Shown here: in pieces, positions 1 to 64,000 of the stretch
Position numbering within the stretch: the stretch's first letter is position 1
Layout of the letters: each line of letters begins with the position of its first letter
Assembly: GCA_036227345.1 (NCBI GenBank)
Contig: CP109468.1
Location: 5,828,001-5,892,000, forward strand
From: Streptomyces sp. NBC_01463
GTDB taxonomy: Bacteria; Actinomycetota; Actinomycetes; Streptomycetales; Streptomycetaceae
Length of the DNA: 64,000 nucleotides
Direction of reading: 5' to 3'
The notes under the pieces: generated by a model
The model's database searches: none
What the model was told of the DNA's origin: nothing
What the model saw: the letters and a program-made list of their open reading frames with translations, nothing else
Translations under genes and position numbers: made by a program

Positions 1-1257
1 GCGGTCCCGAAGAGCGACGTGTTCACCCTCGGCTGCGTCCTGACGTACGCGGCCACCGGCCGGCTCCCGTTCGGCAACGGGGTGAGCAATCAGCACGCGG
101 TGATGTACCACATCGTCGAGGCCGAACCCGATCTGGAGGGCATCCGTCACGAGGGCCTGCGCGCCCTGATCACCCGCCTCCTGACGAAGTCGGCCGCCGA
201 ACGCCCTTCCGTGGACGACCTGCTGGCCGAGCGGGACTCGGCTCCGGCGGGCGCGTCGTGGCTGCCGGCCGGAGTCGTGAGCCACCTGGCGCGGCAGTCG
301 GCACGGCTGCTGGACGCGGAGGCGGCCCCGGTACGCCAGGAGCCCGCCGACCGGGGCACGGTCCCCCTGCGCCCGGCGGCGGCGCAGCCGCCCGCGATCG
401 TCCCCGCCGGCGAGGTGACACCACCGAAGGGACAGCGGGAGGCGCGCCGCCGCCGCCGTCTGCTCGTGTCCGTCCCGCTGGTCTTCGTCCTGGCCGGGGG
501 CGGCGGCACGGTGATGGTGCTGCAACCGTTCAGCGGCGGCAGCGACAGCGGGGCTCACGCGTCGCCGCCGTCCGCCTCCGCGACGGCCCACCCCACGACG
601 CCCCCGCCGTCGACGGCGGGCAGCCCGTCCCCCAACGGCGACAAGAGCCCCCAGGAGGCGGGTGACCCGGGCGGAGAAGGGGCCGACGACGGCAAGGACG
701 GCAAGGACGGCTCGAACGGCAGGGACGCGGCGGTCACGGGAGGCTCCCCGGGCGACGGAGGCACGTCCGCCGGGGGAGGCGGCACGACGGGCGGAGGGTC
801 GACCGACGGCGGCACGAGCACCGGGGGCTCAACCGGCACCTCGGGTTCCACGACCGCTTCGGGAGGCGGGGGCTCCACCGGAACCTCAGGTTCCACGAGC
901 GGGTCGGGCGGCTCGGGCGGCTCCTCCGGTGGGAGCCAGGTGCCGTCCTCGTTCGTCGGCACCTGGAAGTACGGCGAGCCGTACAACGTCGGTGAGCCGG
1001 GCACGATCACGATCTCCTCGACGGGCACGGTGCGCCTGTCCGACCGCCCGTACGCCACCTGCCCGTACGTGGCCCAGGTGGTCTCCAAGGCCGACGGCGG
1101 CAGCCGGATCAACGTCAGCGCGGCGAAACTCACGGGCGCCAACGCCGGCTACTGCCACCCGAGCCTGGACGCGTCCTACTTCACCCTGAACGGCAGCGGA
1201 ATCCAGCACAACGTCGGCCCCGCCGCCGGGGACGGGTACTTCTACAAGCGGGGGTGA
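1..1257 (+). CDS. Serine/threonine protein kinase, C-terminal part (5' truncated by window)
   Basis: The reading frame is open from base 1, so the start and the N-terminal catalytic lobe lie outside the window. The first visible residues (SDVFTLGCVLTYAATGRLPF) match kinase subdomain IX with its DVxxLG signature. The rest of the C-lobe follows, ending near residue 75 (RPSVDDLL). A basic stretch and one membrane helix lie at about residues 150-175 of the visible part, so this is a Hanks-type transmembrane kinase. A long Gly/Ser/Thr-rich linker leads to an extracytoplasmic domain of about 100 residues containing two cysteines, of unknown ligand. The domain layout is seen; the signal it senses is not known. 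Confidence 0.85.
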   Translation, partial: AVPKSDVFTLGCVLTYAATGRLPFGNGVSNQHAVMYHIVEAEPDLEGIRHEGLRALITRLLTKSAAERPSVDDLLAERDSAPAGASWLPAGVVSHLARQSARLLDAEAAPVRQEPADRGTVPLRPAAAQPPAIVPAGEVTPPKGQREARRRRRLLVSVPLVFVLAGGGGTVMVLQPFSGGSDSGAHASPPSASATAHPTTPPPSTAGSPSPNGDKSPQEAGDPGGEGADDGKDGKDGSNGRDAAVTGGSPGDGGTSAGGGGTTGGGSTDGGTSTGGSTGTSGSTTASGGGGSTGTSGSTSGSGGSGGSSGGSQVPSSFVGTWKYGEPYNVGEPGTITISSTGTVRLSDRPYATCPYVAQVVSKADGGSRINVSAAKLTGANAGYCHPSLDASYFTLNGSGIQHNVGPAAGDGYFYKRG

Positions 1258-1282
1258 GAACGCGTGGCCCCGCAGCAGCCCC

Positions 1283-1651
1283 TCACGACGCCGACCCCTC
1301 GTACGCCTCCCGCGCACCCTCCAGCTCCGGCAGATGCGTCGCCGCCCACGCACAGCACGCGGCCATCGGGCCGAGCAACGTCCTTCCGAGCGCGCTCAGT
1401 TCGTAGTCGACCCGGGGCGGGATGCCGTCGCCGACCGTGCGGGTGATCAGGCCGTCCCGTTCCATCGAGCGGAGGGTCTCGGTCAGCACCTTCGGGGTGA
1501 TGCCGCTCAGCGGGACCTCCAGTTCGGAGAAGCGCCGGGGGCCGGTCTCCAGGCACCTGATGATCTTCGGGGTCCATTTGCCGCCGATCCGGAACGGCGA
1601 GGTGACGTGGGAGCAGCCCGTGAACATTTCGGGATCAAGTGGTTGGCTCAC
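1283..1651 (-). CDS. HxlR-family transcriptional regulator
   Basis: This is a 122-residue single-domain winged helix protein. It has the HxlR pattern: a Cys near the N-terminus (TGCSHV), IGGKWTPKIIRCL, RRFSELEVPLSGITPKVLTETLRSMERDGLI, and a wing ending in the VDYELSALG motif. Such proteins usually repress a divergently transcribed reductase or dehydrogenase and respond to electrophiles or oxidants. Here the divergent neighbour is the NmrA-like oxidoreductase beginning at 1753. The roughly 100 bp between them holds the imperfect dyad GTAAC-TATC-GTTGC near 1664-1680, a candidate operator. The family call is firm; the inducer is unknown. Confidence 0.88.
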   Translation of the reverse strand: MSQPLDPEMFTGCSHVTSPFRIGGKWTPKIIRCLETGPRRFSELEVPLSGITPKVLTETLRSMERDGLITRTVGDGIPPRVDYELSALGRTLLGPMAACCAWAATHLPELEGAREAYEGSAS

Positions 1652-1752
1652 CCTGCCGAGCGTACGTAACTATCGTTGCGGAAACCATGGGGTGCGCCGC
1701 TAGCGTCCGCTGCATCGGCCGGCGGTCCGCGGGCCTTGGCGAGGGGAACCCC

Positions 1753-2403
1753 ATGAGCAGCAGGATCATCGTCTTCGGAGCCAACGGACGGGCCGGGCGC
1801 CGGGCGGTCGCGGAGGCCGTCGCGCGGGGGCACGAGGTCACGGCCGTGGTGCGGGACGTGGCGGCGTACAAGGGGCCGGCCGGTGACGGGGTCAGCGTCG
1901 TCGCCGGTGACGTCACCCGGGCGGACAGTGTCGCGGAGGCCGCCGCCGGGCACGACGCCGCGATCAGTGCGGCGGGCCGGATGGACGTGCCGTCGCGGGA
2001 CTTCTACGTGGGCGCGGCGCATGCCCTGCTCGACGGTCTGGCCCGGGCGGGCGTCGGCCGGCTGGTGCTGATCGGGATCGGGTCCGTACTGGAGACCGCG
2101 CCCGGCGTGGCCGTCCACGACGCTCCCGGCTTCCCGGCGGAGGCGCGGGCCTTCTCGCTCGGGCACTCCGCCGAACTCGACGTGCTCCGCGCCGGCGTGA
2201 CGGACATCGACTGGCTCGTCATCGCCCCGCCGCCCGTGATGCTGGACGACGAGGCCCCGCGGACCGGTCACTACCGCACGGGCGGCGCGCAGGTGATGGC
2301 CGACGGTGCCCCGACCTTCTCCTACGCGGACCTGGCGGTCGCGCTGGTCGACGAGATCGAGACCCCGAAACACCACCGCTCCCTCACCGCGGTGGCGGGC
2401 TGA
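1753..2403 (+). CDS. NAD(P)-binding NmrA/SDR-like oxidoreductase
   Basis: This is a 216-residue atypical short-chain dehydrogenase. It opens with a Rossmann dinucleotide motif (IIVFGANGRAGRRA), followed by the VVAGDV and LVLIGIGSV segments typical of the NmrA/YwnB-like NAD(H)-binding group. The ATG at 1753 is chosen because GAGGGG lies just upstream and the Rossmann strand starts right after it; the open frame extends further back but without conserved sequence. It is divergent from the HxlR gene, which probably controls it. The substrate cannot be deduced. Proteins of this type are often redox sensors or flavin/quinone reductase-like enzymes. Confidence 0.85.
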   Translation: MSSRIIVFGANGRAGRRAVAEAVARGHEVTAVVRDVAAYKGPAGDGVSVVAGDVTRADSVAEAAAGHDAAISAAGRMDVPSRDFYVGAAHALLDGLARAGVGRLVLIGIGSVLETAPGVAVHDAPGFPAEARAFSLGHSAELDVLRAGVTDIDWLVIAPPPVMLDDEAPRTGHYRTGGAQVMADGAPTFSYADLAVALVDEIETPKHHRSLTAVAG

Positions 2404-2469
2404 CCGCAGGGGTCGCCGGGACAGCGTCCGGGGAGGCCGGGACGGCCCGGCCCAATCGAAGGCCCCGGG

Positions 2470-2727
2470 TCAGCTGTAGTGGTATCGGGCCTGCACGATG
2501 ACGAGTTCGGACTCGGTGGCTCTGTACACCAGGCGGTGTTCGTCATCGATGCGCCTCGACCAGTAGCCGCTGAGGTCGCCTCGCAGGGGCTCGGGTTTTC
2601 CGATGCCGTCGAAGGGGTCGCGCAGGGTGTCGGTGATGAGCCGGTTGATGCGACGTGTCATGCGGCGGTCGCTCTCCGACCAGAAGGTGTAGTCGGCCCA
2701 CCCACGCAAACTGAACGTGAGCTTCAT
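2470..2727 (-). CDS. Toxin of Txe/YoeB family (mRNA interferase)
   Basis: This is an 85-residue protein with the RelE/YoeB fold signature. It starts [16 protein letters not shown] and ends [21 protein letters not shown], with the terminal HYS typical of YoeB/Txe. Conserved catalytic candidates are the Glu/Arg of [16 protein letters not shown] and the C-terminal His-Tyr. Family members cleave mRNA at the ribosome when freed from their antitoxin. The ATG overlaps the antitoxin stop codon in an ATGA arrangement (2724-2727), so the two are translationally coupled. Orthologous yefM/yoeB pairs are known in Streptomyces. Confidence 0.9.
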
Positions 2728-3002
2728 TGGGCGTCCTCGGCGTCCTCGCCATCCGGAAGGTCCACCAGCTCGTGGTGCTCCGTCCGGCCGGCTTCGACCT
2801 CTGCGATGGACTCCAGGAGCCGGCGGGCGTTGGCCGGCGAGCGCATCAGGTAGATCGTCTCCTGCCAGGAGGCGAAGTCCTCCTCCGACATGAGGACCGC
2901 GTTCCCCTTGCGGGAAGTGATGTGTACGGGGGCGTGATCCTCGTTGACCTTCTCGATCAGCGGAAAGAGGTGCTTCCGGGCTTCGCTGGCCGTTATCGAC
3001 AT
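2724..3002 (-). CDS. Antitoxin of YefM/Phd family
   Basis: This is a 92-residue protein beginning [33 protein letters not shown], the standard Phd/YefM DNA-binding and dimerisation half. An acidic C-terminal tail ([13 protein letters not shown]) is of the kind that wraps the toxin. The start at 3002 is chosen because GGAAGAGG lies just upstream and the family consensus begins there; an upstream in-frame GTG would add 12 unconserved residues and run into the inverted repeat. It is first in a two-gene operon with the toxin. A perfect 14-bp inverted repeat at 3023-3056 is the likely site of autorepression. Confidence 0.92.
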
Positions 3003-3022
3003 GACGAACCTCTTCCTGCCGT

Positions 3023-3056
3023 GACTCACTGGTACCACTCATGGTACCAGTGAGTC
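3023..3056. promoter_or_regulatory. Perfect 14-bp inverted repeat, probable toxin-antitoxin operator
   Basis: The arms GACTCACTGGTACC (3023-3036) and GGTACCAGTGAGTC (3043-3056) are exact reverse complements, separated by six bases. The element lies 21 bp upstream of the antitoxin start and just ahead of the divergent helicase gene. YefM-type antitoxins repress by binding palindromes over their own promoter. The site could therefore affect both divergent genes. A terminator role is unlikely because both flanking genes start here. Confidence 0.7.
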
Positions 3057-3104
3057 TTCATGGTGACCCACGCCCTGTCGGTGTCGCCCGGTACCGTCGC
3101 ACCC

Positions 3105-5447
3105 ATGTCCACCAGGTCCTCCACGACGTCCTCCGCGACATCGTCCACGCCGAACATGGCCGTCCTGGAAGGCGTACTCGAGCGCATCACGTACGCCAAC
3201 GAGGAGAACGGGTACACGGTCGCGCGCGTCGACACCGGCCGCGGGAGCAATGACCTGCTCACCGTCGTGGGGTCGCTGCTCGGTGCGCAGCCGGGGGAGT
3301 CGCTGCGGATGGAGGGGCGTTGGGGCTCGCACTCCCAGTACGGCAAGCAGTTCACCGTCGAGAACTACACGACGATCCTCCCCGCCACCATCCAGGGCAT
3401 CCGCCGCTACCTCGGCTCCGGGCTGATCAAGGGCATCGGGCCGGTCATGGCCGACCGGATCACCACCCACTTCGGCGTGGACACCCTGGACATCATCGAG
3501 CGCGAGCCGAAGCGCCTCGTCGAGGTGCCGGGGCTCGGGCCGAAGCGGACGAAGATGATCGCCGCCGCCTGGGAGGAACAGAAGGCGATCAAGGAGGTCA
3601 TGATCTTCCTCCAGAGCGTCGGCGTCTCGACCTCCATCGCCGTCCGTATCTACAAGAAGTACGAGGACGCCTCCATCTCCGTCGTGAAGAACCAGCCCTA
3701 CCGGCTGGCCGCCGACGTCTGGGGCATCGGCTTCCTCACCGCGGACCGGATCGCCCAGGCCGTCGGCATTCCGCACGACAGCCCCGAGCGGGTCAAGGCC
3801 GGGCTGCAGTACGCGCTGTCGCAGTCCAGCGACCAGGGGCACTGCTTCCTGCCCGAGGAGCGGCTGATCGCGGACGCGGTGAAGCTGCTCCAGGTCGACA
3901 CCGGGCTCGTCATCGAGTGCCTGGCCGAGCTCGCCGCGGAGCCGGAGGGCGTCGTACGGGAGAAGGTGCCCTCGCCCGAGGGCGGTGAGCCGGTCACGGC
4001 CGTCTATCTGGTGCCCTTCCACCGGGCGGAGATCGCCCTGGCCGCCCAGGTCCGGCGGCTGCTGCGGACGCCGGAGGAGCGGATGCCGGCCTTCGGGGAC
4101 GTGGACTGGGACGCCGCGCTGAAGTGGCTCGCGGGGCGGACGGGCGCGAAGCTGGCGCCCGAGCAGGAGGCCGCCGTGCGGCTCGCGCTCAGCCGGAAGG
4201 TGGCCGTGCTGACCGGTGGGCCCGGCTGCGGGAAGTCGTTCACCGTCCGGTCCATCGTGGAGCTGGCCCGTGCCAAGAAGGCGAAGGTGGTGCTGGCCGC
4301 CCCCACCGGGCGGGCCGCGAAACGGCTCTCCGAGCTCACCGGGGCCGAGGCCTCCACCGTGCACCGGCTGCTGGAACTCAAGCCGGGCGGGGACGCCGCG
4401 TACGACCGGGACCGCCCGCTCGACGCCGATCTCGTCGTCGTCGACGAGGCGTCCATGCTCGATCTGCTGCTCGCCAACAAGCTGGTCAAGGCCGTGGCAC
4501 CCGGTGCACACCTGCTGCTCGTGGGCGATGTGGACCAGCTGCCCTCGGTCGGCGCGGGCGAGGTGCTGCGGGACCTGCTCGCCGACGGCGGCCCCGTCCC
4601 CGCGGTCCGGCTGACCACCATCTTCCGCCAGGCCCAGCAGTCCGGCGTCGTCACCAACGCCCACCGGATCAACTCCGGCGTGCCGCCCCTCACCCAGGGG
4701 CTCAGCGACTTCTTCCTCTTCGTGGAGGACGAGACGGAGGACGCGGGCGTGCTCGCGGTGGACGTCGCGGCCCGCCGTATTCCGGCCAAGTTCGGGCTGA
4801 ACCCGCGCCGGGACGTACAGGTGCTCGCCCCGATGCACCGCGGCCCCGCCGGGGCCGGCCATCTCAACGGGCTGCTCCAGCAGGCCATCACCCCGGCCCG
4901 CCCCGGTCTGCCGGAGAAGCGGTTCGGCGGCCGGGTGTTCCGCGTCGGCGACAAGGTCACCCAGATCCGCAACAACTACGACAAGGGCGAGAACGGCGTC
5001 TTCAACGGGACCGTCGGTGTCGTCACCGCCCTTGACCTGGACGAACAGAAGCTGAGCGTGCTGACGGACGAGGACGAGGAGATCTCCTACGACTTCGACG
5101 AGCTCGACGAGCTGTCCCACGCGTACGCCATGACGATCCATCGCTCCCAGGGCAGCGAGTACCCGGCCGTCGTCATCCCCGTGACGAAGAGCGCCTGGAT
5201 GATGCTCCAGCGGAACCTCCTGTACACCGCCGTGACGAGGGCCAAGAAACTCGTCGTACTGGTCGGCTCCCGGCAGGCGATCGGCCAGGCGGTCCGTACG
5301 GTTTCCGCAGGCAGACGCTGTACGGCGCTGGATTACCGGCTGCGAGGAGGCGCGGAAGGAGGATCCTCGGAAAAAATGATCGATCAAATCGGTGGGAAAC
5401 ATCACGGAGGTCTTCCGCAACCGCAGTCAAGGGGGCAGGATGAATAA
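3105..5447 (+). CDS. recD2: RecD2-like ATP-dependent DNA helicase (SF1)
   Basis: This is a superfamily 1B helicase of about 780 residues. An N-terminal OB-like part (MAVLEGVLERITYANEENGYTVARV) is followed by tandem helix-hairpin-helix segments (GIGPVMADRI; VPGLGPKRTK). Then come Walker A GGPGCGKSFT near residue 371, motif II VVVDEASM near 445, and the C-terminal SF1 motif AYAMTIHRSQGSEYPAVV. Members unwind 5'-3' and act in repair outside RecBCD. The start is uncertain: 3060, 3105 and 3156 are all in frame, and conserved sequence begins at 3156. The last ~35 residues, beyond the usual RRCTALDYRL ending, look like an unconserved extension. Confidence 0.88.
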   Translation: MSTRSSTTSSATSSTPNMAVLEGVLERITYANEENGYTVARVDTGRGSNDLLTVVGSLLGAQPGESLRMEGRWGSHSQYGKQFTVENYTTILPATIQGIRRYLGSGLIKGIGPVMADRITTHFGVDTLDIIEREPKRLVEVPGLGPKRTKMIAAAWEEQKAIKEVMIFLQSVGVSTSIAVRIYKKYEDASISVVKNQPYRLAADVWGIGFLTADRIAQAVGIPHDSPERVKAGLQYALSQSSDQGHCFLPEERLIADAVKLLQVDTGLVIECLAELAAEPEGVVREKVPSPEGGEPVTAVYLVPFHRAEIALAAQVRRLLRTPEERMPAFGDVDWDAALKWLAGRTGAKLAPEQEAAVRLALSRKVAVLTGGPGCGKSFTVRSIVELARAKKAKVVLAAPTGRAAKRLSELTGAEASTVHRLLELKPGGDAAYDRDRPLDADLVVVDEASMLDLLLANKLVKAVAPGAHLLLVGDVDQLPSVGAGEVLRDLLADGGPVPAVRLTTIFRQAQQSGVVTNAHRINSGVPPLTQGLSDFFLFVEDETEDAGVLAVDVAARRIPAKFGLNPRRDVQVLAPMHRGPAGAGHLNGLLQQAITPARPGLPEKRFGGRVFRVGDKVTQIRNNYDKGENGVFNGTVGVVTALDLDEQKLSVLTDEDEEISYDFDELDELSHAYAMTIHRSQGSEYPAVVIPVTKSAWMMLQRNLLYTAVTRAKKLVVLVGSRQAIGQAVRTVSAGRRCTALDYRLRGGAEGGSSEKMIDQIGGKHHGGLPQPQSRGQDE

Positions 5448-5450
5448 GTT

Positions 5451-5469
5451 CGCGGCACTCAGTGCCGCG
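5451..5469. terminator. Short stem-loop after the helicase gene
   Basis: CGCGGCACT and AGTGCCGCG form a perfect 9-bp inverted repeat around a single base, starting four bases after the recD2-like stop codon. There is no T-run. It may terminate or stabilise the transcript end, or be an operator in the citrate synthase leader. Confidence 0.4.
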
Positions 5470-5576
5470 AGTAGGTCCAATGGACGACCCCGAGTGCACT
5501 CTCCTGAGCCAAATGGGGGAGGGTGGAGACAGTCAGGGAACCTCGAAGAAGAGGCACTACGTCGGTGAGGGATGAC

Positions 5577-6875
5577 GTGAGCGAGCACACCAACAACGCT
5601 GTAGTACTGCGGTACGGCGATGACGAGTACACCTACCCGGTGATCGACAGCACCGTCGGCGACAAGGGCTTCGACATCGGGAAGCTCCGGGCGAACACCG
5701 GCCTGGTGACGCTGGACAGCGGATACGGCAACACCGCTGCCTATAAATCGGCCATCACCTACCTCGATGGCGAGCAGGGCATCCTGCGGTACCGCGGCTA
5801 CCCCATCGAGCAGCTCGCCGAGCAGTCGACGTTCCTTGAGGTCGCGTACACGCTCATCAACGGTGAGCTTCCGAAGGTCGACGAGCTGTCGGCCTTCAAG
5901 AACGAGATCACCCAGCACACGCTGCTGCACGAGGACGTCAAGCGGTTCTTCGACGGCTTCCCGCGCGACGCCCACCCGATGGCCATGCTGTCCTCGGTCG
6001 TCAGCGCGCTGTCCACGTTCTACCAGGACAGCCACAACCCGTTCGACGAGGAGCAGCGTCACCTCTCGACGATCCGGCTGCTGGCCAAGCTGCCGACCAT
6101 CGCGGCGTACGCGTACAAGAAGTCGATCGGTCACCCGTTCGTCTACCCGCGCAACGACCTCGGCTACGTCGAGAACTTCCTGCGGATGACCTTCTCGGTC
6201 CCCGCCCAGGAGTACGTGCCGGACCCGGTCGTCGTCTCGGCGCTGGAGAAGCTGCTCATCCTGCACGCGGACCACGAGCAGAACTGTTCGACCTCCACCG
6301 TGCGTCTGGTCGGCTCCTCGCAGGCGAACATGTTCGCCTCGATCTCCGCCGGCATCTCGGCGCTGTGGGGCCCCCTGCACGGTGGCGCCAACCAGTCGGT
6401 GCTGGAGATGCTGGAGAGCATCCAGGCCAACGGCGGCGACGTCGACTCCTTCATCCAGAAGGTGAAGAACAAGGAGGACGGCGTCCGCCTGATGGGCTTC
6501 GGCCACCGGGTGTACAAGTCCTTCGACCCGCGCGCCAAGATCATCAAGGCCGCGGCCCACGATGTGCTGTCCTCGCTCGGCAAGTCCGACGAGCTGCTCG
6601 ACATCGCGCTCAAGCTGGAGGAGCACGCGCTCTCCGACGAGTACTTCGTCTCGCGCAACCTCTACCCCAACGTGGACTTCTACACCGGTCTGATCTACCG
6701 GGCCATGGGCTTCCCGAGCGAGATGTTCACCGTGCTCTTCGCGATCGGCCGTCTGCCGGGCTGGATCGCCCAGTGGCACGAGATGATCAAGGAGCCGGGT
6801 TCCCGCATCGGCCGCCCGCGCCAGATCTACACCGGCGAGGTCCTGCGCGACTTCGTCCCGGTCGAGGGCCGCTGA
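5577..6875 (+). CDS. citA: Citrate synthase
   Basis: This 432-residue citrate synthase condenses acetyl-CoA with oxaloacetate in the TCA cycle. Family landmarks are all present: GPLHGGANQ with the first active-site His near residue 265, GFGHRVYK with the second His near 308, and the catalytic Asp in NVDFYTGLIYRAMG near 365. The C-terminal block PGSRIGRPRQIYTG is also there. The GTG at 5577 is preferred because GAGGG precedes it and the encoded start (MSEHTNNAVVLRYGD) fits known Streptomyces CitA length. The preceding in-frame ATG at 5523 would add 18 residues with no conservation. It is monocistronic with about 600 bp of non-coding DNA downstream. Confidence 0.95.
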   Translation: MSEHTNNAVVLRYGDDEYTYPVIDSTVGDKGFDIGKLRANTGLVTLDSGYGNTAAYKSAITYLDGEQGILRYRGYPIEQLAEQSTFLEVAYTLINGELPKVDELSAFKNEITQHTLLHEDVKRFFDGFPRDAHPMAMLSSVVSALSTFYQDSHNPFDEEQRHLSTIRLLAKLPTIAAYAYKKSIGHPFVYPRNDLGYVENFLRMTFSVPAQEYVPDPVVVSALEKLLILHADHEQNCSTSTVRLVGSSQANMFASISAGISALWGPLHGGANQSVLEMLESIQANGGDVDSFIQKVKNKEDGVRLMGFGHRVYKSFDPRAKIIKAAAHDVLSSLGKSDELLDIALKLEEHALSDEYFVSRNLYPNVDFYTGLIYRAMGFPSEMFTVLFAIGRLPGWIAQWHEMIKEPGSRIGRPRQIYTGEVLRDFVPVEGR

Positions 6876-7477
6876 GCTCCGGTCACCCCCGCACCACCCC
6901 GGCCCTGACAGCCGGTTGCCTTCGCCCCGACTGCCGCGCTTTCGCACAGAGCGCGGTGTCCGGGGCGATTTGCTTGCCCGGGGGCTGCCGCGCCGGGGTC
7001 GTAGGCTGCGGCGGCCGCCGCCCTTTGGCCGCCCGCAGCCCGTCCGTCGGCCGGTTGTGCCGGACGCGTCGGGTCCGCTTGCGGGAGCGCTCCCGCGGGA
7101 AAGCGAGAAGCGCCTCGCCGTCGATCCCCCCACGGGCCGACAACGAGGCGCTTCCCATATCCCGGAGCGGATTCCCCCCACGGGATCCGGCCGGGCGTTC
7201 TGTGGGAGCCGAAGCTCCTGGGTTTCCTCGGTACTGCTGGTCGTGCTCTTCTCCCCGTACCGCCTGCCTACCGCCTGCGGTCTGCCGGGGTACGTACGTA
7301 CGGGAGGGCCGCTCAAAGCTCCCCGGTGCACGTGCCCCGGCCAACGCTTGCCCGGAGCGTCCCCCAAGACCCTCCGACGGACGTCCCCCAAGACATCCTT
7401 GGCATCGCACTCTTAGACTCGCGAACCCACCGAATGGTTACCCTGAAACCGGTGTGATCTAGATCTCTTTGTGGAAA
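6876..7477. other. Non-coding gap between citA and copA with hairpins
   Basis: No convincing gene is visible; open frames exist on both strands but lack ribosome sites and recognisable protein. It separates convergent genes. GCGGGAGCGCTCCCGC (7081-7096) is a perfect 16-bp palindrome. GAAGCGCCTCG (7107-7117) pairs with CGAGGCGCTTC (7144-7154), an 11-bp stem with a 26-nt loop. These may terminate citA and copA transcripts. The end nearest copA is more AT-rich. Confidence 0.5.
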
Positions 7478-9808
7478 TTACGTGAAGGACCGCAGGCGCA
7501 GGCTGTTCGTCACGACGAAGACCGAGGAGAAGGCCATCGCCGCTCCCGCAATCATAGGGTTGAGCAGGCCAAATGCCGCAAGGGGTAGAGCAGCAACGTT
7601 ATAGCCGAATGCCCAGAAAAGGTTGCCCTTGATCGTGGCCAGGGTGCGCCTGGAGAGCCGGATGGCATCGGCGGCCACCTTGAGATCTCCACGAACGAGC
7701 GTCAGATCACTCGCCTCGATCGCCGCGTCGGTGCCCGTGCCCATGGCCAGGCCGAGGTCGGCGGTGGCCAGCGCGGCCGCGTCGTTGACCCCGTCTCCGA
7801 CCATGGCCACCGCGTGTCCCTGAGCCTGCAACCGTGCGATGACGTGCGCCTTCTCCTCGGGCAGCACCTCGGCGCGGACCTCGTCGATGCCGACCGCGCG
7901 GGCCACGGATTCCGCCACGGCCCGGTTGTCACCGGTCAGCAGGACCGGTGTCAGGCCCAGTGCGCGGAGATCGGCAACGGCCGCCGCGCTGGACTCCTTG
8001 ACCGCGTCGGCCACCTCCAGGACGCCGCGCGCCTCACCGTCCCAGGCGACCGCGACCGCGGTGCGACCCTGGGCCGCCGCCTCCGTCACTGTGGCGGAAA
8101 GCACTCCGGAGATCTCGATTCCGGCGTCGGCGAGCAGCTGTTCGCGGCCGACGAGGACGGTGTGGCCCTCGACGACGCCCTGGACGCCGAGCCCGGGGAT
8201 GTTGGTGAAGTCCTCGGGGGTGGGGAGTGGGGTGCCGGTCCGTTCGGTGGCTCCGGTGGCGACGGCCTGGGCGATGGGGTGCTCGGATGCGTGCTCCAGT
8301 GCGCCGGCGAGGCGCAGGACGTCCGCCTCGGTGGTGCCGTCGGCGGTGTGGACGTCGACGAGTGTCATCCGGCCGGTGGTGACGGTGCCGGTCTTGTCCA
8401 GGACGATCGTGTCGATACGGCGGGTTGTCTCCAGGACCTCGGGGCCCTTGATCAGGATGCCGAGCTGGGCGCCGCGGCCCGTGCCGACCATGAGGGCGGT
8501 CGGGGTGGCGAGGCCGAGGGCGCACGGGCAGGCGATGATCAGGACGGCGACGGCGGCCGTGAACGCGGCCGTGACGTCGTCCGTGACCAGCAGCCAGGAC
8601 ACCAGGGTGACCAGTGCGATCACCAGGACGACGGGGACGAACACCGCCGAGATCCGGTCGGCCAGCCGCTGCACCTCCGCCTTGCCGTTCTGCGCGTCCT
8701 CGACCAGCTTTGCCATCCGGGCCAGCTGGGTGTCGGTGCCGACCCGGGTGGCCTCGACGACGAGCCGGCCGGAGACGTTCACCGTGGCGCCGGTGACGGA
8801 GTCCCCGGCCCGCACGTCGACGGGCACGGACTCGCCGGTGAGCATCGACGCGTCCACGGCCGACGCGCCCTCGACGACCGTGCCGTCGGTGGCGACCTTC
8901 TCGCCGGGGCGGACGACGAAGCGGTCGCCCACGACGAGCCGGCCGACGGGGACGCGTACCTCCGTACCGCCCCGCAGGACCGCCACGTCCTTGGCGCCCA
9001 GGTGCATCAGCGCCCGGAGGGCGGCACCCGCCTTCCGCTTGGACCTCGCCTCCAGATAGCGGCCCAGCAGGATGAAGGTGACGACCCCCGCCGCGACCTC
9101 CAGATAGATCGTGGACGAGCCCTCGGCACGGGAGACCGTGAGGTCGAAGCCGTGCCGCATCCCGGGCATCCCGGCGTCCCCGAGGAACAGCGCCCAGAGC
9201 GACCAGCCGAAGGCGGAGAGGGTCCCGACCGAGACCAGGGTGTCCATGGTGGCCGCGCCGTGCCGGAGGTTGGTCCAGGTGGCGCGGTGGAAGGGCAGCC
9301 CGCCCCAGACGACGACGGGGGCGGCGAGCGTGAGGGAGAGCCACTGCCAGTTGTCGAACTGGAGGGCCGGGACCATCGCGAGCAACACGACGGGGGCGGA
9401 GAGGACGGCCGAGACGATGAGCCGCTGACGCAGCGAGTCGAGAGCGGTGTCGGGGGCGGGGCCGGGCTGTGCGTCCGGTTCCGGGTCCGGCCCGGTGCCG
9501 AGGTCCGCGCCCGGGGTGGGCGGGACCTCCGCCGCCGGTGACGGGGATGCCGGTGCGGGGCGCTCCACCGGCTGCGCCGTGTAGCCGGTCCTCTCGACCG
9601 TGGCGATCAGATCCGCGATACCGGTTCCCGGACCGAAGGCGACCCGGGCCTTCTCGGTCGCGTAGTTCACGGTGGCGGTGACCCCGTCCATCCGGTTCAG
9701 CTTCTTCTCGACGCGGGCCGCGCAGGACGCGCAGGTCATCCCGCCGATCGTGAACTCGGCCTCCGAGTCCTCCGCTGCCGGGACCTGGACGTCTGTTGCG
9801 CTGTGCAT
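7478..9808 (-). CDS. copA: Copper-translocating P1B-type ATPase
   Basis: This 776-residue heavy-metal ATPase exports Cu(I) across the membrane. In order it has an N-terminal HMA domain with GMTCASC (Cys 26 and 29), a Pro-rich linker, paired membrane helices, the TGES actuator motif, and the membrane CPC metal site (IIACPCALG, near residue 426). The phosphorylation motif DKTGT follows near 470, then a His-Pro motif (EHPIAQ) and [12 protein letters not shown] near 670, with two final helices. CPC plus HP and the N-terminal HMA are diagnostic of the Cu(I)/Ag(I) class. It lies downstream of copZ on the same strand, separated by about 105 bp containing a stem-loop, so copZ may be expressed at a higher level than copA. 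Confidence 0.95.
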
Positions 9809-9829
9809 GTCCGAACTCCTGAAACGCCG

Positions 9830-9874
9830 ACCGGGCCGTGCCCCACCAGTATCTGCTGGTCGGTCCGGCCCGGT
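9830..9874 (-). terminator. Stem-loop between copZ and copA
   Basis: ACCGGGCC (9830-9837) pairs with GGCCCGGT (9867-9874), with a second partial stem (CACCAG/CTGGTCG) inside. It sits in the copZ-copA intergenic space on the copper transcript. It may act as a partial terminator or processing site that raises chaperone over ATPase output; this role is inferred. Confidence 0.4.
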
Positions 9875-9913
9875 GGCAAAGGGGTGATGCGGGTGCCGTG
9901 GATCCCGAGGTGG

Positions 9914-10216
9914 TCAGGCCCGGCCGGCGAGCTCGTACCCTGCCTCGTCGACCGCGGCGCGCACGGCCTCCTCGTCCAGGGCGGCGCGGGAGACGACCGT
10001 CACCTGGCCGGTGGACGCCACGGCCTTCACCGAGGTGACACCCTCGATACCGGAGATCTCCTCGGAGACCGCGCCCTCGCAGTGGCCGCAGGTCATGCCG
10101 GTCACCTGGTAGACGGCGGTCACGCCGCCCTGCCCGGCGTCCGCGCCGTCGTGGCAGGAGCCGCTGGGCGAGCAGCAGGAGCCGGTCGCCTGGGGGAGCT
10201 GGGTCTCGGCGGTCAT
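9914..10216 (-). CDS. copZ: Copper chaperone CopZ-like HMA protein with Cys-rich N-terminus
   Basis: This is a 100-residue protein. The last ~65 residues are one HMA domain with the metal loop GMTCGHC, which binds Cu(I) and delivers it to CopA. The start at 10216 is supported by GAGGAG just upstream. Ahead of the HMA domain there is an unusual segment with three cysteines and a histidine (GSCCSPSGSCHDG), absent from classical ~68-residue CopZ proteins, that could bind extra copper. A CsoR-like palindrome lies about 95 bp upstream, so the gene is probably copper-inducible. It is followed by copA. Confidence 0.88.
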   Translation of the reverse strand: MTAETQLPQATGSCCSPSGSCHDGADAGQGGVTAVYQVTGMTCGHCEGAVSEEISGIEGVTSVKAVASTGQVTVVSRAALDEEAVRAAVDEAGYELAGRA

Positions 10217-10309
10217 CGTGTTCTCCTCTTCGACGAGCACAAATGGATGTGGCGGCAGGGGCCCAGGGGGACTGAGGGAGGGCCGGTGCGTCCCCACACT
10301 CATCACTCT

Positions 10310-10326
10310 ATACCCCTAGGGGGTAT
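10310..10326. promoter_or_regulatory. CsoR-like copper operator upstream of copZ
   Basis: ATACCCC-TAG-GGGGTAT is a perfect 7-bp palindrome with G/C tracts flanked by TA, the classical pattern bound by CsoR-family Cu(I) repressors. It lies between the small HTH gene and copZ, where the copZ promoter should be. No csoR gene is visible in the window, so the repressor would act from elsewhere. Confidence 0.72.
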
Positions 10327-10385
10327 GAATGCGAGCGGCTCCGGCCGCAGCCCGCCATTCGGGTGAGCGCAGGGGTGGGGTGCGG

Positions 10386-10583
10386 TCAGTCCCGGCGGCC
10401 CCGGTTGCCCGGGCGGGCGGCGACCCAGGCGCGGACGGTGTCCGCGTACCAGTACGGCTTGCCGCTCTCCACGTGGTCCGGTGCCGGGAGCAGACCGTGT
10501 TTGCGGTAGGAGCGGACGGTGTCCGGCTGTACCCGGATGTGCGCGGCGATGTCCTTGTAGGACCAGAGCGTTCTGTCCGTCAT
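10386..10583 (-). CDS. Small helix-turn-helix DNA-binding protein (MerR/excisionase-like)
   Basis: This is a 65-residue protein with a single MerR/HTH_17-like motif: LWSYKDIAAHIRVQPDTVRSYRKHGLLPAP, then a short wing and GKPYWYADTVRAWVAARPG. The start at 10583 is chosen for the GAGAGGTGG ribosome site. It has no metal-binding cysteines, so it is not a typical CueR. It lies upstream of copZ on the same strand but is separated from it by the CsoR-like site. Its role is unknown; it may be a local regulator. Confidence 0.75.
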   Translation of the reverse strand: MTDRTLWSYKDIAAHIRVQPDTVRSYRKHGLLPAPDHVESGKPYWYADTVRAWVAARPGNRGRRD

Positions 10584-10874
10584 AAGAGCCACCTCTCTGC
10601 ACCGCAGCGGCGGCCTGGGGGCCGTCGGGGGAGCTGCGGCACGGACGCTGACGATCACTCAGCCTTGTGTCCGGTGAACGAGGGTGGCGGGAGGTGGGGT
10701 GGGGCTGTCGTGCGCCTGTGACGGAAAACCCGCGTAACGGAGATATGTGTGACGAGGGGGTCATCTCTGTGACAGAAGGAACGCATGGGGCCAAAGATGC
10801 GGGCGGGACGGAGCGGGCCGTGGCGGGTCGGTGCGGCGGCAGGGGGTGGGCCCGCGGGCCCACCCCCCTGTTGT

Positions 10875-11252
10875 CTACGCGTGCCAGAGCGCCGACCAGG
10901 TGCGCGGGCCCACGAGGCCGTCCGGGACGAGCGGCGGGTGGTCGGCCTGGAAGCGCTGGACGGCGGCGAGGGTCCGGGTGCCGAACACGCCGTCGACGGC
11001 CTCCCACGGCAGGTAGCGCCGGTTGGCCAGCATGCACTGCACCTGGGAGACGCGCTCGCCCTGTTCGCCGAAGACGGTCGTGCCGTCCCCGTCGTAGAAC
11101 GCGCAGACGGGACTGGAGCCGGGCGGCGGTGCGTTGTCGCCGTCGGCCGCGGCCGGGGCGCCGGAGCACACGGCCAGTGCGGCGGCCAGGACGAGCCCGG
11201 CCAGGGCCGGGGCCCCGGCCGCGCGGCGGAAGGGTGCGATGGTGCGGATCAC
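10875..11252 (-). CDS. Secreted peptidoglycan-binding domain protein
   Basis: This is a 125-residue protein with an N-terminal signal peptide (basic IRTIAPFRRAA, then a hydrophobic run to GAPAAADG). It carries one PG_binding_1 domain (SQVQCMLANRRYLP, VDGVFGTRTLAAVQRFQADHPPLVPDGLVGPRTWSALW). Two cysteines (PVCAFYDG and QVQCML) could form a disulfide. A GTG start at 11252 is chosen because GAGGAG lies nine bases upstream and the signal peptide starts there. It likely binds cell wall without its own catalytic domain. It is not linked functionally to its neighbours. Confidence 0.8.
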   Translation of the reverse strand: MIRTIAPFRRAAGAPALAGLVLAAALAVCSGAPAAADGDNAPPPGSSPVCAFYDGDGTTVFGEQGERVSQVQCMLANRRYLPWEAVDGVFGTRTLAAVQRFQADHPPLVPDGLVGPRTWSALWHA

Positions 11253-11363
11253 GGTGAGCTGCTCCTCGTGCGGTGCGGTGACGGCGGTGGCGGGCACCCC
11301 GTCCTCTCGTGAGGACAACACCGCCGCCCGCTCCCACGTCACGTCCGCCGGAGCCCCGGCGTG

Positions 11364-12293
11364 TCAGACGGTCCGGGCCGGCGGTCCGCCGCAGGAGCGC
11401 AGGAACTCCCGGGTGCGGCGGGCGATCGGGAACGGCCGGTCCGGCGGGCACGGGTACATGTCCTGCTCGACGATCGCGAACAGGTCCACGTCGAGGCGGC
11501 GGGCGGCGGCCAGTACGGGTTCCAGATCGGGGACCCCGCCCGGCGGTTCGCACATCACGCCGCGCGCCACGGCGGGGCCGAACGGCACCTCGTCCGCCAC
11601 CACCTGCGCCAGGATCTCCGGATCGACCTGCTTGAGGTGCAGATAGCCGATCCGCTCCCCGTAGGTCTCGATCAGCTTGACGCTGTCGCCGCCGCAGTAG
11701 GCGTAGTGACCGGTGTCCAGGCAGAGCGAGACCAGCTCGGGATCGGTGGCGTCGAGGAAGCGGCTGACGTTCTCCTCGCTGTCGATATGGGTGTCGGCGT
11801 GCGGGTGGACGACGATGCGCAGGCCGTAGCGGTCCTGCACCTCGCGCCCCAGCCGTTCCGTCTGGGTGGTCAGATGACGCCACTGCTCCGCGGTGAGGGT
11901 GCGGTCCTCCAGGACCTCGCCCGTCTTGTCGTCGCGCCAGAACGACGGGATGACCACGAGGTGGCCGGCGCCCATCGCCCGGGTGAGTGCCGCGATGTCC
12001 GCGACATGCGCCCAGGTCTGGTCCCAGACGTCCGGACCGTGGTGCAATCCGGTGAAAACGGTGCCCGCCGAGACGGTGAGCCCGCGGCTGCGGGTCTCGT
12101 CGGCGAGGCGGGCCGGGTCGGTCGGGAGGTAGCCGTACGGACCGAGCTCGATCCACTCGTAACCCGCGGTGGAGACCTCGTCGAGGAACCGCTGCCAGGG
12201 CACCTGCCGCGGATCGTCGGGGAACCACACCCCCCAGGAGTCGGGCGCTGAACCGATGCGGATGCGGGCCGGGGCGGAAGCGGAGGAGGTCAT
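11364..12293 (-). CDS. TIM-barrel sugar isomerase/epimerase, inositol cluster (IolE/IolI-like)
   Basis: This is a 309-residue xylose-isomerase-like TIM barrel. It has GSAPDSWGVWFPDDP at the N-terminus and metal-binding candidates in the segments HPHADTHI, LCLDTGHYAYCGGD, GYLHLKQVDP and FAIVEQDM. Proteins with this opening occur in actinobacterial inositol clusters and are annotated as inosose dehydratase or isomerase. Divergence from iolC-B-D-mmsA with a shared 147-bp control region supports that role. Dehydratase (IolE) and isomerase (IolI) functions cannot be told apart from sequence alone. The start at 12293 has GAGG eight to twelve bases upstream. Confidence 0.78.
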   Translation of the reverse strand: MTSSASAPARIRIGSAPDSWGVWFPDDPRQVPWQRFLDEVSTAGYEWIELGPYGYLPTDPARLADETRSRGLTVSAGTVFTGLHHGPDVWDQTWAHVADIAALTRAMGAGHLVVIPSFWRDDKTGEVLEDRTLTAEQWRHLTTQTERLGREVQDRYGLRIVVHPHADTHIDSEENVSRFLDATDPELVSLCLDTGHYAYCGGDSVKLIETYGERIGYLHLKQVDPEILAQVVADEVPFGPAVARGVMCEPPGGVPDLEPVLAAARRLDVDLFAIVEQDMYPCPPDRPFPIARRTREFLRSCGGPPARTV

Positions 12294-12332
12294 GCGGTCA
12301 AGCCTCACGGCCCCGGACGAGGAGTGTCAAGC

Positions 12333-12360
12333 AATGGTCCGAATGTCCGGACACATCATT
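12333..12360. promoter_or_regulatory. Palindromic operator candidate between divergent inositol genes
   Basis: TGTCCGGACA (12344-12353) is a perfect 10-bp palindrome in the middle of the 147-bp gap between the TIM-barrel gene and iolC. It is flanked symmetrically by AATG on the left and CATT on the right. The dyad suits a GntR- or LacI-type regulator of inositol catabolism. No such regulator is encoded next to it. Confidence 0.5.
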
Positions 12361-12440
12361 CGCGGCGTTCCGGGGGAGGAGTCGACCGGGGGCCGGTCCG
12401 GTGCCGGCCGGCCGCCGCACCGGCCGTCGAAGGGACGCGG

Positions 12441-13469
12441 ATGTCTGAACCGTACGACGTGATCACCATGGGACGGATCGGGGTCGACCTCTATCCCCTG
12501 CAGACGGGGGTGCCGCTCGCCCGGGTCGACACGTTCGGGAAGTTCCTCGGTGGTTCACCGACCAACGTCGCCGTCGCGGCGGCCCGCCTCGGCCACCGCA
12601 CCGCGGTGCTGACCCGCACGGGGCGGGACGCCTTCGGGGAGTACCTCCGCCGGCAGCTGCGGGAGTTCGGGGTGGACGACCGGTGGGTGACGGCCGTCGG
12701 GGCGTACCCCACCCCGGTCACCTTCTGCGAGATCTTCCCGCCCGACGACTTCCCGCTCTACTTCTACCGCCGGCCCAAGGCCCCGGACCTGGAGATGTAC
12801 GCATCCGAGCTCGACCTGGAAGCGGTCGCCGCCGCCCGGGTGTTCTGGATGACCGGCACCGGACTGTGCGCCGAACCCAGCCGCTCGGCGACGCTCGCCG
12901 CGCTCCGGGCACGTGGTCGCCGCGGCATCACGGTCTTCGACCTCGACTGGCGCCCGATGTTCTGGGACGACGCAGGGACGGGCGACGGGAGCGGCTCCAC
13001 CGCCTGCGCGCACTACCGCGAGGCGCTCGCCCACGCCACTGTCGCCGTCGGCAACCTCGACGAGTGCGAGATCGCGACCGGCGAACGCGAACCGTATGCC
13101 GCCGCCCGCGCCCTCCTCGCCGCCGGGGTCGAACTGGCCGTCGTCAAGCAGGGCCCCGCAGGGGTCCTCGCGGTCCACCGAGACGGCACGGTGTCCGACG
13201 TACCGCCGCTCCCCGTCGAGGTGGTCAACGGCCTCGGCGCGGGCGACGCGTTCGGCGGCGCGCTCTGTCACGGGCTCCTCGCCGGCTGGGACACCGCCCG
13301 CGTGATGCGGTACGCCAACGCGGCGGGCGCCATCGTCGCGTCGAGGCTCGCCTGCTCCTCCGCGATGCCGTTCCCGCACGAGGTCGAGGCGGCCCTCGCC
13401 GCGGGTGCCGTCACCGCCGACCGCCGCGCGGCTCTCGAACCGGACATGACGGGCAGGGAAGGGGCATGA
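12441..13469 (+). CDS. iolC: 5-dehydro-2-deoxygluconokinase
   Basis: This 342-residue PfkB-family sugar kinase phosphorylates 2-deoxy-5-keto-D-gluconate in the myo-inositol pathway. The N-terminal PfkB pattern is GRIGVDLYPLQTGVPLARVDTFGKFLGGSPTNVAVAAARLG. The C-terminal ATP/anion-hole motif is NGLGAGDAFGGALCHGLL, with the catalytic Asp near residue 268. The DLDWRPMFW segment is characteristic of IolC. The ATG at 12441 follows GAAGGGA. The stop overlaps the iolB start as ATGA (13466-13469), so translation is coupled. Confidence 0.93.
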   Translation: MSEPYDVITMGRIGVDLYPLQTGVPLARVDTFGKFLGGSPTNVAVAAARLGHRTAVLTRTGRDAFGEYLRRQLREFGVDDRWVTAVGAYPTPVTFCEIFPPDDFPLYFYRRPKAPDLEMYASELDLEAVAAARVFWMTGTGLCAEPSRSATLAALRARGRRGITVFDLDWRPMFWDDAGTGDGSGSTACAHYREALAHATVAVGNLDECEIATGEREPYAAARALLAAGVELAVVKQGPAGVLAVHRDGTVSDVPPLPVEVVNGLGAGDAFGGALCHGLLAGWDTARVMRYANAAGAIVASRLACSSAMPFPHEVEAALAAGAVTADRRAALEPDMTGREGA

Positions 13470-14362
13470 CGTTGCCGGGGACGACGAGGCACGGAGAGCC
13501 GGGGCACCATGTGCCCGCGGGCAGCGCGGCAAGCGGTCCGTACACCCTGGACATCGGTCCGGAACGGGCCGGCTGGGAGCGGTCGGGCCTGCGGGTGCTG
13601 GAGCTGGAGCCGGGAGGTGTTCACACACTTGTCACCGGGGAGAGCGAGTGGATCGTACTGCCGTTGACCGGTGGCTGTACGGTGCACATCTCAGATGAGA
13701 TCTTTGAACTGCTGGGCCGGAAGAGCGTGTTCAGCGGGGTATCCGACTTCGCGTACGTACCGCGTGACGCCCATGCACAGATCGCCTCCGGCGCAGGCGG
13801 CCGCTTCGCCCTGGCAGGAGCGAAGTGCGAGCGACGACTCCCCGCTCGCTACGGCCCCGCGCCGGAGGTACCCGTCGAGCTGCGCGGCTCGGGCACCTGC
13901 TCGCGCCAGGTCAACAACTTCGCCGCGGCCGACACCTTCGACTGCGACCGGCTGATCGCCGTCGAGGTCCTCACCCCGGGCGGCAACTGGTCCTCCTACC
14001 CGCCGCACAAGCACGACGAGCACCACCCCGGCGAGGAGTCCGTCCTGGAGGAGATCTACTACTTCGAGGTGGCGGACGGCGGACTCGGCTACCACCGGGT
14101 CTCCCCGTCCCGCCCCGGCGGCACGGACGTCCTCGCCGAGGTCCGCAGCGGGGACGCCGTCCTGATCCCCGACGGCTGGCACGGCCCGTCCATTGCGCCG
14201 CCCGGCCGCACCCTGTACTACCTCAACGTCATGGCGGGCCCGGGGGAGCAGCGGGAGTGGCTGATCCGCGACCACCCCGACCACACCTGGATCCGCGACA
14301 CCTGGCCCGGGGAGCCGGTGGACCCCCGGCTCCCGCTGTACGGGACGGAGGCCCACGGATGA
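13466..14362 (+). CDS. iolB: 5-deoxy-glucuronate isomerase
   Basis: This 298-residue bicupin isomerises 5-deoxy-glucuronate to 2-deoxy-5-keto-gluconate, between IolD and IolC in the inositol pathway. IolB landmarks are the metal-site segment SYPPHKHDEH followed by LEEIYYFEV, and the late WHGPSIAPP and YYLNVMAGP blocks. The start overlaps iolC and the stop overlaps iolD, both as ATGA. An unconserved N-terminal ~25 residues precede the first cupin strand. Confidence 0.93.
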   Translation: MTLPGTTRHGEPGHHVPAGSAASGPYTLDIGPERAGWERSGLRVLELEPGGVHTLVTGESEWIVLPLTGGCTVHISDEIFELLGRKSVFSGVSDFAYVPRDAHAQIASGAGGRFALAGAKCERRLPARYGPAPEVPVELRGSGTCSRQVNNFAAADTFDCDRLIAVEVLTPGGNWSSYPPHKHDEHHPGEESVLEEIYYFEVADGGLGYHRVSPSRPGGTDVLAEVRSGDAVLIPDGWHGPSIAPPGRTLYYLNVMAGPGEQREWLIRDHPDHTWIRDTWPGEPVDPRLPLYGTEAHG

Positions 14363-16248
14363 CCGGGACCGGCACCCGCCGCCTCACCACCGCCCAGGCC
14401 CTGATCGCCTTCCTCGCCCGGCAGTACACCGAGCGCGACGGCCGCCGGCACCGGCTGATCGGCGCCACCTGGGGGATCTTCGGCCACGGCAACGTCGCGG
14501 GCGTCGGCCAGGCGCTCCTGGAGACCGGGGGCGCGATGCCCTACCTCCAGGGCCGCAACGAGCAGGCCATGGTGCACGCGGCCGTCGGCTACGCCCGCCA
14601 GTCGGGCCGGCTGTCCGCGCACGCCGTCACCACCTCCATCGGCCCCGGCGCCACCAACCTCGTCACCGGCGCCGCCCTCGCCACCGTCAACCACCTCCCG
14701 GTCCTGCTGCTGCCCGGCGACACCTTCGCGACCCGGCCCGCCGACCCCGTGCTCCAGCAGCTCGAAGTGCCGTCCGCGGGCGACGTGTCCGTCAACGACT
14801 GCCTGCGGCCCGTCTCCCGCTACTTCGACCGGATCACCCGCCCCGAAGCGCTGATCCCGGCCGCTCTGCAGGCCATGCGGGTCCTCGCCGACCCGGCGGA
14901 GACCGGCGCGGTCACGCTCGCGCTGCCGCAGGACGTCCAGACCGAGGCGTACGACTGGCCGCCGGAGTTCTTCGCGCCGCGCGTCTGGCACGTACGCAGG
15001 CCCGCCCCCGACCCGTACGAGCTCGACCGGGCGGTCCGGGCGGTGCGCGCCGCCCGCCGGCCGCTGATCGTCGCCGGCGGCGGGGTCCGGCACAGCGCGG
15101 CGGAGGAGACCCTGGCCGCGTTCGCCGCCGCCACCCGCATCCCCGTCGCCTCCACCCAGGCCGGCAAGGGGGCCCTGCGCCACGACCACCCCGCCGACGT
15201 CGGCGGCATCGGCCACACGGGCACCGCGACCGCCGACGACCTGGCCCGCACCGCCGACCTCGTCATCGGGATCGGCACCCGCTACTCCGACTTCACCACC
15301 GCGTCCGCCACCCTCTTCGCCGGCCCGGACGTCCGCTTCCTCAACATCAACCTCACCGGCTTCGACGCCCACAAGCTCGGCGCGCTTCCGCTCGTCGCCG
15401 ACGCCCGCACCGCACTGGAGGACCTCACCGCCGCCCTGGCCGGGCACCACTACCGCGCGGACGCCGCGTACGAGAGCGAGTACACCGACGCCAAGACCCG
15501 CTGGGAAGGACGCGTCGACGCGGCCTACGCCGCCGAGGACCCCGACGCCCGCCCCACCCAGACCCAGGTCCTCGGCCTCCTCGACGAACTCGTCACCGGC
15601 GACGACATCCTGATCAACGCCGCCGGCTCGCTCCCCGGTGACCTGCACAAACTCTGGCGGACCCGGTCCCCGCTCCAGTACCACGTCGAGTACGGCTACT
15701 CCTGCATGGGATACGAGATCCCCGCCGCCATCGGCGTGCAGCTGGCCGCCCCCGGCCGCCCGGTCTGGGCGCTCGTCGGTGACGGCACGTACCTGATGAA
15801 CCCCACCGAGATCGTCACCGCCGTCCAGGAGAACCTCCCGGTCAAACTCGTCATCCTGCAGAACCACGGCTACGCGTCGATCGGCGGTCTCTCCGCGTCC
15901 GTCGGCGCCGAAGGCTTCGGTACGGCCTACCGCCACCGGTCACCGGACGGCGGCTTCACCGGACCGCCGCTCCCCGTCGACCTCGCGGCCAACGCGGCCT
16001 CCCTCGGCATGCGGGTGCTGCGCGCCGGGACCGTACGCGAACTGCGCGAAGCCCTGGCCGAGGCCCGGTCGGCCGACCGTCCCACTTGTGTCTACGTCGA
16101 GACCGAAACGCCAGACACAGTGTCGGGCCCCCCTCCGGCACAGGCGTGGTGGGATGTTGCCGTAGCCGAAACGGCCACTCGCCCGTCGGCGGTAAAAGCC
16201 CGGGAAGAGTACGAACGTCACGTCACCGACCGACGCCGCCACCTCTGA
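14359..16248 (+). CDS. iolD: 3D-(3,5/4)-trihydroxycyclohexane-1,2-dione acylhydrolase (ThDP enzyme)
   Basis: This 629-residue thiamine-diphosphate enzyme opens the ring of the dione to give 5-deoxy-glucuronate. The N-terminal PYR domain contains the catalytic Glu in QGRNEQAMVHAAVGYARQ, and SIGPGATNLVTGAA. A central TPP-fold domain follows. The C-terminal PP domain has the cofactor motif GDGTYLMNPTEIVTAVQENLPVK starting near residue 473, then NHGYASIGGLS. The length matches IolD proteins. The ATGA overlap with iolB at 14359 fixes the start. Confidence 0.94.
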   Translation: MTGTGTRRLTTAQALIAFLARQYTERDGRRHRLIGATWGIFGHGNVAGVGQALLETGGAMPYLQGRNEQAMVHAAVGYARQSGRLSAHAVTTSIGPGATNLVTGAALATVNHLPVLLLPGDTFATRPADPVLQQLEVPSAGDVSVNDCLRPVSRYFDRITRPEALIPAALQAMRVLADPAETGAVTLALPQDVQTEAYDWPPEFFAPRVWHVRRPAPDPYELDRAVRAVRAARRPLIVAGGGVRHSAAEETLAAFAAATRIPVASTQAGKGALRHDHPADVGGIGHTGTATADDLARTADLVIGIGTRYSDFTTASATLFAGPDVRFLNINLTGFDAHKLGALPLVADARTALEDLTAALAGHHYRADAAYESEYTDAKTRWEGRVDAAYAAEDPDARPTQTQVLGLLDELVTGDDILINAAGSLPGDLHKLWRTRSPLQYHVEYGYSCMGYEIPAAIGVQLAAPGRPVWALVGDGTYLMNPTEIVTAVQENLPVKLVILQNHGYASIGGLSASVGAEGFGTAYRHRSPDGGFTGPPLPVDLAANAASLGMRVLRAGTVRELREALAEARSADRPTCVYVETETPDTVSGPPPAQAWWDVAVAETATRPSAVKAREEYERHVTDRRRHL

Positions 16249-16260
16249 AGGAGTCACAGC

Positions 16261-17760
<1,500 letters not shown>

Positions 17761-17779
17761 CCAGGGACACGCGACATGA

Positions 17780-17812
17780 CCGCAGGGCCGCTCCCCCGGA
17801 GCGGCCCTGCGG
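17780..17812. terminator. Strong bidirectional terminator after the iol operon
   Basis: CCGCAGGGCCGCTCC (17780-17794) and GGAGCGGCCCTGCGG (17798-17812) form a perfect 15-bp stem with a 3-nt loop. It sits between convergent mmsA and the membrane protein ending at 17826, so it can terminate both transcripts. There is no U-run, as is common in Streptomyces. Confidence 0.85.
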
Positions 17813-17825
17813 CGATTGCCGGAGG

Positions 17826-18536
17826 TCAGCGGCCGGTACCGGCCGCCTCCTCGATCATCCGCTCCATCGGGACGACGGCCACCCGGCCCGAGACGAGGAA
17901 CGCCAGCACCATCGCGGCACCCAGGACCACCGAGCCCGCCCACACCATCGTCTCGACCGGCACGGTGTACGCGCCCACGGCCCGCACCGCGCACTCGGTC
18001 AGCAGCGCCGCACCCCACACCGCCGAGAACCGCATCTCGGCCCGCCGGAACGCGTCCGACTCCGTCGAAAGCCGCTGCCAGGCAGCCGACTTGGCCGCCT
18101 CGCCCCGCGTCAGCCACGGGCGCAGCCCCGCCGACATCATCGGCCGCCCCCGCAGCGCCGTCACCAGGACCACCAGACCGATCGTGCTGCTGACCCCGCT
18201 GTCCTTCAGGAGCATCAGCCGCGGGTCACCGGCCACCAGGCTCAGCAGCAGCCCCACCGCGTTGACCGTCACCATCAGCGCCGCGAGCCCGTTGAGCCGC
18301 CGGTCGCGCACCACGCCCCACGCCGTCCGCACCGCCGGCAGCACACTGCTCCAGGCCAGCGCGCCGAACGTGCCCATGCCCGTCGACTTCAGCAGGTAGT
18401 AGGAGACGAGCGGCACGCCCACGTCCACGAGCAGCGGCGTCAGGCTGTCCAGAAGCGCCTTGCGCGGGGCGAACGGAACCGTGCCGGCCGTGACGTCTGC
18501 GACAGGTGCGGTGACTGCGGCGGCCGGGCTGCTCAT
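17826..18536 (-). CDS. VC0807-family integral membrane protein
   Basis: This is a 236-residue protein with about six hydrophobic segments, including the stretches around LLVDVGVPLVSYYLL, LNGLAALMVTVNAVGLLLSLV, SVLPAVRTAW and WAGSVVLGAAMVLAFLV. The PLVSYYLLKSTG opening and the LKDSGVSSTIGLVVLVTAL region fit the VC0807 family of uncharacterised membrane proteins. The ATG at 18536 has GGGAGGA upstream. Function is unknown and it has no operon partner. Confidence 0.7.
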   Translation of the reverse strand: MSSPAAAVTAPVADVTAGTVPFAPRKALLDSLTPLLVDVGVPLVSYYLLKSTGMGTFGALAWSSVLPAVRTAWGVVRDRRLNGLAALMVTVNAVGLLLSLVAGDPRLMLLKDSGVSSTIGLVVLVTALRGRPMMSAGLRPWLTRGEAAKSAAWQRLSTESDAFRRAEMRFSAVWGAALLTECAVRAVGAYTVPVETMVWAGSVVLGAAMVLAFLVSGRVAVVPMERMIEEAAGTGR

Positions 18537-18776
18537 GTCGGGTTCCTCCCGTGTCGGCGGCGCCCCTTCGGCTCCCGCTCTCGATACGTACAGACTGGCC
18601 GCCGGACCCCGGCCCCCGGCAGAGCCGCGTGTACTGATCTCCGTGTGACTAATGTCAGTGCCGGCGGGTGACAGGGTTCGCCCGCCCTCGCCTGCCGGAC
18701 CGTCAGGAACGCCCACCGCGGCGCGACTTCGGAAACCCGTTAGCCCAGGTGGGCCCGCCGGTGCTGGGATGTCCCC

Positions 18777-19373
18777 ATGACCGCACCCACCCCGCCGCAG
18801 CACGAGATCCGCGCGCTCCACACCGGCACGACCGTCACCGTCTACCAGGCGTACTCCCCGGCCCTCGGCCTCCCCGCCGCCCGCGACGGCCGCTTCCCGC
18901 CCGCCTGGAAACGTGACCGGATGACGTGGATCAAGCCGAGCTTCCTGTGGATGATGTACCGCTGCGGCTGGGCGGCGAAGGAGGGCCAGGAGACGGTCCT
19001 GGCCGTCGAGATCACCCGCGAGGGCTTCGACTGGGCGCTCGCCAACGCCGAACTGTCGCACTACGAACGGGGCGTGCACCCGGACCTCGCCACCTGGAAG
19101 CGCAGCCTCCGCCACGCTCCGGCCCGCGTCCAGTGGGACCCCGAGCGCGACCTGCACCTGAACCGGCTCGCGTACCGCTCCCTCCAGCTCGGTCTCGCGG
19201 GGGAGGCGGCGCGGCGGTACGCGGACGAGTGGACGGTGGCGATCCGCGATGTCACCCCGCTCGCCCGGGAGATCCACGAACTGGCGAGGGCGGGCAAGGC
19301 GGATGAGGCAACCCGGCTGCTGCCGGACGAGCGGCCCTACCCGGCACCGGCGGGATGCCCGGGGACGGAGTGA
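18777..19373 (+). CDS. DUF4291 family protein
   Basis: This is a 198-residue soluble protein with the DUF4291 pattern: HEIRALHTGTTVTVYQAYSP, MTWIKPSFLWMMYRCGWA, VQWDPERDLHLNRLAYRSLQLGL, and WTVAIRDVTPLAREIHEL. The family is widespread in bacteria and fungi with no established function. It is transcribed alone. The start follows weak translation signals but matches where family similarity begins. Confidence 0.82.
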   Translation: MTAPTPPQHEIRALHTGTTVTVYQAYSPALGLPAARDGRFPPAWKRDRMTWIKPSFLWMMYRCGWAAKEGQETVLAVEITREGFDWALANAELSHYERGVHPDLATWKRSLRHAPARVQWDPERDLHLNRLAYRSLQLGLAGEAARRYADEWTVAIRDVTPLAREIHELARAGKADEATRLLPDERPYPAPAGCPGTE

Positions 19374-19879
19374 ACCGAGCGCCTGTTGCGGGATTCCCAC
19401 CCGGAACCCTCGGACAACTCGATTGCGATATCCGCTCGTCCGGCGTTCACCCGGGGATCCTCAATCTGTTCGTATACACCGACAGGTTGTACAGAGGTAT
19501 GAAGCGTCCGGCTTGAATGGGTAAATCGCTGAGGTATCCGGACAGCTCAGGTCGTAGGGCCGGGTCCAGTGGGTTCGCGGGCTGTTGGACGAAGATTTCT
19601 TCGCGCGATGTGACAGCGCGCATCACGGGGTGCAAGTAGATTGCCGACATCACCACGAGATTGATATCTGCTTGCCAACTGCCGTCCACCGACTGGCATT
19701 TGGTGGTCAGTCATCATGTGAAGAATTCCTGGCGAACACCGAGTCCGGGCAGTCCGTCGGTCCTGAACGAGTCGGGCCGGCAGAGCTGGACGGTCGCGGT
19801 GTTCGCTGTCGTTTCCGACCTGATCCGGTTGTCCGGGGACACCCCCCACGCGGCCGGCCGAGAGCATGAGGAACATTCT
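19374..19879. other. 506-bp gap of lower GC with no convincing gene
   Basis: The stretch is visibly less GC-rich than its surroundings. A minus-strand frame at 19447-19689 could encode 80 residues and is listed separately with low confidence. The rest holds no recognisable gene, RNA or repeat. It ends at the ribosome site of the lipoprotein gene. Confidence 0.45.
19447..19689 (-). CDS. Possible small hypothetical protein or gene remnant
   Basis: An 80-residue frame in a lower-GC gap. Composition looks protein-like (DINLVVMSAIYLHPVM, then LSGYLSDLPIQAGRF). Codon third positions are not clearly G/C biased, no good ribosome site is visible, and I do not recognise a family. It may be the eroded end of a horizontally acquired gene. 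It overlaps an equally weak plus-strand frame. Confidence 0.2.
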   Translation of the reverse strand: MDGSWQADINLVVMSAIYLHPVMRAVTSREEIFVQQPANPLDPALRPELSGYLSDLPIQAGRFIPLYNLSVYTNRLRIPG

Positions 19880-21451
19880 GTGAAGGTTCGTACGAGGCGG
19901 CCGAGCACCCTGATCGCCGGGGGACTGGCAGCGGTTTTATTAACGGCCTGCAGCTCCCAGGGCTCCGAGAGCAGGATGGTCGTGGGGATGTCCGACGACA
20001 TCCTGGCCACGGATCCGGCCTCGGGATACGACCCGGGGTCCTGGCTGCTGTTCAACAACGTCTTCCAGTCCCTGCTGAGTTTTCCGCCCGGAGCGTCCAC
20101 TCCCGTGCCGGAGGCCGCCAAGGAGTGCGAGTTCTCCGACGGCAGCAGAACGTACACCTGCACCTTGCGTGACGGACTGAAGTTCAGCAACGGCAACCGC
20201 CTCACGTCGGCGGACGTCAAGTACTCCTTCGACCGGACGATCAGGATCAACGACCCTGCGGGCCCGGCGCCGCTGCTCTCCACGATCTCGTCGATCCGCA
20301 CCCCGGACGACAAGACCGTCGTCTTCCGCCTCAAGGTGCCCGACGCGACGTTCCCCAGCAAGATCGCCTCGGGGGGCGGGTCCATAGTGGACCGCCGGGT
20401 CTACCCCGAGGACCGCCTGCTGCAGGGCGGCAAGGCGGTTGGCTCGGGTCCCTACAGGCTGAACTCCATCGACAAGGGGAAAGCCGTCTTCTCGGTCTAC
20501 CCGGGCTATCACGGAACCGCCGAGGTGAAGAACTCGGGCGTGACCCTCAAGCTCTTCCGGGGTGACCAGCAGGCCCTCCGGTCGGCTCTGGAGAAGGGCG
20601 ACGTCGACATCGCCTACCGCGGCCTCAGCGCCAAGGCGATAGCCGCTCTGGACACCTCGTCCACCGCGGAGGAGGGGGGCATCGAGGTAATCCAGGGCAA
20701 CAGCGCCGAAGTCCAGCACATGGTCTTCAACGTCGACGACCCGGTTGTCGGCAAACTCGCCGTCCGGAAGGCCATCGCCCACCTCGTCGACCGCTACTCC
20801 CTGGTCAGCGAGGTCTACCAGTCCACGGCGGAACCGCTCTACTCGGTCATCCCGGTCGGCATCACCGGCCACGGCACCTCCTTCTTCGACACCTACGGGG
20901 ACAGCCCGAAGCCGAAACAGGCGAAGGCGGAGCTGCGGGACGCGGGCATAGCGGACAAGGTGAAACTCACCCTCTGGTCCACCCCGAGCCGGTACGGACC
21001 CGCCACCGACGACGAATTGCAGACCATTGCCGATCAGCTGAACCGGAGCGGACTCTTCGACGCCCGGATGAAGTCCGTCGCCTTCGACGAGTACGAGAAG
21101 GGGATCGCCGATGGCAAGTACGGCGTCTACGTCAAGGGCTGGGTGCCGGACTACCCCGATCCGGACAACTTCACCCAGCCGTTCTTCGGCGAGGGCAACG
21201 TCCTGTCGAACAACTACGACAACGAGGAGATCGTCGACCGGATCATCCCGCGGACCTCGTCCATGACGGATCGCGCGAGCACTCGGCAGGAGTACATGAA
21301 ACTGCAGGGCATCGTGGCGCAACAGCTGCCGATTCTGCCGCTCTGGCAGGGCAAGCAGTACGCGGTCGCCCACGAGAACGTCCGAGGCCTGCAGAACTGC
21401 CTGGACAGCTCGACCGTCTTCCGGTTCTGGGAACTCAGCACCGCCTACTGA
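19880..21451 (+). CDS. Lipoprotein, family 5 (peptide-type) ABC substrate-binding protein, orphan
   Basis: This 523-residue protein has a lipobox signal peptide (basic KVRTRRPS, hydrophobic run, LLTAC|S) and an extracellular SBP_bac_5 solute-binding fold: FNNVFQSLLSFPPGAS, YTCTLRDGLKFSNGNRLTSADVKYSFDR, and the late LPILPLWQGKQYAV. Relatives bind oligopeptides or similar solutes. No permease or ATPase of this type lies nearby, so it must use a remote transporter or act as a sensor. GTG at 19880 with GAGGA upstream is preferred over the longer frame because the signal peptide starts there. Codons 20 and 21 (19937-19942) are both TTA, which makes translation bldA-dependent. Confidence 0.88.
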   Translation: MKVRTRRPSTLIAGGLAAVLLTACSSQGSESRMVVGMSDDILATDPASGYDPGSWLLFNNVFQSLLSFPPGASTPVPEAAKECEFSDGSRTYTCTLRDGLKFSNGNRLTSADVKYSFDRTIRINDPAGPAPLLSTISSIRTPDDKTVVFRLKVPDATFPSKIASGGGSIVDRRVYPEDRLLQGGKAVGSGPYRLNSIDKGKAVFSVYPGYHGTAEVKNSGVTLKLFRGDQQALRSALEKGDVDIAYRGLSAKAIAALDTSSTAEEGGIEVIQGNSAEVQHMVFNVDDPVVGKLAVRKAIAHLVDRYSLVSEVYQSTAEPLYSVIPVGITGHGTSFFDTYGDSPKPKQAKAELRDAGIADKVKLTLWSTPSRYGPATDDELQTIADQLNRSGLFDARMKSVAFDEYEKGIADGKYGVYVKGWVPDYPDPDNFTQPFFGEGNVLSNNYDNEEIVDRIIPRTSSMTDRASTRQEYMKLQGIVAQQLPILPLWQGKQYAVAHENVRGLQNCLDSSTVFRFWELSTAY

Positions 21452-21526
21452 GGCGTGCCGCAGAAGTGGATCAGCCTCTGCGCTGACCAGCGTGTGGGCA
21501 CGAAGACGCGGCGAACGTCGAACGGG

Positions 21527-21551
21527 CCGGGCCGGAAGGCGGCCGGCCCGG
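21527..21551 (+). terminator. Hairpin after the lipoprotein gene
   Basis: CCGGGCCGG (21527-21535) and CCGGCCCGG (21543-21551) form a perfect 9-bp stem with a 7-nt loop about 75 bp after the stop codon and before the next gene. Confidence 0.6.
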
Positions 21552-21617
21552 TGGACGGCGGTGGGATCATCGTGCTGAGGCACGGGGTGCGTGGGGCGGC
21601 GGCCGAGGGGGAGCAGC

Positions 21618-22379
21618 ATGATTTCCGAGCCGGAGATGACGGGCGGGTTCGACGCGCCGGATGACCGGGAGGTGCTGGACCTCGCGGCCCCGACGCCGGC
21701 GGACCGGGCGCCGCGCACTCCCCGGCGGTGGGCGAAGGGGCTGTGGGCGCTCGGCGGAGCCGTGGTGGCCTCGGCCCTGTGGGCGACGGCGTTCGTCGTG
21801 TACGCACCGGCTGACCGGACGCCCGACCTGCACGGCTACCGGCTGGACCGGGACCCCTGCCCGGACATACGGCTGAAGTCGATCGGTGCGGCGATCGCGC
21901 CGAGGGAGCCGGAGGACCCGATCGACTCGCGAATGCTGCGCCATGCCGCACTCGACCGCACCCACTGCCTCATCTCCCTGCGGCCGGAGGGCGGAGAGGC
22001 ACAGGAGGACGAGGGGTGGTCCCTCCACTACTCGGTCGCGATCACGATCGCCCTGCACAAGGAGACCGACCCGCGCGCCGAGTTCGAGGCCGGGCGGAAC
22101 GAGACCGAACTGGGCGTCGACCCGCAGACCGAGGTGGAGGAGGTCCCGGACCTCGGCGACAGGGCCTACCTGCTGTCCATGGAGGACGACGCCTGCGAAC
22201 TGCGGGTACTGGAGGGCGGGGCCGTCCTCTCCCTGCGGCTGGCCGCCTACGCCTCGTACAACGACGACGGCAACGGCCCGCCGATGAGCGGCGGAGACGA
22301 GGAGGTGCCGGACCTCGCGCCCTACCAGCCGGCCATGATCAGCGACATGCACGACCTCATGGCCGGCCTCAAGGGCTGA
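21618..22379 (+). CDS. Hypothetical membrane-anchored protein
   Basis: This is a 253-residue protein: an acidic/Pro-rich cytoplasmic N-terminus of ~38 residues, one transmembrane helix (LWALGGAVVASALWATAFVVYA), then an extracytoplasmic domain of ~190 residues with three or four cysteines (DPCPDIRL, HCLISL, DDACELRVL). The topology resembles Streptomyces cell-surface proteins of unknown function. ATG at 21618 has a GGGGGAG ribosome site. No family is recognised. Confidence 0.75.
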   Translation: MISEPEMTGGFDAPDDREVLDLAAPTPADRAPRTPRRWAKGLWALGGAVVASALWATAFVVYAPADRTPDLHGYRLDRDPCPDIRLKSIGAAIAPREPEDPIDSRMLRHAALDRTHCLISLRPEGGEAQEDEGWSLHYSVAITIALHKETDPRAEFEAGRNETELGVDPQTEVEEVPDLGDRAYLLSMEDDACELRVLEGGAVLSLRLAAYASYNDDGNGPPMSGGDEEVPDLAPYQPAMISDMHDLMAGLKG

Positions 22380-22389
22380 GACCGCACGG

Positions 22390-22821
22390 TCACTCCGCGG
22401 CCTCGAACCCCCACGTCAGCATGGCGAAACGCCCGTCGTCCGCCGCGCCCGCCGAGCGGTACGTCGCCAGGGCCGCCTCGTTGTCCGTCTCCACGCCCAC
22501 CCACATGTCGTAGCAGCCCCGCTCCTCGGCCACCGCGGCCAGCGCCCGCGTCAGCGCCCGGCCGATGCCCCGGCGGCGGTAGGCCGCGTCGACGGAGAGC
22601 TCGTACAGGCACATCTCCGTCCCCTTGTCCGGGTGCAGCATCTCGATGCCGGACACGAAGCCGGCCGGGACGCCGGCCACGTAGGCGATCGCCATCAGAT
22701 GGCCGTCCGCGGCGAGGAAGCGGGCCGCCCACTCCGGGCGCGCCGGGCCGTCGTAGAGGTGCTGGGCTGCTTCGAGTTCGGCGACGGTCGTGGCGCGCCG
22801 GATTTCCACCGGGTTGTCCAT
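22390..22821 (-). CDS. GNAT-family N-acetyltransferase
   Basis: This is a 143-residue Gcn5-related acetyltransferase with the acetyl-CoA binding pattern YRRRGIGRALTRALAAVAEERG (motif A, R/QxxGxG/A) and the preceding strand MCLYELSVDAA. The C-terminal ATYRSAGA block is motif B. It resembles the AAC(3)-I-like subgroup of GNAT proteins, but the acceptor substrate cannot be assigned. It converges on the membrane protein, with ten bases between the stop codons. Confidence 0.85.
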   Translation of the reverse strand: MDNPVEIRRATTVAELEAAQHLYDGPARPEWAARFLAADGHLMAIAYVAGVPAGFVSGIEMLHPDKGTEMCLYELSVDAAYRRRGIGRALTRALAAVAEERGCYDMWVGVETDNEAALATYRSAGAADDGRFAMLTWGFEAAE

Positions 22822-22968
22822 GGAGGGCCTTTCGGAGGTCGGGCCGGGCCGCCCGGTGGGCATACCGCGAGCGGAGTACGCGCAGGACGTGCCGTACGCC
22901 TTGAGGAGGCCGGGCACTTCCGCCTGACGGCAGCGTAGGCGGGGCGGCGGGCCGCTTAGGGTCGACAC

Positions 22969-25629
22969 ATGGAGACCCCTATTGCGCGTACGTCCCGGTG
23001 GCGGCGCCTGCTGCCCCGCAGCCGAGGCCGGTGGGCGGCGGGCATCGCCGCGCTCGTCGTGCTGGCCGGGGCGGGCACCTGGACCGCCGTGGCCGACGAC
23101 AGCGCACCGGCCGTGCACCGGCAGGACCGGATGATGCGCGTCGACGGGGTGTCCCTCGACACCTCGTACTTCACCACCGGCGGCACGCGGCGCAGGCCCG
23201 CCGTGCTCATCGGCCACGGCTTCGGCGGCAGCAAGGCCGAGACCCGGGCCCAGGCCGAGAAGCTGGCCGCCGACGGGTACGCCGTCATGACCTGGTCCGC
23301 CCGCGGGTTCGGGAAGTCCGGCGGCAAGATCTCGCTCAACGCACCCGACCGCGAGGTCAGGGACGTCTCCCGGCTGATCGACTGGCTGGCCGGCCGGCCC
23401 GAGGTCCAGCTCGACCGCAAGGGCGACCCTCGCGTCGGCGTGACGGGGGCCTCCTACGGCGGCGCCGTCTCGCTCCTGGCCGCCGGGTACGACAAGCGCG
23501 TCGACGCCATCGCCCCGGAGATCACCTACTGGAACCTCGCCGGGGCACTCTTCCCCGACGGGGTGTTCAAGAAGCTCTGGGCCGGCATCTTCGTCACCTC
23601 CGGCGGCGGCTGCGCGAACTTCGAGAAGCAGCTCTGCGACATGTACGAACGGGTCGCCGTCAGCGGGAAGCCGGACGCCGCCGCGCGGGCGCTGCTCACC
23701 GAACGCTCCCCGAGCGCCGTCGCCGACCGCATCAAGGTCCCCACGCTGATCGTGCAGGGACAGACCGACTCCCTCTTCCCGCTCGGCCAGGCCGACGCCA
23801 TGGCCGGGGCCATCAGGGCCAACGGCGCACCCGTCGCCGTCGACTGGATCGCCGGCGGGCACGACGGCGGCGACATGGAGACCGGCCGGGTGCAGAAGCG
23901 GGTCGGGTCCTGGTTCGACCGCTATCTGAAGGACGACAAGGGCGCCGACACCGGACCCGCCTTCCGCGTCACCCGGACCGGCGGCATCGACTCCACCGAC
24001 GGAGCAGCCCTCACCCGCGGCGCGAGCAGCGCCACCTACCCCGGGCTGACCAGCGGCGGGGAGACCGTCGAACTGCGCGGCGGCACACAGAAGTTCAGCA
24101 ACCCCGCCGGGGCCAGTCCGCCCGCCATCTCCGCCGTTCCCGGCGTCGGCGGCGGTCTCGCCCAGCTCTCCACGCTCGGCGTCGGCCTCTCCATCGACTT
24201 CCCGGGCCAGCACGCCACCTTCGACTCCGCCCCTCTCACCACCTCCCGCCGCATCACCGGCTCGCCCACCGTGCGGGTCGACGTGAAGGCGGGGCAGGGC
24301 GACGCGGTGCTGTTCGGCAAGGTGTACGACGTCTCGCCGGACGGGAAGCAGCAGGTGCTCCCGTCCCAGCTCGTCGCCCCCTACCGGATCACCCCCGAGC
24401 AGCAGGGCAAGCCGCTCGAACTGACGCTGCCCGCCGTCGACCACGAACTCGACTCCGGCCACCGCCTGCGTCTCGTGCTCGCCGCCACCGACCTCGGCTA
24501 CGCCTCCCCGGCCGCGCCGACCACGTACACCGTCTCCCTCGACGGGCCACTGACCATCCCCACCGCCCCCGGCCTGAAGACCGCGTCGGCCACCCTGCCC
24601 TGGTGGACCTGGGGGCTGCCGGCCGCCGCCGTCGTGATCGCCGCCGCCCTGCTGCTCACCGCCCGGCGCCGGACCGCCACCCCCGCGCCCGACCCCGCAC
24701 TCACCGACGTACCGCTGCAGATCACCGGGCTGTCGAAGAAGTACGCCAAGTCCGCCGACCGGTACGCGGTGCGCGAGCTGTCCTTCCGGGTGGAGAAGGG
24801 ACAGGTGCTCGGGCTCCTCGGCCCCAACGGCGCCGGAAAGACCACCACCCTGCGCATGCTGATGGGGCTCATCACGCCCGACGACGGCGAGATCCGCGTC
24901 TTCGGGCGGGCCATCCGGCCCGGCGCCCCCGTGCTGTCCCGGGTCGGTTCCTTCGTCGAGGGCGCCGGATTCCTGCCGCACCTGTCCGGCCGCGCCAACC
25001 TGGAGCTCTACTGGCAGGCCACCGGGCGGCCCGCCGGGGACTCCCACATCGAGGAGGCCCTGGAGATCGCCGGGCTGGGCGACGCCCTGGCCCGTGCCGT
25101 CCGTACGTACTCGCAGGGCATGCGGCAGCGCCTCGCCATCGCCCAGGCCATGCTCGGCATGCCGGACCTCCTCATCCTGGACGAGCCGACCAACGGACTC
25201 GACCCGCCCCAGATCCGCGAGATGCGGGACGTGATGATCCGGTACGCGGCCGGCGGCCGTACGGTCATCGTCTCCAGCCACCTGCTCTCCGAGGTCGAGC
25301 AGTCCTGCACCCACCTGGTGGTCATGGACCGGGGCCGGCTCGTCCAGGCCGGACCCGTCGCCGAGATCACCGGATCCGGGGACATGGTGCTGGTCACCTC
25401 CGCCGAGGAGATCACCGAACCGCTCGTCGAGAAGATCGCCGCGCTCGCCGGGATCGGCTCCGCCGTCCGCACCGACGACGCGCACGGACTGCTCGTCCGG
25501 CTCGACGGCGCCACCTCGCCGCAGCTCGTCACCGAACTGGTGCGCCTGGACGTGCCGCTGACCGGTGTCGGACCGCACCGCCGCCTGGAGGACGCGTTCC
25601 TCACCCTGATCTCCGGAGGCTCCGCATGA
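22969..25629 (+). CDS. Fusion: X-Pro peptidase-type alpha/beta hydrolase joined to an ABC transporter ATPase
   Basis: This is one uninterrupted 886-residue frame. Residues ~22-45 are a membrane anchor. About 60-330 is an alpha/beta hydrolase with nucleophile elbow GASYGG (Ser near 162) and GHDGGD as the likely His region. About 360-540 is a beta-rich X-Pro dipeptidyl-peptidase C-terminal domain. A second helix (~545-562) follows, then a complete cytoplasmic ABC ATPase: Walker A GPNGAGKTT near 617, signature YSQGMRQR near 713, Walker B LLILDEPTNGLD near 733. The hydrolase would face outside. It overlaps the permease gene as ATGA. The likely role is an exporter coupled to processing of its substrate or of an extracellular peptide or ester; this is inferred. 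Confidence 0.88.
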   Translation: METPIARTSRWRRLLPRSRGRWAAGIAALVVLAGAGTWTAVADDSAPAVHRQDRMMRVDGVSLDTSYFTTGGTRRRPAVLIGHGFGGSKAETRAQAEKLAADGYAVMTWSARGFGKSGGKISLNAPDREVRDVSRLIDWLAGRPEVQLDRKGDPRVGVTGASYGGAVSLLAAGYDKRVDAIAPEITYWNLAGALFPDGVFKKLWAGIFVTSGGGCANFEKQLCDMYERVAVSGKPDAAARALLTERSPSAVADRIKVPTLIVQGQTDSLFPLGQADAMAGAIRANGAPVAVDWIAGGHDGGDMETGRVQKRVGSWFDRYLKDDKGADTGPAFRVTRTGGIDSTDGAALTRGASSATYPGLTSGGETVELRGGTQKFSNPAGASPPAISAVPGVGGGLAQLSTLGVGLSIDFPGQHATFDSAPLTTSRRITGSPTVRVDVKAGQGDAVLFGKVYDVSPDGKQQVLPSQLVAPYRITPEQQGKPLELTLPAVDHELDSGHRLRLVLAATDLGYASPAAPTTYTVSLDGPLTIPTAPGLKTASATLPWWTWGLPAAAVVIAAALLLTARRRTATPAPDPALTDVPLQITGLSKKYAKSADRYAVRELSFRVEKGQVLGLLGPNGAGKTTTLRMLMGLITPDDGEIRVFGRAIRPGAPVLSRVGSFVEGAGFLPHLSGRANLELYWQATGRPAGDSHIEEALEIAGLGDALARAVRTYSQGMRQRLAIAQAMLGMPDLLILDEPTNGLDPPQIREMRDVMIRYAAGGRTVIVSSHLLSEVEQSCTHLVVMDRGRLVQAGPVAEITGSGDMVLVTSAEEITEPLVEKIAALAGIGSAVRTDDAHGLLVRLDGATSPQLVTELVRLDVPLTGVGPHRRLEDAFLTLISGGSA

Positions 25630-26504
25630 GTACCGCAGCCGAAGTCGCCGAGGCCCCCGAGGCGCCCGGATACCGCGCCCGGCGCACCCTCCCGCTGCGC
25701 GTGGAGGCGGTACGCCAGCTGCGCAGGCGGCGCACCCTGCTGATGGGCGGGGTGCTGGCCGCGCTGCCGTTCATCCTGATCATCGCGTTCGCGATCGGCG
25801 GCACCCCGGACGGCGGGCCGGGGGGCGGTGAGCGGCTCACCCTGATGGACACCGCGACGGCGTCCGCGGCGAACTTCGCGGCGACCTGCCTGTTCGTCTC
25901 GGCCGGGTTCCTGCTGGTGGTCCCGGTAGCGCTGTTCTGCGGCGACACCGTGGCCTCCGAGGCGAGCTGGTCCTCGCTGCGCTATCTGCTGGCGGCGCCC
26001 GTGCCCCGGGCCAGACTGCTGTGGAGCAAGCTCGTCGTGGCGCTCGGCTTCAGCCTCGCCGCGATGGTGCTGCTGCCGCTCGTCGCACTGGCTGCGGGAG
26101 CGGCCGCGTACGGCTGGGGCCCGCTCGAACTGCCGACCGGCGGAGCACTCGCCACCGGGGACACCGTGCCCCGGATCGCGCTCGTCGTCGCCTTCATCTT
26201 CGTGTCGCAACTCGTCACCGCGGGACTGGCGTTCTGGCTGTCGACCAAGACGGACGCCCCGCTGGGCGCGGTGGGCGGCGCGGTCGGGCTGACCATCGTC
26301 GGCAATGTGCTGGACGCCGTCACCGCGCTGGGCTCCTGGCGCGACTTCCTGCCCGCCCACTGGCAGTTCGCGTGGGCGGACGCGCTCCAGCCCGACCTGG
26401 AGTGGGGCGGCATGGCGAAGGGCGCGGCCATCTCGGTGACGTATGCCCTGATCCTGTTCGCCTTCGCCTTCCGTGGGTTCAGCCGTAAGGACATCGTGTC
26501 CTGA
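25626..26504 (+). CDS. ABC transporter permease (ABC-2 type)
   Basis: This is a 292-residue protein with six likely transmembrane helices (LLMGGVLAALPFILIIAFAIG; FLLVVPVALFCGD; LGFSLAAMVLLPLVALAAGAAAYG; ALVVAFIFVSQLVTAGLAFWL; and two more). It ends FRGFSRKDIVS. The segment GDTVASEASWSSLRYLLAAPVPRARLLWSKL is the typical cytoplasmic loop of ABC-2 permeases that contacts the ATPase. It overlaps the hydrolase-ATPase fusion by ATGA, so both are made together. The substrate is unknown. Confidence 0.88.
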   Translation: MSTAAEVAEAPEAPGYRARRTLPLRVEAVRQLRRRRTLLMGGVLAALPFILIIAFAIGGTPDGGPGGGERLTLMDTATASAANFAATCLFVSAGFLLVVPVALFCGDTVASEASWSSLRYLLAAPVPRARLLWSKLVVALGFSLAAMVLLPLVALAAGAAAYGWGPLELPTGGALATGDTVPRIALVVAFIFVSQLVTAGLAFWLSTKTDAPLGAVGGAVGLTIVGNVLDAVTALGSWRDFLPAHWQFAWADALQPDLEWGGMAKGAAISVTYALILFAFAFRGFSRKDIVS

Positions 26505-26636
26505 CCTTGACATTCCGCCGGACCTCCGCCTTCCGTTGCCGCATCGAGATCCTTCCGCAACGTCTTCGCCGAGTCCGGCGCCCCCGCTCGCACGTCACAT
26601 TCACAAGTGGTGACACGACGACACTGGGGGTAGGGG

Positions 26637-28247
26637 ATGGAACGCCGGACACGGCTGTACCGGGGAGCGGTGGGGCTGTTCCTCGCCGGGGGCGTGCTGC
26701 TCACGGGCTGCTCGGGGGGCGGGACGTCCCACGACACGAGCGCCGCCGAACGCGGCAAACGGGCGCCCGCGCCCGCACCGGCCGCCACCGGCGGGTCCGC
26801 GGCCGGCGGGGCGGCCGAGGACGGGGCGAAGGACGCGTCCGGAGCGGAGAAGTCCGACCGGCTGAGAGAGTCCGCCCCGCCCGACTACCTCTCCACCTTC
26901 GCGCTGGACGTCGACACCGCCTCGTACGGCTACGCGCGCCGCACCCTCGACGACGGCAGGCTGCCGGCCCCGGAGACCGTACGGCCCGAGGAGTTCGTCA
27001 ACAGCTTCCGCCAGGGCTACCGGCGCCCGGCCGGCAACGGCTTCACCGTCTCCGTCGACGGCGCACGGCCCGGCGGAGGCCAGGACGAGGGCGGTGGCTG
27101 GTCCCTGGTGCGGGTCGGCCTGGCCACCAAGGCCGCGCCGACCAGCGCCGAACGGCCTCCCGCCGCCCTCACCTTCGTCGTCGACATCTCCGGCTCGATG
27201 GCCTCGCCCGACCGCCTCGGACTGGTGAAGACCTCGCTCGGCATCCTCACCGACGAACTGCGTGACGACGACTCCGTCTCCCTGGTCACCTTCAGCGACG
27301 AGGCGAAGACCCTGCTGCCGATGACCCGGCTGCGGGACCACCGCGGAAAGATCCACGACGCCGTCGACTCCATGGAACCCACCGACTCCACCAATGTGGC
27401 GGCGGGTGTCCGGCGCGGCTACGACGAGGCGGTCGACGGCCACCGCAAGGGCGCCAACAACCGTGTCGTCCTGCTCTCCGACGCCCTGGCCAACACCGGC
27501 GAGACCGACGCCGAGGCCATCCTGGAGCGGATCGACTCCGCCCGCCGCGAGTACGGCATCACCCTGTTCGGCGTCGGTGTCGGCAGCGACTACGGCGACG
27601 CCTTCATGGAACAGCTCACCAACAAGGGCGACGGCCACACCACGTACATCGCCGACGAGGAACAGGCACGCAAGGTCTTCGTCGACCAGCTGCCCGCGCA
27701 CCTCGAACTGACGGCGCGCGACGCCAAGGCACAGGTCGCCTTCGACCCGAAGACCGTGGAGAAGTTCAAGCTGATCGGGTACGAGGACCGCAAGGTCGCC
27801 GACGACGACTTCCGCGACGACAGCGTGGACGGCGGCGAGATCGGCCCCGGACACACGGTGACGGCGCTCTACGCCGTGCGGCTGCGGGACGGGGCCTCGG
27901 GCCGTGTGGCGACCGCGACCGTGCGCTGGCTCGACCCCGCCACCCGGGCCCCGCACGAGCGGACGGGCTCGGTCGGGACGGGCGCGATCGACGGCGAGTT
28001 GTGGGGCGGCCGCAGTACCCGGCTCCAAGTGACCGCGGTGGCGGCCTACTTCGCCGACAGCCTGCGCGGCGGCGCGCTGCCGGGCGCGCCCGGACTCGGC
28101 GAACTCGCCACCAGGGCGCGTGAGCTGGCCCGGACGACGGAGGACGACTCGGTGGCGAAGCTGGCCGAGGCGATCGGCCGGGCGGACCGCCTCAAGGGCG
28201 GCCGCTCCGACACCGGAAGCGGCACGGGAGAGGGCGAGATGGACTGA
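26637..28247 (+). CDS. VWA-domain lipoprotein (YfbK-like)
   Basis: This 536-residue lipoprotein has lipobox LLTGC|S. After a low-complexity linker comes a vWF-A N-terminal region (PPDYLSTFALDVDTASYGYARR), then a von Willebrand A domain with the MIDAS motif DISGSMAS near residue 182 and later Thr/Asp positions (TDSTN). The C-terminus (VAFDPKTVEKFKLIGYE through WGGRSTRL) fits DUF3520. Such proteins bind divalent metal and probably protein partners outside the membrane; their exact role is unknown. The ATG at 26637 lies two bases into a G-rich ribosome site. Confidence 0.88.
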   Translation: MERRTRLYRGAVGLFLAGGVLLTGCSGGGTSHDTSAAERGKRAPAPAPAATGGSAAGGAAEDGAKDASGAEKSDRLRESAPPDYLSTFALDVDTASYGYARRTLDDGRLPAPETVRPEEFVNSFRQGYRRPAGNGFTVSVDGARPGGGQDEGGGWSLVRVGLATKAAPTSAERPPAALTFVVDISGSMASPDRLGLVKTSLGILTDELRDDDSVSLVTFSDEAKTLLPMTRLRDHRGKIHDAVDSMEPTDSTNVAAGVRRGYDEAVDGHRKGANNRVVLLSDALANTGETDAEAILERIDSARREYGITLFGVGVGSDYGDAFMEQLTNKGDGHTTYIADEEQARKVFVDQLPAHLELTARDAKAQVAFDPKTVEKFKLIGYEDRKVADDDFRDDSVDGGEIGPGHTVTALYAVRLRDGASGRVATATVRWLDPATRAPHERTGSVGTGAIDGELWGGRSTRLQVTAVAAYFADSLRGGALPGAPGLGELATRARELARTTEDDSVAKLAEAIGRADRLKGGRSDTGSGTGEGEMD

Positions 28248-28397
28248 GCGCCGCCGCGCCGCACCACACCAACTCGTCGGTGACCTCGGACAGGGCGACC
28301 TCGGTCACATCCAGCTTCACGTCATGCGTCGCGAACCGGTCGTACAGGCCTGCGAAATCGGGCGGTGCGGCCGGTCCGGGCACGCCATGATGGGCCC

Positions 28398-28910
28398 ATG
28401 GACTCCCTGTTCCTGACTCTCGCCGTGATCACGACCGGCCTCTACGCCGGCTTCATGCTGACGTTCCTCGTCGCGATCATGCCCGGTCTTGCCGCCCTGT
28501 CCGACGAAGCCTTCGCCGCGGCGATGCGCCGCTTCAACGAGAAGGTTCCGGGGCCCGCCTTCCTGGTCCTCTTCCTCGGCGTGATCGCCTTCCCGGCCGT
28601 CGCGGCCTTCACCGAGTACGGCGAGGACGGCTGGGCGCTGGTGGCCGTGGCGCTGGTCTGCGCCGTGGTCTCGCACCTCGTCACGATCGCCGGGAACATC
28701 CCGCTGAACCAGGCCCTGGCGCAGTCGGAGAGGGAGCCCGGAGGAGGCGGTGAGCCAGGGGGCGGTGGCGGCGACAGTGCCGCCGAGCCAGGGGACGGCG
28801 GCGGCGACAGTGCCGCCCGTACCGCCTTCGAGGCCCGCTGGAATGCCCTGCACCGCTTCCGTACCGCGCTCTCGCTGGCCGCCTTCGTCCTGCTGGCCTT
28901 CGCGGGCTGA
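28398..28910 (+). CDS. DUF1772-family membrane protein
   Basis: This is a 170-residue protein with four predicted helices (LFLTLAVITTGLYAGFMLTFL; AFLVLFLGVIAFPAVAAF; WALVAVALVCAVVSHLV; LSLAAFVLLAFAG) and the IPLNQAL and WNALHRFRTALS motifs of DUF1772 (anthrone-oxygenase-like) proteins. It is unusual in carrying a Gly/Asp/Ala-rich insertion made of an imperfect internal repeat (GGGDSAAEPGDGGGDSAA) between helix 3 and the conserved WN motif. The start at 28398 is supported by the hydrophobic N-terminus; the ribosome site is weak. Confidence 0.78.
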   Translation: MDSLFLTLAVITTGLYAGFMLTFLVAIMPGLAALSDEAFAAAMRRFNEKVPGPAFLVLFLGVIAFPAVAAFTEYGEDGWALVAVALVCAVVSHLVTIAGNIPLNQALAQSEREPGGGGEPGGGGGDSAAEPGDGGGDSAARTAFEARWNALHRFRTALSLAAFVLLAFAG

Positions 28911-28955
28911 CGAGACGCCCCGGCGGGGGGACGAGACGCCCGGCGGGGGGACGAG
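28909..28955. repeat. Short tandem repeat between convergent genes
   Basis: Two copies of GACGAGACGCCC(C)GGCGGGGG, 21 and 20 bp, followed by a partial third copy (GACGAG). It lies directly after the DUF1772 stop codon and before the convergent AfsR-like gene. It is probably a replication-slippage product with no known function. Confidence 0.7.
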
Positions 28956-28975
28956 CGGGTGGCAGCCGCGGCGGC

Positions 28976-31900
28976 TCAGCTCTCCAGGATCAGGGCCAGC
29001 TCCTCGGCCGCGACCGGCCCGGAGTCCGGCGCGCCGACCAGGGCGACCGCACGGTCCATCCGGTCCCGCCAGATGCGCGCGCCCAGCGCGTCGAACACCT
29101 CGCGGGCCGCGAGCAGCCGGCTCGCCGGGTCGGAGGCGCCGTGCACGGCCAGGGCGAAGCCGACGTCCGCCTCGATCCGGGCCTGAAGGAAGCGGTCCTC
29201 GACCTCCTCGGCCGCTTCGAGGGCCTCCCGCAGCACGGTCTGCGCGGCCTCCGTCCGGCCCTGCCGCCAGCTCGCCTCGCCGATGCCGCGCAGGGCGTGC
29301 GCCTCGCCGAGCCGGTCGCCGTCCTCGCGGGTGAGCTCCAGCACCTTGTAGCAGACCTCCTGGGCACGGGCCGGATCACCCTGCCGCAGCAGGGCCTCCG
29401 CCATCCGGTAGGTGTTCTGCGTCTCGCCCCGTACGGAGCTGGCCTCCCGGCTCTTGGCGATCGCCTCCGTGCACAGCGCCATGCCCGCACGGACGTTTCC
29501 GCGCTCCAGTTCGAGCTGGGCCAGCAGCCCCAGGACATGGGATTCACCCGCGGTGTCGCCCGCCTGACGGAACCCCTCCAAGGACTCCCGCGCGCCGCGC
29601 GCGGCCTCGTCCAGCTCACCGGAGAAGCGGGCGCACAGCGCGAGGTTGCGGAGTGTCACCGCCCGTCCGTGGACCTCGCCGCACGCGTCGAAGAGCGTCA
29701 GGGAGCGCAGCAGCCAGGACCTCGCCTCCTCGTACCGGCGCTGGTAGATCGCCAGCGTCCCCAGTGAGCGCAGCATCGTCGCCTCCCCGAGGCGGTCCCC
29801 GGTGCGTTCCGCGGCGGCCAGCGCGTTCTCGGCACAGGAACGCCAGTCCTCCAGGTAGTTCTTCGCCTCGAAGAGCGTCGTGCTGTTGACGGTCAGGCCC
29901 CAGGCGTACGCCGAGCGGTCGGTGCCGGAGGCCTGGCCGATGACATCTGCGAGCGCGGTCCGCTCCGACTCGAACCACATCATCGGATCGTCCAGCAGCT
30001 CGTCCACCAGATCCGTCGGCAGGGGAAGTCTTCGCACCGGTCCGTAAACCACCGAGTGGCCGCCGCCGTAGGCGCGTTGGCGGGCCGAGTCGGCGAGCGT
30101 CAGCCAGCCGCCGTACGCCCGCTCCAGCGCGGCCCCACGTTCCTCCTCGCTCTCCTCGTCCTGCGCGCGCTCCCAGGCGAACAGCCGCAGCAGGTCCTGG
30201 AACCGGTAGCGGATGCCGGGACCGGAGGAGTGCGCCACCTCAAGGAGCTGCGCGTCCACGAACTGCTCGATGAGGTTCTCCGCCTCCACCGGATCGGTGT
30301 CGAGGAGGGCCGCGCCGACCCAGGCCGCGAAGTCGGGCACGGCCAGCAGCCCGAGCCGCCGGTACAGCTTCCGCGCGGCGGGCGGCAGATCGCGGTAGCT
30401 CAGCCGGAACCCGGCGCGCACGCCCCCTTCTCCGGGGCTCAGCTCGTCCAGCCGCCGCCGCTGGTCCTCCAGCCGGCTGACCAGCGTCCGTACCGACCAG
30501 TGCGGCTTGGCGGCCAGCCGGGCGCCGGCGATCCGCAGGGCCAGCGGCAGCCGGTCGCAGAGTTCGCCGAGACGTGCGGTGGCGGCCGGGTCGACGCCGA
30601 TCCGGTTGCCGCCGGCGATCCCGGCGAGCAGCGCGGTCGCCTCGTCCGCGGCCATCGCGTTGAGCCCGATCTGCAGCACGGCGTAGTCACCGAGCAGCTC
30701 GTCCATCGGGTCGCGGCCCGTGATCAGCACGCAGCAGCGGCCGTTGCCCGGCAGCAGCGGCCGGATCTGCTGGAGCGAACGGGCGTTGTCGAGCACGATC
30801 AGCACCCGCTTGCCGCCCAGCACGCTGCGGTAGAGCGCGGCGCGTTCGCCGGGGTCGGCGGGGATCTGCGGCGCGGGCACGCCCAGCGCGCGCAGGAACC
30901 GGTCGAGCGTGGTGGCGGGGGAGACGGGATCGTCCAGCTCGTCGTACCCGCGCAGATCGGTGAAGAGCTGCCCGTCGGGGAAGCGCGCGGCGATCCGGTT
31001 GGCCCAGTGGACGGCGAGTGCGGTCTTCCCGACGCCACTGATGCCGCTGATGGCCGCCATGGCCAGGGGCGACCGGCCGAGCCGTTCGTCCAGCATCCGC
31101 TCCAGCGCGCCCAGTTCCCGGGACCGGCCGGTGAACGAGGCGGACTCGACAGGGAGTTGGCACGGTACGCCGGGCGCGGGCGCGGGCGCGGGCGCGGGAG
31201 CCGGGCCGGCCGGGGGCTGGGTGAGCTCCGGCGAGTCCCGCAGGACGAGATCGTGCAGCCCCTGGAGGACCGGTCCGGGCTCGATGCCCATCTCCTCCAC
31301 CAGGAACCGCCGGCCCTCCCGGAAGGCGGCCAGTGCCTCGGCCCGCCGCCCGGAACGGTACTGGGCCAGGATCAGATGGGCCCTCGCCTGTTCGCGCAGC
31401 GGGTGCTCAGCGACGAGTGCGGAGAGCTCGGGAACCAGGGCGTGGTGGTGGCCCAGCTGGAGCCGCAGCCCGGCGTACTCCTCGTGCACGTCCAGTCGCA
31501 GCCCCTCCAGCCTGCCGGCCTCCTGCTCGACCCGGACACCGGTGACACCGTCCAGCGCCCGGCCGCGCCAGAGGGACAGCGCCTCCGCGAAGATGTCGCA
31601 GGCCTCGGCGGTCTGCCCGCCGCGGGCCGCCTCGCGGGCGCGGCCCACCCGCTCCTCGAAGTCGACAACGTCGATGCGGTGGGCGCGGGCGATGAGCGTG
31701 TAGCCGGGGTGAGCGGTCACGATCAGGTCGCTGCCGCCGGTCGCCGCTCTGAGGACCTTGCGCAGCGCGGCCACACAGATGGCGATCTGGTTGCGCGCGG
31801 TGGCCGGTGCGCCGTTCGGCCACACGGTGTCGATGAGGCTGTCCACCGAGACGACCCGGCCCGGCGCGAGCAGAAGCATCGTCAGGACGGTGCGTTGCCT

Positions 31901-31978
31901 CGGCCCCCCGAGAGCGAGTGAACTGCCGCCGAACCGTACGTCCAACGGTCCCAGAAGCCGGAAGGCGATCTGCTGCAT
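28976..31978 (-). CDS. AfsR/SARP-family regulator with NB-ARC and TPR domains
   Basis: This 1000-residue regulator opens with an OmpR-like winged helix (FRLLGPLDVRFGGSSLALGGPRQRTVLTMLLLAPGRVVSVDSLIDTVWP) and a BTAD domain to about residue 250. An NB-ARC/STAND ATPase follows, with P-loop SGISGVGKTALAVHWANR near 309 and Walker B-like RVLIVLDNARS. A C-terminal array of TPR-like helices spans ~650-1000. This is the AfsR architecture. Such proteins activate secondary-metabolite genes and may be controlled by phosphorylation. It is divergent from a second SARP with a 318-bp shared gap. Confidence 0.93.
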   Translation of the reverse strand: MQQIAFRLLGPLDVRFGGSSLALGGPRQRTVLTMLLLAPGRVVSVDSLIDTVWPNGAPATARNQIAICVAALRKVLRAATGGSDLIVTAHPGYTLIARAHRIDVVDFEERVGRAREAARGGQTAEACDIFAEALSLWRGRALDGVTGVRVEQEAGRLEGLRLDVHEEYAGLRLQLGHHHALVPELSALVAEHPLREQARAHLILAQYRSGRRAEALAAFREGRRFLVEEMGIEPGPVLQGLHDLVLRDSPELTQPPAGPAPAPAPAPAPGVPCQLPVESASFTGRSRELGALERMLDERLGRSPLAMAAISGISGVGKTALAVHWANRIAARFPDGQLFTDLRGYDELDDPVSPATTLDRFLRALGVPAPQIPADPGERAALYRSVLGGKRVLIVLDNARSLQQIRPLLPGNGRCCVLITGRDPMDELLGDYAVLQIGLNAMAADEATALLAGIAGGNRIGVDPAATARLGELCDRLPLALRIAGARLAAKPHWSVRTLVSRLEDQRRRLDELSPGEGGVRAGFRLSYRDLPPAARKLYRRLGLLAVPDFAAWVGAALLDTDPVEAENLIEQFVDAQLLEVAHSSGPGIRYRFQDLLRLFAWERAQDEESEEERGAALERAYGGWLTLADSARQRAYGGGHSVVYGPVRRLPLPTDLVDELLDDPMMWFESERTALADVIGQASGTDRSAYAWGLTVNSTTLFEAKNYLEDWRSCAENALAAAERTGDRLGEATMLRSLGTLAIYQRRYEEARSWLLRSLTLFDACGEVHGRAVTLRNLALCARFSGELDEAARGARESLEGFRQAGDTAGESHVLGLLAQLELERGNVRAGMALCTEAIAKSREASSVRGETQNTYRMAEALLRQGDPARAQEVCYKVLELTREDGDRLGEAHALRGIGEASWRQGRTEAAQTVLREALEAAEEVEDRFLQARIEADVGFALAVHGASDPASRLLAAREVFDALGARIWRDRMDRAVALVGAPDSGPVAAEELALILES

Positions 31979-32296
31979 CTACGGCCCCCTGGCTCACCTT
32001 GCACCCCCCGGTGCACCTTCCCTGCATTGTCATCGGACGTCTGCCGCGGGGCCACCTCTCACATCGCCGTACGACGACGGTATCCGGCCATCGAGTGTCC
32101 CGGCTGCGCAACGGGTTTCGACGCACGAAAGAGCGTGCCGTATAGAGCGGCCGTGGCTCCGGCATAGGACCTGCGCAAGTCTGTGGGCACTGATATCTCA
32201 AGCACGGCATCGAAATCACATCAAAATCGGGACAACACAGCCGTTCGGCAGGGTGACCGGCACAGCCGGATCACGACCATCGCCGAACGGGGAGCC
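31979..32296. promoter_or_regulatory. Divergent promoter region of two SARP genes, with leader stem
   Basis: A 318-bp gap, more AT-rich near 32180-32240, must hold both promoters. CCGTTCGGC (32241-32249) pairs perfectly with GCCGAACGG (32282-32290). The right arm abuts and partly overlaps the GGGGAG ribosome site of the downstream SARP, so the stem could influence its translation. I see no clear SARP heptamer repeats. Confidence 0.45.
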
Positions 32297-34246
32297 ATGG
32301 AATTCCACTTGCTCGGGCCGGTCGAGGCCAGACGTGAGGGTCTGCGTATCGCCGTCCCGGGAACGAAGATGCGCACGGTGCTGGCAGCGCTTCTGCTGGC
32401 CAGGGGCCGGGTGGTGCCGGATTCCCGGCTCAGCGCGCTGCTGTGGGGTGCGGACCCACCGGCCACGATGAGCGCCCAGATCCACACGTACGTCTCGCGG
32501 CTGCGCAAGCTCCTGGAACCCGAGGTGTCCCTGGAGCGCCGGGCGCCGGGGTACGTGATCGTCACGACCGGCTGCCTGCTCGACGTGGTGGAGTACGAAC
32601 GGCTGGACCGGTCCGGCCGGCAGGCGCTCCAGGACGGGCGTTACGACGCGGCCGGCACCCTGCTGCGCAATGCGCTGGATCTCTGGCGCGGCCCCGCCCT
32701 CGCGGATGTCACCGAATTCCTTGAGGAGGAAGAGGCTCCGCACTGGCAGGAGGAGTACGCGGCCACGCTGGAAAACCGGCTGGAAGCCGATCTCGCACTC
32801 GGCGGACACCAGCGGATCACCGCCGAACTCATCCGCCTGGTCGTCGAATTCCCGCTGCGCGAGCGCATGCGGGCCCAACTGATGACGGCCCTGTACCGGT
32901 GCGGCCGGCAGTCCGAGGCGTTCCAGGTGTTCGACGAGGGCCGGGAGTTGCTCGCTGACGAACTCGGTGTCGACCCCGGCCACGATCTGCGGGAGGCCCA
33001 TCAGGGGATTCTGTGCGGCAACTTGGCCTGGGCGCCCGAGCCCGGGACGGCCGTCGGTGCCGGTGTCGGTACCGGTGCCGATGTCGGTGTCGCACGGGCC
33101 GTACGCGCGCTCGCCTCGGCTCCGGCTGGGCACGTGCTCGGCGCGGCTCCGGCCGGGCTCGCGGTCGTCCGCTCCGGCTCCGATGACCGTCCGCCCGCCA
33201 TGCTGCCGCCGGACATCGCCCCGTTCACCGGCCGGGAACGCGAACTGGCCGTCCTGCGGGCCCTGCTCGCCCCGGGCGACGCGCAGGACGCTCCGAAGGC
33301 GCGGCGCTGCCTGATCACCGGGATGGCCGGGGTCGGCAAGACCGCCCTCGCCGTGCGCGCCGCCCACGCGGCCCAGGAACACTTCCCCGACGGGCAGCTC
33401 CACGCCGAACTCGTCGGCCGTGACGGGAGACCCGAGGACCCGCGCCGGGTTCTCGCCGGGCTGCTGCGGGCGCTCGGGCACGAGGTGTCCGAGCGGGTCT
33501 CCCACGACCTCGACGAACTCGTCCGGATCTACCGCACCCGCACGGCCGGCCGCCGGCTGTTGGTCATCCTCGACGGCGCGGTGGACAGCGACCAGCTCGA
33601 CCCGCTGCTGCCCGCCAGCGCCCACTCCGCCACCCTGGTCACCGGAAACAGCCACCTCGTCGTGTCCACCGGACCTGTCACCCTCGCGGTCGGGCCGATG
33701 GACGACGACGCGGCGCTGGAGCTGCTCTCGGCCCTGGCCGGTGCCGCACGGGTGGCCGCCGACCCCGAGGCCGCCGCCCAGCTCGTCGGCCACTGCGCCG
33801 GGCTGCCACTCGCCCTGCGGATCGCGGGGGCAAAGCTCGTCTCCCGGCCGCACTGGTCGCCGGCCCGGCTCGCCCGGCGCCTCGCCGACCCCGGGGCCCG
33901 GCTGAGCGAGCTGAGCTTCGGGGGCCTCGACGTCGACCGGACCCTGCGGGACTGGCTCCGACGCACGGACGGCGCCGGCCGCACGGTCCTGTCGAAGCTG
34001 TCCGTCCTCGGCGAGCGACCGTTCTCCGCAGCCGCGGCGGCCACCGTCCTCGGCCTCCAGGACCAGCGCGCCGAGGACCTGCTGGAGGAACTGGCCGACA
34101 GCTCCCTCATCGAGCCCGCCCGCCCGCCGAGAGGAACCGACGCCACGGGCGCCGGCCCGCTGCAGTACCGCTTCCACCGGCTCGTCCTGCTGTGCGCGCA
34201 GGCACCCGTCGTGCACCGGCCCTTCCCCGCCGCGCTGGCGAGCTGA
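32297..34246 (+). CDS. SARP-family regulator with NB-ARC domain, lacking the TPR region
   Basis: This 649-residue protein has an OmpR-like wHTH (FHLLGPVEARREGLRIAVPGTKMRTVLAALLLARGRVVPDS), a BTAD domain to about residue 240, a Gly/Val-rich linker with repeated GAGVGTGAD-like units, then an NB-ARC ATPase (P-loop GMAGVGKTALAVRAAH near 341; LPLALRIAGAKL in the ARC part). It ends where the AfsR-type TPR array would begin, so it is a medium-size SARP. The start at 32297 is set by GGGGAG. It may regulate the ABC system downstream (converging at 34275) or a remote pathway. Confidence 0.9.
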   Translation: MEFHLLGPVEARREGLRIAVPGTKMRTVLAALLLARGRVVPDSRLSALLWGADPPATMSAQIHTYVSRLRKLLEPEVSLERRAPGYVIVTTGCLLDVVEYERLDRSGRQALQDGRYDAAGTLLRNALDLWRGPALADVTEFLEEEEAPHWQEEYAATLENRLEADLALGGHQRITAELIRLVVEFPLRERMRAQLMTALYRCGRQSEAFQVFDEGRELLADELGVDPGHDLREAHQGILCGNLAWAPEPGTAVGAGVGTGADVGVARAVRALASAPAGHVLGAAPAGLAVVRSGSDDRPPAMLPPDIAPFTGRERELAVLRALLAPGDAQDAPKARRCLITGMAGVGKTALAVRAAHAAQEHFPDGQLHAELVGRDGRPEDPRRVLAGLLRALGHEVSERVSHDLDELVRIYRTRTAGRRLLVILDGAVDSDQLDPLLPASAHSATLVTGNSHLVVSTGPVTLAVGPMDDDAALELLSALAGAARVAADPEAAAQLVGHCAGLPLALRIAGAKLVSRPHWSPARLARRLADPGARLSELSFGGLDVDRTLRDWLRRTDGAGRTVLSKLSVLGERPFSAAAAATVLGLQDQRAEDLLEELADSSLIEPARPPRGTDATGAGPLQYRFHRLVLLCAQAPVVHRPFPAALAS

Positions 34247-34274
34247 CGCCGCCGGCGGACCTCTGCGGCGGGTG

Positions 34275-36236
34275 CTACTGCCGGACGCCGGCCAGGTCCA
34301 GGGCGCGGGCGCGCAGCGCCAGCCGGGCCGGGAGGACGCTGGAGACGAGCGCGAGGGCGAGCGCCGCCAGCGCGCTGGCACCGATGGCCGTCCACGGCAG
34401 GCTCAGCGAGAGCGCCGAACCGGCGTCCAGGACGCGGCGGTTGATGAGCATCAGGCTCGCGGCCTGGGTGCCGGTGGTGACGAGTACGGCGAGCACGGTC
34501 GCGGTCGCGGCGGTCAGGACCGCCTCCACCCCGACCATGGACAGGACCTGCCGGTCGTTGCCCCCGGTCAGCCGGAGCGTGGCGAAGTCCCGCAGCCGGT
34601 CGCCGGTGGACATCATCATCGTGTTGATGATGGCGATCAGCGCGTAGAGCAGGGCCGGCCCCAGGATGGTGATCATGGTGATCCAGTCGCTGCGGGCCCG
34701 CGGGTCGTCGTCGCCGCTGCCCCACTCCGCGGCGGGAGTGACCTTCGCCCCGTCGGCGGCGGCCAGTGCCGGTGCGGCGCCGGAGCCGGTGGAGACGAAC
34801 GCGGCGGTGGGCTGCTCGTCACCCGTCAGGTGCGCCGCCACCGAGGCGTACGGGAGCAGCACTTCGGAGAGGCTGAGCGGCGTCTCGACGAGGGCGACCA
34901 CCTTCACGGTGAGGGGGGTGCCGTCGGCCATCGCGGCGTCCAGGCGGTCGCCGACCCGCCAGTCGTGGGATGCGGCGAGGTCGCTGGAGACCGCGACGGA
35001 CGCGCCCTTCAGCGCGTCGAGCGAACCCGCTTCCGTCTTCAGCTTCCAGGTCGCGGCCGCGTCGCCGTCGATGGCGGTGGCCGCGACGGTCCCGCCGGTC
35101 ATGCCGCCGCCCAGGTCGGAGACGAGCGTGGGGCGGACGGTGGTGGTCCGGCCGTCGGGCAGGTCCCGCAGATGCCGCACCGCGGCGTCGGAGAGCCTGG
35201 ACCCGTCCTCCGGTTCGACCACGTACTGCGCGCTGAGCGCCGCACGTGACTGCTGGGCCCTGGCCTCGCCGAAGGCGAGCGTGGAGCCCACCACCGTGCC
35301 GCTCAGGCCGATCACCAGGAAGACCGGGGTCGCGGTGGAGACCGTCCGGCGCACCGCGGCCAGCGCGTTCTGCCGCGCCAGCATCCCGACCGCGCCCGCC
35401 GCCAGCGGCACCGGCAGGGTCAGCAGCCGGACCAGTGGAGGGACGAGCACCGGGGCGAACAGCGCGAGCCCCATGATGGCCATGACGTCGATCAACAGCG
35501 CCCAGACCGGCAGGTTCTGCGGGTCACGCAGCTGCGGGTCCTGCTGCATGCCGGGCGGCATGGTGGCGAACAGGGCCACCACCGTGCCGAAGAGCGCCAG
35601 GTAGGCGACGGCCCACACCCAGCGGCCGGCCGTCATCACCCTGCCGTCCACCGCGGCCGCGTTCAGCGCCTCGACCGGGCGTACCCGGCCGGCGCGGCGG
35701 GCCGCCGCGTAGGCGCCGAGCACCGCCACGCCCACCTCGACCGCCGAGGCGATCAGCAGCGGCCCGGCCGAGAACTCCACGGTGAAGCCCTCCGGGGCGG
35801 CGCCGCGGGCGACCAGCCACCGGGCGAAGAGCGGTGCGAGCACCGGGCCCAGGAGCGAACCGGCGACCGCGGCGACGAGCGAGACCAACACCGACTCGCC
35901 GATCACCAGCAGCCTGATCTGCCGCGGGGTGGCGCCGACGGCCCGCAGCAGAGCCGTCTCGCGGCGCCGGCCCGCGACGGCGAAGGCGAACGTCGACGCC
36001 ACGACGAACAGCGACACGAAGCCGGACATCCCGGCCATGAACGTGAGGAGCTTCTTCAGGGACGGCGCCGTCGGGTCGTTGTTCTCCAGCCCCGCCGACG
36101 TGCTGACGAGCAGGCCCGACGCGGCGATGAGCGCCACGCCCAGGGTGAGCGCGACGAACGAGCCGGCGAAGCCGGTCCACCGTTTGCGCAGCGTGGCCAC
36201 CGCGACGGGAACCAGGAGGGAGGACTTCCCCATCAC
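34275..36236 (-). CDS. FtsX-like ABC transporter permease (MacB/LolE-type)
   Basis: This 653-residue protein has the paired FtsX arrangement: an N-terminal helix (FAGSFVALTLGVALIAASGLLV), three-helix FtsX blocks (FVSLFVVASTFAFAVAGRRRETALLRAVGATPRQIRLLVIGES and a second near the C-terminus, DFATLRLTGGNDRQVLSMVGVEA), and a large extracytoplasmic domain around residues 340-500. It would work with the ATPase encoded immediately upstream; their junction overlaps (GTG at 36236, ATG at 36233, ATPase stop at 36235-36233). Such systems are mechanotransmitters or exporters of peptides and antibiotics. Confidence 0.9.
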   Translation of the reverse strand: MMGKSSLLVPVAVATLRKRWTGFAGSFVALTLGVALIAASGLLVSTSAGLENNDPTAPSLKKLLTFMAGMSGFVSLFVVASTFAFAVAGRRRETALLRAVGATPRQIRLLVIGESVLVSLVAAVAGSLLGPVLAPLFARWLVARGAAPEGFTVEFSAGPLLIASAVEVGVAVLGAYAAARRAGRVRPVEALNAAAVDGRVMTAGRWVWAVAYLALFGTVVALFATMPPGMQQDPQLRDPQNLPVWALLIDVMAIMGLALFAPVLVPPLVRLLTLPVPLAAGAVGMLARQNALAAVRRTVSTATPVFLVIGLSGTVVGSTLAFGEARAQQSRAALSAQYVVEPEDGSRLSDAAVRHLRDLPDGRTTTVRPTLVSDLGGGMTGGTVAATAIDGDAAATWKLKTEAGSLDALKGASVAVSSDLAASHDWRVGDRLDAAMADGTPLTVKVVALVETPLSLSEVLLPYASVAAHLTGDEQPTAAFVSTGSGAAPALAAADGAKVTPAAEWGSGDDDPRARSDWITMITILGPALLYALIAIINTMMMSTGDRLRDFATLRLTGGNDRQVLSMVGVEAVLTAATATVLAVLVTTGTQAASLMLINRRVLDAGSALSLSLPWTAIGASALAALALALVSSVLPARLALRARALDLAGVRQ

Positions 36237-37000
36237 TCGCCACCGCCCACACGTGCGGGCGCCGTGTCCGCTTCCAGCAGGGCCATGTGCTCGGCGACAC
36301 CCTGCGCGGTCGGCTCCCGCATCTCACCGGTGATGCGTCCGTCGACGAGGAAGACCACCCGGTCCGCGTACGAGGCGGCGACCGGGTCGTGCGTCACCAT
36401 GATCGTGGTCTGCCCCTGGTCGTCCACCAGGGACCGCAGCAGCTTCAGCACGGTCCGGCTGCTGCTGCTGTCCAGGGCACCGGTGGGCTCGTCGGCGAAC
36501 AGGACCGCGGGCGCCGTGATCAGCGCGCGGGCGATGGCCACCCGCTGCTGCTGGCCGCCGGACAGCTGCGAGGGCAGCCGCTTGGCGCGCTCGCCGAGTC
36601 CCACCTGGGCCAGGGCGGCCCGGACCTCCGCGGAATCGGGCCTGCGGCCCGCGAGCCGCAGGGGGAGCCCCACGTTCTGCTCGGCGCTCAGCGCGCCGAG
36701 CAGGTTGAACGCCTGGAAGATGAAACCGATCCGGTCCCTGCGCAGTTCGGTGAGGGCCTTCTCGCCGAGCGTTCCGAGATCGACGTCGTCGACGACCACC
36801 CGGCCCGAGTCGGGCCGGTCGAGTCCGGCCGCACACTGCAGCAGCGTGCTCTTGCCCGATCCGGACGGCCCCATGATCGCGGTGAGGGTGGTGCGTTCGA
36901 AGCCCACGGAGATCTCGTCGAGGGCACGCACCGCCGCGGAGGTGCCGGCCCCGTAGCACCTGCTGACCTGTTCGAGCCGGACCGCCTGAATGTCTGTCAT
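36233..37000 (-). CDS. ABC transporter ATP-binding protein (MacB/LolD-type)
   Basis: This is a 255-residue ATPase with Walker A GPSGSGKST near residue 44, Q-loop IFQAFNLL, signature LSGGQQQR near 143, Walker B VLFADEPTGALD near 164 and the H-loop VTHDP. The DEPTGALD and FQAFNLL motifs place it in the LolD/MacB/FtsE group that partners FtsX-like permeases. It forms a two-gene operon with the overlapping permease. A 34-codon ORF lies just upstream on the same strand. Confidence 0.93.
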   Translation of the reverse strand: MTDIQAVRLEQVSRCYGAGTSAAVRALDEISVGFERTTLTAIMGPSGSGKSTLLQCAAGLDRPDSGRVVVDDVDLGTLGEKALTELRRDRIGFIFQAFNLLGALSAEQNVGLPLRLAGRRPDSAEVRAALAQVGLGERAKRLPSQLSGGQQQRVAIARALITAPAVLFADEPTGALDSSSSRTVLKLLRSLVDDQGQTTIMVTHDPVAASYADRVVFLVDGRITGEMREPTAQGVAEHMALLEADTAPARVGGGE

Positions 37001-37175
37001 GCGTCAACGCCTTCAAGTGATGTCGTGCTGGTCCGATGAACTCGCCGTGCCCGTGGAGCCGGTTCAGTAGCCGCCCCATCGGTCCGGCAGATCCTGCCCG
37101 GCCGCTTCGGGGAACGGATCCAGCCGTCCCGGCGGGGTGTCCGGGGTGTCCGGGGAGTGCGGGGAGTCCTCGCTG

Positions 37176-37280
37176 TCATCCCCGAGGGGGCGCAGCTCGT
37201 CCGTTTGTGCCGGGCGGAGTGGCGGCCGTGTCGAGTGGCGTGTTCTTGACCGTGGTCGTGGGACGGAGCGGGCACTTCAT
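37176..37280 (-). CDS. Possible 34-residue peptide upstream of the ABC exporter
   Basis: This short frame starts with ATG at 37280 and has a very good ribosome site, AAGGGAG, six bases upstream. The predicted peptide starts MKCPLRPTTTV and is Thr/Pro/Ala-rich with one Cys. It is co-oriented with the ABC ATPase gene 175 bp downstream. It could be a leader or a small exported peptide, or chance in high-GC DNA. No family is recognised. Confidence 0.35.
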   Translation of the reverse strand: MKCPLRPTTTVKNTPLDTAATPPGTNGRAAPPRG

Positions 37281-37437
37281 CGAATCTCCCTTGAGGCGGT
37301 TGCCCGGGCAGCACCGCCAGATTCCCCCGCCCCTCTATGACGCCCCTACATCCGCGTGCCGGGGCCGGGCAGCGGCGCGGCCCGCCGCTTACGCGCTCGC
37401 TACACGCACCTCGCTACCGTGCTGTGACCTGCAAAAA

Positions 37438-37459
37438 AGGCCCTCCCGAAGGAGGGCCT
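37438..37459 (-). terminator. Original tRNA-Arg terminator, now left of attL
   Basis: AGGCCCTCC (37438-37446) and GGAGGGCCT (37451-37459) form a 9-bp stem with a CGAA loop. Six A residues lie at 37433-37438, giving a U-tract on the minus strand. It is a textbook rho-independent terminator beside the displaced tRNA 3' end, so it ended the tRNA-Arg transcript before insertion of the element. Confidence 0.8.
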
Positions 37460-37474
37460 GACGACGTACGGGCG

Positions 37475-37519
37475 GTGCGCCCCCGGCAGGACTCGAACCT
37501 GCGGCCAAGCGCTTAGAAG
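37475..37519 (-). repeat. attL core: displaced 3' part of tRNA-Arg
   Basis: These 45 bases are identical to 54138-54182. They contain the anticodon-side and 3' half of the tRNA gene up to the discriminator base. Similarity stops abruptly at 37520, where the 5' half of the tRNA is missing, so this is the copy created by site-specific integration. Confidence 0.92.
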
Positions 37520-37818
37520 AGAGTGTCTCTCTCACGCTGGTTCAGGGCCTTGACCTGCGAAGTAGCGGTGAGTCCCAGTCCGCCGATCCGCTTCATCCCC
37601 GTGTATTCACCGGAGGATGCGATTCCGCCCATCGCACCGCCTCGCCGACGGCGAGGCCACTGTCAGGCACCCCGACCGGGGTGCAGGGGGTAAAGGGCGG
37701 TGCACTCTGCAGATCCCACCGTCCCTGCTGCCTCCTTTAGGCCAAATGGGCGGTACGGAGGCCCTCGACGGGCGATGATGGTGCGGCTAGGCCATGAGCT
37801 ATCTCTACCTAAGAGCGG
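37520..37818. other. Non-coding left arm of the element
   Basis: No gene is seen. Two compact hairpins stand in a row: CCTCGCC/GGCGAGG (37640-37656) and GCACCCC/GGGGTGC (37667-37684). They may insulate the cargo genes from the flank or be part of the attP arm. Base composition drops toward the cargo gene. Confidence 0.5.
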
Positions 37819-39570
37819 ATGCCTGTGAGCAGAGTCTTTCTTCGCGGTTTTGGGCTTTCCAACTATCGAAGCTTCGGTCCCAATCCGCAGGTTGCCGGGC
37901 CATTTGGTGAGGTTAACCTTCTAGCCGGACAGAATAATGCTGGAAAATCCAATTTTCTGCGCGCAGTGGATAAGGTACTGAATACCTCGGGTGCCATCGG
38001 TTTTGGCGGCCTGGATGCTCCAGATAGTGCAACACGCGATGACGTTTTCACATACTCGACCCCAATTGACGTCACTTCGGAGGAGATACGTAAGGCCTTC
38101 CCTAATCTGCCAGAGCGAATCGACCAGTCGGCCGCTGGGATTTTCCTCATGCAGCTAATGCGGCATCCATCCTTGCACCCAAACGGGAGTAGCGACACTT
38201 GGTTTCGTTTCACTGCCGATCGGAACCTAGACAGCTCTCTTCTTGCGGAGATTGCTACCCCGGACAAATATAGTGCTTCGGTGCAGACGGCCATGGATCT
38301 CACTTCCAGCTATGTGCATGGAAACCCTGTCTCCTCAACCATAGAAAACGTACGAAAGCTGTTCATCACGCTTTTGTCTGAGCAGCAATCAGATCTTCCC
38401 TCGTGTGTCACGATCGAAGCGTTTAGAAGAATCACCCCGGACGACATTGCTGGAACGTACGACGGGGCCGGTCTGCTCGGGAGGTTGCAGCAGCTGCAGA
38501 ATCCTCCGGCGCCCTCTTACAAGGCCGATTCTGCCCGATTCCTGGCGATCAATGAATTCCTCAGGAGCATTCTGGGAGACTCCCAGGCCAGGCTCGAAGT
38601 TCCATACGGGGCTCAGACCGTCAACGTGCATCATGACGGGAAGGTGCTGCCACTTGAGCACCTGGGGACAGGAATTCATCAGGTGGTCATTCTGGCAGTC
38701 GCGGCAACGGTTCTAGAAGGCAAGGTTATTTGCATTGAAGAGCCTGAGGTGCACATGCACCCCGCCTATCAAAGGAAACTCATCAGGTACCTGTTCAGTG
38801 AGACCACAAATCAGTACTTGATCGCGACCCACTCGGCTCATCTATTGGACTACAAGCGTTCAACGATCGTTCACGTTACTCATGACGGCCAGAAAAGTAC
38901 GCTGGCGCCAGCGGCGACGCCAGCGGAGCTATCTGATGTCTGCGTGGACCTTGGCTACAGGCCATCCGATATCTTGCAGACCAATGCGATTATCTGGGTG
39001 GAAGGACCCTCTGATCGAATCTATTTGCAGCATTGGATCTCGCAAGTCGAGCCAGAACTTATCGAAGGCCTGCATTACTCGATCATGTTTTACGGGGGAA
39101 GGCTGCTGAATCACCTCACCGCAGAAGATCGTGAGGTTACAGATTTTATCGAGTTGCGTCGACTGAATCGCTATACATCAATCCTTATTGATAGTGACAA
39201 GACGTCATCGCGTGCCAGAATATCCGCCACGAAGAAGCGAGTGATTGATGAATTCGAAAAGGGAGTAACTACTGGGTGCGCCTGGGTAACGGAGGGGTAC
39301 ACGATCGAAAACTATGCGCCGCCTGGGATACTCGCGAATGCTGTGGCAGATACGCACCCTAGTGCTCCACCCGCGGTATGGAACGGCGAGCGCTGGTCGA
39401 ACCCGCTTCTTCTGCGTAAGCGATCCGGGGAGATCTTCCCTGTGGATAAAAATAAGATTGCTCGTTTCGTATGCCGCGAGTGGAAAGAGTTGCCTGATGC
39501 TAGGTCTCACCTATCGAAGCAGATTGCGAAACTAGTGGAATTTATTGAGGCCGCTAACCAGCACATGTAA
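37819..39570 (+). CDS. OLD-family ATPase with TOPRIM nuclease domain (candidate anti-phage protein)
   Basis: This is a 583-residue protein. The N-terminal ABC/SMC-like ATPase has FGLSNYRSFGP, Walker A AGQNNAGKSNF near residue 36, signature-like LGTGIHQVV near 284, Walker B VICIEEPEVHMHP near 303 and H-loop IATHSAHLL. The C-terminal TOPRIM part has the metal-site Glu in IIWVEGPSDR near 394 and the Asp pair in LIDSDKTSS near 457. This is the Old/Gabija-A-like architecture, used by many phage-defence nucleases. No UvrD-like GajB helicase follows, so it is not Gabija. Base composition is clearly lower in GC than the rest of the element. The ribosome site is weak; GTG at 37825 is an alternative start. 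Confidence 0.87.
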   Translation: MPVSRVFLRGFGLSNYRSFGPNPQVAGPFGEVNLLAGQNNAGKSNFLRAVDKVLNTSGAIGFGGLDAPDSATRDDVFTYSTPIDVTSEEIRKAFPNLPERIDQSAAGIFLMQLMRHPSLHPNGSSDTWFRFTADRNLDSSLLAEIATPDKYSASVQTAMDLTSSYVHGNPVSSTIENVRKLFITLLSEQQSDLPSCVTIEAFRRITPDDIAGTYDGAGLLGRLQQLQNPPAPSYKADSARFLAINEFLRSILGDSQARLEVPYGAQTVNVHHDGKVLPLEHLGTGIHQVVILAVAATVLEGKVICIEEPEVHMHPAYQRKLIRYLFSETTNQYLIATHSAHLLDYKRSTIVHVTHDGQKSTLAPAATPAELSDVCVDLGYRPSDILQTNAIIWVEGPSDRIYLQHWISQVEPELIEGLHYSIMFYGGRLLNHLTAEDREVTDFIELRRLNRYTSILIDSDKTSSRARISATKKRVIDEFEKGVTTGCAWVTEGYTIENYAPPGILANAVADTHPSAPPAVWNGERWSNPLLLRKRSGEIFPVDKNKIARFVCREWKELPDARSHLSKQIAKLVEFIEAANQHM

Positions 39571-39718
39571 TTCGGCCGACCGTCGAGTGCGGGACGACCC
39601 TTAGATGGCTTGTTATGTCAGCCACTTGCGCTCGAACTGACCGGGAGTTCGCCTTAGGGAGGTGAGGTGTGAGCGCAATTACCTCAGGCGGATAGGCGAT
39701 GAGACGGAGGGCAGCGAA

Positions 39719-40630
39719 ATGCAGGTTGAGGTGATTTCCGCACTAATTGGTGCAGCGGTGGCATTACCGGCTTCGGGGGTGGCGTACGCGGTGGGGCGTC
39801 ATCAAGCGGCAGCGACGATATCCGCCGCGCGCACACAGGCGGCAGCGGGGCAGAAGCAATGGCGCGATAATAATCGTCGTGCAGCTTGGCTCGCGTTCGT
39901 GCGCTCAGTCGACGAGGTGTCCGAGGCGGTGGACGGATTGGTCAATGGTAGGGAGCTTCGCGGCACTCCGATGGAGAATTTCGCAGCCGAGCTCAAGGAA
40001 AAGCTAGCAGATGTGGAATTTGAAGGCCCCGCAGAAATTTGGCGCATAGGGCAATGTCTGGTGAATGATCTGACTGAGAGGGCACTCCTTTCGGTGTTCA
40101 TAAGGCCATACGCCAATGCGCAGCATAGGTTTGACGGATTGCTAGCTGAGGCGCAACAGGGAATGATGATTTCCGTTCCGAGTGATGCGTCAAATCGATT
40201 CCGACGATTGATTAGGGCCGGGCACGCTCTGGAGGCCCTCTCGGGGGCGCGCAACACGGCTCCCTCGTTGCCACCGTCAGATAGTTTGATGGAAACGGCC
40301 ATGTTGATGATGTCCCCATTTATTCAAAGCGCCGGGAGGGAGGCCCGTGAGCCCTTGTCTCGTATTGCCCGGGGGGTCGTATCGCTTGTTCTAACTGCGA
40401 CCAGGGACACCCCTGTACCATTTTATGAAGCGCAACGAGTTCTTAGGGAATGTGATGAGTTCAGTGATGAGGAAATTGCTGCACTCCTTGTTGGTAATGC
40501 CTCGCGAATGATTCCTTCCTTTGAGGGGCTTCTGGGAAGGTCGCGTAATTCCTTCCGTGAGGCTCGACGGAAATTTATTCAGGAAACGGACAAGCATCTG
40601 GATGCGCGGTTGCCTGTGCGGCGGCAGTAG
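39719..40630 (+). CDS. Unknown membrane-anchored helical protein, partner of the OLD-like gene
   Basis: This 303-residue protein is not assigned to a family. An N-terminal hydrophobic helix (VISALIGAAVALPASGVAYAVG) is followed by a charged Ala/Arg-rich, probably coiled-coil stretch (ISAARTQAAAGQKQWRDNNRRAAWLAFVRSV), then a mostly helical domain. It shares the low GC content and direction of the OLD-like gene 148 bp upstream, suggesting co-acquisition. ATG at 39719 has GGAGG eight bases upstream; an earlier in-frame GTG at 39662 is less well placed. It contains at least one TTA codon (in VALPAS), so bldA may limit expression. Confidence 0.75.
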   Translation: MQVEVISALIGAAVALPASGVAYAVGRHQAAATISAARTQAAAGQKQWRDNNRRAAWLAFVRSVDEVSEAVDGLVNGRELRGTPMENFAAELKEKLADVEFEGPAEIWRIGQCLVNDLTERALLSVFIRPYANAQHRFDGLLAEAQQGMMISVPSDASNRFRRLIRAGHALEALSGARNTAPSLPPSDSLMETAMLMMSPFIQSAGREAREPLSRIARGVVSLVLTATRDTPVPFYEAQRVLRECDEFSDEEIAALLVGNASRMIPSFEGLLGRSRNSFREARRKFIQETDKHLDARLPVRRQ

Positions 40631-40964
40631 GGTTGCGGGGAGGTTCGCCGAACAGGCGCGTGAATTGGTCTTTACCCAGATTAATCGAAAGTGAATGAGA
40701 TGGTAGCTCCGCAGAGCATTGTCCTTCGGTCTCGTTCGGACTTTTAGCGGCGAGGGGTGCCGCGCTCTGCTTCGTGCTCAATATCAGGGATACCCGAGGG
40801 GGAGGGTGCCTACGCTGAAGTGGGCGGCTTGACGCGCGAGAGACCTTGGTGGTGACCGCGTGCTCGATGCCGACTCACCTAATCCCCCGGCTCGTTGGCC
40901 AGCTCCTGATCTCGCGCGGTGACGTGCGACCCTGACAGAACCGAAGTACGTGAAAGGAGGTGCC
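40631..40964. other. Non-coding gap before the regulatory block
   Basis: No gene is seen in 334 bp. GC content rises from left to right, marking the border between the cargo and the AICE backbone. TTGACG near 40829 is a possible -35 for the GntR gene, but no matching -10 is clear. The right end is a strong AAAGGAGG ribosome site. Confidence 0.45.
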
Positions 40965-41411
40965 GTGCCGGAAGTGAGTCCGCGCGGAACCTATCTGCTC
41001 ATCGCCGATGCGCTGCGGAAGGACATCGAGCACGGGCAACTCAAGGGCAGCGGCCTGCCGTCGGAGGCAGCTCTGATGAAGGCCCACGATGTCTCCCGCA
41101 ACACCATCCGCCGCGCGCTCAAGACGCTGGAGTCCGAGAGGCTGATCACGTCCGTGCCGGGGGCCGGCTGGCGCGTGTCCAGGGCCCCCATCCCGCCTCT
41201 TGTCGAGCGTTTGACCGCAGTCATCACGGAGGACTCGCTCGCAGTCGGCGACAGATACCCGTCAGAGGCGAACCTTTGCGAGCGCTTCGGGGTGTCGCGG
41301 ACTGCCGTGCGCCACGCTCTTGCACAGATGGGCGGAACCGGTCTGCTCGCCACTGTGCACGGCAAGGGGCGGACAGTGCGCGCCCTTCCGGCCACCCGAG
41401 AGGAGCCATAG
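40965..41411 (+). CDS. Tandem GntR-type winged-helix regulator (KorSA-like)
   Basis: This 148-residue protein is made of two GntR winged-helix units in a row: one from YLLIADALRKDIEHGQL through GAGWRV, the second from LVERLTAVITEDSLAVGDRYPSE through GKGRTV. Each has the LPSEAAL/YPSEANL and VSRNTIRRAL/VSRTAVRHAL signatures. There is no effector-binding domain. GntR-type regulators such as KorSA of pSAM2 repress AICE replication and transfer genes, and position suggests the same here. GTG at 40965 is chosen after AGGAGG; GTG at 40974 is possible. The HD gene starts three bases after its stop. Confidence 0.8.
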   Translation: MPEVSPRGTYLLIADALRKDIEHGQLKGSGLPSEAALMKAHDVSRNTIRRALKTLESERLITSVPGAGWRVSRAPIPPLVERLTAVITEDSLAVGDRYPSEANLCERFGVSRTAVRHALAQMGGTGLLATVHGKGRTVRALPATREEP

Positions 41412-41413
41412 CC

Positions 41414-41992
41414 TTGCCTTCCATGGGGCTTACTGAGTGGGCATACTCGCTCTCCGAATCAATGCTGGCCGAACCGCTGCCGCGTCGCTGGGCGCACTCC
41501 CTCGGGGTCGCCAAGCGGGCACGTTCCCTCAACCCGATCCTTGGTCGCGAAGCCGAGTTGCTGGAGGCCGCCGCCGTTCTGCACGATGTCGGTTACTCCC
41601 CGTCCATCGCCACCACCGGCTTCCACCCGCTCGACGGGGCCCGGTTCCTCCGAGACCAGGAGGGCGCCGACGAGCGGGTCGTCCGGCTCGTGGCGCATCA
41701 CTCCTGCGCGCTCCTGGAGGCCGAAGAACGGGGACTGCGGCATGAGCTGGAGACCGAGTTCGAGCTAGAGCAGCCTGAGCTGGTCGATGCACTCATCGTG
41801 TCGGACATGACCACTACCCCGGACGGCGGCCACACGACGCCGGCGGCCCGACTGGAAGAGATCGTGCAACGGTACGGGCCGGACACCATCGTTGGCCGCT
41901 TCATCCAGCGAGCGGCGCCGGAGATCCACGCAGCCACGGCACGGGTGGAGGGCCGGATGGCCCTTGTCCCGGCCGACACTCAGCCGATGTAG
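41414..41992 (+). CDS. HD-domain phosphohydrolase
   Basis: This is a 192-residue HD-superfamily protein with metal ligands in order: His in PRRWAHSLGVAKRA, the HD pair in AAVLHDVGYSPS, HH in RLVAHHSCAL, and a later Asp in ALIVSDMTT. Members hydrolyse nucleotides or cyclic nucleotides. A TTG start at 41414 is preferred because GAGGAG is eight bases upstream; ATG at 41423 would be too far. It is coupled to the GntR gene and its end overlaps the convergent Nudix gene by 13 bp. It may modulate a nucleotide signal during element control; the substrate is unknown. Confidence 0.82.
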   Translation: MPSMGLTEWAYSLSESMLAEPLPRRWAHSLGVAKRARSLNPILGREAELLEAAAVLHDVGYSPSIATTGFHPLDGARFLRDQEGADERVVRLVAHHSCALLEAEERGLRHELETEFELEQPELVDALIVSDMTTTPDGGHTTPAARLEEIVQRYGPDTIVGRFIQRAAPEIHAATARVEGRMALVPADTQPM

Positions 41993-42453
41993 GGCTCATT
42001 ACGTGACTCGTCCAGGGCGTGCTGGATTCGCAGGCGCATGGATGGGTGGATGTTGAGTTCAGCGAGGTCCGCCGGGTCCACCCAGCGGACCTCTTTGGAT
42101 TCACTGCTCGTGCGGAGGTCTCCGCCTACCGGGTGGGCCCGGAAGCAGATAGAGAACTGCTGCCGCACCTCGCCATCTGTGTACGCGAGCACGTGCTCCG
42201 GGTCGGTGTAGAGCCCGACAATGCCGTCTACCTCGACCTCGATTCCGGTCTCCTCGTTGACCTCGCGAACGGCCGTTTCAGCGATGCGCTCGCCGATGTC
42301 GTGGCCGCCCCCGGGCAATGCCCACAGATCGTTGTCGGTCTTGTGAATGACCAGGAGCCTGCCCGCGGCGTCGAGCACGGCGGCCGTGACTGAGGGCACC
42401 ACTGAGTTGGCCGCAGGGGCGTTGGGGTCACGGAAATAGTCGACTCGGCTCAT
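41980..42453 (-). CDS. Nudix hydrolase (possible Pif-like immunity factor)
   Basis: This 157-residue protein has a complete Nudix box, GGGHDIGERIAETAVREVNEETG, matching Gx5Ex7REUxEExGU, near residues 47-69. Family members cleave nucleoside diphosphate-linked compounds. In pSAM2 the Nudix-motif protein Pif confers conjugal immunity against redundant transfer. A Nudix gene beside the regulators of this AICE may do likewise, but this is inference. Its ATG overlaps the stop of the XRE-type gene as ATGA, so the two form an operon. Confidence 0.85.
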   Translation of the reverse strand: MSRVDYFRDPNAPAANSVVPSVTAAVLDAAGRLLVIHKTDNDLWALPGGGHDIGERIAETAVREVNEETGIEVEVDGIVGLYTDPEHVLAYTDGEVRQQFSICFRAHPVGGDLRTSSESKEVRWVDPADLAELNIHPSMRLRIQHALDESRNEPYIG

Positions 42454-43220
42454 GTGTCTGGAGCTCCTAGGTCAGTGGGCGAGGAGATGGGCCGCGCAGT
42501 CTCCCAGACCCGTTCAACGCTTTCGGCGTACGAGTCGAACAGCTCACCCCCGGGGACGCGTTGGATGTGCAACACCGGCGCCATGTACGCGCCTACGCCG
42601 TACAGGTGGCCGTTGGCGAGCATCTCGTCATCGGCTCGGTAGATCGAGTTGTAGAGCGTGGTGGAGTGGAGTCGGAACTCCACCCCTGGGAGCTGGAACA
42701 GTGAGGCGTAGTTGACCAGCGCGTTGCGAATCTTGCTGCCCATCGCGCCCCCGATTCCCTCGTCCTCGCCGCGCACAGCGACGGCCGCGGACTCGGGGTC
42801 CCCGAGCATGAATCGGATGCGGGCGCCGGTCGCCGACTTTTCCTTGACGATCTGGTGGAATGCCGCGTCCTCGGTGAGCCAGAAGCCCGAGTAGACGAGT
42901 AAGTCAAAGTGTCGTGAGGCTCGGGCGTAGAGCTGCGACCACAGGCGGTTCGGTACCACGGAACGGTGGGGGTAGAGCTTGATCAGCTCAGCATTCCCAG
43001 CCTCTGTTACCTGCGCTGATGTGCGCTCGTCCGGCCAGAGGTAGGACATCTCGCACCGCAGTAGCGAGGCTGCCGCGTACTTGAAGCGGTGGTACGGCTG
43101 CCGTTTCGGCTCATTGACCCAGCGTTCGACCGTCTTGGCCGACACGCCTAGCTGTTCTGCGACTTGATCGAGCGATAAGCCGCTCTTGGTGATCGCGCCG
43201 CGCAGCCGCTCATTCGCCAT
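42450..43220 (-). CDS. XRE-type HTH regulator with PLD-like C-terminal domain
   Basis: This is a 256-residue protein. Residues 1-60 are a helix-turn-helix (ERLRGAITKSGLSLDQVAEQLGVSAKTVERWVNEPKRQP). The larger C-terminal domain (FDLLVYSGFWLTEDAAFHQIVKEK, ARIRFMLGDPES, HLYGVGAYMAPVLHIQRV) resembles the phospholipase-D-like fold seen in the DUF5919 group, with no full HKD motif visible, so likely a sensing domain. ATG at 43220 with GGGAGAG upstream is chosen; the frame extends further but runs through repeated operator-like DNA. It is the first gene of the XRE-Nudix operon. Confidence 0.8.
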   Translation of the reverse strand: MANERLRGAITKSGLSLDQVAEQLGVSAKTVERWVNEPKRQPYHRFKYAAASLLRCEMSYLWPDERTSAQVTEAGNAELIKLYPHRSVVPNRLWSQLYARASRHFDLLVYSGFWLTEDAAFHQIVKEKSATGARIRFMLGDPESAAVAVRGEDEGIGGAMGSKIRNALVNYASLFQLPGVEFRLHSTTLYNSIYRADDEMLANGHLYGVGAYMAPVLHIQRVPGGELFDSYAESVERVWETARPISSPTDLGAPDT

Positions 43221-43239
43221 GCCGCGCTCTCCCCTCAGT

Positions 43240-43276
43240 GGGACGACTTGGGACGACTTCACCGTAGTCAAGTCGT
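43240..43276. promoter_or_regulatory. Repeated ACGACTT motif upstream of the XRE-type gene
   Basis: GGGACGACTT occurs twice in tandem (43240-43249, 43250-43259), and the reverse complement AAGTCGT lies at 43270-43276. The cluster begins 20 bp upstream of the XRE start codon, where a repressor would block the promoter. It is a likely autoregulatory operator. Confidence 0.6.
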
Positions 43277-43412
43277 GCACCAGCCGTACAGGTACGGAGT
43301 CCAACGTCTCTACCGCAGCGGCCAAGCTGAAGGCACATCGACGGACAGGCGCGGCAACCCCGAAGAGTGAATGGGCTTGACGCCGCGAATCCTTCTCCGC
43401 ATGATGAGGGAC

Positions 43413-43429
43413 AGGTACTACATGTACCT
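43413..43429. promoter_or_regulatory. Palindrome in front of the transfer operon
   Basis: AGGTAC-TACAT-GTACCT is a perfect 6-bp inverted repeat with a 5-base centre. It is the most conspicuous dyad between the divergent XRE gene and the transfer region, and is a candidate operator for the GntR-type repressor of the element. Confidence 0.5.
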
Positions 43430-43631
43430 CTCCGGATTTCGGTCCGGCGAGAGGTGCTGCATGTGCAGAGGGCGGGGACGCTGCAATCCCGCTAAAGGCC
43501 AGGTAGGACGCAATGGGCTTCGGCCCGACTGGCGAGGTGGCCCGGCGACCGCGAGCAACGGCCGGCGAGTGGGGACGTGATCCCCCTTGCAGTGCTTGAT
43601 CCCGACCGACCGCGACAGAAGAGGAGTCCTG

Positions 43632-43706
43632 ATGAGTCGCCGAAGTATGTGGGCGGCGTCCGTGCTGGACCGGCATGGGCGGCCTGCCCCTCGCGTCATC
43701 GCCTGA
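43632..43706 (+). CDS. 24-codon leader-type ORF before the transfer operon
   Basis: GAGGAG lies five bases before the ATG at 43632. The frame encodes a basic 24-residue peptide (MSRRSMWAASVLDRHG, then RPAPRVIA). It is followed within 130 bp by two strong hairpins and then the first transfer-operon gene. Placement suggests a translated leader or regulatory ORF; the peptide itself matches nothing I know. Confidence 0.5.
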   Translation: MSRRSMWAASVLDRHGRPAPRVIA

Positions 43707-43732
43707 CCTGGCCTTGAGTGGCCGGTTGCCTC

Positions 43733-43770
43733 CCCCGCCCGTCCGACCTCACGGGGTCGTACGGGCGGGG
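43733..43770 (+). terminator. Hairpin 1 in the transfer-operon leader
   Basis: CCCCGCCCGT (43733-43742) pairs perfectly with ACGGGCGGGG (43761-43770), and an inner CGACC/GGTCG stem extends it. It lies between the leader ORF and the transfer genes. It could be a terminator or attenuator. Confidence 0.65.
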
Positions 43771-43819
43771 CAGAGGGGAGCCGGAACACCCTTTCCCGCT
43801 TCACCCGCAGACGGCGCGC

Positions 43820-43845
43820 GGCCCCGGTGGTGACACACCGGGGCC
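43820..43845 (+). terminator. Hairpin 2 in the transfer-operon leader
   Basis: GGCCCCGGTG (43820-43829) and CACCGGGGCC (43836-43845) form a perfect 10-bp stem with a 6-nt loop, followed by CGCTGTTCT. It ends 40 bp before the DUF6284 start codon. With hairpin 1 it could separate the transfer genes from upstream transcription unless read through. Confidence 0.65.
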
Positions 43846-43884
43846 GCTGTTCTGGGCCGTCCTACCGCTAGGAGAAAACGACCC

Positions 43885-44148
43885 ATGAAGACCATCGTTG
43901 CACTTCAGGCCACTGTTACGGCCGCCTCGCTCGACTTCGAGCCGTCGGCCGCCGAGCTGGACGCGATCGAGCTGGAGATGCCGCTCATCCGGGCGGAAGT
44001 CGAGTTGCTGGACGCGCAGATCATGACCATTGACCGGCCGGCGAACGAGCTGGACATGCGGCGGGTCCGGAGGGCGGGCCGCAAGGTGCTGGCCGCCCGC
44101 CGTGCGCTGGCGAACGCCGCGTCGCAGGTTCCGGGGGTGGGGGCATGA
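43885..44148 (+). CDS. DUF6284-family small protein, first gene of transfer operon
   Basis: This is an 87-residue acidic-to-basic helical protein: MKTIVALQATVTAASLDFEPSAAELDAIELEMPLIRAEVELLDAQI, then MRRVRRAGRKVLAARRAL. This pattern recurs at the start of AICE and plasmid transfer operons and is catalogued as DUF6284. Function is unknown; the heptad-like Leu spacing suggests a coiled coil. TAGGAG lies upstream. Its stop overlaps the next ATG (ATGA). Confidence 0.75.
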   Translation: MKTIVALQATVTAASLDFEPSAAELDAIELEMPLIRAEVELLDAQIMTIDRPANELDMRRVRRAGRKVLAARRALANAASQVPGVGA

Positions 44149-44597
44149 GCACCCTCACTCCTCACCAGGCTCTCATCGCCGCGCACGCCGAGGTGAAAGC
44201 CGAGATCGCGCGGACCGACACCAAGACGGGTCTGCTGCTGGCGTTCGTCGGCGCGCTTCTGGCCGGTGCCTGGACCGTCGCCAAGGACGCGCCGCTGAAC
44301 CTGCCCGCCTACGTGGCCGGGGGGATCGGGATGGGGCTGCTGGTCGCGGCGGCCGGTCTGCTGCTGCGGTCGGTCCGCCCGAACCTTGGCGGCCGGCACG
44401 GCTTCCCGTTGTGGGCCACGCTCACCGCGGAGCAGATCCCCGCCACTCTGTCCGGGAACCTCAGCGCGGACATCGCTGGCCTGTCCCGGCTGGCCGTCAC
44501 CAAGTTCACCGGCCTGCGCCGCGCAGTCGATCTGACCTGCGCGGGCGGTGCCCTGCTCGTCCTCGCCGCTCTGATCACCCTCGGGGGTGCGGCATGA
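44145..44597 (+). CDS. Pycsar-effector-like two-helix membrane protein
   Basis: This is a 150-residue protein. A soluble N-terminal helix containing EIARTDTKTGLLLAFVGALLAG runs into the first membrane helix. A second helix (YVAGGIGMGLLVAAAGLLLRSV) and a final hydrophobic segment (CAGGALLVLAALITLGG) follow. The ADTK-type helix leading into paired TM segments is the pattern of the PycTM effector family from Pycsar anti-phage systems. No nucleotide cyclase lies beside it, so here it may be a transfer or spread protein that shares the fold. It is coupled on both sides by ATGA overlaps. Confidence 0.7.
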   Translation: MSTLTPHQALIAAHAEVKAEIARTDTKTGLLLAFVGALLAGAWTVAKDAPLNLPAYVAGGIGMGLLVAAAGLLLRSVRPNLGGRHGFPLWATLTAEQIPATLSGNLSADIAGLSRLAVTKFTGLRRAVDLTCAGGALLVLAALITLGGAA

Positions 44598-45454
44598 GGG
44601 CCAAGACCGTTCTGCCGGCCGTCGCGATGACGGCGGTGTCCATGGTCCTCACCCTGGCCGTGGTGATGATGTGGCTGGGCACGGCGATGCCGTGGCCCGT
44701 CGCCCTGGTCGTCGGTCTCGGGATCGACGGCGGGTGGCTGGCCACCCTCGCCTACGAACGCCGCCTGGCCGCTCAGGGCGACCACAGCAACGCGGTCACC
44801 GCAGTCGGCTGGGCGTTCGGCCTCATCGCGACCGGCGTCCTGGTCGCCCACGCACTAACCGCCGAGGAGTCCGCCAGCGCGTGGCTGGCCGTGGCCTGGC
44901 TCCCCGTCGCGGCCAAAGCCTTGTGGCTGGTACACGGGCTGTGGGAACAGACCGCGCTCACCCCGACCGCGCTGGGCTCCATCCGAGGCATCCAGCAGGA
45001 GGCCCGCGACGAAGCAGCCGTGGCCCGCGCCCGACTGCGGGCCGAGGCCGCGACCGAGGAGACCCGCCTGACGGCCGTGACACAGGCCGGATCACGCGTC
45101 GCACGCGTCCAGGCCAAGACCGCCGACACCCTCTCCCGGGCCTGGTCGACGCTGGAGACAGCACGCAACGGCGAGGACACCGGACGGGCACTGACCAGCG
45201 TGACGACCCCCGTCACACCCGGCGTCACACCCCGATGGGAACTCCCGGTCTGGGGGCCCACCGAGCCGGTATCTGCGCTCGCGCTGGAAGCGGTGCCCGC
45301 CCTCACGGACGAGGCGCTGGACGTGCTGGTCGACCAGATCCATCACAGCGAGACGCCCGCTCTGTCGTACCGCGAGATGGCCACCCGGTTCCGGACCGCC
45401 GGCCACTCCGCATCCGAGGTGCGACTGCGGGCGGCATGGAAGCGGGTGGCGTGA
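44594..45454 (+). CDS. SpdB-like transfer membrane protein
   Basis: This is a 286-residue protein. The first ~120 residues hold four hydrophobic helices (VAMTAVSMVLTLAVVMMWLG; WPVALVVGLGIDGGWLATLAY; VGWAFGLIATGVLVAHAL; AWLAVAWLPVAAKALWLVHGLW). A long charged helical region follows (EARDEAAVARARLRAEAATEETRL), and a C-terminal domain ends in a small helix-turn-helix-like unit (LSYREMATRFRTAGHSASEVRLRAAWKR). The GLGIDGGWLA motif is typical of Spd proteins that help plasmids spread within recipient mycelium. ATGA-type overlaps occur at both ends. Confidence 0.7.
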   Translation: MRAKTVLPAVAMTAVSMVLTLAVVMMWLGTAMPWPVALVVGLGIDGGWLATLAYERRLAAQGDHSNAVTAVGWAFGLIATGVLVAHALTAEESASAWLAVAWLPVAAKALWLVHGLWEQTALTPTALGSIRGIQQEARDEAAVARARLRAEAATEETRLTAVTQAGSRVARVQAKTADTLSRAWSTLETARNGEDTGRALTSVTTPVTPGVTPRWELPVWGPTEPVSALALEAVPALTDEALDVLVDQIHHSETPALSYREMATRFRTAGHSASEVRLRAAWKRVA

Positions 45455-45702
45455 TGGAGCACTTCGTAGCGGGCGTCCACCCGACCAACAACGCCGCCGA
45501 GGTCAGCACCTTGGTGACGTGCAAGCGGTGTGGTGACACCAAGCTCGCGTGGAAACGGTCGGCACGCACCGGCAGGTGGTACCTGACGGACGTCCAGAAG
45601 TGCGACCGCTGGTACACCCGGCAAAGCCCGGTGTTCCGCTACTTCGTTCTGGCCCGGCTGCCCCACCGCTGCCCGGCCACGACGGGCCAGGCGATCGAGT
45701 GA
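45454..45702 (+). CDS. Small Cys-containing protein of the transfer operon
   Basis: This is an 82-residue protein with CKRCG near residue 23 and later single cysteines (QKCDRW, HRCPAT), enough for a zinc ribbon: VTCKRCGDTKLAWKRSARTGRWYL. The start overlaps the stop of the SpdB-like gene, and its own stop overlaps the next ATG, so expression is coupled. Comparable small genes occur at this place in other AICEs. Function is unknown. Confidence 0.68.
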   Translation: MEHFVAGVHPTNNAAEVSTLVTCKRCGDTKLAWKRSARTGRWYLTDVQKCDRWYTRQSPVFRYFVLARLPHRCPATTGQAIE

Positions 45703-46031
45703 TGGCCACGCTGCCCGAGTTCCGGTGGCGCCTGGCCCCGGACGGATACGCGACCCGCAGGCAGCTGCGGGCGTTGGGGCTGCGACCCGGCGGACAGGAC
45801 GTCGCCGCCGTGCTCCACCGCCCGCGCCGCCGCCGCGCCCCGCTGCTCGCCTACCTCTACCGCATCGACCACGCCAAGCCCGTACGCCCCATGACGCCGG
45901 GCCGTGCGGCTGCGCTGGCCAAGGCCATGCGGGCCCGCCGTACCTGCCCGAACTGCCGCCGGGATGCCGGGTACTGCATCCCGCGGTCGCTCGGCATGTG
46001 CGTGACCTGCCACGACTCCCCGAACGGCTGA
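45702..46031 (+). CDS. RRQRL-type zinc-binding small protein
   Basis: This is a 109-residue protein with a TRRQLRALGLRPGGQD motif near residue 18 and a C-terminal zinc site, CPNCRRDAGYCIPRSLGMCVTCHD (CxxC...CxxC). This combination matches the RRQRL-motif zinc-binding proteins found in actinomycete transfer operons. It is highly basic in the centre and may bind nucleic acid. It overlaps the previous gene by one base. Confidence 0.72.
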   Translation: MATLPEFRWRLAPDGYATRRQLRALGLRPGGQDVAAVLHRPRRRRAPLLAYLYRIDHAKPVRPMTPGRAAALAKAMRARRTCPNCRRDAGYCIPRSLGMCVTCHDSPNG

Positions 46032-46047
46032 CCCGGAAGGACCCGGC

Positions 46048-46416
46048 ATGGACCCGAACCTGCCCGCACACCGCCCGCTGTCCGTCGTGCAACTCCCGGA
46101 CGGCACCTACACCTACGCCGACCCACAGTCCCTGCCCGTCCAGCAGGCGCCGCAGCAGATCGTCCAGCACATCCACCACGCCCCGCCAGACCGCACCGTG
46201 CAGCGCATCGCGCTCGGTTCCGGCGTCGGCGCCGGGGCCGTCGCGGCCGGCGTGTACTTCGGCCCGCTGCTGGTCGGTGTCCTTACCGCCATCGCCGCGA
46301 ACCTCGCGATGCTGGCATTCCTCGCCGCTGTCATGGCGTGGGGGGTGGTCACGGTCGTGAAGTCCGTTAGCGGCACCGGCAGCAAGGCGGCCTCCAAGTC
46401 GCTGCGACGCCGGTAA
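46048..46416 (+). CDS. DUF6251-family membrane protein (SpdD/SpdA-like)
   Basis: This is a 122-residue protein. A Pro/Gln/His-rich cytoplasmic N-terminus (QQAPQQIVQHIHHAPPD) precedes a Gly/Ala-rich region and one or two membrane helices (GAVAAGVYFGPLLVGVLTAI; LAMLAFLAAVMAWGVVTVV), with a basic C-terminus. This is the DUF6251 pattern of small Spd-type proteins. It probably takes part in intramycelial spread of the element. It follows the zinc protein by 16 bp with GGAAGGA upstream. Confidence 0.72.
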   Translation: MDPNLPAHRPLSVVQLPDGTYTYADPQSLPVQQAPQQIVQHIHHAPPDRTVQRIALGSGVGAGAVAAGVYFGPLLVGVLTAIAANLAMLAFLAAVMAWGVVTVVKSVSGTGSKAASKSLRRR

Positions 46417-46544
46417 CCGTCCCTCCTGAACACCCGAAGGCCGTGGGCGGCCCACAGGGCGCCTGAACCCCCTTCCGGGTGGGTCGAGACCCCCCGGGCC
46501 GTGTGCGGCCGCCACAACCCCCGTAGCGACGCAGGGTGACCGGA

Positions 46545-46603
46545 GTTTCCGGATTCGCGCGCGCACGCGTAGGGACCCCCTGGGAAACCAGGAAACCGGA
46601 AAC
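46545..46603. repeat. Cluster of GGAAAC repeats upstream of traB
   Basis: GGAAAC occurs three times in tandem at 46583-46588, 46591-46596 and 46598-46603, at 7-8 bp spacing, and its complement GTTTCC lies at 46545-46550. Short direct repeats of this size near a TraB gene recall TraB recognition (clt) repeats. It could equally be an operator. Confidence 0.4.
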
Positions 46604-46632
46604 ACGCTCACTCCGCGTACACGCACACCCGC

Positions 46633-46664
46633 GTGAGGGCGGGCCGTGCAGGGCCCGCCCTCAC
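46633..46664 (+). terminator. Hairpin just upstream of traB
   Basis: GTGAGGGCGGGCC (46633-46645) pairs perfectly with GGCCCGCCCTCAC (46652-46664), a 13-bp stem with a 6-nt loop, 28 bp before the TraB start codon. It may terminate the small-gene transcript or attenuate traB. Confidence 0.65.
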
Positions 46665-46691
46665 CGACTCAGAACCCTTGGAGAAGATCCC

Positions 46692-48485
46692 GTGAGTCAG
46701 TCTCAAGTCTGGCGTACGCACCGCCAGTACGCCGCCACCGCCGCCCGCTGGAGCGCGGACCGGTGGCGCAAGGAAGCAGACCGCCGCCACGCTCTGCGCG
46801 CCCAGCGCAAGCCGCTCGTGGCCGACGCCCGCGCCGCACTCGCACGCGCGCAGGCCGTCGACCCCGAGGGAGTCACCTCCCTGCGCCACCGCGCGGAGCG
46901 GGAGTTGCGCACGGCCAAGCGTCGGGTGCCGGACCCGATGTGGCTGTTCGCCTCCAAGACGGCCGCCGCTCTCGGGGTCGCCGGGTACGTGTGGCTGCCG
47001 CAGGTGTCCGTCCGTGCGTGGGTGTGGTCCGCGATCGCCGTGGTCGCCGCCGTCACCGCGCTGACGGTCTGGACCGCCGTGCGTGGGCGTGACACCACCG
47101 GTCTCGCACCCACGGCCGAAGAGGCCGCGCTGCTGAAACGCCTCCAGCCTCAGTACTGGAAGGAGCACGCCGAACAGCGCGGCCTCGCCGGAACGCTCAC
47201 CGGCCGGCCGAAGCTGACCGACGCCGGAATCGTGTGCGCGGTCCGCCTCGACGGGACCTGGACCGCGACCAAGCTCCGCGGCGCTGAGGACCACATCCGT
47301 GCCCTGCTCGGAGCGCGCACCAGCCTGCGCATCCAGACCAAGGCGGGCAAGCAGGGCGGGTGGGCCGAACTCGTCCTGCGCACCCGCAGCGCCGCCGACG
47401 GCGACGACCTGACGTGGACTCCCGAGCGCCGCTCCCTCGGCATCGACACCGTGACCGGCGAGCAGGTGACCGTGCCCCTCGGGGAACGGCTGCTGATCGC
47501 CGGTCGCTCGGGCGCCGGAAAGTCCGTCGCCTCCCGCCCGCTCCTGTACGACGCATCCGAGGGCCCGGCCAACGCGCTGGTCATCATCGATCTCAAGCGC
47601 GTAGAAGGCCGCCTGTGGGACCACCGGGCACGCGTCGCTTCCACCCCGCACGAGGTCATCGACGTCACCGACGAACTGGAGACCGAGATGCTGGATCGGC
47701 TCTCCGTCCTGCCCAAGGGACAGGACACCTGGACCCCCACCCCGGACCGGCCCCGGATCACGGTCGTCGTCGACGAGGGCGCCGAAGTCATGACCGCCGC
47801 CGACAAGGTCCCGTACGAAACCGAGACCGCCGACGGCAAGACCCGCACTGCCAACCGGTCCGCGCTGCCCGCCCTGGAGTCCATCGCCCGCATGGGCCGC
47901 GCGGCGTGCATCGACCTGTGGTGGATGACCCAGAAGCCCACCATCGGCGACGGCATCCCCAAGCAGATCGCGCCACAGATCGGCGTCTCCATCTGCCTCG
48001 CCGTCCGCACGCCGGCCGAAGCCCGCGTCGTCCTCGGAGAGGACGCGCAGGCCAAGGGATGGACCGCCGACGAACTCCCCGTCCCCGGGGTGGCCTTGAT
48101 CCGTGACGGGAAGCGCAAGCCCGACCCGGTCAAGGTCCGCTACATGGACAAGGCCGTCGTTATCGCCCTGCCCGACCGCACCCCCTGGTCACGTTCGGGG
48201 GCGGCGACTTCGGAAGCCGCGGGCACCCCGACGCTCACCCTCGTGAAGAACACCGCACCCGAACCCGCACCCGCCGAGGACAGCGCGACCGCCCGCGTAC
48301 TCAAGGCCATCGAGACCACCGATCAGCCGGTCCGACAGAAGGACCTGGTGTCGCTCACCGGCTTGTCCAAGGGTGCCGTGTCCAAGAGCGTCAAGCGCCT
48401 CACCGAGACCGGCCGGCTCCTCCGCCAGACCGACGGCACCCTCACCCACCCTGGCACTGAGACCGGTACAGCGGTGGCGTCATGA
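46692..48485 (+). CDS. traB: TraB/FtsK-SpoIIIE-type DNA translocase
   Basis: This 597-residue protein moves double-stranded DNA between mycelia. Basic N-terminal ~110 residues precede two membrane helices (TAAALGVAGYVWLPQVSV; VWSAIAVVAAVTALTVWTAV). A FtsK motor follows, with Walker A GRSGAGKSVA near residue 271 and Walker B ITVVVDEGAE near 356, plus the arginine/sensor stretch SIARMGRAACIDLWWMTQKP. The C-terminus is a winged helix (PVRQKDLVSLTGLSKGAVSKSVKRLTETG) that would read recognition repeats on the element. GTG at 46692 has GGAGAAG upstream. It ends overlapping a 49-codon ORF. Confidence 0.9.
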   Translation: MSQSQVWRTHRQYAATAARWSADRWRKEADRRHALRAQRKPLVADARAALARAQAVDPEGVTSLRHRAERELRTAKRRVPDPMWLFASKTAAALGVAGYVWLPQVSVRAWVWSAIAVVAAVTALTVWTAVRGRDTTGLAPTAEEAALLKRLQPQYWKEHAEQRGLAGTLTGRPKLTDAGIVCAVRLDGTWTATKLRGAEDHIRALLGARTSLRIQTKAGKQGGWAELVLRTRSAADGDDLTWTPERRSLGIDTVTGEQVTVPLGERLLIAGRSGAGKSVASRPLLYDASEGPANALVIIDLKRVEGRLWDHRARVASTPHEVIDVTDELETEMLDRLSVLPKGQDTWTPTPDRPRITVVVDEGAEVMTAADKVPYETETADGKTRTANRSALPALESIARMGRAACIDLWWMTQKPTIGDGIPKQIAPQIGVSICLAVRTPAEARVVLGEDAQAKGWTADELPVPGVALIRDGKRKPDPVKVRYMDKAVVIALPDRTPWSRSGAATSEAAGTPTLTLVKNTAPEPAPAEDSATARVLKAIETTDQPVRQKDLVSLTGLSKGAVSKSVKRLTETGRLLRQTDGTLTHPGTETGTAVAS

Positions 48486-48631
48486 GCCGCGACGACGTCC
48501 GAGGGCCTGGTCGCACCGGCCCCAAGACCCCGCTGGAGCAGGGGCCCGGCCGCTGGAACCCCGAGTCCGGCGCCCGCCCCTCCACCTCGACCAGCATCCC
48601 CCCGCCGCGCCGCAAGCCCAAGGCGTCCTGA
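48482..48631 (+). CDS. 49-residue small protein coupled to traB
   Basis: The ATG at 48482 overlaps the traB stop (ATGA). The peptide is Pro/Arg/Gly-rich (MSRDDVRGPGRTGPKTPLEQ, ending PPPRRKPKAS) and probably unstructured. Coupling and the lack of internal stops in a conserved position support translation, but no family is known. Confidence 0.5.
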   Translation: MSRDDVRGPGRTGPKTPLEQGPGRWNPESGARPSTSTSIPPPRRKPKAS

Positions 48632-48650
48632 CCACCCACACAACAACACC

Positions 48651-48690
48651 GAGGGCGGCCCCCGTCTCGCCAAAGCCTGGGGCCGCCCTC
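48651..48690 (+). terminator. Hairpin after the traB-coupled ORF
   Basis: GAGGGCGGCCCC (48651-48662) and GGGGCCGCCCTC (48679-48690) form a perfect 12-bp stem with a 16-nt loop. It lies between the transfer operon and the TGT-like gene, so it probably ends the tra transcript. Confidence 0.7.
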
Positions 48691-48707
48691 ATCCATCAGC
48701 CCACTAC

Positions 48708-48728
48708 AGACCTTCTGGAGGTCTCCAG
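48708..48728 (+). promoter_or_regulatory. Hairpins covering the ribosome site of the TGT-like gene
   Basis: AGACCT/AGGTCT (48708-48724) and the alternative CTGGAG/CTCCAG (48715-48728) both pair bases of the GGAGG ribosome site at 48717-48721, two bases before the ATG region. Either fold would hide the site, so translation may be regulated or need an unwinding ribosome. Confidence 0.4.
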
Positions 48729-48729
48729 C

Positions 48730-49581
48730 ATGACTCAGCCTGTCCCCATCCGGGAGCTCCCGCCGCCCGCTGGTGGCATGAGGTTCTACCTCACCACCTC
48801 CAAACGGCATTGGGTGAAGCTCACCGACAAGCCCCTGTTCCTGAAGTCCGAGCACTTCGCGGTGGCCCGGACTCTCCCCGAAGCCCTCGGCCCGTACGCG
48901 GTGGACTCCGGCGGGTTCTCGGAACTCCAGCGCCACGGCCGCTGGACCCGCACCCCCCGCCAATACGCGCAGGATCTGCGACGCATCTGGGAGTACGTCG
49001 GCCCCTACGAATGGGCCGCCGGACAGGACTGGATGTGCGAAGACCTCATCATCCACGGAGGCCAGGCAGGCCCCCTGCACTTCGTCGGCACCCACCTCAG
49101 CGTTGCCGAACACCAGCGCCGCACGGTGGAGAACTTCCTCGAACTGCGCTCCCTCGCACCGGACCTGCGGATCATCCCCACACTCCAGGGCCGCACAATC
49201 CCGGAGTACGAGCACTGCCGGGAGCTCTACGAAAGCGCCGGCGTCAACCTGCGCGCTGAGCCCACCGTGGGACTCGGGTCGGTGTGCCGATTGCAGTCGA
49301 CCAACGAGGGCGCGGCCATCGTCACCGCCATGGCCGCCCACGGCTTACGCCTGCACGGCTTCGGCTTCAAGACCCTCGGTCTGGCCAAGGTTGGTCATCT
49401 CCTCGCGTCCGCGGACTCCGCTGCCTGGAGCTATCACGCCCGGCGGCGCCCGCCCCTGCCCGGCCACACACACAAGAACTGCGCGAACTGCTTCGACTAC
49501 GCCATGCGCTGGCGCACCCGCGTTCTCAACGGCCTCCCCACCTGGCACCAGCCCACCATCGAGGGGAGCGAAGCCGCATGA
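48730..49581 (+). CDS. Queuine tRNA-ribosyltransferase-like (TGT/DpdA superfamily) protein
   Basis: This 283-residue protein has the TGT barrel. VDSGGFSELQRHGRW near residue 58 corresponds to the DSGGFQ substrate-binding motif of tRNA-guanine transglycosylases. A mid-protein LRIIPTLQGRTIPEYEHCRELYESAGV block matches their glycosylase core. C-terminal PGHTHKNCANCFDYAMRW supplies His and two Cys as a zinc site. DpdA-type relatives insert 7-deazaguanine into DNA. No preQ0 or dpd helper genes lie nearby, so whether it acts on the element DNA or on RNA is open. Its stop overlaps the primase gene (ATGA), linking it to replication. Confidence 0.78.
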   Translation: MTQPVPIRELPPPAGGMRFYLTTSKRHWVKLTDKPLFLKSEHFAVARTLPEALGPYAVDSGGFSELQRHGRWTRTPRQYAQDLRRIWEYVGPYEWAAGQDWMCEDLIIHGGQAGPLHFVGTHLSVAEHQRRTVENFLELRSLAPDLRIIPTLQGRTIPEYEHCRELYESAGVNLRAEPTVGLGSVCRLQSTNEGAAIVTAMAAHGLRLHGFGFKTLGLAKVGHLLASADSAAWSYHARRRPPLPGHTHKNCANCFDYAMRWRTRVLNGLPTWHQPTIEGSEAA

Positions 49582-50414
49582 ACACCCTGCTGCACACCGC
49601 CCTGACACTGAGCGCCCGCAGCGTCCCCGTGCTGCCGCTGCGGGCGGGGAAAGTCCCGTTCGGAAACTGCCCGGCCTGCCGGGACAACGCGTGTGGCGGC
49701 CGGCCGAACATGAAGACCCCTGGTGCCTGCCAGTGCCCCCGCGTCTGCCATGGATGGGCCGCTGCCGCGACCGATCCCGCTGTTCTCACCGGACACCCGT
49801 GGGCGTCCGTGTGGGAGCAGGCCCAAGCCGTCGCCTACCACCCCGGCGGCGCTGGACTCACTGTCGTCGACCTGGACGATCCCCAGGCCGTCGCCTGGGC
49901 TCATCAGACGCTGCCCGCGACCAGGACCGTCCCCACCACTCGTGGTGAGCACTGGGTCTACCTGGGTTCGATCCGGTCCGCGAACTCAGTGCGGCCGGGC
50001 GTGGACATCAAGTCGCTGATGTCCTACGCCCGGTGGCTCGGCCCTGGCACCGGCACCATGACCGAGCTTCCGGACACCGTGCGCGCGCTGGCCGTCAAGG
50101 AACCCTCCACGGCCCGGCCCGCGCCGCACATCGCCGTGCCCGCGTCGGCCGGTGGCGGGGAGTGTCCTCACCGCATGCCCGCCTACCTGGACCGTGGCAT
50201 CGCCATGGCCGAGCAGCGCATCACCGAGGCCACGTGCGCGGTGCACGCCACCGTGTACCGCACGTTCCTCGCGGTGCTGTCCGCTCACGGCCGGTGCGGC
50301 TGCCTCACGGACACCCACATCACGCGGCTGTTCGCCGCCGCCCAGACCAAGGGCGAGAGCCCCCGGCATTGCACCGACGCGTGGACCAACGCCCTGACCC
50401 GGTTGGGACTGTGA
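49578..50414 (+). CDS. Bifunctional DNA primase/polymerase (prim-pol)
   Basis: This 278-residue protein has an N-terminal archaeo-eukaryotic primase-polymerase fold: ALTLSARSVPVLPLRAGKVPFGNCPACRDNACGG, a zinc cluster of about six cysteines and a histidine (PNMKTPGACQCPRVCHGW), the metal motif LTVVDLDDPQA near residue 96, and the GEHWVYLG strand. Prim-pol proteins prime and start replication in one of the known AICE replication types. It is coupled to the TGT-like gene before it and the helicase after it. Confidence 0.85.
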   Translation: MNTLLHTALTLSARSVPVLPLRAGKVPFGNCPACRDNACGGRPNMKTPGACQCPRVCHGWAAAATDPAVLTGHPWASVWEQAQAVAYHPGGAGLTVVDLDDPQAVAWAHQTLPATRTVPTTRGEHWVYLGSIRSANSVRPGVDIKSLMSYARWLGPGTGTMTELPDTVRALAVKEPSTARPAPHIAVPASAGGGECPHRMPAYLDRGIAMAEQRITEATCAVHATVYRTFLAVLSAHGRCGCLTDTHITRLFAAAQTKGESPRHCTDAWTNALTRLGL

Positions 50415-51901
50415 CCATGGCTGACGACGAGAAGAACCCCGCCCGCGAGATCATCACCGACTACGCACAGCAGCATTTCAGGTACTTCCGCACCGCCGAC
50501 GGCACCGTCTACGCGCAGAAGAACGGCCACCCCGTCGCCCGCCCGATCCGCTCCCAGGGCACCACCGGCAGCCACCGCCAGGAACTCATGGTCGGCATGT
50601 TCAAGGACGGAGTCGGCGTGTTCAACGGCACCGCCCTCAAAGAGGCCCTGGACCTGATCGAAGCCCTGGCGCTGACCGAGGACACCCAGGCCGTACAGAT
50701 CCGCGTCGCCCCCGGGTTCGACGGGGCGACGTGGCTGGACCTGGGACGCAACGACGGACAGTCCGTCCGCATCCACCCCACCGGGTGGGACATCGCCGTG
50801 CCTGACCCGCGTGAGGTGTGCTGGCGGCGCACCCAGCTCACCGGGGAACTTCCGCTGCCGGCCAAGGACACTGACGGCAAAGGCATCGACCGCCTGTTCC
50901 GGTTGACGAACTTCACCAACGCCGACTCCGAGTGCCTGGCCATGGCATGGCTGATCGGCTGCCTCGGCCCCTCCGTCCCCGTCCCTGCACCGTTCCTCAC
51001 CGGCCCGCAGGGCGCGGGCAAGTCCACCACGGGCCGGATGTTCGTGCGGATCATCGAGGGCATGAGCGGCGACCTGCGCCGGGCCCCGAAGGATGAGGAG
51101 AACCTGATCGCGGCCGTCGCGGCGGGATGGGTCACCGCGCTGGACAACCTGTCCCACATGACGCCTGACCTCTCCGACGCGATGTGCTGCATCGTCACCG
51201 GGGCCGAGAGCGTCAAGCGGGCCCTGTTCACCGACGGGGACGTGCACCGCTCCCGCTACCGCCGGCCTCTCCTGCTGACGGGCATCGACGTGGGCGTCAT
51301 CCGTCCCGACCTTGCCGAACGCCTCCTGCCTCTGCGGCTGGAACGGCCCACCGTCCGGCGCACCGAGGCCGAACTGTGGCGCGAGTTCGAGGAAGCCCTG
51401 CCCGTCATCCTCGGCTCGCTCCTGGACCTCACGGTCAAGGTCCGTGGCGCCGAAGCGGAGACACCCACGGATCTACGCATGGCCGACTTCGCCCACCTGT
51501 GCGCCCAGGTCGACGCGGCAAACAGCCTCGGAGCACTCAACGCCTACCGCGTCAGCCTGGACGACCTCAACGACGACGTGATCGAGGGTGACCTGCTCGC
51601 GCAGACCGTCCTCGCGCACGCCGACACCATGGCCCCGGGCGACGGGCAGCGCATGACGTCCACGCAGTGGCTGCACTGCCTCAGCACCGTCTACAGCGGC
51701 GAGGAACTGCGCCCCCTGCCCAAGGGTTGGCCGACCACCGGCAAAGTCCTCTCCGACCGGCTCAAGCGCCTACAGCCCACCCTGGCCGCACGCGGTGTCC
51801 TCATCGACAGCGGACGGACCCGCGAGGGCCGCTACCTCGAAATGGTCCGCCGCCCCGCCCCGGAACCCGACCAGCAGCAGGAGCAGCAGGCAGCGTTCTG
51901 A
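50411..51901 (+). CDS. Replication helicase/ATPase partner of prim-pol
   Basis: This 496-residue protein has Walker A LTGPQGAGKSTTGRMFVRI near residue 197, Walker B-like GWVTALDNLSHMTP near 243, and arginine-finger candidates in RYRRPLLLTGIDVGV and DLAERLLPLRLERP. The pattern suits a D5/SF3-like AAA+ replicative helicase. It would unwind the origin for the upstream primase. The GTG at 50411 overlaps the prim-pol stop (GTGA) and gives start VTMADDEK; ATG at 50417 is the alternative. It is followed by a strong terminator. Confidence 0.82.
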   Translation: MTMADDEKNPAREIITDYAQQHFRYFRTADGTVYAQKNGHPVARPIRSQGTTGSHRQELMVGMFKDGVGVFNGTALKEALDLIEALALTEDTQAVQIRVAPGFDGATWLDLGRNDGQSVRIHPTGWDIAVPDPREVCWRRTQLTGELPLPAKDTDGKGIDRLFRLTNFTNADSECLAMAWLIGCLGPSVPVPAPFLTGPQGAGKSTTGRMFVRIIEGMSGDLRRAPKDEENLIAAVAAGWVTALDNLSHMTPDLSDAMCCIVTGAESVKRALFTDGDVHRSRYRRPLLLTGIDVGVIRPDLAERLLPLRLERPTVRRTEAELWREFEEALPVILGSLLDLTVKVRGAEAETPTDLRMADFAHLCAQVDAANSLGALNAYRVSLDDLNDDVIEGDLLAQTVLAHADTMAPGDGQRMTSTQWLHCLSTVYSGEELRPLPKGWPTTGKVLSDRLKRLQPTLAARGVLIDSGRTREGRYLEMVRRPAPEPDQQQEQQAAF

Positions 51902-51925
51902 CCCGCACCACCGGTCACCCGGACA

Positions 51926-51963
51926 AGCAAGAAGAGCACGCCCCGACGGGTGCTCTTCTTGCT
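51926..51963 (+). terminator. Terminator after the replication operon
   Basis: AGCAAGAAGAGCAC (51926-51939) and GTGCTCTTCTTGCT (51950-51963) are perfect 14-bp complements with a 10-nt loop, 25 bp after the helicase stop codon. Confidence 0.85.
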
Positions 51964-52076
51964 GTTCGGCGGAACGCCGCCCGAAGGACGCGCCGCGCAG
52001 CGGCCCCTCATTCACGCTCGAAGCGCCACCCGCACTACTACAGACACCCCCTTCTTTTTCCTAAGTAGGGAAGCTC

Positions 52077-52283
52077 TGCGTCACAGCGTCACGCGGACGG
52101 CAAAAACAGCCCCTGGCCTGCGGATACAGGCGTGACGCAGACGGAAATCTCTGCGTCATCCTGCGTCACCTGCGTCACGCCGTGACGCAGCCCGTGACGC
52201 AGGATGACGCACCCCCACACCCCCGCGTCACGCAAAACTCCAGGTCACAAGCCCGCGTGACGCTCGTGACGCTGTGACGCAGA
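52077..52283. repeat. Iteron-like GTGACGC array, probable origin or Xis/Int site
   Basis: At least 11 exact copies of GTGACGC or its complement GCGTCAC lie within about 200 bp: starts at 52078, 52086, 52132, 52163, 52172, 52182, 52194, 52225, 52257, 52266 and 52274, plus near copies at 52153 and 52204. Both orientations occur. An AT-rich run (CTTCTTTTTCCTAAG) precedes them at about 52051-52065. The array sits between the replication genes and xis/int. This suits a replication origin with iterons, or a regulator/recombinase binding region. Confidence 0.7.
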
Positions 52284-52366
52284 AATCCGCACCTAGGACA
52301 CACGCGGACCACGCAATGTCGCTCCAACCCACTCACAGCCCGACCGCCTCGCAGAGGAGTCACGCC

Positions 52367-52552
52367 GTGGCACGCCCCAGGATGCTCACCCTTCCCGAAG
52401 TCTGCGAAGAACTGCACGTCTCGCGATCGACCTTCTACGACTGGCGCCAGAAGGGCCGCGCCCCCCGCTGCATCAAGCTCCCGAACGGCGATCTGCGCGT
52501 ACGGCGGAGCGACTTGGACAACTGGCTCGACGACCACGAGGACGCCGCTTGA
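52367..52552 (+). CDS. xis: Excisionase (AlpA/MerR-like HTH)
   Basis: This is a 61-residue protein with the HTH_17 pattern LTLPEVCEELHVSRSTFYDWRQKGRAPRCIKLPNGDLRVRRSDLDNWL. In AICEs this small gene directly before int encodes the directionality factor for excision. GTG at 52367 with GAGGAG seven bases upstream is chosen; the longer frame runs into the GTGACGC array. Its stop overlaps the int ATG as TGATG. Confidence 0.88.
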   Translation: MARPRMLTLPEVCEELHVSRSTFYDWRQKGRAPRCIKLPNGDLRVRRSDLDNWLDDHEDAA

Positions 52553-53940
52553 TGGAAACGACCTACAACGTCAAGGTCTGGAAGATCTCGACGTACAAGG
52601 GAGCACGAGGCACCACGTACACCGTGCGATGGACCTTGGACGGCAACGAGCAGCGGGCTCCGTTCGCGACACGAGCACTCGCGGACGCCTTCCGCTCCGA
52701 GCTGGTCAGCGCGACCAGGCGCGGTGAGGCATTCAGCTTCAGCACGGGGCGGCCCGTCTCCCATCAGACGGGCGCCACTGCCGTGAACTGGTACGACTTC
52801 GCTGTCCAGTTCGCCGACCTCCAATGGGATCGGACGGCCGGCAACAGCCGGAAGAACACATCCAAGGCGCTCACGGCCACCACGGTTGCTCTGCTGCGGA
52901 CGCCACCGACAGGCTTCCGGCCCGTCGACGTGCGCACAGCGCTGCGTGAGTTCGCCTTCAACACCAAGCGGCGCGAGGAGGCCCCGCCGGAGGTGTTGGC
53001 CATCCTCCGGTGGGTGGAACGGAACACGCTGTCCATGTCGGCCTGGGAGGACCCAGCGAAGGTGGACGGAGTTTTGCGGGCGTTCGACGTCCGGCTGGAC
53101 GGCACGCGAGCCGCTGCCAGCTCCGTAAAGCGAAATCGGCGTGTCCTCAACGTCGCCATGGAGCACGCCGTGAAGCGCAAGGTTCTGCGGACGAATCCCC
53201 TGCCGAAGGGCAGGGGAACCGCGCCGAAGACGTCGTCGGCGGTGGACAAGCGGGCAATCCTGAATACGGGCCAGGCGGCCCGACTGCTGGGCTGGGTGCG
53301 CAGCCGTTCCCGCGGTGGCCCCCGGCTGCACGCATTCTTCGCGCTGCTCTATTACGCAGGCCCGCGCCCCGAGGAGGCAGTGGCGATGCGGGTGCGGGAC
53401 ATCCGGCTGCCCGCCCCGGACGTTGCGGACCAGTGGTGCGAGCTGTTGTTCCACACGGCTCAGCCGGAGGTCGGCAAGAACTGGACCGACAGCGGAGCCA
53501 TCCACGAGGAGCGCGGATTGAAGGGGCGAGCCGCGGACGATACCCGCGTCGTCCCAGGACATCCGTCCCTCACAAGGATCCTGCGCGAGCACATCAAGGC
53601 TGAGGAACTGAAGTCGAGCGACCTGCTGTTCCAGGGGGAGAGGGGCGAGTTGCTTGCCGGGTCCGTCATTCGCCGCGCCTGGCGATCCGCGCGTGTGAAG
53701 GTCCTCACCCCTGATGAGTTCGCCTCACCTTTGGGCAAGCGGGTTTACGACCTGCGGCACACGAGGTTGACCAAGTGGCTCAACGACGGCATTCCGCCGG
53801 CACAGGTCGCGGAGTGGGCAGGGAACAGCGTGCCGATCCTGCTGGCCATCTACGCCCGCTGTGTGGCCGGTCAGCTCTCCGAGCTGAAGAAGCGGATGGA
53901 GGCGGGGGAGGACCTCCCCGAGCTGCCTGACGCGGGCTGA
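52552..53940 (+). CDS. int: Tyrosine recombinase integrase
   Basis: This 462-residue phage-type integrase has an N-terminal arm- and core-binding region, then a catalytic domain with the first Arg in LLYYAGPRPEEAVAMR near residue 273, the RHTR box in YDLRHTRLTKWLN near 402, the Trp/His position in EWAGNSVP, and the nucleophilic Tyr in AIYARC near 433. It catalyses attP x attB recombination at tRNA-Arg. The 198-bp gap to attR is typical for an int-proximal attachment site. Confidence 0.93.
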   Translation: METTYNVKVWKISTYKGARGTTYTVRWTLDGNEQRAPFATRALADAFRSELVSATRRGEAFSFSTGRPVSHQTGATAVNWYDFAVQFADLQWDRTAGNSRKNTSKALTATTVALLRTPPTGFRPVDVRTALREFAFNTKRREEAPPEVLAILRWVERNTLSMSAWEDPAKVDGVLRAFDVRLDGTRAAASSVKRNRRVLNVAMEHAVKRKVLRTNPLPKGRGTAPKTSSAVDKRAILNTGQAARLLGWVRSRSRGGPRLHAFFALLYYAGPRPEEAVAMRVRDIRLPAPDVADQWCELLFHTAQPEVGKNWTDSGAIHEERGLKGRAADDTRVVPGHPSLTRILREHIKAEELKSSDLLFQGERGELLAGSVIRRAWRSARVKVLTPDEFASPLGKRVYDLRHTRLTKWLNDGIPPAQVAEWAGNSVPILLAIYARCVAGQLSELKKRMEAGEDLPELPDAG

Positions 53941-54098
53941 TGGGGCGCGGAGAACTTCTCCGCGCATTCTCCGTGGCCACCCGTAGAAACCCGGTGACAG
54001 CCGGACAGTGCCGGACCGTCCTCGCAGCCTCACGGGGCCGGTCCGGCGCTTACGTGCCCTCTACGGGCCACGCTCTAGTGTGCGTCTGACCAGCGAAA

Positions 54099-54121
54099 AG
54101 GCCCTCCGGGGTGGAGGGCCT
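54099..54121 (-). terminator. Element-borne replacement terminator for tRNA-Arg
   Basis: AGGCCCTCC (54099-54107) and GGAGGGCCT (54113-54121) form a 9-bp stem with a run of A at 54096-54099, a minus-strand rho-independent terminator. It lies just inside the element, 3' of the reconstituted tRNA. Its stem is identical to that of the displaced chromosomal terminator at 37438-37459, but the loop and flanks differ. Confidence 0.8.
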
Positions 54122-54137
54122 CAAAATGGTGCGACCT

Positions 54138-54182
54138 GTGCGCCCCCGGCAGGACTCGAACCTGCGGCCAAGCGCTTAGAAG
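54138..54182 (-). repeat. attR core: 3' part of the intact tRNA-Arg
   Basis: These 45 bases are identical to attL (37475-37519). The left boundary differs immediately outside (T versus G) and the right boundary after 54182 (G versus A). Here the core joins the tRNA 5' half, so the tRNA stays functional. Confidence 0.92.
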
Positions 54183-54213
54183 GCGCCTGCTCTATCCACT
54201 GAGCTACGGGGGC
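54141..54213 (-). tRNA. tRNA-Arg (anticodon UCU)
   Basis: This is a 73-nt tRNA on the minus strand. The acceptor stem is GCCCCCG/CGGGGGC with discriminator G. The D-arm is GCTC/GAGC, the anticodon stem GGCGC/GCGCT with loop CTTCTAA (anticodon TCT), and the T-arm GCAGG/CCTGC with TTCGAGT. CCA is not encoded. It reads AGA codons. Its 3' portion forms attR of the integrated element. Confidence 0.95.
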
Positions 54214-54522
54214 CGGTGGTGGCCTCGGTGGCCTGGAGCCCCTGGGACCCGGGCGGTCCGTGACCTTGCCGGGACAAGGATAGGGCTCCGATTGACTCGT
54301 CCCGGTTGCTTCACCTGCGTGGCACGATGTGGAGGTTCGGTGAAGCGAGACGATAATCGCAGGTAGGTGCGATTCCTGCACCGCTTTTGGCGCCTCACGC
54401 CCCGGGTGTTGTGCACTCGTTATGCCTGCGCCCCACTCGTCCCGTCTGTCCGGACGGGGGAACCGGCGCGCAGAGGTGGCTATACGCTTCAAAAAGGCGC
54501 CAAAATTGGGCATTCTTCGCAT
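54214..54522. other. Gap between tRNA-Arg and the dynamin operon
   Basis: No gene is seen. It must carry the divergent promoters of the tRNA (minus) and the dynamin operon (plus). TTTTGGCGCC (54385-54394) and its exact complement GGCGCCAAAA (54496-54505) form a 10-bp pair 101 bp apart, the second copy ending 17 bp before the dynA start. CCCGTC/GACGGG makes a small hairpin between them. Confidence 0.5.
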
Positions 54523-56184
54523 GTGGTGACCTTGGACGTACGGCCTCAGCTCATCGACGCACTTTCCGCCCTGCGCGACCGTGTCGCTGCCGTGCGTCTT
54601 CCACTCCCGCTCCCAGGAGCTCCACGCGCCCGGCAGACCAGGATCGAACTGCTCGCCCAGCTCGACGACTACCTGCTGCCCAGGCTCAAGGACCCCGAGG
54701 CACCCCTCCTCGCGGTCATCGGCGGATCCACCGGCGCGGGCAAGTCCACGCTCGTGAACTCCCTCGTCGGACGCCGGGTCAGCGAGGCCGGCGTGCTACG
54801 GCCGACCACGCGGACACCGGTGCTCGTCTGCCACCCGGACGACCAGCACTGGTTCGCCGGGATCCGGGTGCTGCCCCAGCTCACCCGGGTCTGGCTGCCG
54901 CCCGAGGAGTCGGCCGACCCCGGCCAGTGCGACGACCTCGACGGCCTCGACGGGAGCGCGGCCGAGGAAGGGACCGCGCTGCGCGTCGAGACCGCCCCCG
55001 GACTTCCGCGCGGACTCGCCCTGCTGGACGCCCCCGACATCGACTCCCTCGTCGTACGCAACCGTGTGCTGGCCGCCGAACTCATCTGCGCGGCGGACAT
55101 CTGGGTCATGGTGACCACCGCCTCCCGCTACGCCGACGCCGTGCCCTGGCACCTGCTGCGCACCGCCAAGGAGTACGACGCCTCCCTCGTCACCGTCCTC
55201 GACCGGGTGCCGCACCAGGTCATCGCCGAGGTGTCGCGGCAGTACGGCGCGCTGCTCACCAAGGCCGGGCTCGGCGAGGTGCCCCGCTTCACCATCCCCG
55301 AACTGCCGGAGTCGGCGGGCGGCGGCAGCGGGCTGCTGCCCACCACCGCCGTCGCCCCGCTCCGCGCCTGGCTCACCCACCGCGCGCAGGACCCGGCGGC
55401 CCGCCAGCAGGCGGTCGGCCGGACGGCGGCCGGCGTCATCGACTCCCTCGACGTCCGGATGCCGGCGCTCGCCGGAGCCGTGGCGGCCCAGTACGCGGCC
55501 GCCGTACGGCTGACCGGTGTGGTCGAGGAGGCGTACCGGACGGAAGGCGCACGCGTCCGGCGGCGGCTCCAGAACGGCGGCGCGCTGGCCGGCGACGCCC
55601 GGACCCGGTGGCGCGGCTACCCGCTGTACAGCACGTCCGAGGAAGTGCTCGAAGCGCTCGTGGAGTCCCTGGCCGCGCTCCTGGAGTGCGCGGTGGCCGC
55701 CGCCGACGAACAGATCCGTACGACATGGCGGCGGGAGCCGGCCGCCGGCGCGTTCGCCTTCGAGGCGTCGGGCCGCGAGGCCGGTGGCTGGGGGCCCGCC
55801 GAGGACATCCGGGGCCGGATCGACATGACCGTACGCCGCTGGCGCCGGGTCCTGGAGGAACTGGCCGAGGAGGAGGTGCGCCTCATGGAACGCAACACCG
55901 CACCCGACACCGAGACCGTCGCCACCCTCCTCGCCGCGGCCCTCCTCGGCGGACGCCGCGCCCGCACCGCAGGGGAGCAACTGGCCGAACGCATCGGAGC
56001 CCAGGGCGCCCTGCGGCTCCGTGACAAGGGCGGGGCCCTGCTCACCACCTACCTCGACCAGGTGCTCGGCGGCGAACGCGACCGCCGGCTCGCCCCGCTG
56101 GACGCGCTCGACGTGGCCCCCGAGCCGCAGGCCGAACTGATCGCCGCCCTGTCCGTACTGCAGAAGGAGAGGTGGCAGCGATGA
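54523..56184 (+). CDS. dynA: Dynamin-like GTPase (DynA-type)
   Basis: This 553-residue GTPase has P-loop [22 protein letters not shown] near residue 67, switch region [12 protein letters not shown]3 motif LLDAPDID near 170, and VTVLDRV as the likely G4 strand. A long helical stalk-like C-terminal region follows, with no obvious membrane helix. Streptomyces encodes a paired dynamin system, DynA/DynB, that stabilises sporulation septa. This operon next to an ssbB-type gene matches that locus as I recall it. GTG at 54523 or 54526 is the start; no ribosome site is visible, so the transcript may be leaderless or poorly translated. Confidence 0.75.
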
Positions 56185-58160
56185 CTGCCGTCACTGACGA
56201 AGGTCCGGGACAGAGCGGGGGCCGGGCCCCCCGGGCCCAGGCACCGGCGGCCGGAGCCGCCCCGGAGGCCTCCGCCTCCGCCGGGGGCCCCGGGACCGAC
56301 CGGGAGCGGCCGCCCGGCGGCTGGGACGACGGGCTCATCGCCCGCCGCGCCACCCCCGCCACCGAGGAGTCCGCACCGGCCGCGCCGGACGAGGCGCCCC
56401 CGGAGGACCAGGAGGACGACGTACGTCCTCAGGTCGAGGCGTACGTTCCCTCCGGCAGCCCGCTCAGCCCCCGCCTGGACGCCCTGCGCGAGCTCGTCGG
56501 GCTGTCCAGGGCCCGGCTGGAGAGGACCGACCTGGCCGAGGCGGGCCGGGTCCTCGACGAGGCGGCGGCCCGGCAGCGGCTCTCCTCCCGGCACACCGTC
56601 GTCGCCATCGCCGGGGCGAGCGGCAGCGGCAAGTCGACGCTCTTCAACTCCCTCGCGGGCGCCCAGATCTCCGAGACCGGACTCCGCAGGCCCACCACCG
56701 CCTCGCCCCTGGCCTGTTCCTGGACGGACGGGGCGGCGGGACTGCTGGACCGGCTCGCGATCCCCGGACGGCTCCGGCGCAGGCCACAGGCCGGCGCGAC
56801 CGCGTCCGACGAGGCGCTCCAGGGCCTCGTCCTGGTCGACCTGCCCGACCACGACTCGGCGGCACGCGGCCACCGCGACCAGGTGGACCGGGTGCTGGCG
56901 CTGGTCGACGCGGTGATCTGGGTGGTGGACCCGGAGAAGTACGCGGACGCGGCCCTGCACGAGCGCTATCTGCGGCCGCTCGCCGGGCACGCGGAGGTCA
57001 CCTTCGTGGTCCTCAACCAGATCGACCGGCTGCCCGGCGAGGCCGCCGACCTCGTCCTGGACGATCTGCGCCGGCTCCTCGACGAGGACGGCATGGCCCT
57101 GGGCGAACACGGCGAACCCGGCGCCACCGTCCTGTCCCTGTCCGCGCTCACCGGTGACGGGGTGGGTGAACTGCGCGAACTGCTCGGCCGGTTCGTCCAG
57201 GACCGTACGGCGGCGACCCGCCGGCTCTCGGCGGACGTGGACGCCGCCGCGGCCAGGCTCCGGCCCGTGTACGTCGCCGAGGGGCGGCCGGGACTGGGGG
57301 AGCGGGCCCGGGAGGAGTTCGCCGACCGGCTCGCGGAGGCGGTCGGCGCGGCCGCCGCCGGACAGGCGGCCGAACGCGAATGGCGCCGCAACGCCGGACG
57401 GGCGTGCGGCACGCCGTGGCTGCGGCTGTGGCGCTGGTACGAGTCGACCAGGCAGCCCGGAAGCCTGGACCGGGCGGCCCTCGACGCGCCGCCCGAGGAA
57501 CGCCTCACCGCCCGCCAACGGGTCGAACAGGCGGTCCGCACCGTGGCGGACGACGCCGCGGACGGGCTGCCCGGGCCGTGGGCGCAGGCGGTGCGCGAGG
57601 CCGCGGTGCACGGGGCGCAGGGACTCCCCGAGGCACTCGACGAACTGGCCGGCCGATCGGCTGCCACCGCCACGGGTACGGGCACGGGCACGGGCGCAGG
57701 TGGCACGGCTGGCACCGCCACGGACACCGCGACCGGTTCACGCACCGGGAACCGTGGCTCAACGGCCCAGCCGCACGCGGCCCGCGGTACGAAGCCCCCG
57801 CGTCCGGCCTGGTGGCCGGCGGCCGTGCTGGCCCAGGTGGCGATGACGCTGCTGCAGATCTTCGGCGGCCTGTGGCTGGCGGGCCAGATCATCGGGGTAC
57901 TGGAGCCGGGACTGCTGGTGCCTGCTCTGGTGATGCTCGCGGGCATCATCGGCGGCCCGTTGGTGGAGTGGTCGTGCGCGGCGGCGGCCCGGGGACCGGC
58001 GCGGCGGTACGGCCAGGAGGCCGAACGGCGGCTGCGCGAGGCGTCGGCGGCCTGCGGGCGGGCCCGGGTGCTCGATCCGGTGTCGGCGGAACTCGTCCGC
58101 TACCGGGAGGTGCGCGAGCGCTTTGTGGCGGTGACGGAGTTTTCCACAACGGGCCGTTAG
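56181..58160 (+). CDS. dynB: Dynamin-like GTPase with membrane hairpin (DynB-type)
   Basis: This is a 659-residue protein. A Pro/Ala/Glu-rich disordered N-terminus of ~90 residues precedes a GTPase domain with P-loop [17 protein letters not shown] near residue 145, G3 [10 protein letters not shown] near 220 and G4 VLNQIDRL near 279. A helical region follows, then two closely spaced transmembrane helices at about 548-605 ([41 protein letters not shown]), the membrane anchor expected for DynB. It is coupled to dynA by ATGA. It likely assembles with DynA at sporulation septa. Confidence 0.77.
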
Positions 58161-58205
58161 TCCACAGGCCTCAGCAGGAATTCCGCCTCCCCTTCAGCAT
58201 GGGAT

Positions 58206-58235
58206 CAGTGACCGGACGCAAGGGTGCGGTCACTG
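58206..58235. promoter_or_regulatory. Inverted repeat upstream of the SSB gene
   Basis: CAGTGACCG (58206-58214) and CGGTCACTG (58227-58235) are a perfect 9-bp inverted repeat with a 12-base centre, 28 bp before the SSB start codon. It could be an operator or a leader hairpin. Confidence 0.45.
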
Positions 58236-58262
58236 AATCCGGACCGAAGGGGAGGCGGAGTC

Positions 58263-58865
58263 ATGAACGAGACCTTGGTGACGCTGGTGGGGAATGCGGC
58301 GACCGGTGTGGAGTTCCGGGACACCGCGAGCGGGGGAATGGCGCGATTCCGGTTCGCGGTGACGCCGAGGCGCTGGGACCGGGAGAAGGAGCTCTGGACG
58401 GACGGGCACACCAGCTTCTACACCGTGTGGGCCTGGCGCACCCTGGCATCGAATCTGTCGGGTTCCGTTTCCGTCGGGGAACCGCTGGTGGTGCACGGCA
58501 GGCTGAAGGTGCGTGAGGAGGAGCGGGAGGGGCAGCGCCGGACGTTCGTGGACATCGAGGCGATGGCGGTGGGACACGATCTGACCCGGGGGACGGCGGC
58601 GTTCCGGCGCGTGGTCAGGGGCGACCCGGGCCTGACGGCCCGGACCGGGCGCACGGTGACCGGCGAGCCGGACCAGTGGGCGGTACGGGACGGCCAGGGC
58701 AGGCCGAAGCCACCGGCGGAGACGGCGGCAGCGGAGACGACGGCTCAGGCACCGCCACGGGCCCCGGAGGACGAGCCGACAACGGCCGGCCGGCCGGAAC
58801 GGCCGCCGACACGACGCCGGACGACACGTCAGAAGCCTGCCCCCGAGCTGGTTTCCGCCCCCTGA
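58263..58865 (+). CDS. ssbB: Single-stranded DNA-binding protein (SsbB-type)
   Basis: This is a 200-residue protein. The first ~110 residues form an OB fold of SSB type (ETLVTLVGNAATGVEFRDT, FRFAVTPRRW, FYTVWAWRTLASNLSGSVSVGEPLVVHGRLKVREEE). The tail is long, Pro/Thr/Arg-rich and lacks the acidic DDDxPF tip of replicative SSB. That absence and the position after the dynamin pair fit SsbB, the sporulation-related paralogue that aids chromosome segregation. GGAGGCGGAG lies upstream of the ATG. Confidence 0.87.
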   Translation: MNETLVTLVGNAATGVEFRDTASGGMARFRFAVTPRRWDREKELWTDGHTSFYTVWAWRTLASNLSGSVSVGEPLVVHGRLKVREEEREGQRRTFVDIEAMAVGHDLTRGTAAFRRVVRGDPGLTARTGRTVTGEPDQWAVRDGQGRPKPPAETAAAETTAQAPPRAPEDEPTTAGRPERPPTRRRTTRQKPAPELVSAP

Positions 58866-58965
58866 CGAACCCCCTGAAAAACCGCCTGACGAACCACCTG
58901 GCGGGCGAGACGTGCTCCGGGCTCGGGAGGGGTTCCGGGCCCGGACCCGGGACGTTACCCGGGAT

Positions 58966-58988
58966 AACGATTCCGATTCGGAATGGTT
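58966..58988. promoter_or_regulatory. Near-perfect palindrome upstream of the thioester protein gene
   Basis: ATTCCGA-T-TCGGAAT (58970-58984) is perfect and extends to AACGATTCCGA/TCGGAATGGTT with one mismatch. It lies about 140 bp before the surface-protein start codon in a 260-bp gap and looks like a TetR- or MarR-type operator. Confidence 0.45.
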
Positions 58989-59125
58989 GTCGGACGGTAT
59001 GACGGGGGACTGTGCATCGCCCGGTCCTTAGGATTCCTCAGTACTCACAGGGCACTTGAGTCGGCTGGCGGGACATTCCCCTGCACGCGCACCGGGCGTG
59101 AGGGTCTCGCCCGGAGGGGAATTCT

Positions 59126-60574
59126 GTGTTTTCTGCTTCTTCAGCGACCGCTTCGTCATCCTCGGCGACGGCCGGCACACGACGGGGCTCGGGCGCAGCC
59201 CGACTGGCCGTCGGGGTGCTGGCATCCGCTCTGGTCATGGCCGGCGCCCTCGCCGGCGCGGGCGGCGCCGTCGCCGACGAGGCACCGCAGCACCAGGGCG
59301 GCGCGACCGCGGCCCTGGACGGGCTGAAGACCTTCGACACCGCGGTCCTCCGCACGGACGGCAAGGACCAGCAGCTGCCCGCCGGGCTCTTCGAGATGAC
59401 GGTCGACGGCGGCGGCAAGCTCAAGACCTACTGCATCGACATCCACAACCCCACCCAGGACCAGGCCAAGTACCTGGAGACCCCCTGGAACCAGACCTCG
59501 CTCGGCGCCAACAAGAACGCCGGCCGGATCCGCTGGATCCTGGAGCACTCCTACCCGCAGACGGACGACCTCCAGGCACTCGCGAAGGAGGCCGGGACGG
59601 GCCCCCTCACCGAGCGCACCGCGGCGGCCGGCACGCAGGTGGCCATCTGGCGCTACTCGGACGACGCCGACGTCAGGGCATCCGACGCCCAGGCGGAGAA
59701 GCTCGCCGACTGGCTGGAGAAGTCCGCCACCGACACCGCCGAACCCAAGGCGTCCCTGGCCCTGGACCCGGGCGCGGTGTCCGGCCGCTCCGGTGAGCGG
59801 ATCGGCCCGGTCACCGTCCGCACCAACGCCGGACAGGTCTCCGTGACCCCGCCCGCCGACTCCGCCAGCGGCGTGAAGATCACCGACAAGAAGGGCAAGG
59901 CCGTCACCACGGCGGCCAACGGCTCCCAGCTCTTCTTCGACGTGCCGGCCGACGCGGCGGACGGTTCCGCGTCCCTGACCGTCCAGGCCACCACCTCGGT
60001 CCCCGTCGGACGGGCCTTCGCCGGCGCCACCAAGAGCCAGACCCAGATCCTGGCCGGCTCCAGCGAGTCCACGGTCTCCGCGACCGCCACCGCCACCTGG
60101 GCGGGCAAGGGCGCGATCCCCGCGGTGACCGCGAAGAAGAACTGCGCCAAGGGCGGCGTGGACGTCACCGCGAGCAACAAGGGCGACGCCCCCTTCACCT
60201 TCGACCTGGCCGGCGCACAGCACACCGTGCAGCCCGGCAAGTCGGAGACGGTGACCGTCCCGGTGGCCGAGGACCAGGCGTACGACGTCACGGTCACCGG
60301 CCCGGGCGGCTTCACCCGCACCTTCAAGGGCGTCCTGGACTGCAAGACGACCGGCACGGACACCGGCGGCCTCGACGTCCAGACGGCCGACCAGCCCGTC
60401 ACGACCACCGCCACGGCAGGCGGCAGCACGGCCGGCGCCGAAGGCAACCTGGCCGAGACCGGAAGCTCCAACGCCACCCCGATCATCGCGGGCATCGCGA
60501 TCGCCCTGGTCGTCATCGGCGGCGGCGCGGTCTTCTTCCTCCGCCGCCGCAAGGACCAGTCCACCGGCGAGTAA
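59126..60574 (+). CDS. Sortase-anchored surface protein with Cys-Gln thioester domain
   Basis: This is a 482-residue secreted protein. The N-terminal signal peptide runs to AVADEAPQ. A thioester domain follows, with Cys in LKTYCIDIHNPTQ near residue 102 and Gln in AAGTQVAIWRYSD near 170, the pair that forms an intramolecular thioester in adhesins. Two or three beta-rich repeats come next. C-terminal LAETG near 441, a membrane helix (IIAGIAIALVVIGGGAVFF) and RRRK make a sortase signal of class E type. It is covalently fixed to the wall and may attach to surfaces or nutrients. GTG at 59126 follows GGAGGGG. Confidence 0.9.
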   Translation: MFSASSATASSSSATAGTRRGSGAARLAVGVLASALVMAGALAGAGGAVADEAPQHQGGATAALDGLKTFDTAVLRTDGKDQQLPAGLFEMTVDGGGKLKTYCIDIHNPTQDQAKYLETPWNQTSLGANKNAGRIRWILEHSYPQTDDLQALAKEAGTGPLTERTAAAGTQVAIWRYSDDADVRASDAQAEKLADWLEKSATDTAEPKASLALDPGAVSGRSGERIGPVTVRTNAGQVSVTPPADSASGVKITDKKGKAVTTAANGSQLFFDVPADAADGSASLTVQATTSVPVGRAFAGATKSQTQILAGSSESTVSATATATWAGKGAIPAVTAKKNCAKGGVDVTASNKGDAPFTFDLAGAQHTVQPGKSETVTVPVAEDQAYDVTVTGPGGFTRTFKGVLDCKTTGTDTGGLDVQTADQPVTTTATAGGSTAGAEGNLAETGSSNATPIIAGIAIALVVIGGGAVFFLRRRKDQSTGE

Positions 60575-60611
60575 CGAGCACCCCCGCCAGGCGCACGGCA
60601 CGACGCCCTGA

Positions 60612-60649
60612 CCACTGCCCCGTACGGCTTCGGCCGGCCGGGGCAGTGG
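60612..60649. terminator. Terminator hairpin after the surface protein gene
   Basis: CCACTGCCCCG (60612-60622) and CGGGGCAGTGG (60639-60649) form a perfect 11-bp stem with a 16-nt loop between convergent genes. It can serve both strands. Confidence 0.75.
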
Positions 60650-60711
60650 CGTATTCGGGCCGGAATCCCGCGGTGCGCGAGCGGGACCGCGGCCCGCGCG
60701 GTACGAGGTCG

Positions 60712-61290
60712 CTAGGAGCCGGCCGGAGGACGACCCTCTGGGCCCGGCCCCACTCCCAGATCCGCTCGCATGACATTGCGCATGTGGTCCCATCGTTCCC
60801 AGAGCAGCGGGAAGTCCGTTGCCCGGATCTCCTCGAAGGAGCCATCGGCGTCCGGGTGTCCTTCCGCCAGAGACATGATCCGGCGGTACACCTCCGACAG
60901 CGCCGCGGTCATACCGTCCAGCTCGACCAGTACCGTCCCGGACACGATCAGCTGGGCCTCGGCGAACGTCGAATGATGGTCGCGTCTCGCCTCCTCGACA
61001 GCCTCTCGTCCCTCCGGGGTGGCCTGCCCCCTGTCGAAGTCCCAGAGGAAGTCCATCAGACGTGTCCGGTAGAGACGGAAGGCCGCGTTGACCGTCACGT
61101 AGCAGTCGCGTCGACGGATCAGCTCCGAAACCTGCTGCTCGCGAAGCCACTGGGCGTGAGCCGCTCGTTGCTCACGATCGAACTGTTCCGCCTGGACGCG
61201 TGCGACCACTCGTTGTGCGAGAAGCGGTGAGAGCAGGGTGCCGGTTACGCCGACTGTCGCAACGACGAGCGCAAGCGTGGTGCTGCCCAT
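60712..61290 (-). CDS. Hypothetical membrane-anchored coiled-coil protein
   Basis: This is a 192-residue protein. One N-terminal helix (STTLALVVATVGVTGTLLSPLLA) is followed by a charged, helical cytoplasmic part (QRVVARVQAEQFDREQRAAHAQWLREQQVSELIRRRDCYVTVNAAF). Many Streptomyces genomes have similar single-pass proteins of unknown function. ATG at 61290 has GGGGGAC upstream. Its layout (short TM plus helical domain) loosely parallels the AICE cargo partner at 39719, but no homology is evident. Confidence 0.7.
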   Translation of the reverse strand: MGSTTLALVVATVGVTGTLLSPLLAQRVVARVQAEQFDREQRAAHAQWLREQQVSELIRRRDCYVTVNAAFRLYRTRLMDFLWDFDRGQATPEGREAVEEARRDHHSTFAEAQLIVSGTVLVELDGMTAALSEVYRRIMSLAEGHPDADGSFEEIRATDFPLLWERWDHMRNVMRADLGVGPGPEGRPPAGS

Positions 61291-61464
61291 GGTGTCCCCC
61301 CAGAAGACGGCCCGGCCCTCCGCTGCCATCCTGCCCGGGGGGTGCTCCCTGCATTCGGCTCTGGCCGACCGGGCGCCGGCTCCGGACCCGCCCTGACTCG
61401 CGCCGGCTCCTGGACACTCCCTCGGCCTTCACCGGAGTCCGTCGAGCACGTCCTGAGCGGGAGT

Positions 61465-62301
61465 TCACGGACGCTCGAAATGCTGGAGCACCCCTCCAGC
61501 GGAGAAACACAGTGCTCCCGTGAGGGTGCCCCAGTTGGCGATGTCGTCGTTCAAGACGCTCGCCGTGGCAGGGCGGGTGAAGTCGGCCAGTGCCGCGACC
61601 ATGAAGAGCACGGACCCGAGCTGGTTGACCGCGACGATCCACCAGCCGAGATCGCGGGGCCGGATTCCCGGCCGGCCGTGGCAGACCTCCACCAGGGCCA
61701 GATGCCCCGAGACGAGGAACAGGGAGCACCCGACCAGGTCAGGGGCCCAGATCAGCCGGTTCACCTGCTGCACCGAGAGCCCCTGCAACAGGGAGCTCAG
61801 CAAGTTGATGCCGAACACAAGCGTGCCCACGAACAGCAGGAAGGTACTCAGCCAGTCGATCCGGCCGGGCTCGTAGCTCCACCATCTCCATCGCCGCGCG
61901 GCAAGCGCCCCGGCTCCGTCGTCCTGGCGAGGGGCGTTGACCGCCTGGAGAAGCGACACGTAGCCGCCCGTGTTGAAGAACAGGCCGCCGGCGAAGTAGA
62001 TCCAGGCTCCCGTCGCATCACCTGCGCCGAACTGTGCGACACCGGCCCCGAAGGCGAAGAGGCCCCCACCCACCGCGAACGCACTCGCCGCGATGGCATT
62101 CAGCCTGCGGAGACGACTGACCGACGCGCTGTCCGCCCTACGGGAGCGGGGTTCGCGATCGCCGGCCCCCCGCACGGTGAGCAGCCCGCGCTTGCGCGCC
62201 CGCCGGGACTCCCAGACCGCAGTGCCGCCGTCATCGAGGCGCCAGGTCAGCCGCGTCGTGAACGGCCCCGCACCCTCGGCGGTCCTCTCGATTCGACTCA
62301 C
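61465..62301 (-). CDS. Multi-pass membrane protein (YrhK-like segments)
   Basis: This 278-residue protein has a soluble N-terminus (~70 residues) and about six membrane helices. Two similar units each contain a helix followed by an Asn/Gly motif: WIYFAGGLFFNTGGYVSLLQAVN, and LTGALCFSAGGVLQHFE at the end. Such GGxxQ endings recall YrhK-type domains. GTG at 62301 is the start, with AGGG upstream. Its function is not known. Confidence 0.65.
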   Translation of the reverse strand: MSRIERTAEGAGPFTTRLTWRLDDGGTAVWESRRARKRGLLTVRGAGDREPRSRRADSASVSRLRRLNAIAASAFAVGGGLFAFGAGVAQFGAGDATGAWIYFAGGLFFNTGGYVSLLQAVNAPRQDDGAGALAARRWRWWSYEPGRIDWLSTFLLFVGTLVFGINLLSSLLQGLSVQQVNRLIWAPDLVGCSLFLVSGHLALVEVCHGRPGIRPRDLGWWIVAVNQLGSVLFMVAALADFTRPATASVLNDDIANWGTLTGALCFSAGGVLQHFERP

Positions 62302-62602
62302 CGCTCGACCCTAGCCGTTTGGTACCTGAATGCCCGCATATGGCTCGTGCGTAGCTGGTGTGTGAGCGGGGCTGCTCGCGACGCTCTCCGAGCGCGTTGC
62401 TTCGGGGCCCGCGGGCCGGGGCACGCGTGAGGACTGTCGGGCGACCGTGACCGAACGCGACAGCCGGTGACAGTTCGCCTACAACCGCAGTCAGGCGTAC
62501 GGCCAGGTCAGGCCCACCCACCGATACGGGTTTCCGTCAAGAGGTGGCAGTCAGGCAAGATGGGGTGTATCTGCCCACTCATCGATTGCCGGACGGTTTC
62601 TC
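62302..62602. other. Upstream region of ettA
   Basis: A 301-bp divergent gap between the membrane protein and ettA with no gene seen. It must carry the ettA promoter, probably in the right half, where composition is slightly more AT-rich; no hexamer pair is convincing. Confidence 0.4.

Positions 62603-64000
<1,398 letters not shown>

What the first reader, a model, noticed from the sequence alone, without database searches (positions are those of the whole stretch)
37819..40630. Candidate defence cargo: OLD-type ATPase/TOPRIM protein with an unknown membrane-anchored partner
The pair sits at the left end of the AICE, has clearly lower GC than both the element backbone and the chromosome, and is not part of the transfer or replication machinery. 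The first protein combines an OLD-type ATPase with TOPRIM metal residues (VEGPSDR, LIDSDK), an architecture used in phage defence. The usual partners (GajB helicase, retron RT) are absent. Instead a 303-residue one-helix protein of no known family follows in the same direction. A membrane-linked partner would be an unusual OLD arrangement.
Basis: partly seen in the sequence, partly recalled or inferred. Interest (0 to 1): 0.72.

Follow-up and report, generated by a model that had tools for sequence, protein, structure and literature searches.

The report
Lone OLD nuclease, not a pair
A mobile DNA element, probably in a Streptomyces chromosome, carries a single-gene OLD-family nuclease that may be defence cargo, and the small membrane protein beside it looks like an unrelated neighbour because it did not turn up next to any other such gene examined.

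Summary
The first (37819/37825-39570) encodes a full-length OLD-type ATPase/TOPRIM protein. The second (39719-40630) encodes a 303-aa protein with one hydrophobic N-terminal stretch. Both are low in GC and lie just inside the left attachment repeat of a 16.7-kb AICE in a tRNA-Arg gene.

The pairing does not hold. Of 114 loci with OLD relatives (80 genome, 34 viral; some near-duplicates, 10 viral ones partial or distant), 0 carry a relative of the second gene, not even the AICE of a 75%-identical OLD. Conversely, 0 of 18 fetched loci of the second gene's wider family carry the OLD gene. A profile of that family, unnamed in four libraries, hits 78 of 150 same-genus genomes, often over its N-terminal half only; one member sits beside GntR in a related AICE without OLD.

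The OLD protein belongs to a large pan-bacterial group with no conserved near neighbour and a nearly invariant active site; the 3 Streptomyces-titled relatives among the 80 genome loci all lie in AICEs of this backbone. By context it is Class 1-like; its TxE and distant-Lys spacing looks more Class 2-like (inference).

Best reading: two independent cargo genes, the OLD one probably a stand-alone anti-phage or anti-element nuclease. Low-to-moderate interest.

The parts
37475..37519 (.). left attachment repeat (45-bp exact copy of 54138-54182)
37825..39570 (+). OLD-family ATPase/TOPRIM protein, 581 aa from the GTG at 37825 (583 aa from the ATG at 37819). Residues numbered from the ATG: Walker A 37-44, Walker B around 303-308, H-loop H338, TOPRIM E395/D399, DxD D458/D460, TxE T495/E497, K544 (motif names by recall, positions from alignments)
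39719..40630 (+). 303-aa protein, one predicted N-terminal hydrophobic helix (residues about 3-26) then an all-helical domain; independent cargo, not an OLD partner
40950..41411 (+). GntR-family regulator of the AICE
41423..41992 (+). HD-domain hydrolase (AICE HD/Nudix module)
   Evidence: scanned as the longer frame 40919-41992; module described in PMC3218068 (passages)
41980..42453 (-). Nudix-hydrolase-like ORF (name by recall; 65% identical to an ORF in L139; not scanned in Pfam)
46536..48485 (+). FtsK/TraB-like DNA translocase
   Evidence: FtsK_SpoIIIE 25.0 bits, cut-off 24
50033..51901 (+). replication-type AICE protein, called Rep here by recall; 78% and 76% identical over 386 and 624 residues in L005 and L006; 0 Pfam families
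52549..53940 (+). tyrosine-integrase-like protein (Phage_integrase 25.6 bits, just below the 27.1 cut-off)
54138..54182 (.). right attachment repeat, overlapping the 3' part of tRNA-Arg(TCT) 54140-54213

Best explanation
The two genes are independent cargo in a variable slot between the left attachment site and the GntR/HD/Nudix module of one AICE backbone. The first encodes a stand-alone OLD-family nuclease of a large unnamed group: an ABC-type ATPase (dimeric, by analogy with TsOLD) that gates a two-metal TOPRIM DNA nuclease acting on foreign or abnormal DNA, such as replicating phage or competing-element DNA and free DNA ends, much as phage P2 Old interferes with lambda. It needs no dedicated partner gene. 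The second encodes a small membrane-anchored, cytosolic all-helical protein of a common family of the genus with its own, unknown job. Shown: gene content, AICE, domain and active-site residues, absence of pairing in the loci examined, recurrence in AICEs. Inferred: nuclease activity, defence role, membrane topology.
For: 0 of 114 OLD loci carry a relative of the second gene, with the narrow and the broad profile (the window's own copy scores 448 and 310 bits as positive control); 0 of 18 fetched loci of the second gene's wider family carry OLD. Among the six nearest called ORFs no neighbour family recurs in more than 5 of 114 loci (that one integrase-like by recall), and 38 of 114 loci have a same-strand ORF within 250 nt downstream. 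The 3 Streptomyces-titled loci among the 80 genome loci (L005-L007) lie in AICEs with this backbone. A relative of the second gene sits beside GntR in a related AICE without OLD in the fetched 13.5 kb (L139). Active site near-invariant in 102 sequences. OLD genes have lower GC than their locus in 78 of 80, and more than 10 points lower in 41 of 80, against 2 of 91 near and 1 of 90 far control ORFs, as expected of mobile genes.
Against: No functional data. Defence genes are not clearly enriched next to the OLD genes: 114 PADLOC models were hit among 138 near neighbours against 46 among 126 far ones at E<=1e-20, but models are redundant and each of the 25 shown hits 1 or 2 proteins. Archaeal Cran1 shows that an OLD protein can have a non-defence role (PMC12796447). 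Both genes share low GC3 (0.577 and 0.566) and orientation, so joint acquisition and co-transcription here are possible. The tree position among known OLD classes was not determined.
Confidence: 0.7

Rival explanations
1. A genuine two-gene defence system restricted to this element: the membrane-anchored protein senses or localises and the OLD protein cuts DNA.
For: Same strand, 148 nt apart, similar low GC3 (0.577 and 0.566), no intrinsic terminator between them in the simple scan. Precedent: archaeal Cran1 OLD in a conserved operon with a membrane protein (PMC12796447, passages).
Against: 0 of 114 OLD loci have it, including the 75% relative BV286; 0 of 18 fetched loci of its wider family have OLD; its wider family is common in the genus (78 of 150) where the OLD gene is rare (1 of 392 at E<=1e-40).
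Confidence: 0.06
2. The OLD protein serves the element or host in DNA metabolism (repair, replication or copy control) rather than in immunity, as Cran1 serves the cell cycle.
For: Cran1 is an OLD protein with an essential non-defence role (PMC12796447, abstract and passages); the neighbours show no clear defence-island signal.
Against: Patchy distribution over many phyla, on AICEs, plasmids and viral contigs, and much lower GC than the surroundings, unlike vertically inherited Cran1.
Confidence: 0.18
3. The OLD gene is dead or unexpressed cargo in a decaying AICE.
For: Pseudogenisation of AICE cargo is reported as common (PMC9513070, passages).
Against: Full length, uninterrupted, all catalytic residues kept.
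Confidence: 0.06

Closest known systems
Class 1 OLD nucleases (P2 Old, Thermus scotoductus OLD)
   Same: single gene with no conserved partner; ATPase plus TOPRIM; metal A/B residues correspond by order and spacing (E395, D399, D458, D460, E497)
   Different: only partial sequence match (6p74: profile positions 261-360; PADLOC Old best stretch 301-357). The Lys lies 47 residues after the last Glu, against 7 in P2 Old (E543 to K550), closer to Class 2 BpOLD (E508 to K562, 54); residue numbers from PMC7049728 and PMC6755086 (passages)
Class 2 OLD / GajA of Gabija
   Same: best PADLOC and PDB profile matches; TxE and distant Lys resemble BpOLD T506-x-E508 and K562
   Different: no GajB-type helicase among the element ORFs scanned, none found by blastp in 114 relatives' loci (moderate sensitivity); best match limited to residues about 302-412
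Cran1 / class 5 OLD of Sulfolobales
   Same: OLD gene beside a gene for a predicted membrane protein
   Different: there the pair is reported as conserved and vertically inherited; here the neighbour is not conserved and the gene is mobile cargo
AICE cargo (pSAM2-type elements)
   Same: cargo slot beside a GntR/HD/Nudix/HTH module, tRNA attachment site
   Different: OLD cargo is not named in the AICE passages seen (PMC3218068, PMC9513070; their supplements were not seen)

Membership tests
OLD family | N-terminal ABC-type ATPase with Walker A, Walker B, H-loop | tested here: met
   (K43, E307, E308, H338 in 102 of 102)
OLD family | C-terminal TOPRIM with Glu and DxD | tested here: met
   E395, D460 in 102 of 102 and D458 in 101 of 102; but PF20469 is below cut-off for the window protein; 25 of the 27 members of A2 match it at E<=0.1, best 0.0012
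OLD family | metal-dependent nuclease activity | not testable with these tools
   bench assay needed
Class 1 OLD (single gene) | no conserved neighbouring gene | tested here: met
   largest neighbour cluster 5 of 114 loci among the six nearest called ORFs; no Pfam family in more than 2 of 138 sampled near neighbours
[quoted passage not shown]
Class 2 OLD / Gabija | tandem UvrD/PcrA/Rep-like helicase | tested here: not met
   window: no helicase family hit by the 10 element ORFs scanned. Relatives: 0 of 114 loci by blastp at E<=1e-8 with the longest frames of four UvrD loci of the own genome; no positive control was run, L161's frame length agrees with the tool's UvrD frame and L160's does not; the motif regex was uninformative
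Class 3 OLD (retron) | adjacent reverse transcriptase and ncRNA | tested here: not met
   no RT family hit by the 10 element ORFs scanned, no Rfam match in 37000-42500; relatives not tested with a valid control
Class 4 OLD (PARIS) | ATPase and TOPRIM in separate genes | tested here: not met
   one ORF holds both; the review notes that AriAB is sometimes fused (PMC10568477)
Class 5 OLD (Cran1) | conserved operon with a membrane protein | tested here: not met
   the window's neighbour recurs in 0 of 114; 5 of the 38 loci with a close same-strand downstream ORF have some N-terminal hydrophobic stretch there, in unrelated-looking proteins
AICE | tRNA attachment repeats, integrase, FtsK/TraB translocase, replication gene | tested here: met
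   integrase just below its Pfam cut-off, Rep called by recall

The most novel reading that the evidence does not exclude
The OLD protein represents an uncharacterised, pan-bacterial OLD class: single-gene like Class 1 but with a Class 2-like active site and C-terminal region, sufficient alone for broad exclusion of phages and rival elements, and spread as cargo of AICEs, plasmids and prophages.
Probability: 0.22. Interest if true: 0.6.

Novelty: new member of a known kind. Interest (0 to 1): 0.3.

Why it matters
A 2023 review states that there is no known example of a bacterial or archaeal Class 1 (single-gene) OLD protein sufficient for broad-spectrum anti-phage defence (PMC10568477, passages). 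A large single-gene OLD group that recurs as Streptomyces AICE cargo gives a tractable way to test that. The negative result also argues against naming these two genes as a two-gene system.

Tried and rejected
Rejected: OLD plus membrane partner as a system (0 of 114; 0 of 18). Rejected: Gabija (no helicase found) and retron (no RT, no ncRNA match in the window).

Led nowhere: (a) genome contigs and viral-contig scans with the second protein's alignment found no relative (the patterns were narrow, so this is weak evidence of absence); (b) tblastn of it on plasmids and phages gave nothing at E<=1e-5; (c) regex tests for UvrD and RT near OLD hit nothing anywhere in the loci, although PADLOC finds RT-type proteins in the far set, so that control failed and is not used; (d) near and far neighbour scans: no clear defence enrichment; (e) contexts of 3 of the 8 plasmid records: no membrane protein annotated next to the OLD gene, neighbours mostly hypothetical proteins, transposases, another AAA ATPase and an HNH endonuclease gene; (f) a literature search for OLD family, integrative and conjugative element, Streptomyces and endonuclease together: 0 papers; further listings added nothing that is used beyond the papers cited.

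The GC control used the near or far ORFs of 400-800 aa (91 and 90). One search used 102 of 104 OLD frames from L005-L108. Genes in loci were called as longest non-overlapping ORFs. The 114 loci include near-identical duplicates (e.g. L090/L091, L097/L098, L101-L103, L105/L106, L060/L107, seen), and the last 10 viral ones (L109-L118) are partial or distant matches. The 18 loci include duplicates too (L141/L155, L151/L152) and range from 7.1 to 16.5 kb. One search kept the best 80 of 152 confirmed relatives. In some searches only 5 and 3 candidates per genome were scored.

Full report
WHAT IS THERE. ORF 37819-39570 (+) encodes 583 aa (581 aa from the GTG at 37825, where relatives start). It matches AAA_15 and AAA_21 above cut-off and OLD-like_TOPRIM below it; the best PADLOC match is a GajA model whose best stretch is residues 303-412, and no NCBIfam cut-off is reached. 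ORF 39719-40630 (+) encodes 303 aa with no match in Pfam, PADLOC, NCBIfam or PHROGs. It has one hydrophobic stretch at residues 3-21 (mean Kyte-Doolittle 1.84), and its predicted structure is all-helical (mean pLDDT 81.9, pTM 0.67, 12-sequence alignment), with the first 20 residues near pLDDT 50 and residues 11-17 below 50. That the helix spans the membrane and the rest is cytosolic is inference. The genes are 148 nt apart; no intrinsic terminator was found between them.

ELEMENT. A 45-bp exact repeat at 37475-37519 and 54138-54182, the second overlapping tRNA-Arg(TCT) 54140-54213, bounds a 16.7-kb element with GntR, HD, FtsK/TraB-like, DpdA-like and integrase-like genes. The AICE literature describes the same kind of HD (mdp), Nudix and XRE gene cluster and GntR regulators (PMC3218068, passages). 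The OLD start lies about 300 bp inside the left repeat. GC: OLD 52.7%, second gene 56.5%, eight other element genes 64-72%, one chromosomal gene 74%.

IS IT A PAIR? I collected 80 genome loci (best 80 of 152 confirmed relatives) and 34 viral-contig loci encoding OLD relatives, 27-75% identical in the best segment; 10 of the viral ones (L109-L118) are partial or distant. A profile of the second protein's family (12 rows, alignment A1) searched against all ORFs of 50 aa or more found only the window's own copies (448 bits); everything else was at E>=0.07. A broader profile (22 rows, alignment A4) gave the same result: 310 bits for the window, next best E 0.34, while it recovers all 18 loci. So 0 of 114 OLD loci carry it; the 114 include some near-duplicates. 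Conversely, the OLD protein has no blastp match (E<=1e-4) in those 18 fetched loci of the second protein's wider family. The second protein's close family is tiny: 13 distinct proteins over two searches (12 listed in each) including the window's own, those with a named host all from Streptomyces. Of the named hosts none coincides with a named host of an OLD protein of 60% identity or more; S. scabiei is named once in each list (second-gene fragment P0011 and OLD P0053, 51%), but their longest contigs differ in length, 90 and 197 kb. Its wider family is common: 78 of 150 same-genus genomes at E<=1e-6, many matches covering only about the first half of the profile, including a second copy in this genome. 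One relative (L139, 310 aa, opposite strand) lies beside GntR/HD/Nudix genes of a related AICE (43-65% identity), without OLD in the 13.5 kb fetched.

WHAT THE OLD GENE DOES ELSEWHERE. Near neighbours were not conserved: among the six nearest called ORFs the largest cluster spans 5 of 114 loci (integrase-like by recall), no Pfam family occurs in more than 2 of 138 sampled near neighbours, and 38 of 114 loci have a same-strand downstream ORF within 250 nt, 5 of them with an N-terminal hydrophobic stretch. The three Streptomyces-titled loci among the 80 (L005 BV286 75%, L006 S. yangpuensis 51%, L007 S. humidus 52%) lie in AICEs with this backbone: the Rep-type ORF is 78% and 76% identical in L005 and L006, and ORF 44030-45454 is 86% and 75% identical in L005 and L007. 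GntR genes in L005 and L006 and an FtsK_SpoIIIE match in L007 agree. Next to OLD, L005 has an HTH protein and L006 has DUF218 and GntR genes instead of the 303-aa gene. No other locus of L005-L118 matched these AICE proteins at E<=1e-6. Plasmids of Rhodococcus, Burkholderia, Vibrio, Ruegeria and Arthrobacter also carry relatives (8 records at E<=1e-30); no record in the phage collection did at E<=1e-20. Among 392 same-genus genomes only the own genome had it at E<=1e-40, with 3 candidates scored per listed genome.

LOW GC IS A FAMILY TRAIT. The OLD gene is lower in GC than the rest of its locus in 78 of 80 loci (mean -10 points) and more than 10 points lower in 41 of 80. For ORFs of 400-800 aa in the same loci the figures are 23 of 91 and 2 of 91 (near) and 19 of 90 and 1 of 90 (far). 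The gene's low GC is thus not specific to this element.

HOW IT PROBABLY WORKS. In 102 aligned relatives E395, D399, D460, E497 and K544 are invariant and D458 is kept in 101; T495 is T in 17 and E in 85. By order and spacing they correspond to TsOLD E377, D381, D431, D433, S478, E480 and BpOLD E400, E404, D455, D457, T506, E508, K562, which mutation shows to support two-metal DNA cleavage (PMC7049728, PMC6755086; passages). This mapping is by motif and not by a structure. The Lys lies 47 residues beyond the TxE Glu, against 54 in BpOLD (Class 2) and 7 in P2 Old (Class 1), suggesting a Class 2-like C-terminal domain in a single-gene OLD. I therefore expect an ATPase-gated two-metal nuclease acting on foreign or abnormal DNA without a partner. 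Mutating the ATPase or TOPRIM residues of P2 Old abolishes its killing of recBC cells, and in the 2023 review P2 Old is the only Class 1 protein established to block a phage (PMC7049728, PMC10568477; passages). Defence is thus plausible, not shown. Against it: no clear defence-gene enrichment next to the family and the non-defence role of archaeal Cran1 (PMC12796447, passages).

NOVELTY. OLD proteins, single-gene OLDs and defence cargo on AICEs are all known kinds; PMC9513070 (passages) reports restriction-modification and abortive-infection cargo. An OLD gene beside a membrane-protein gene is also reported (Cran1). What may be new is the unnamed, widespread single-gene group: 4792 proteins at E<=1e-5 among the 7999 candidates scored, a set that may include other OLD groups. 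Its place among clades U1-U11 of PMC12796447 was not tested. A search for OLD family with AICE-type terms returned 0 papers.

Noticed in passing
window 48736-49581 (+), inside the AICE: DpdA-like protein (Pfam PF23859, 5.4e-68; PHROG 'queuine tRNA-ribosyltransferase', 3e-69) between the FtsK/TraB-like and replication-type genes. tblastn finds relatives in 47 plasmid records, 27 of them Streptomyces; in two of the ten listed records a 'VUT family protein' (queuosine-precursor transporter by recall) also lies under the match. The element may modify its own DNA with 7-deazaguanine.
   Followed up: partly
L145, L147, L151, L152 (G158, G066, G179): Near-identical 307-aa members of the second gene's wider family about 7 kb from an end of contigs C1 and C2 of G179 and 16 kb from a contig end of G158: possibly a subtelomeric or linear-plasmid gene.
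   Followed up: no
G000:C1:8218141-8218320 (L002), outside the window: A second, distant match to the OLD TOPRIM region (31% over 60 residues, 666-aa open frame) in the same genome.
   Followed up: no
L005-L084 (genome loci): OLD genes of this group are markedly lower in GC than their surroundings across phyla (78 of 80), unlike size-matched neighbours.
   Followed up: partly
L139 3753-5074: Two further ORFs without a Pfam match (289 and 154 aa) beside the second gene's relative in the related AICE.
   Followed up: no
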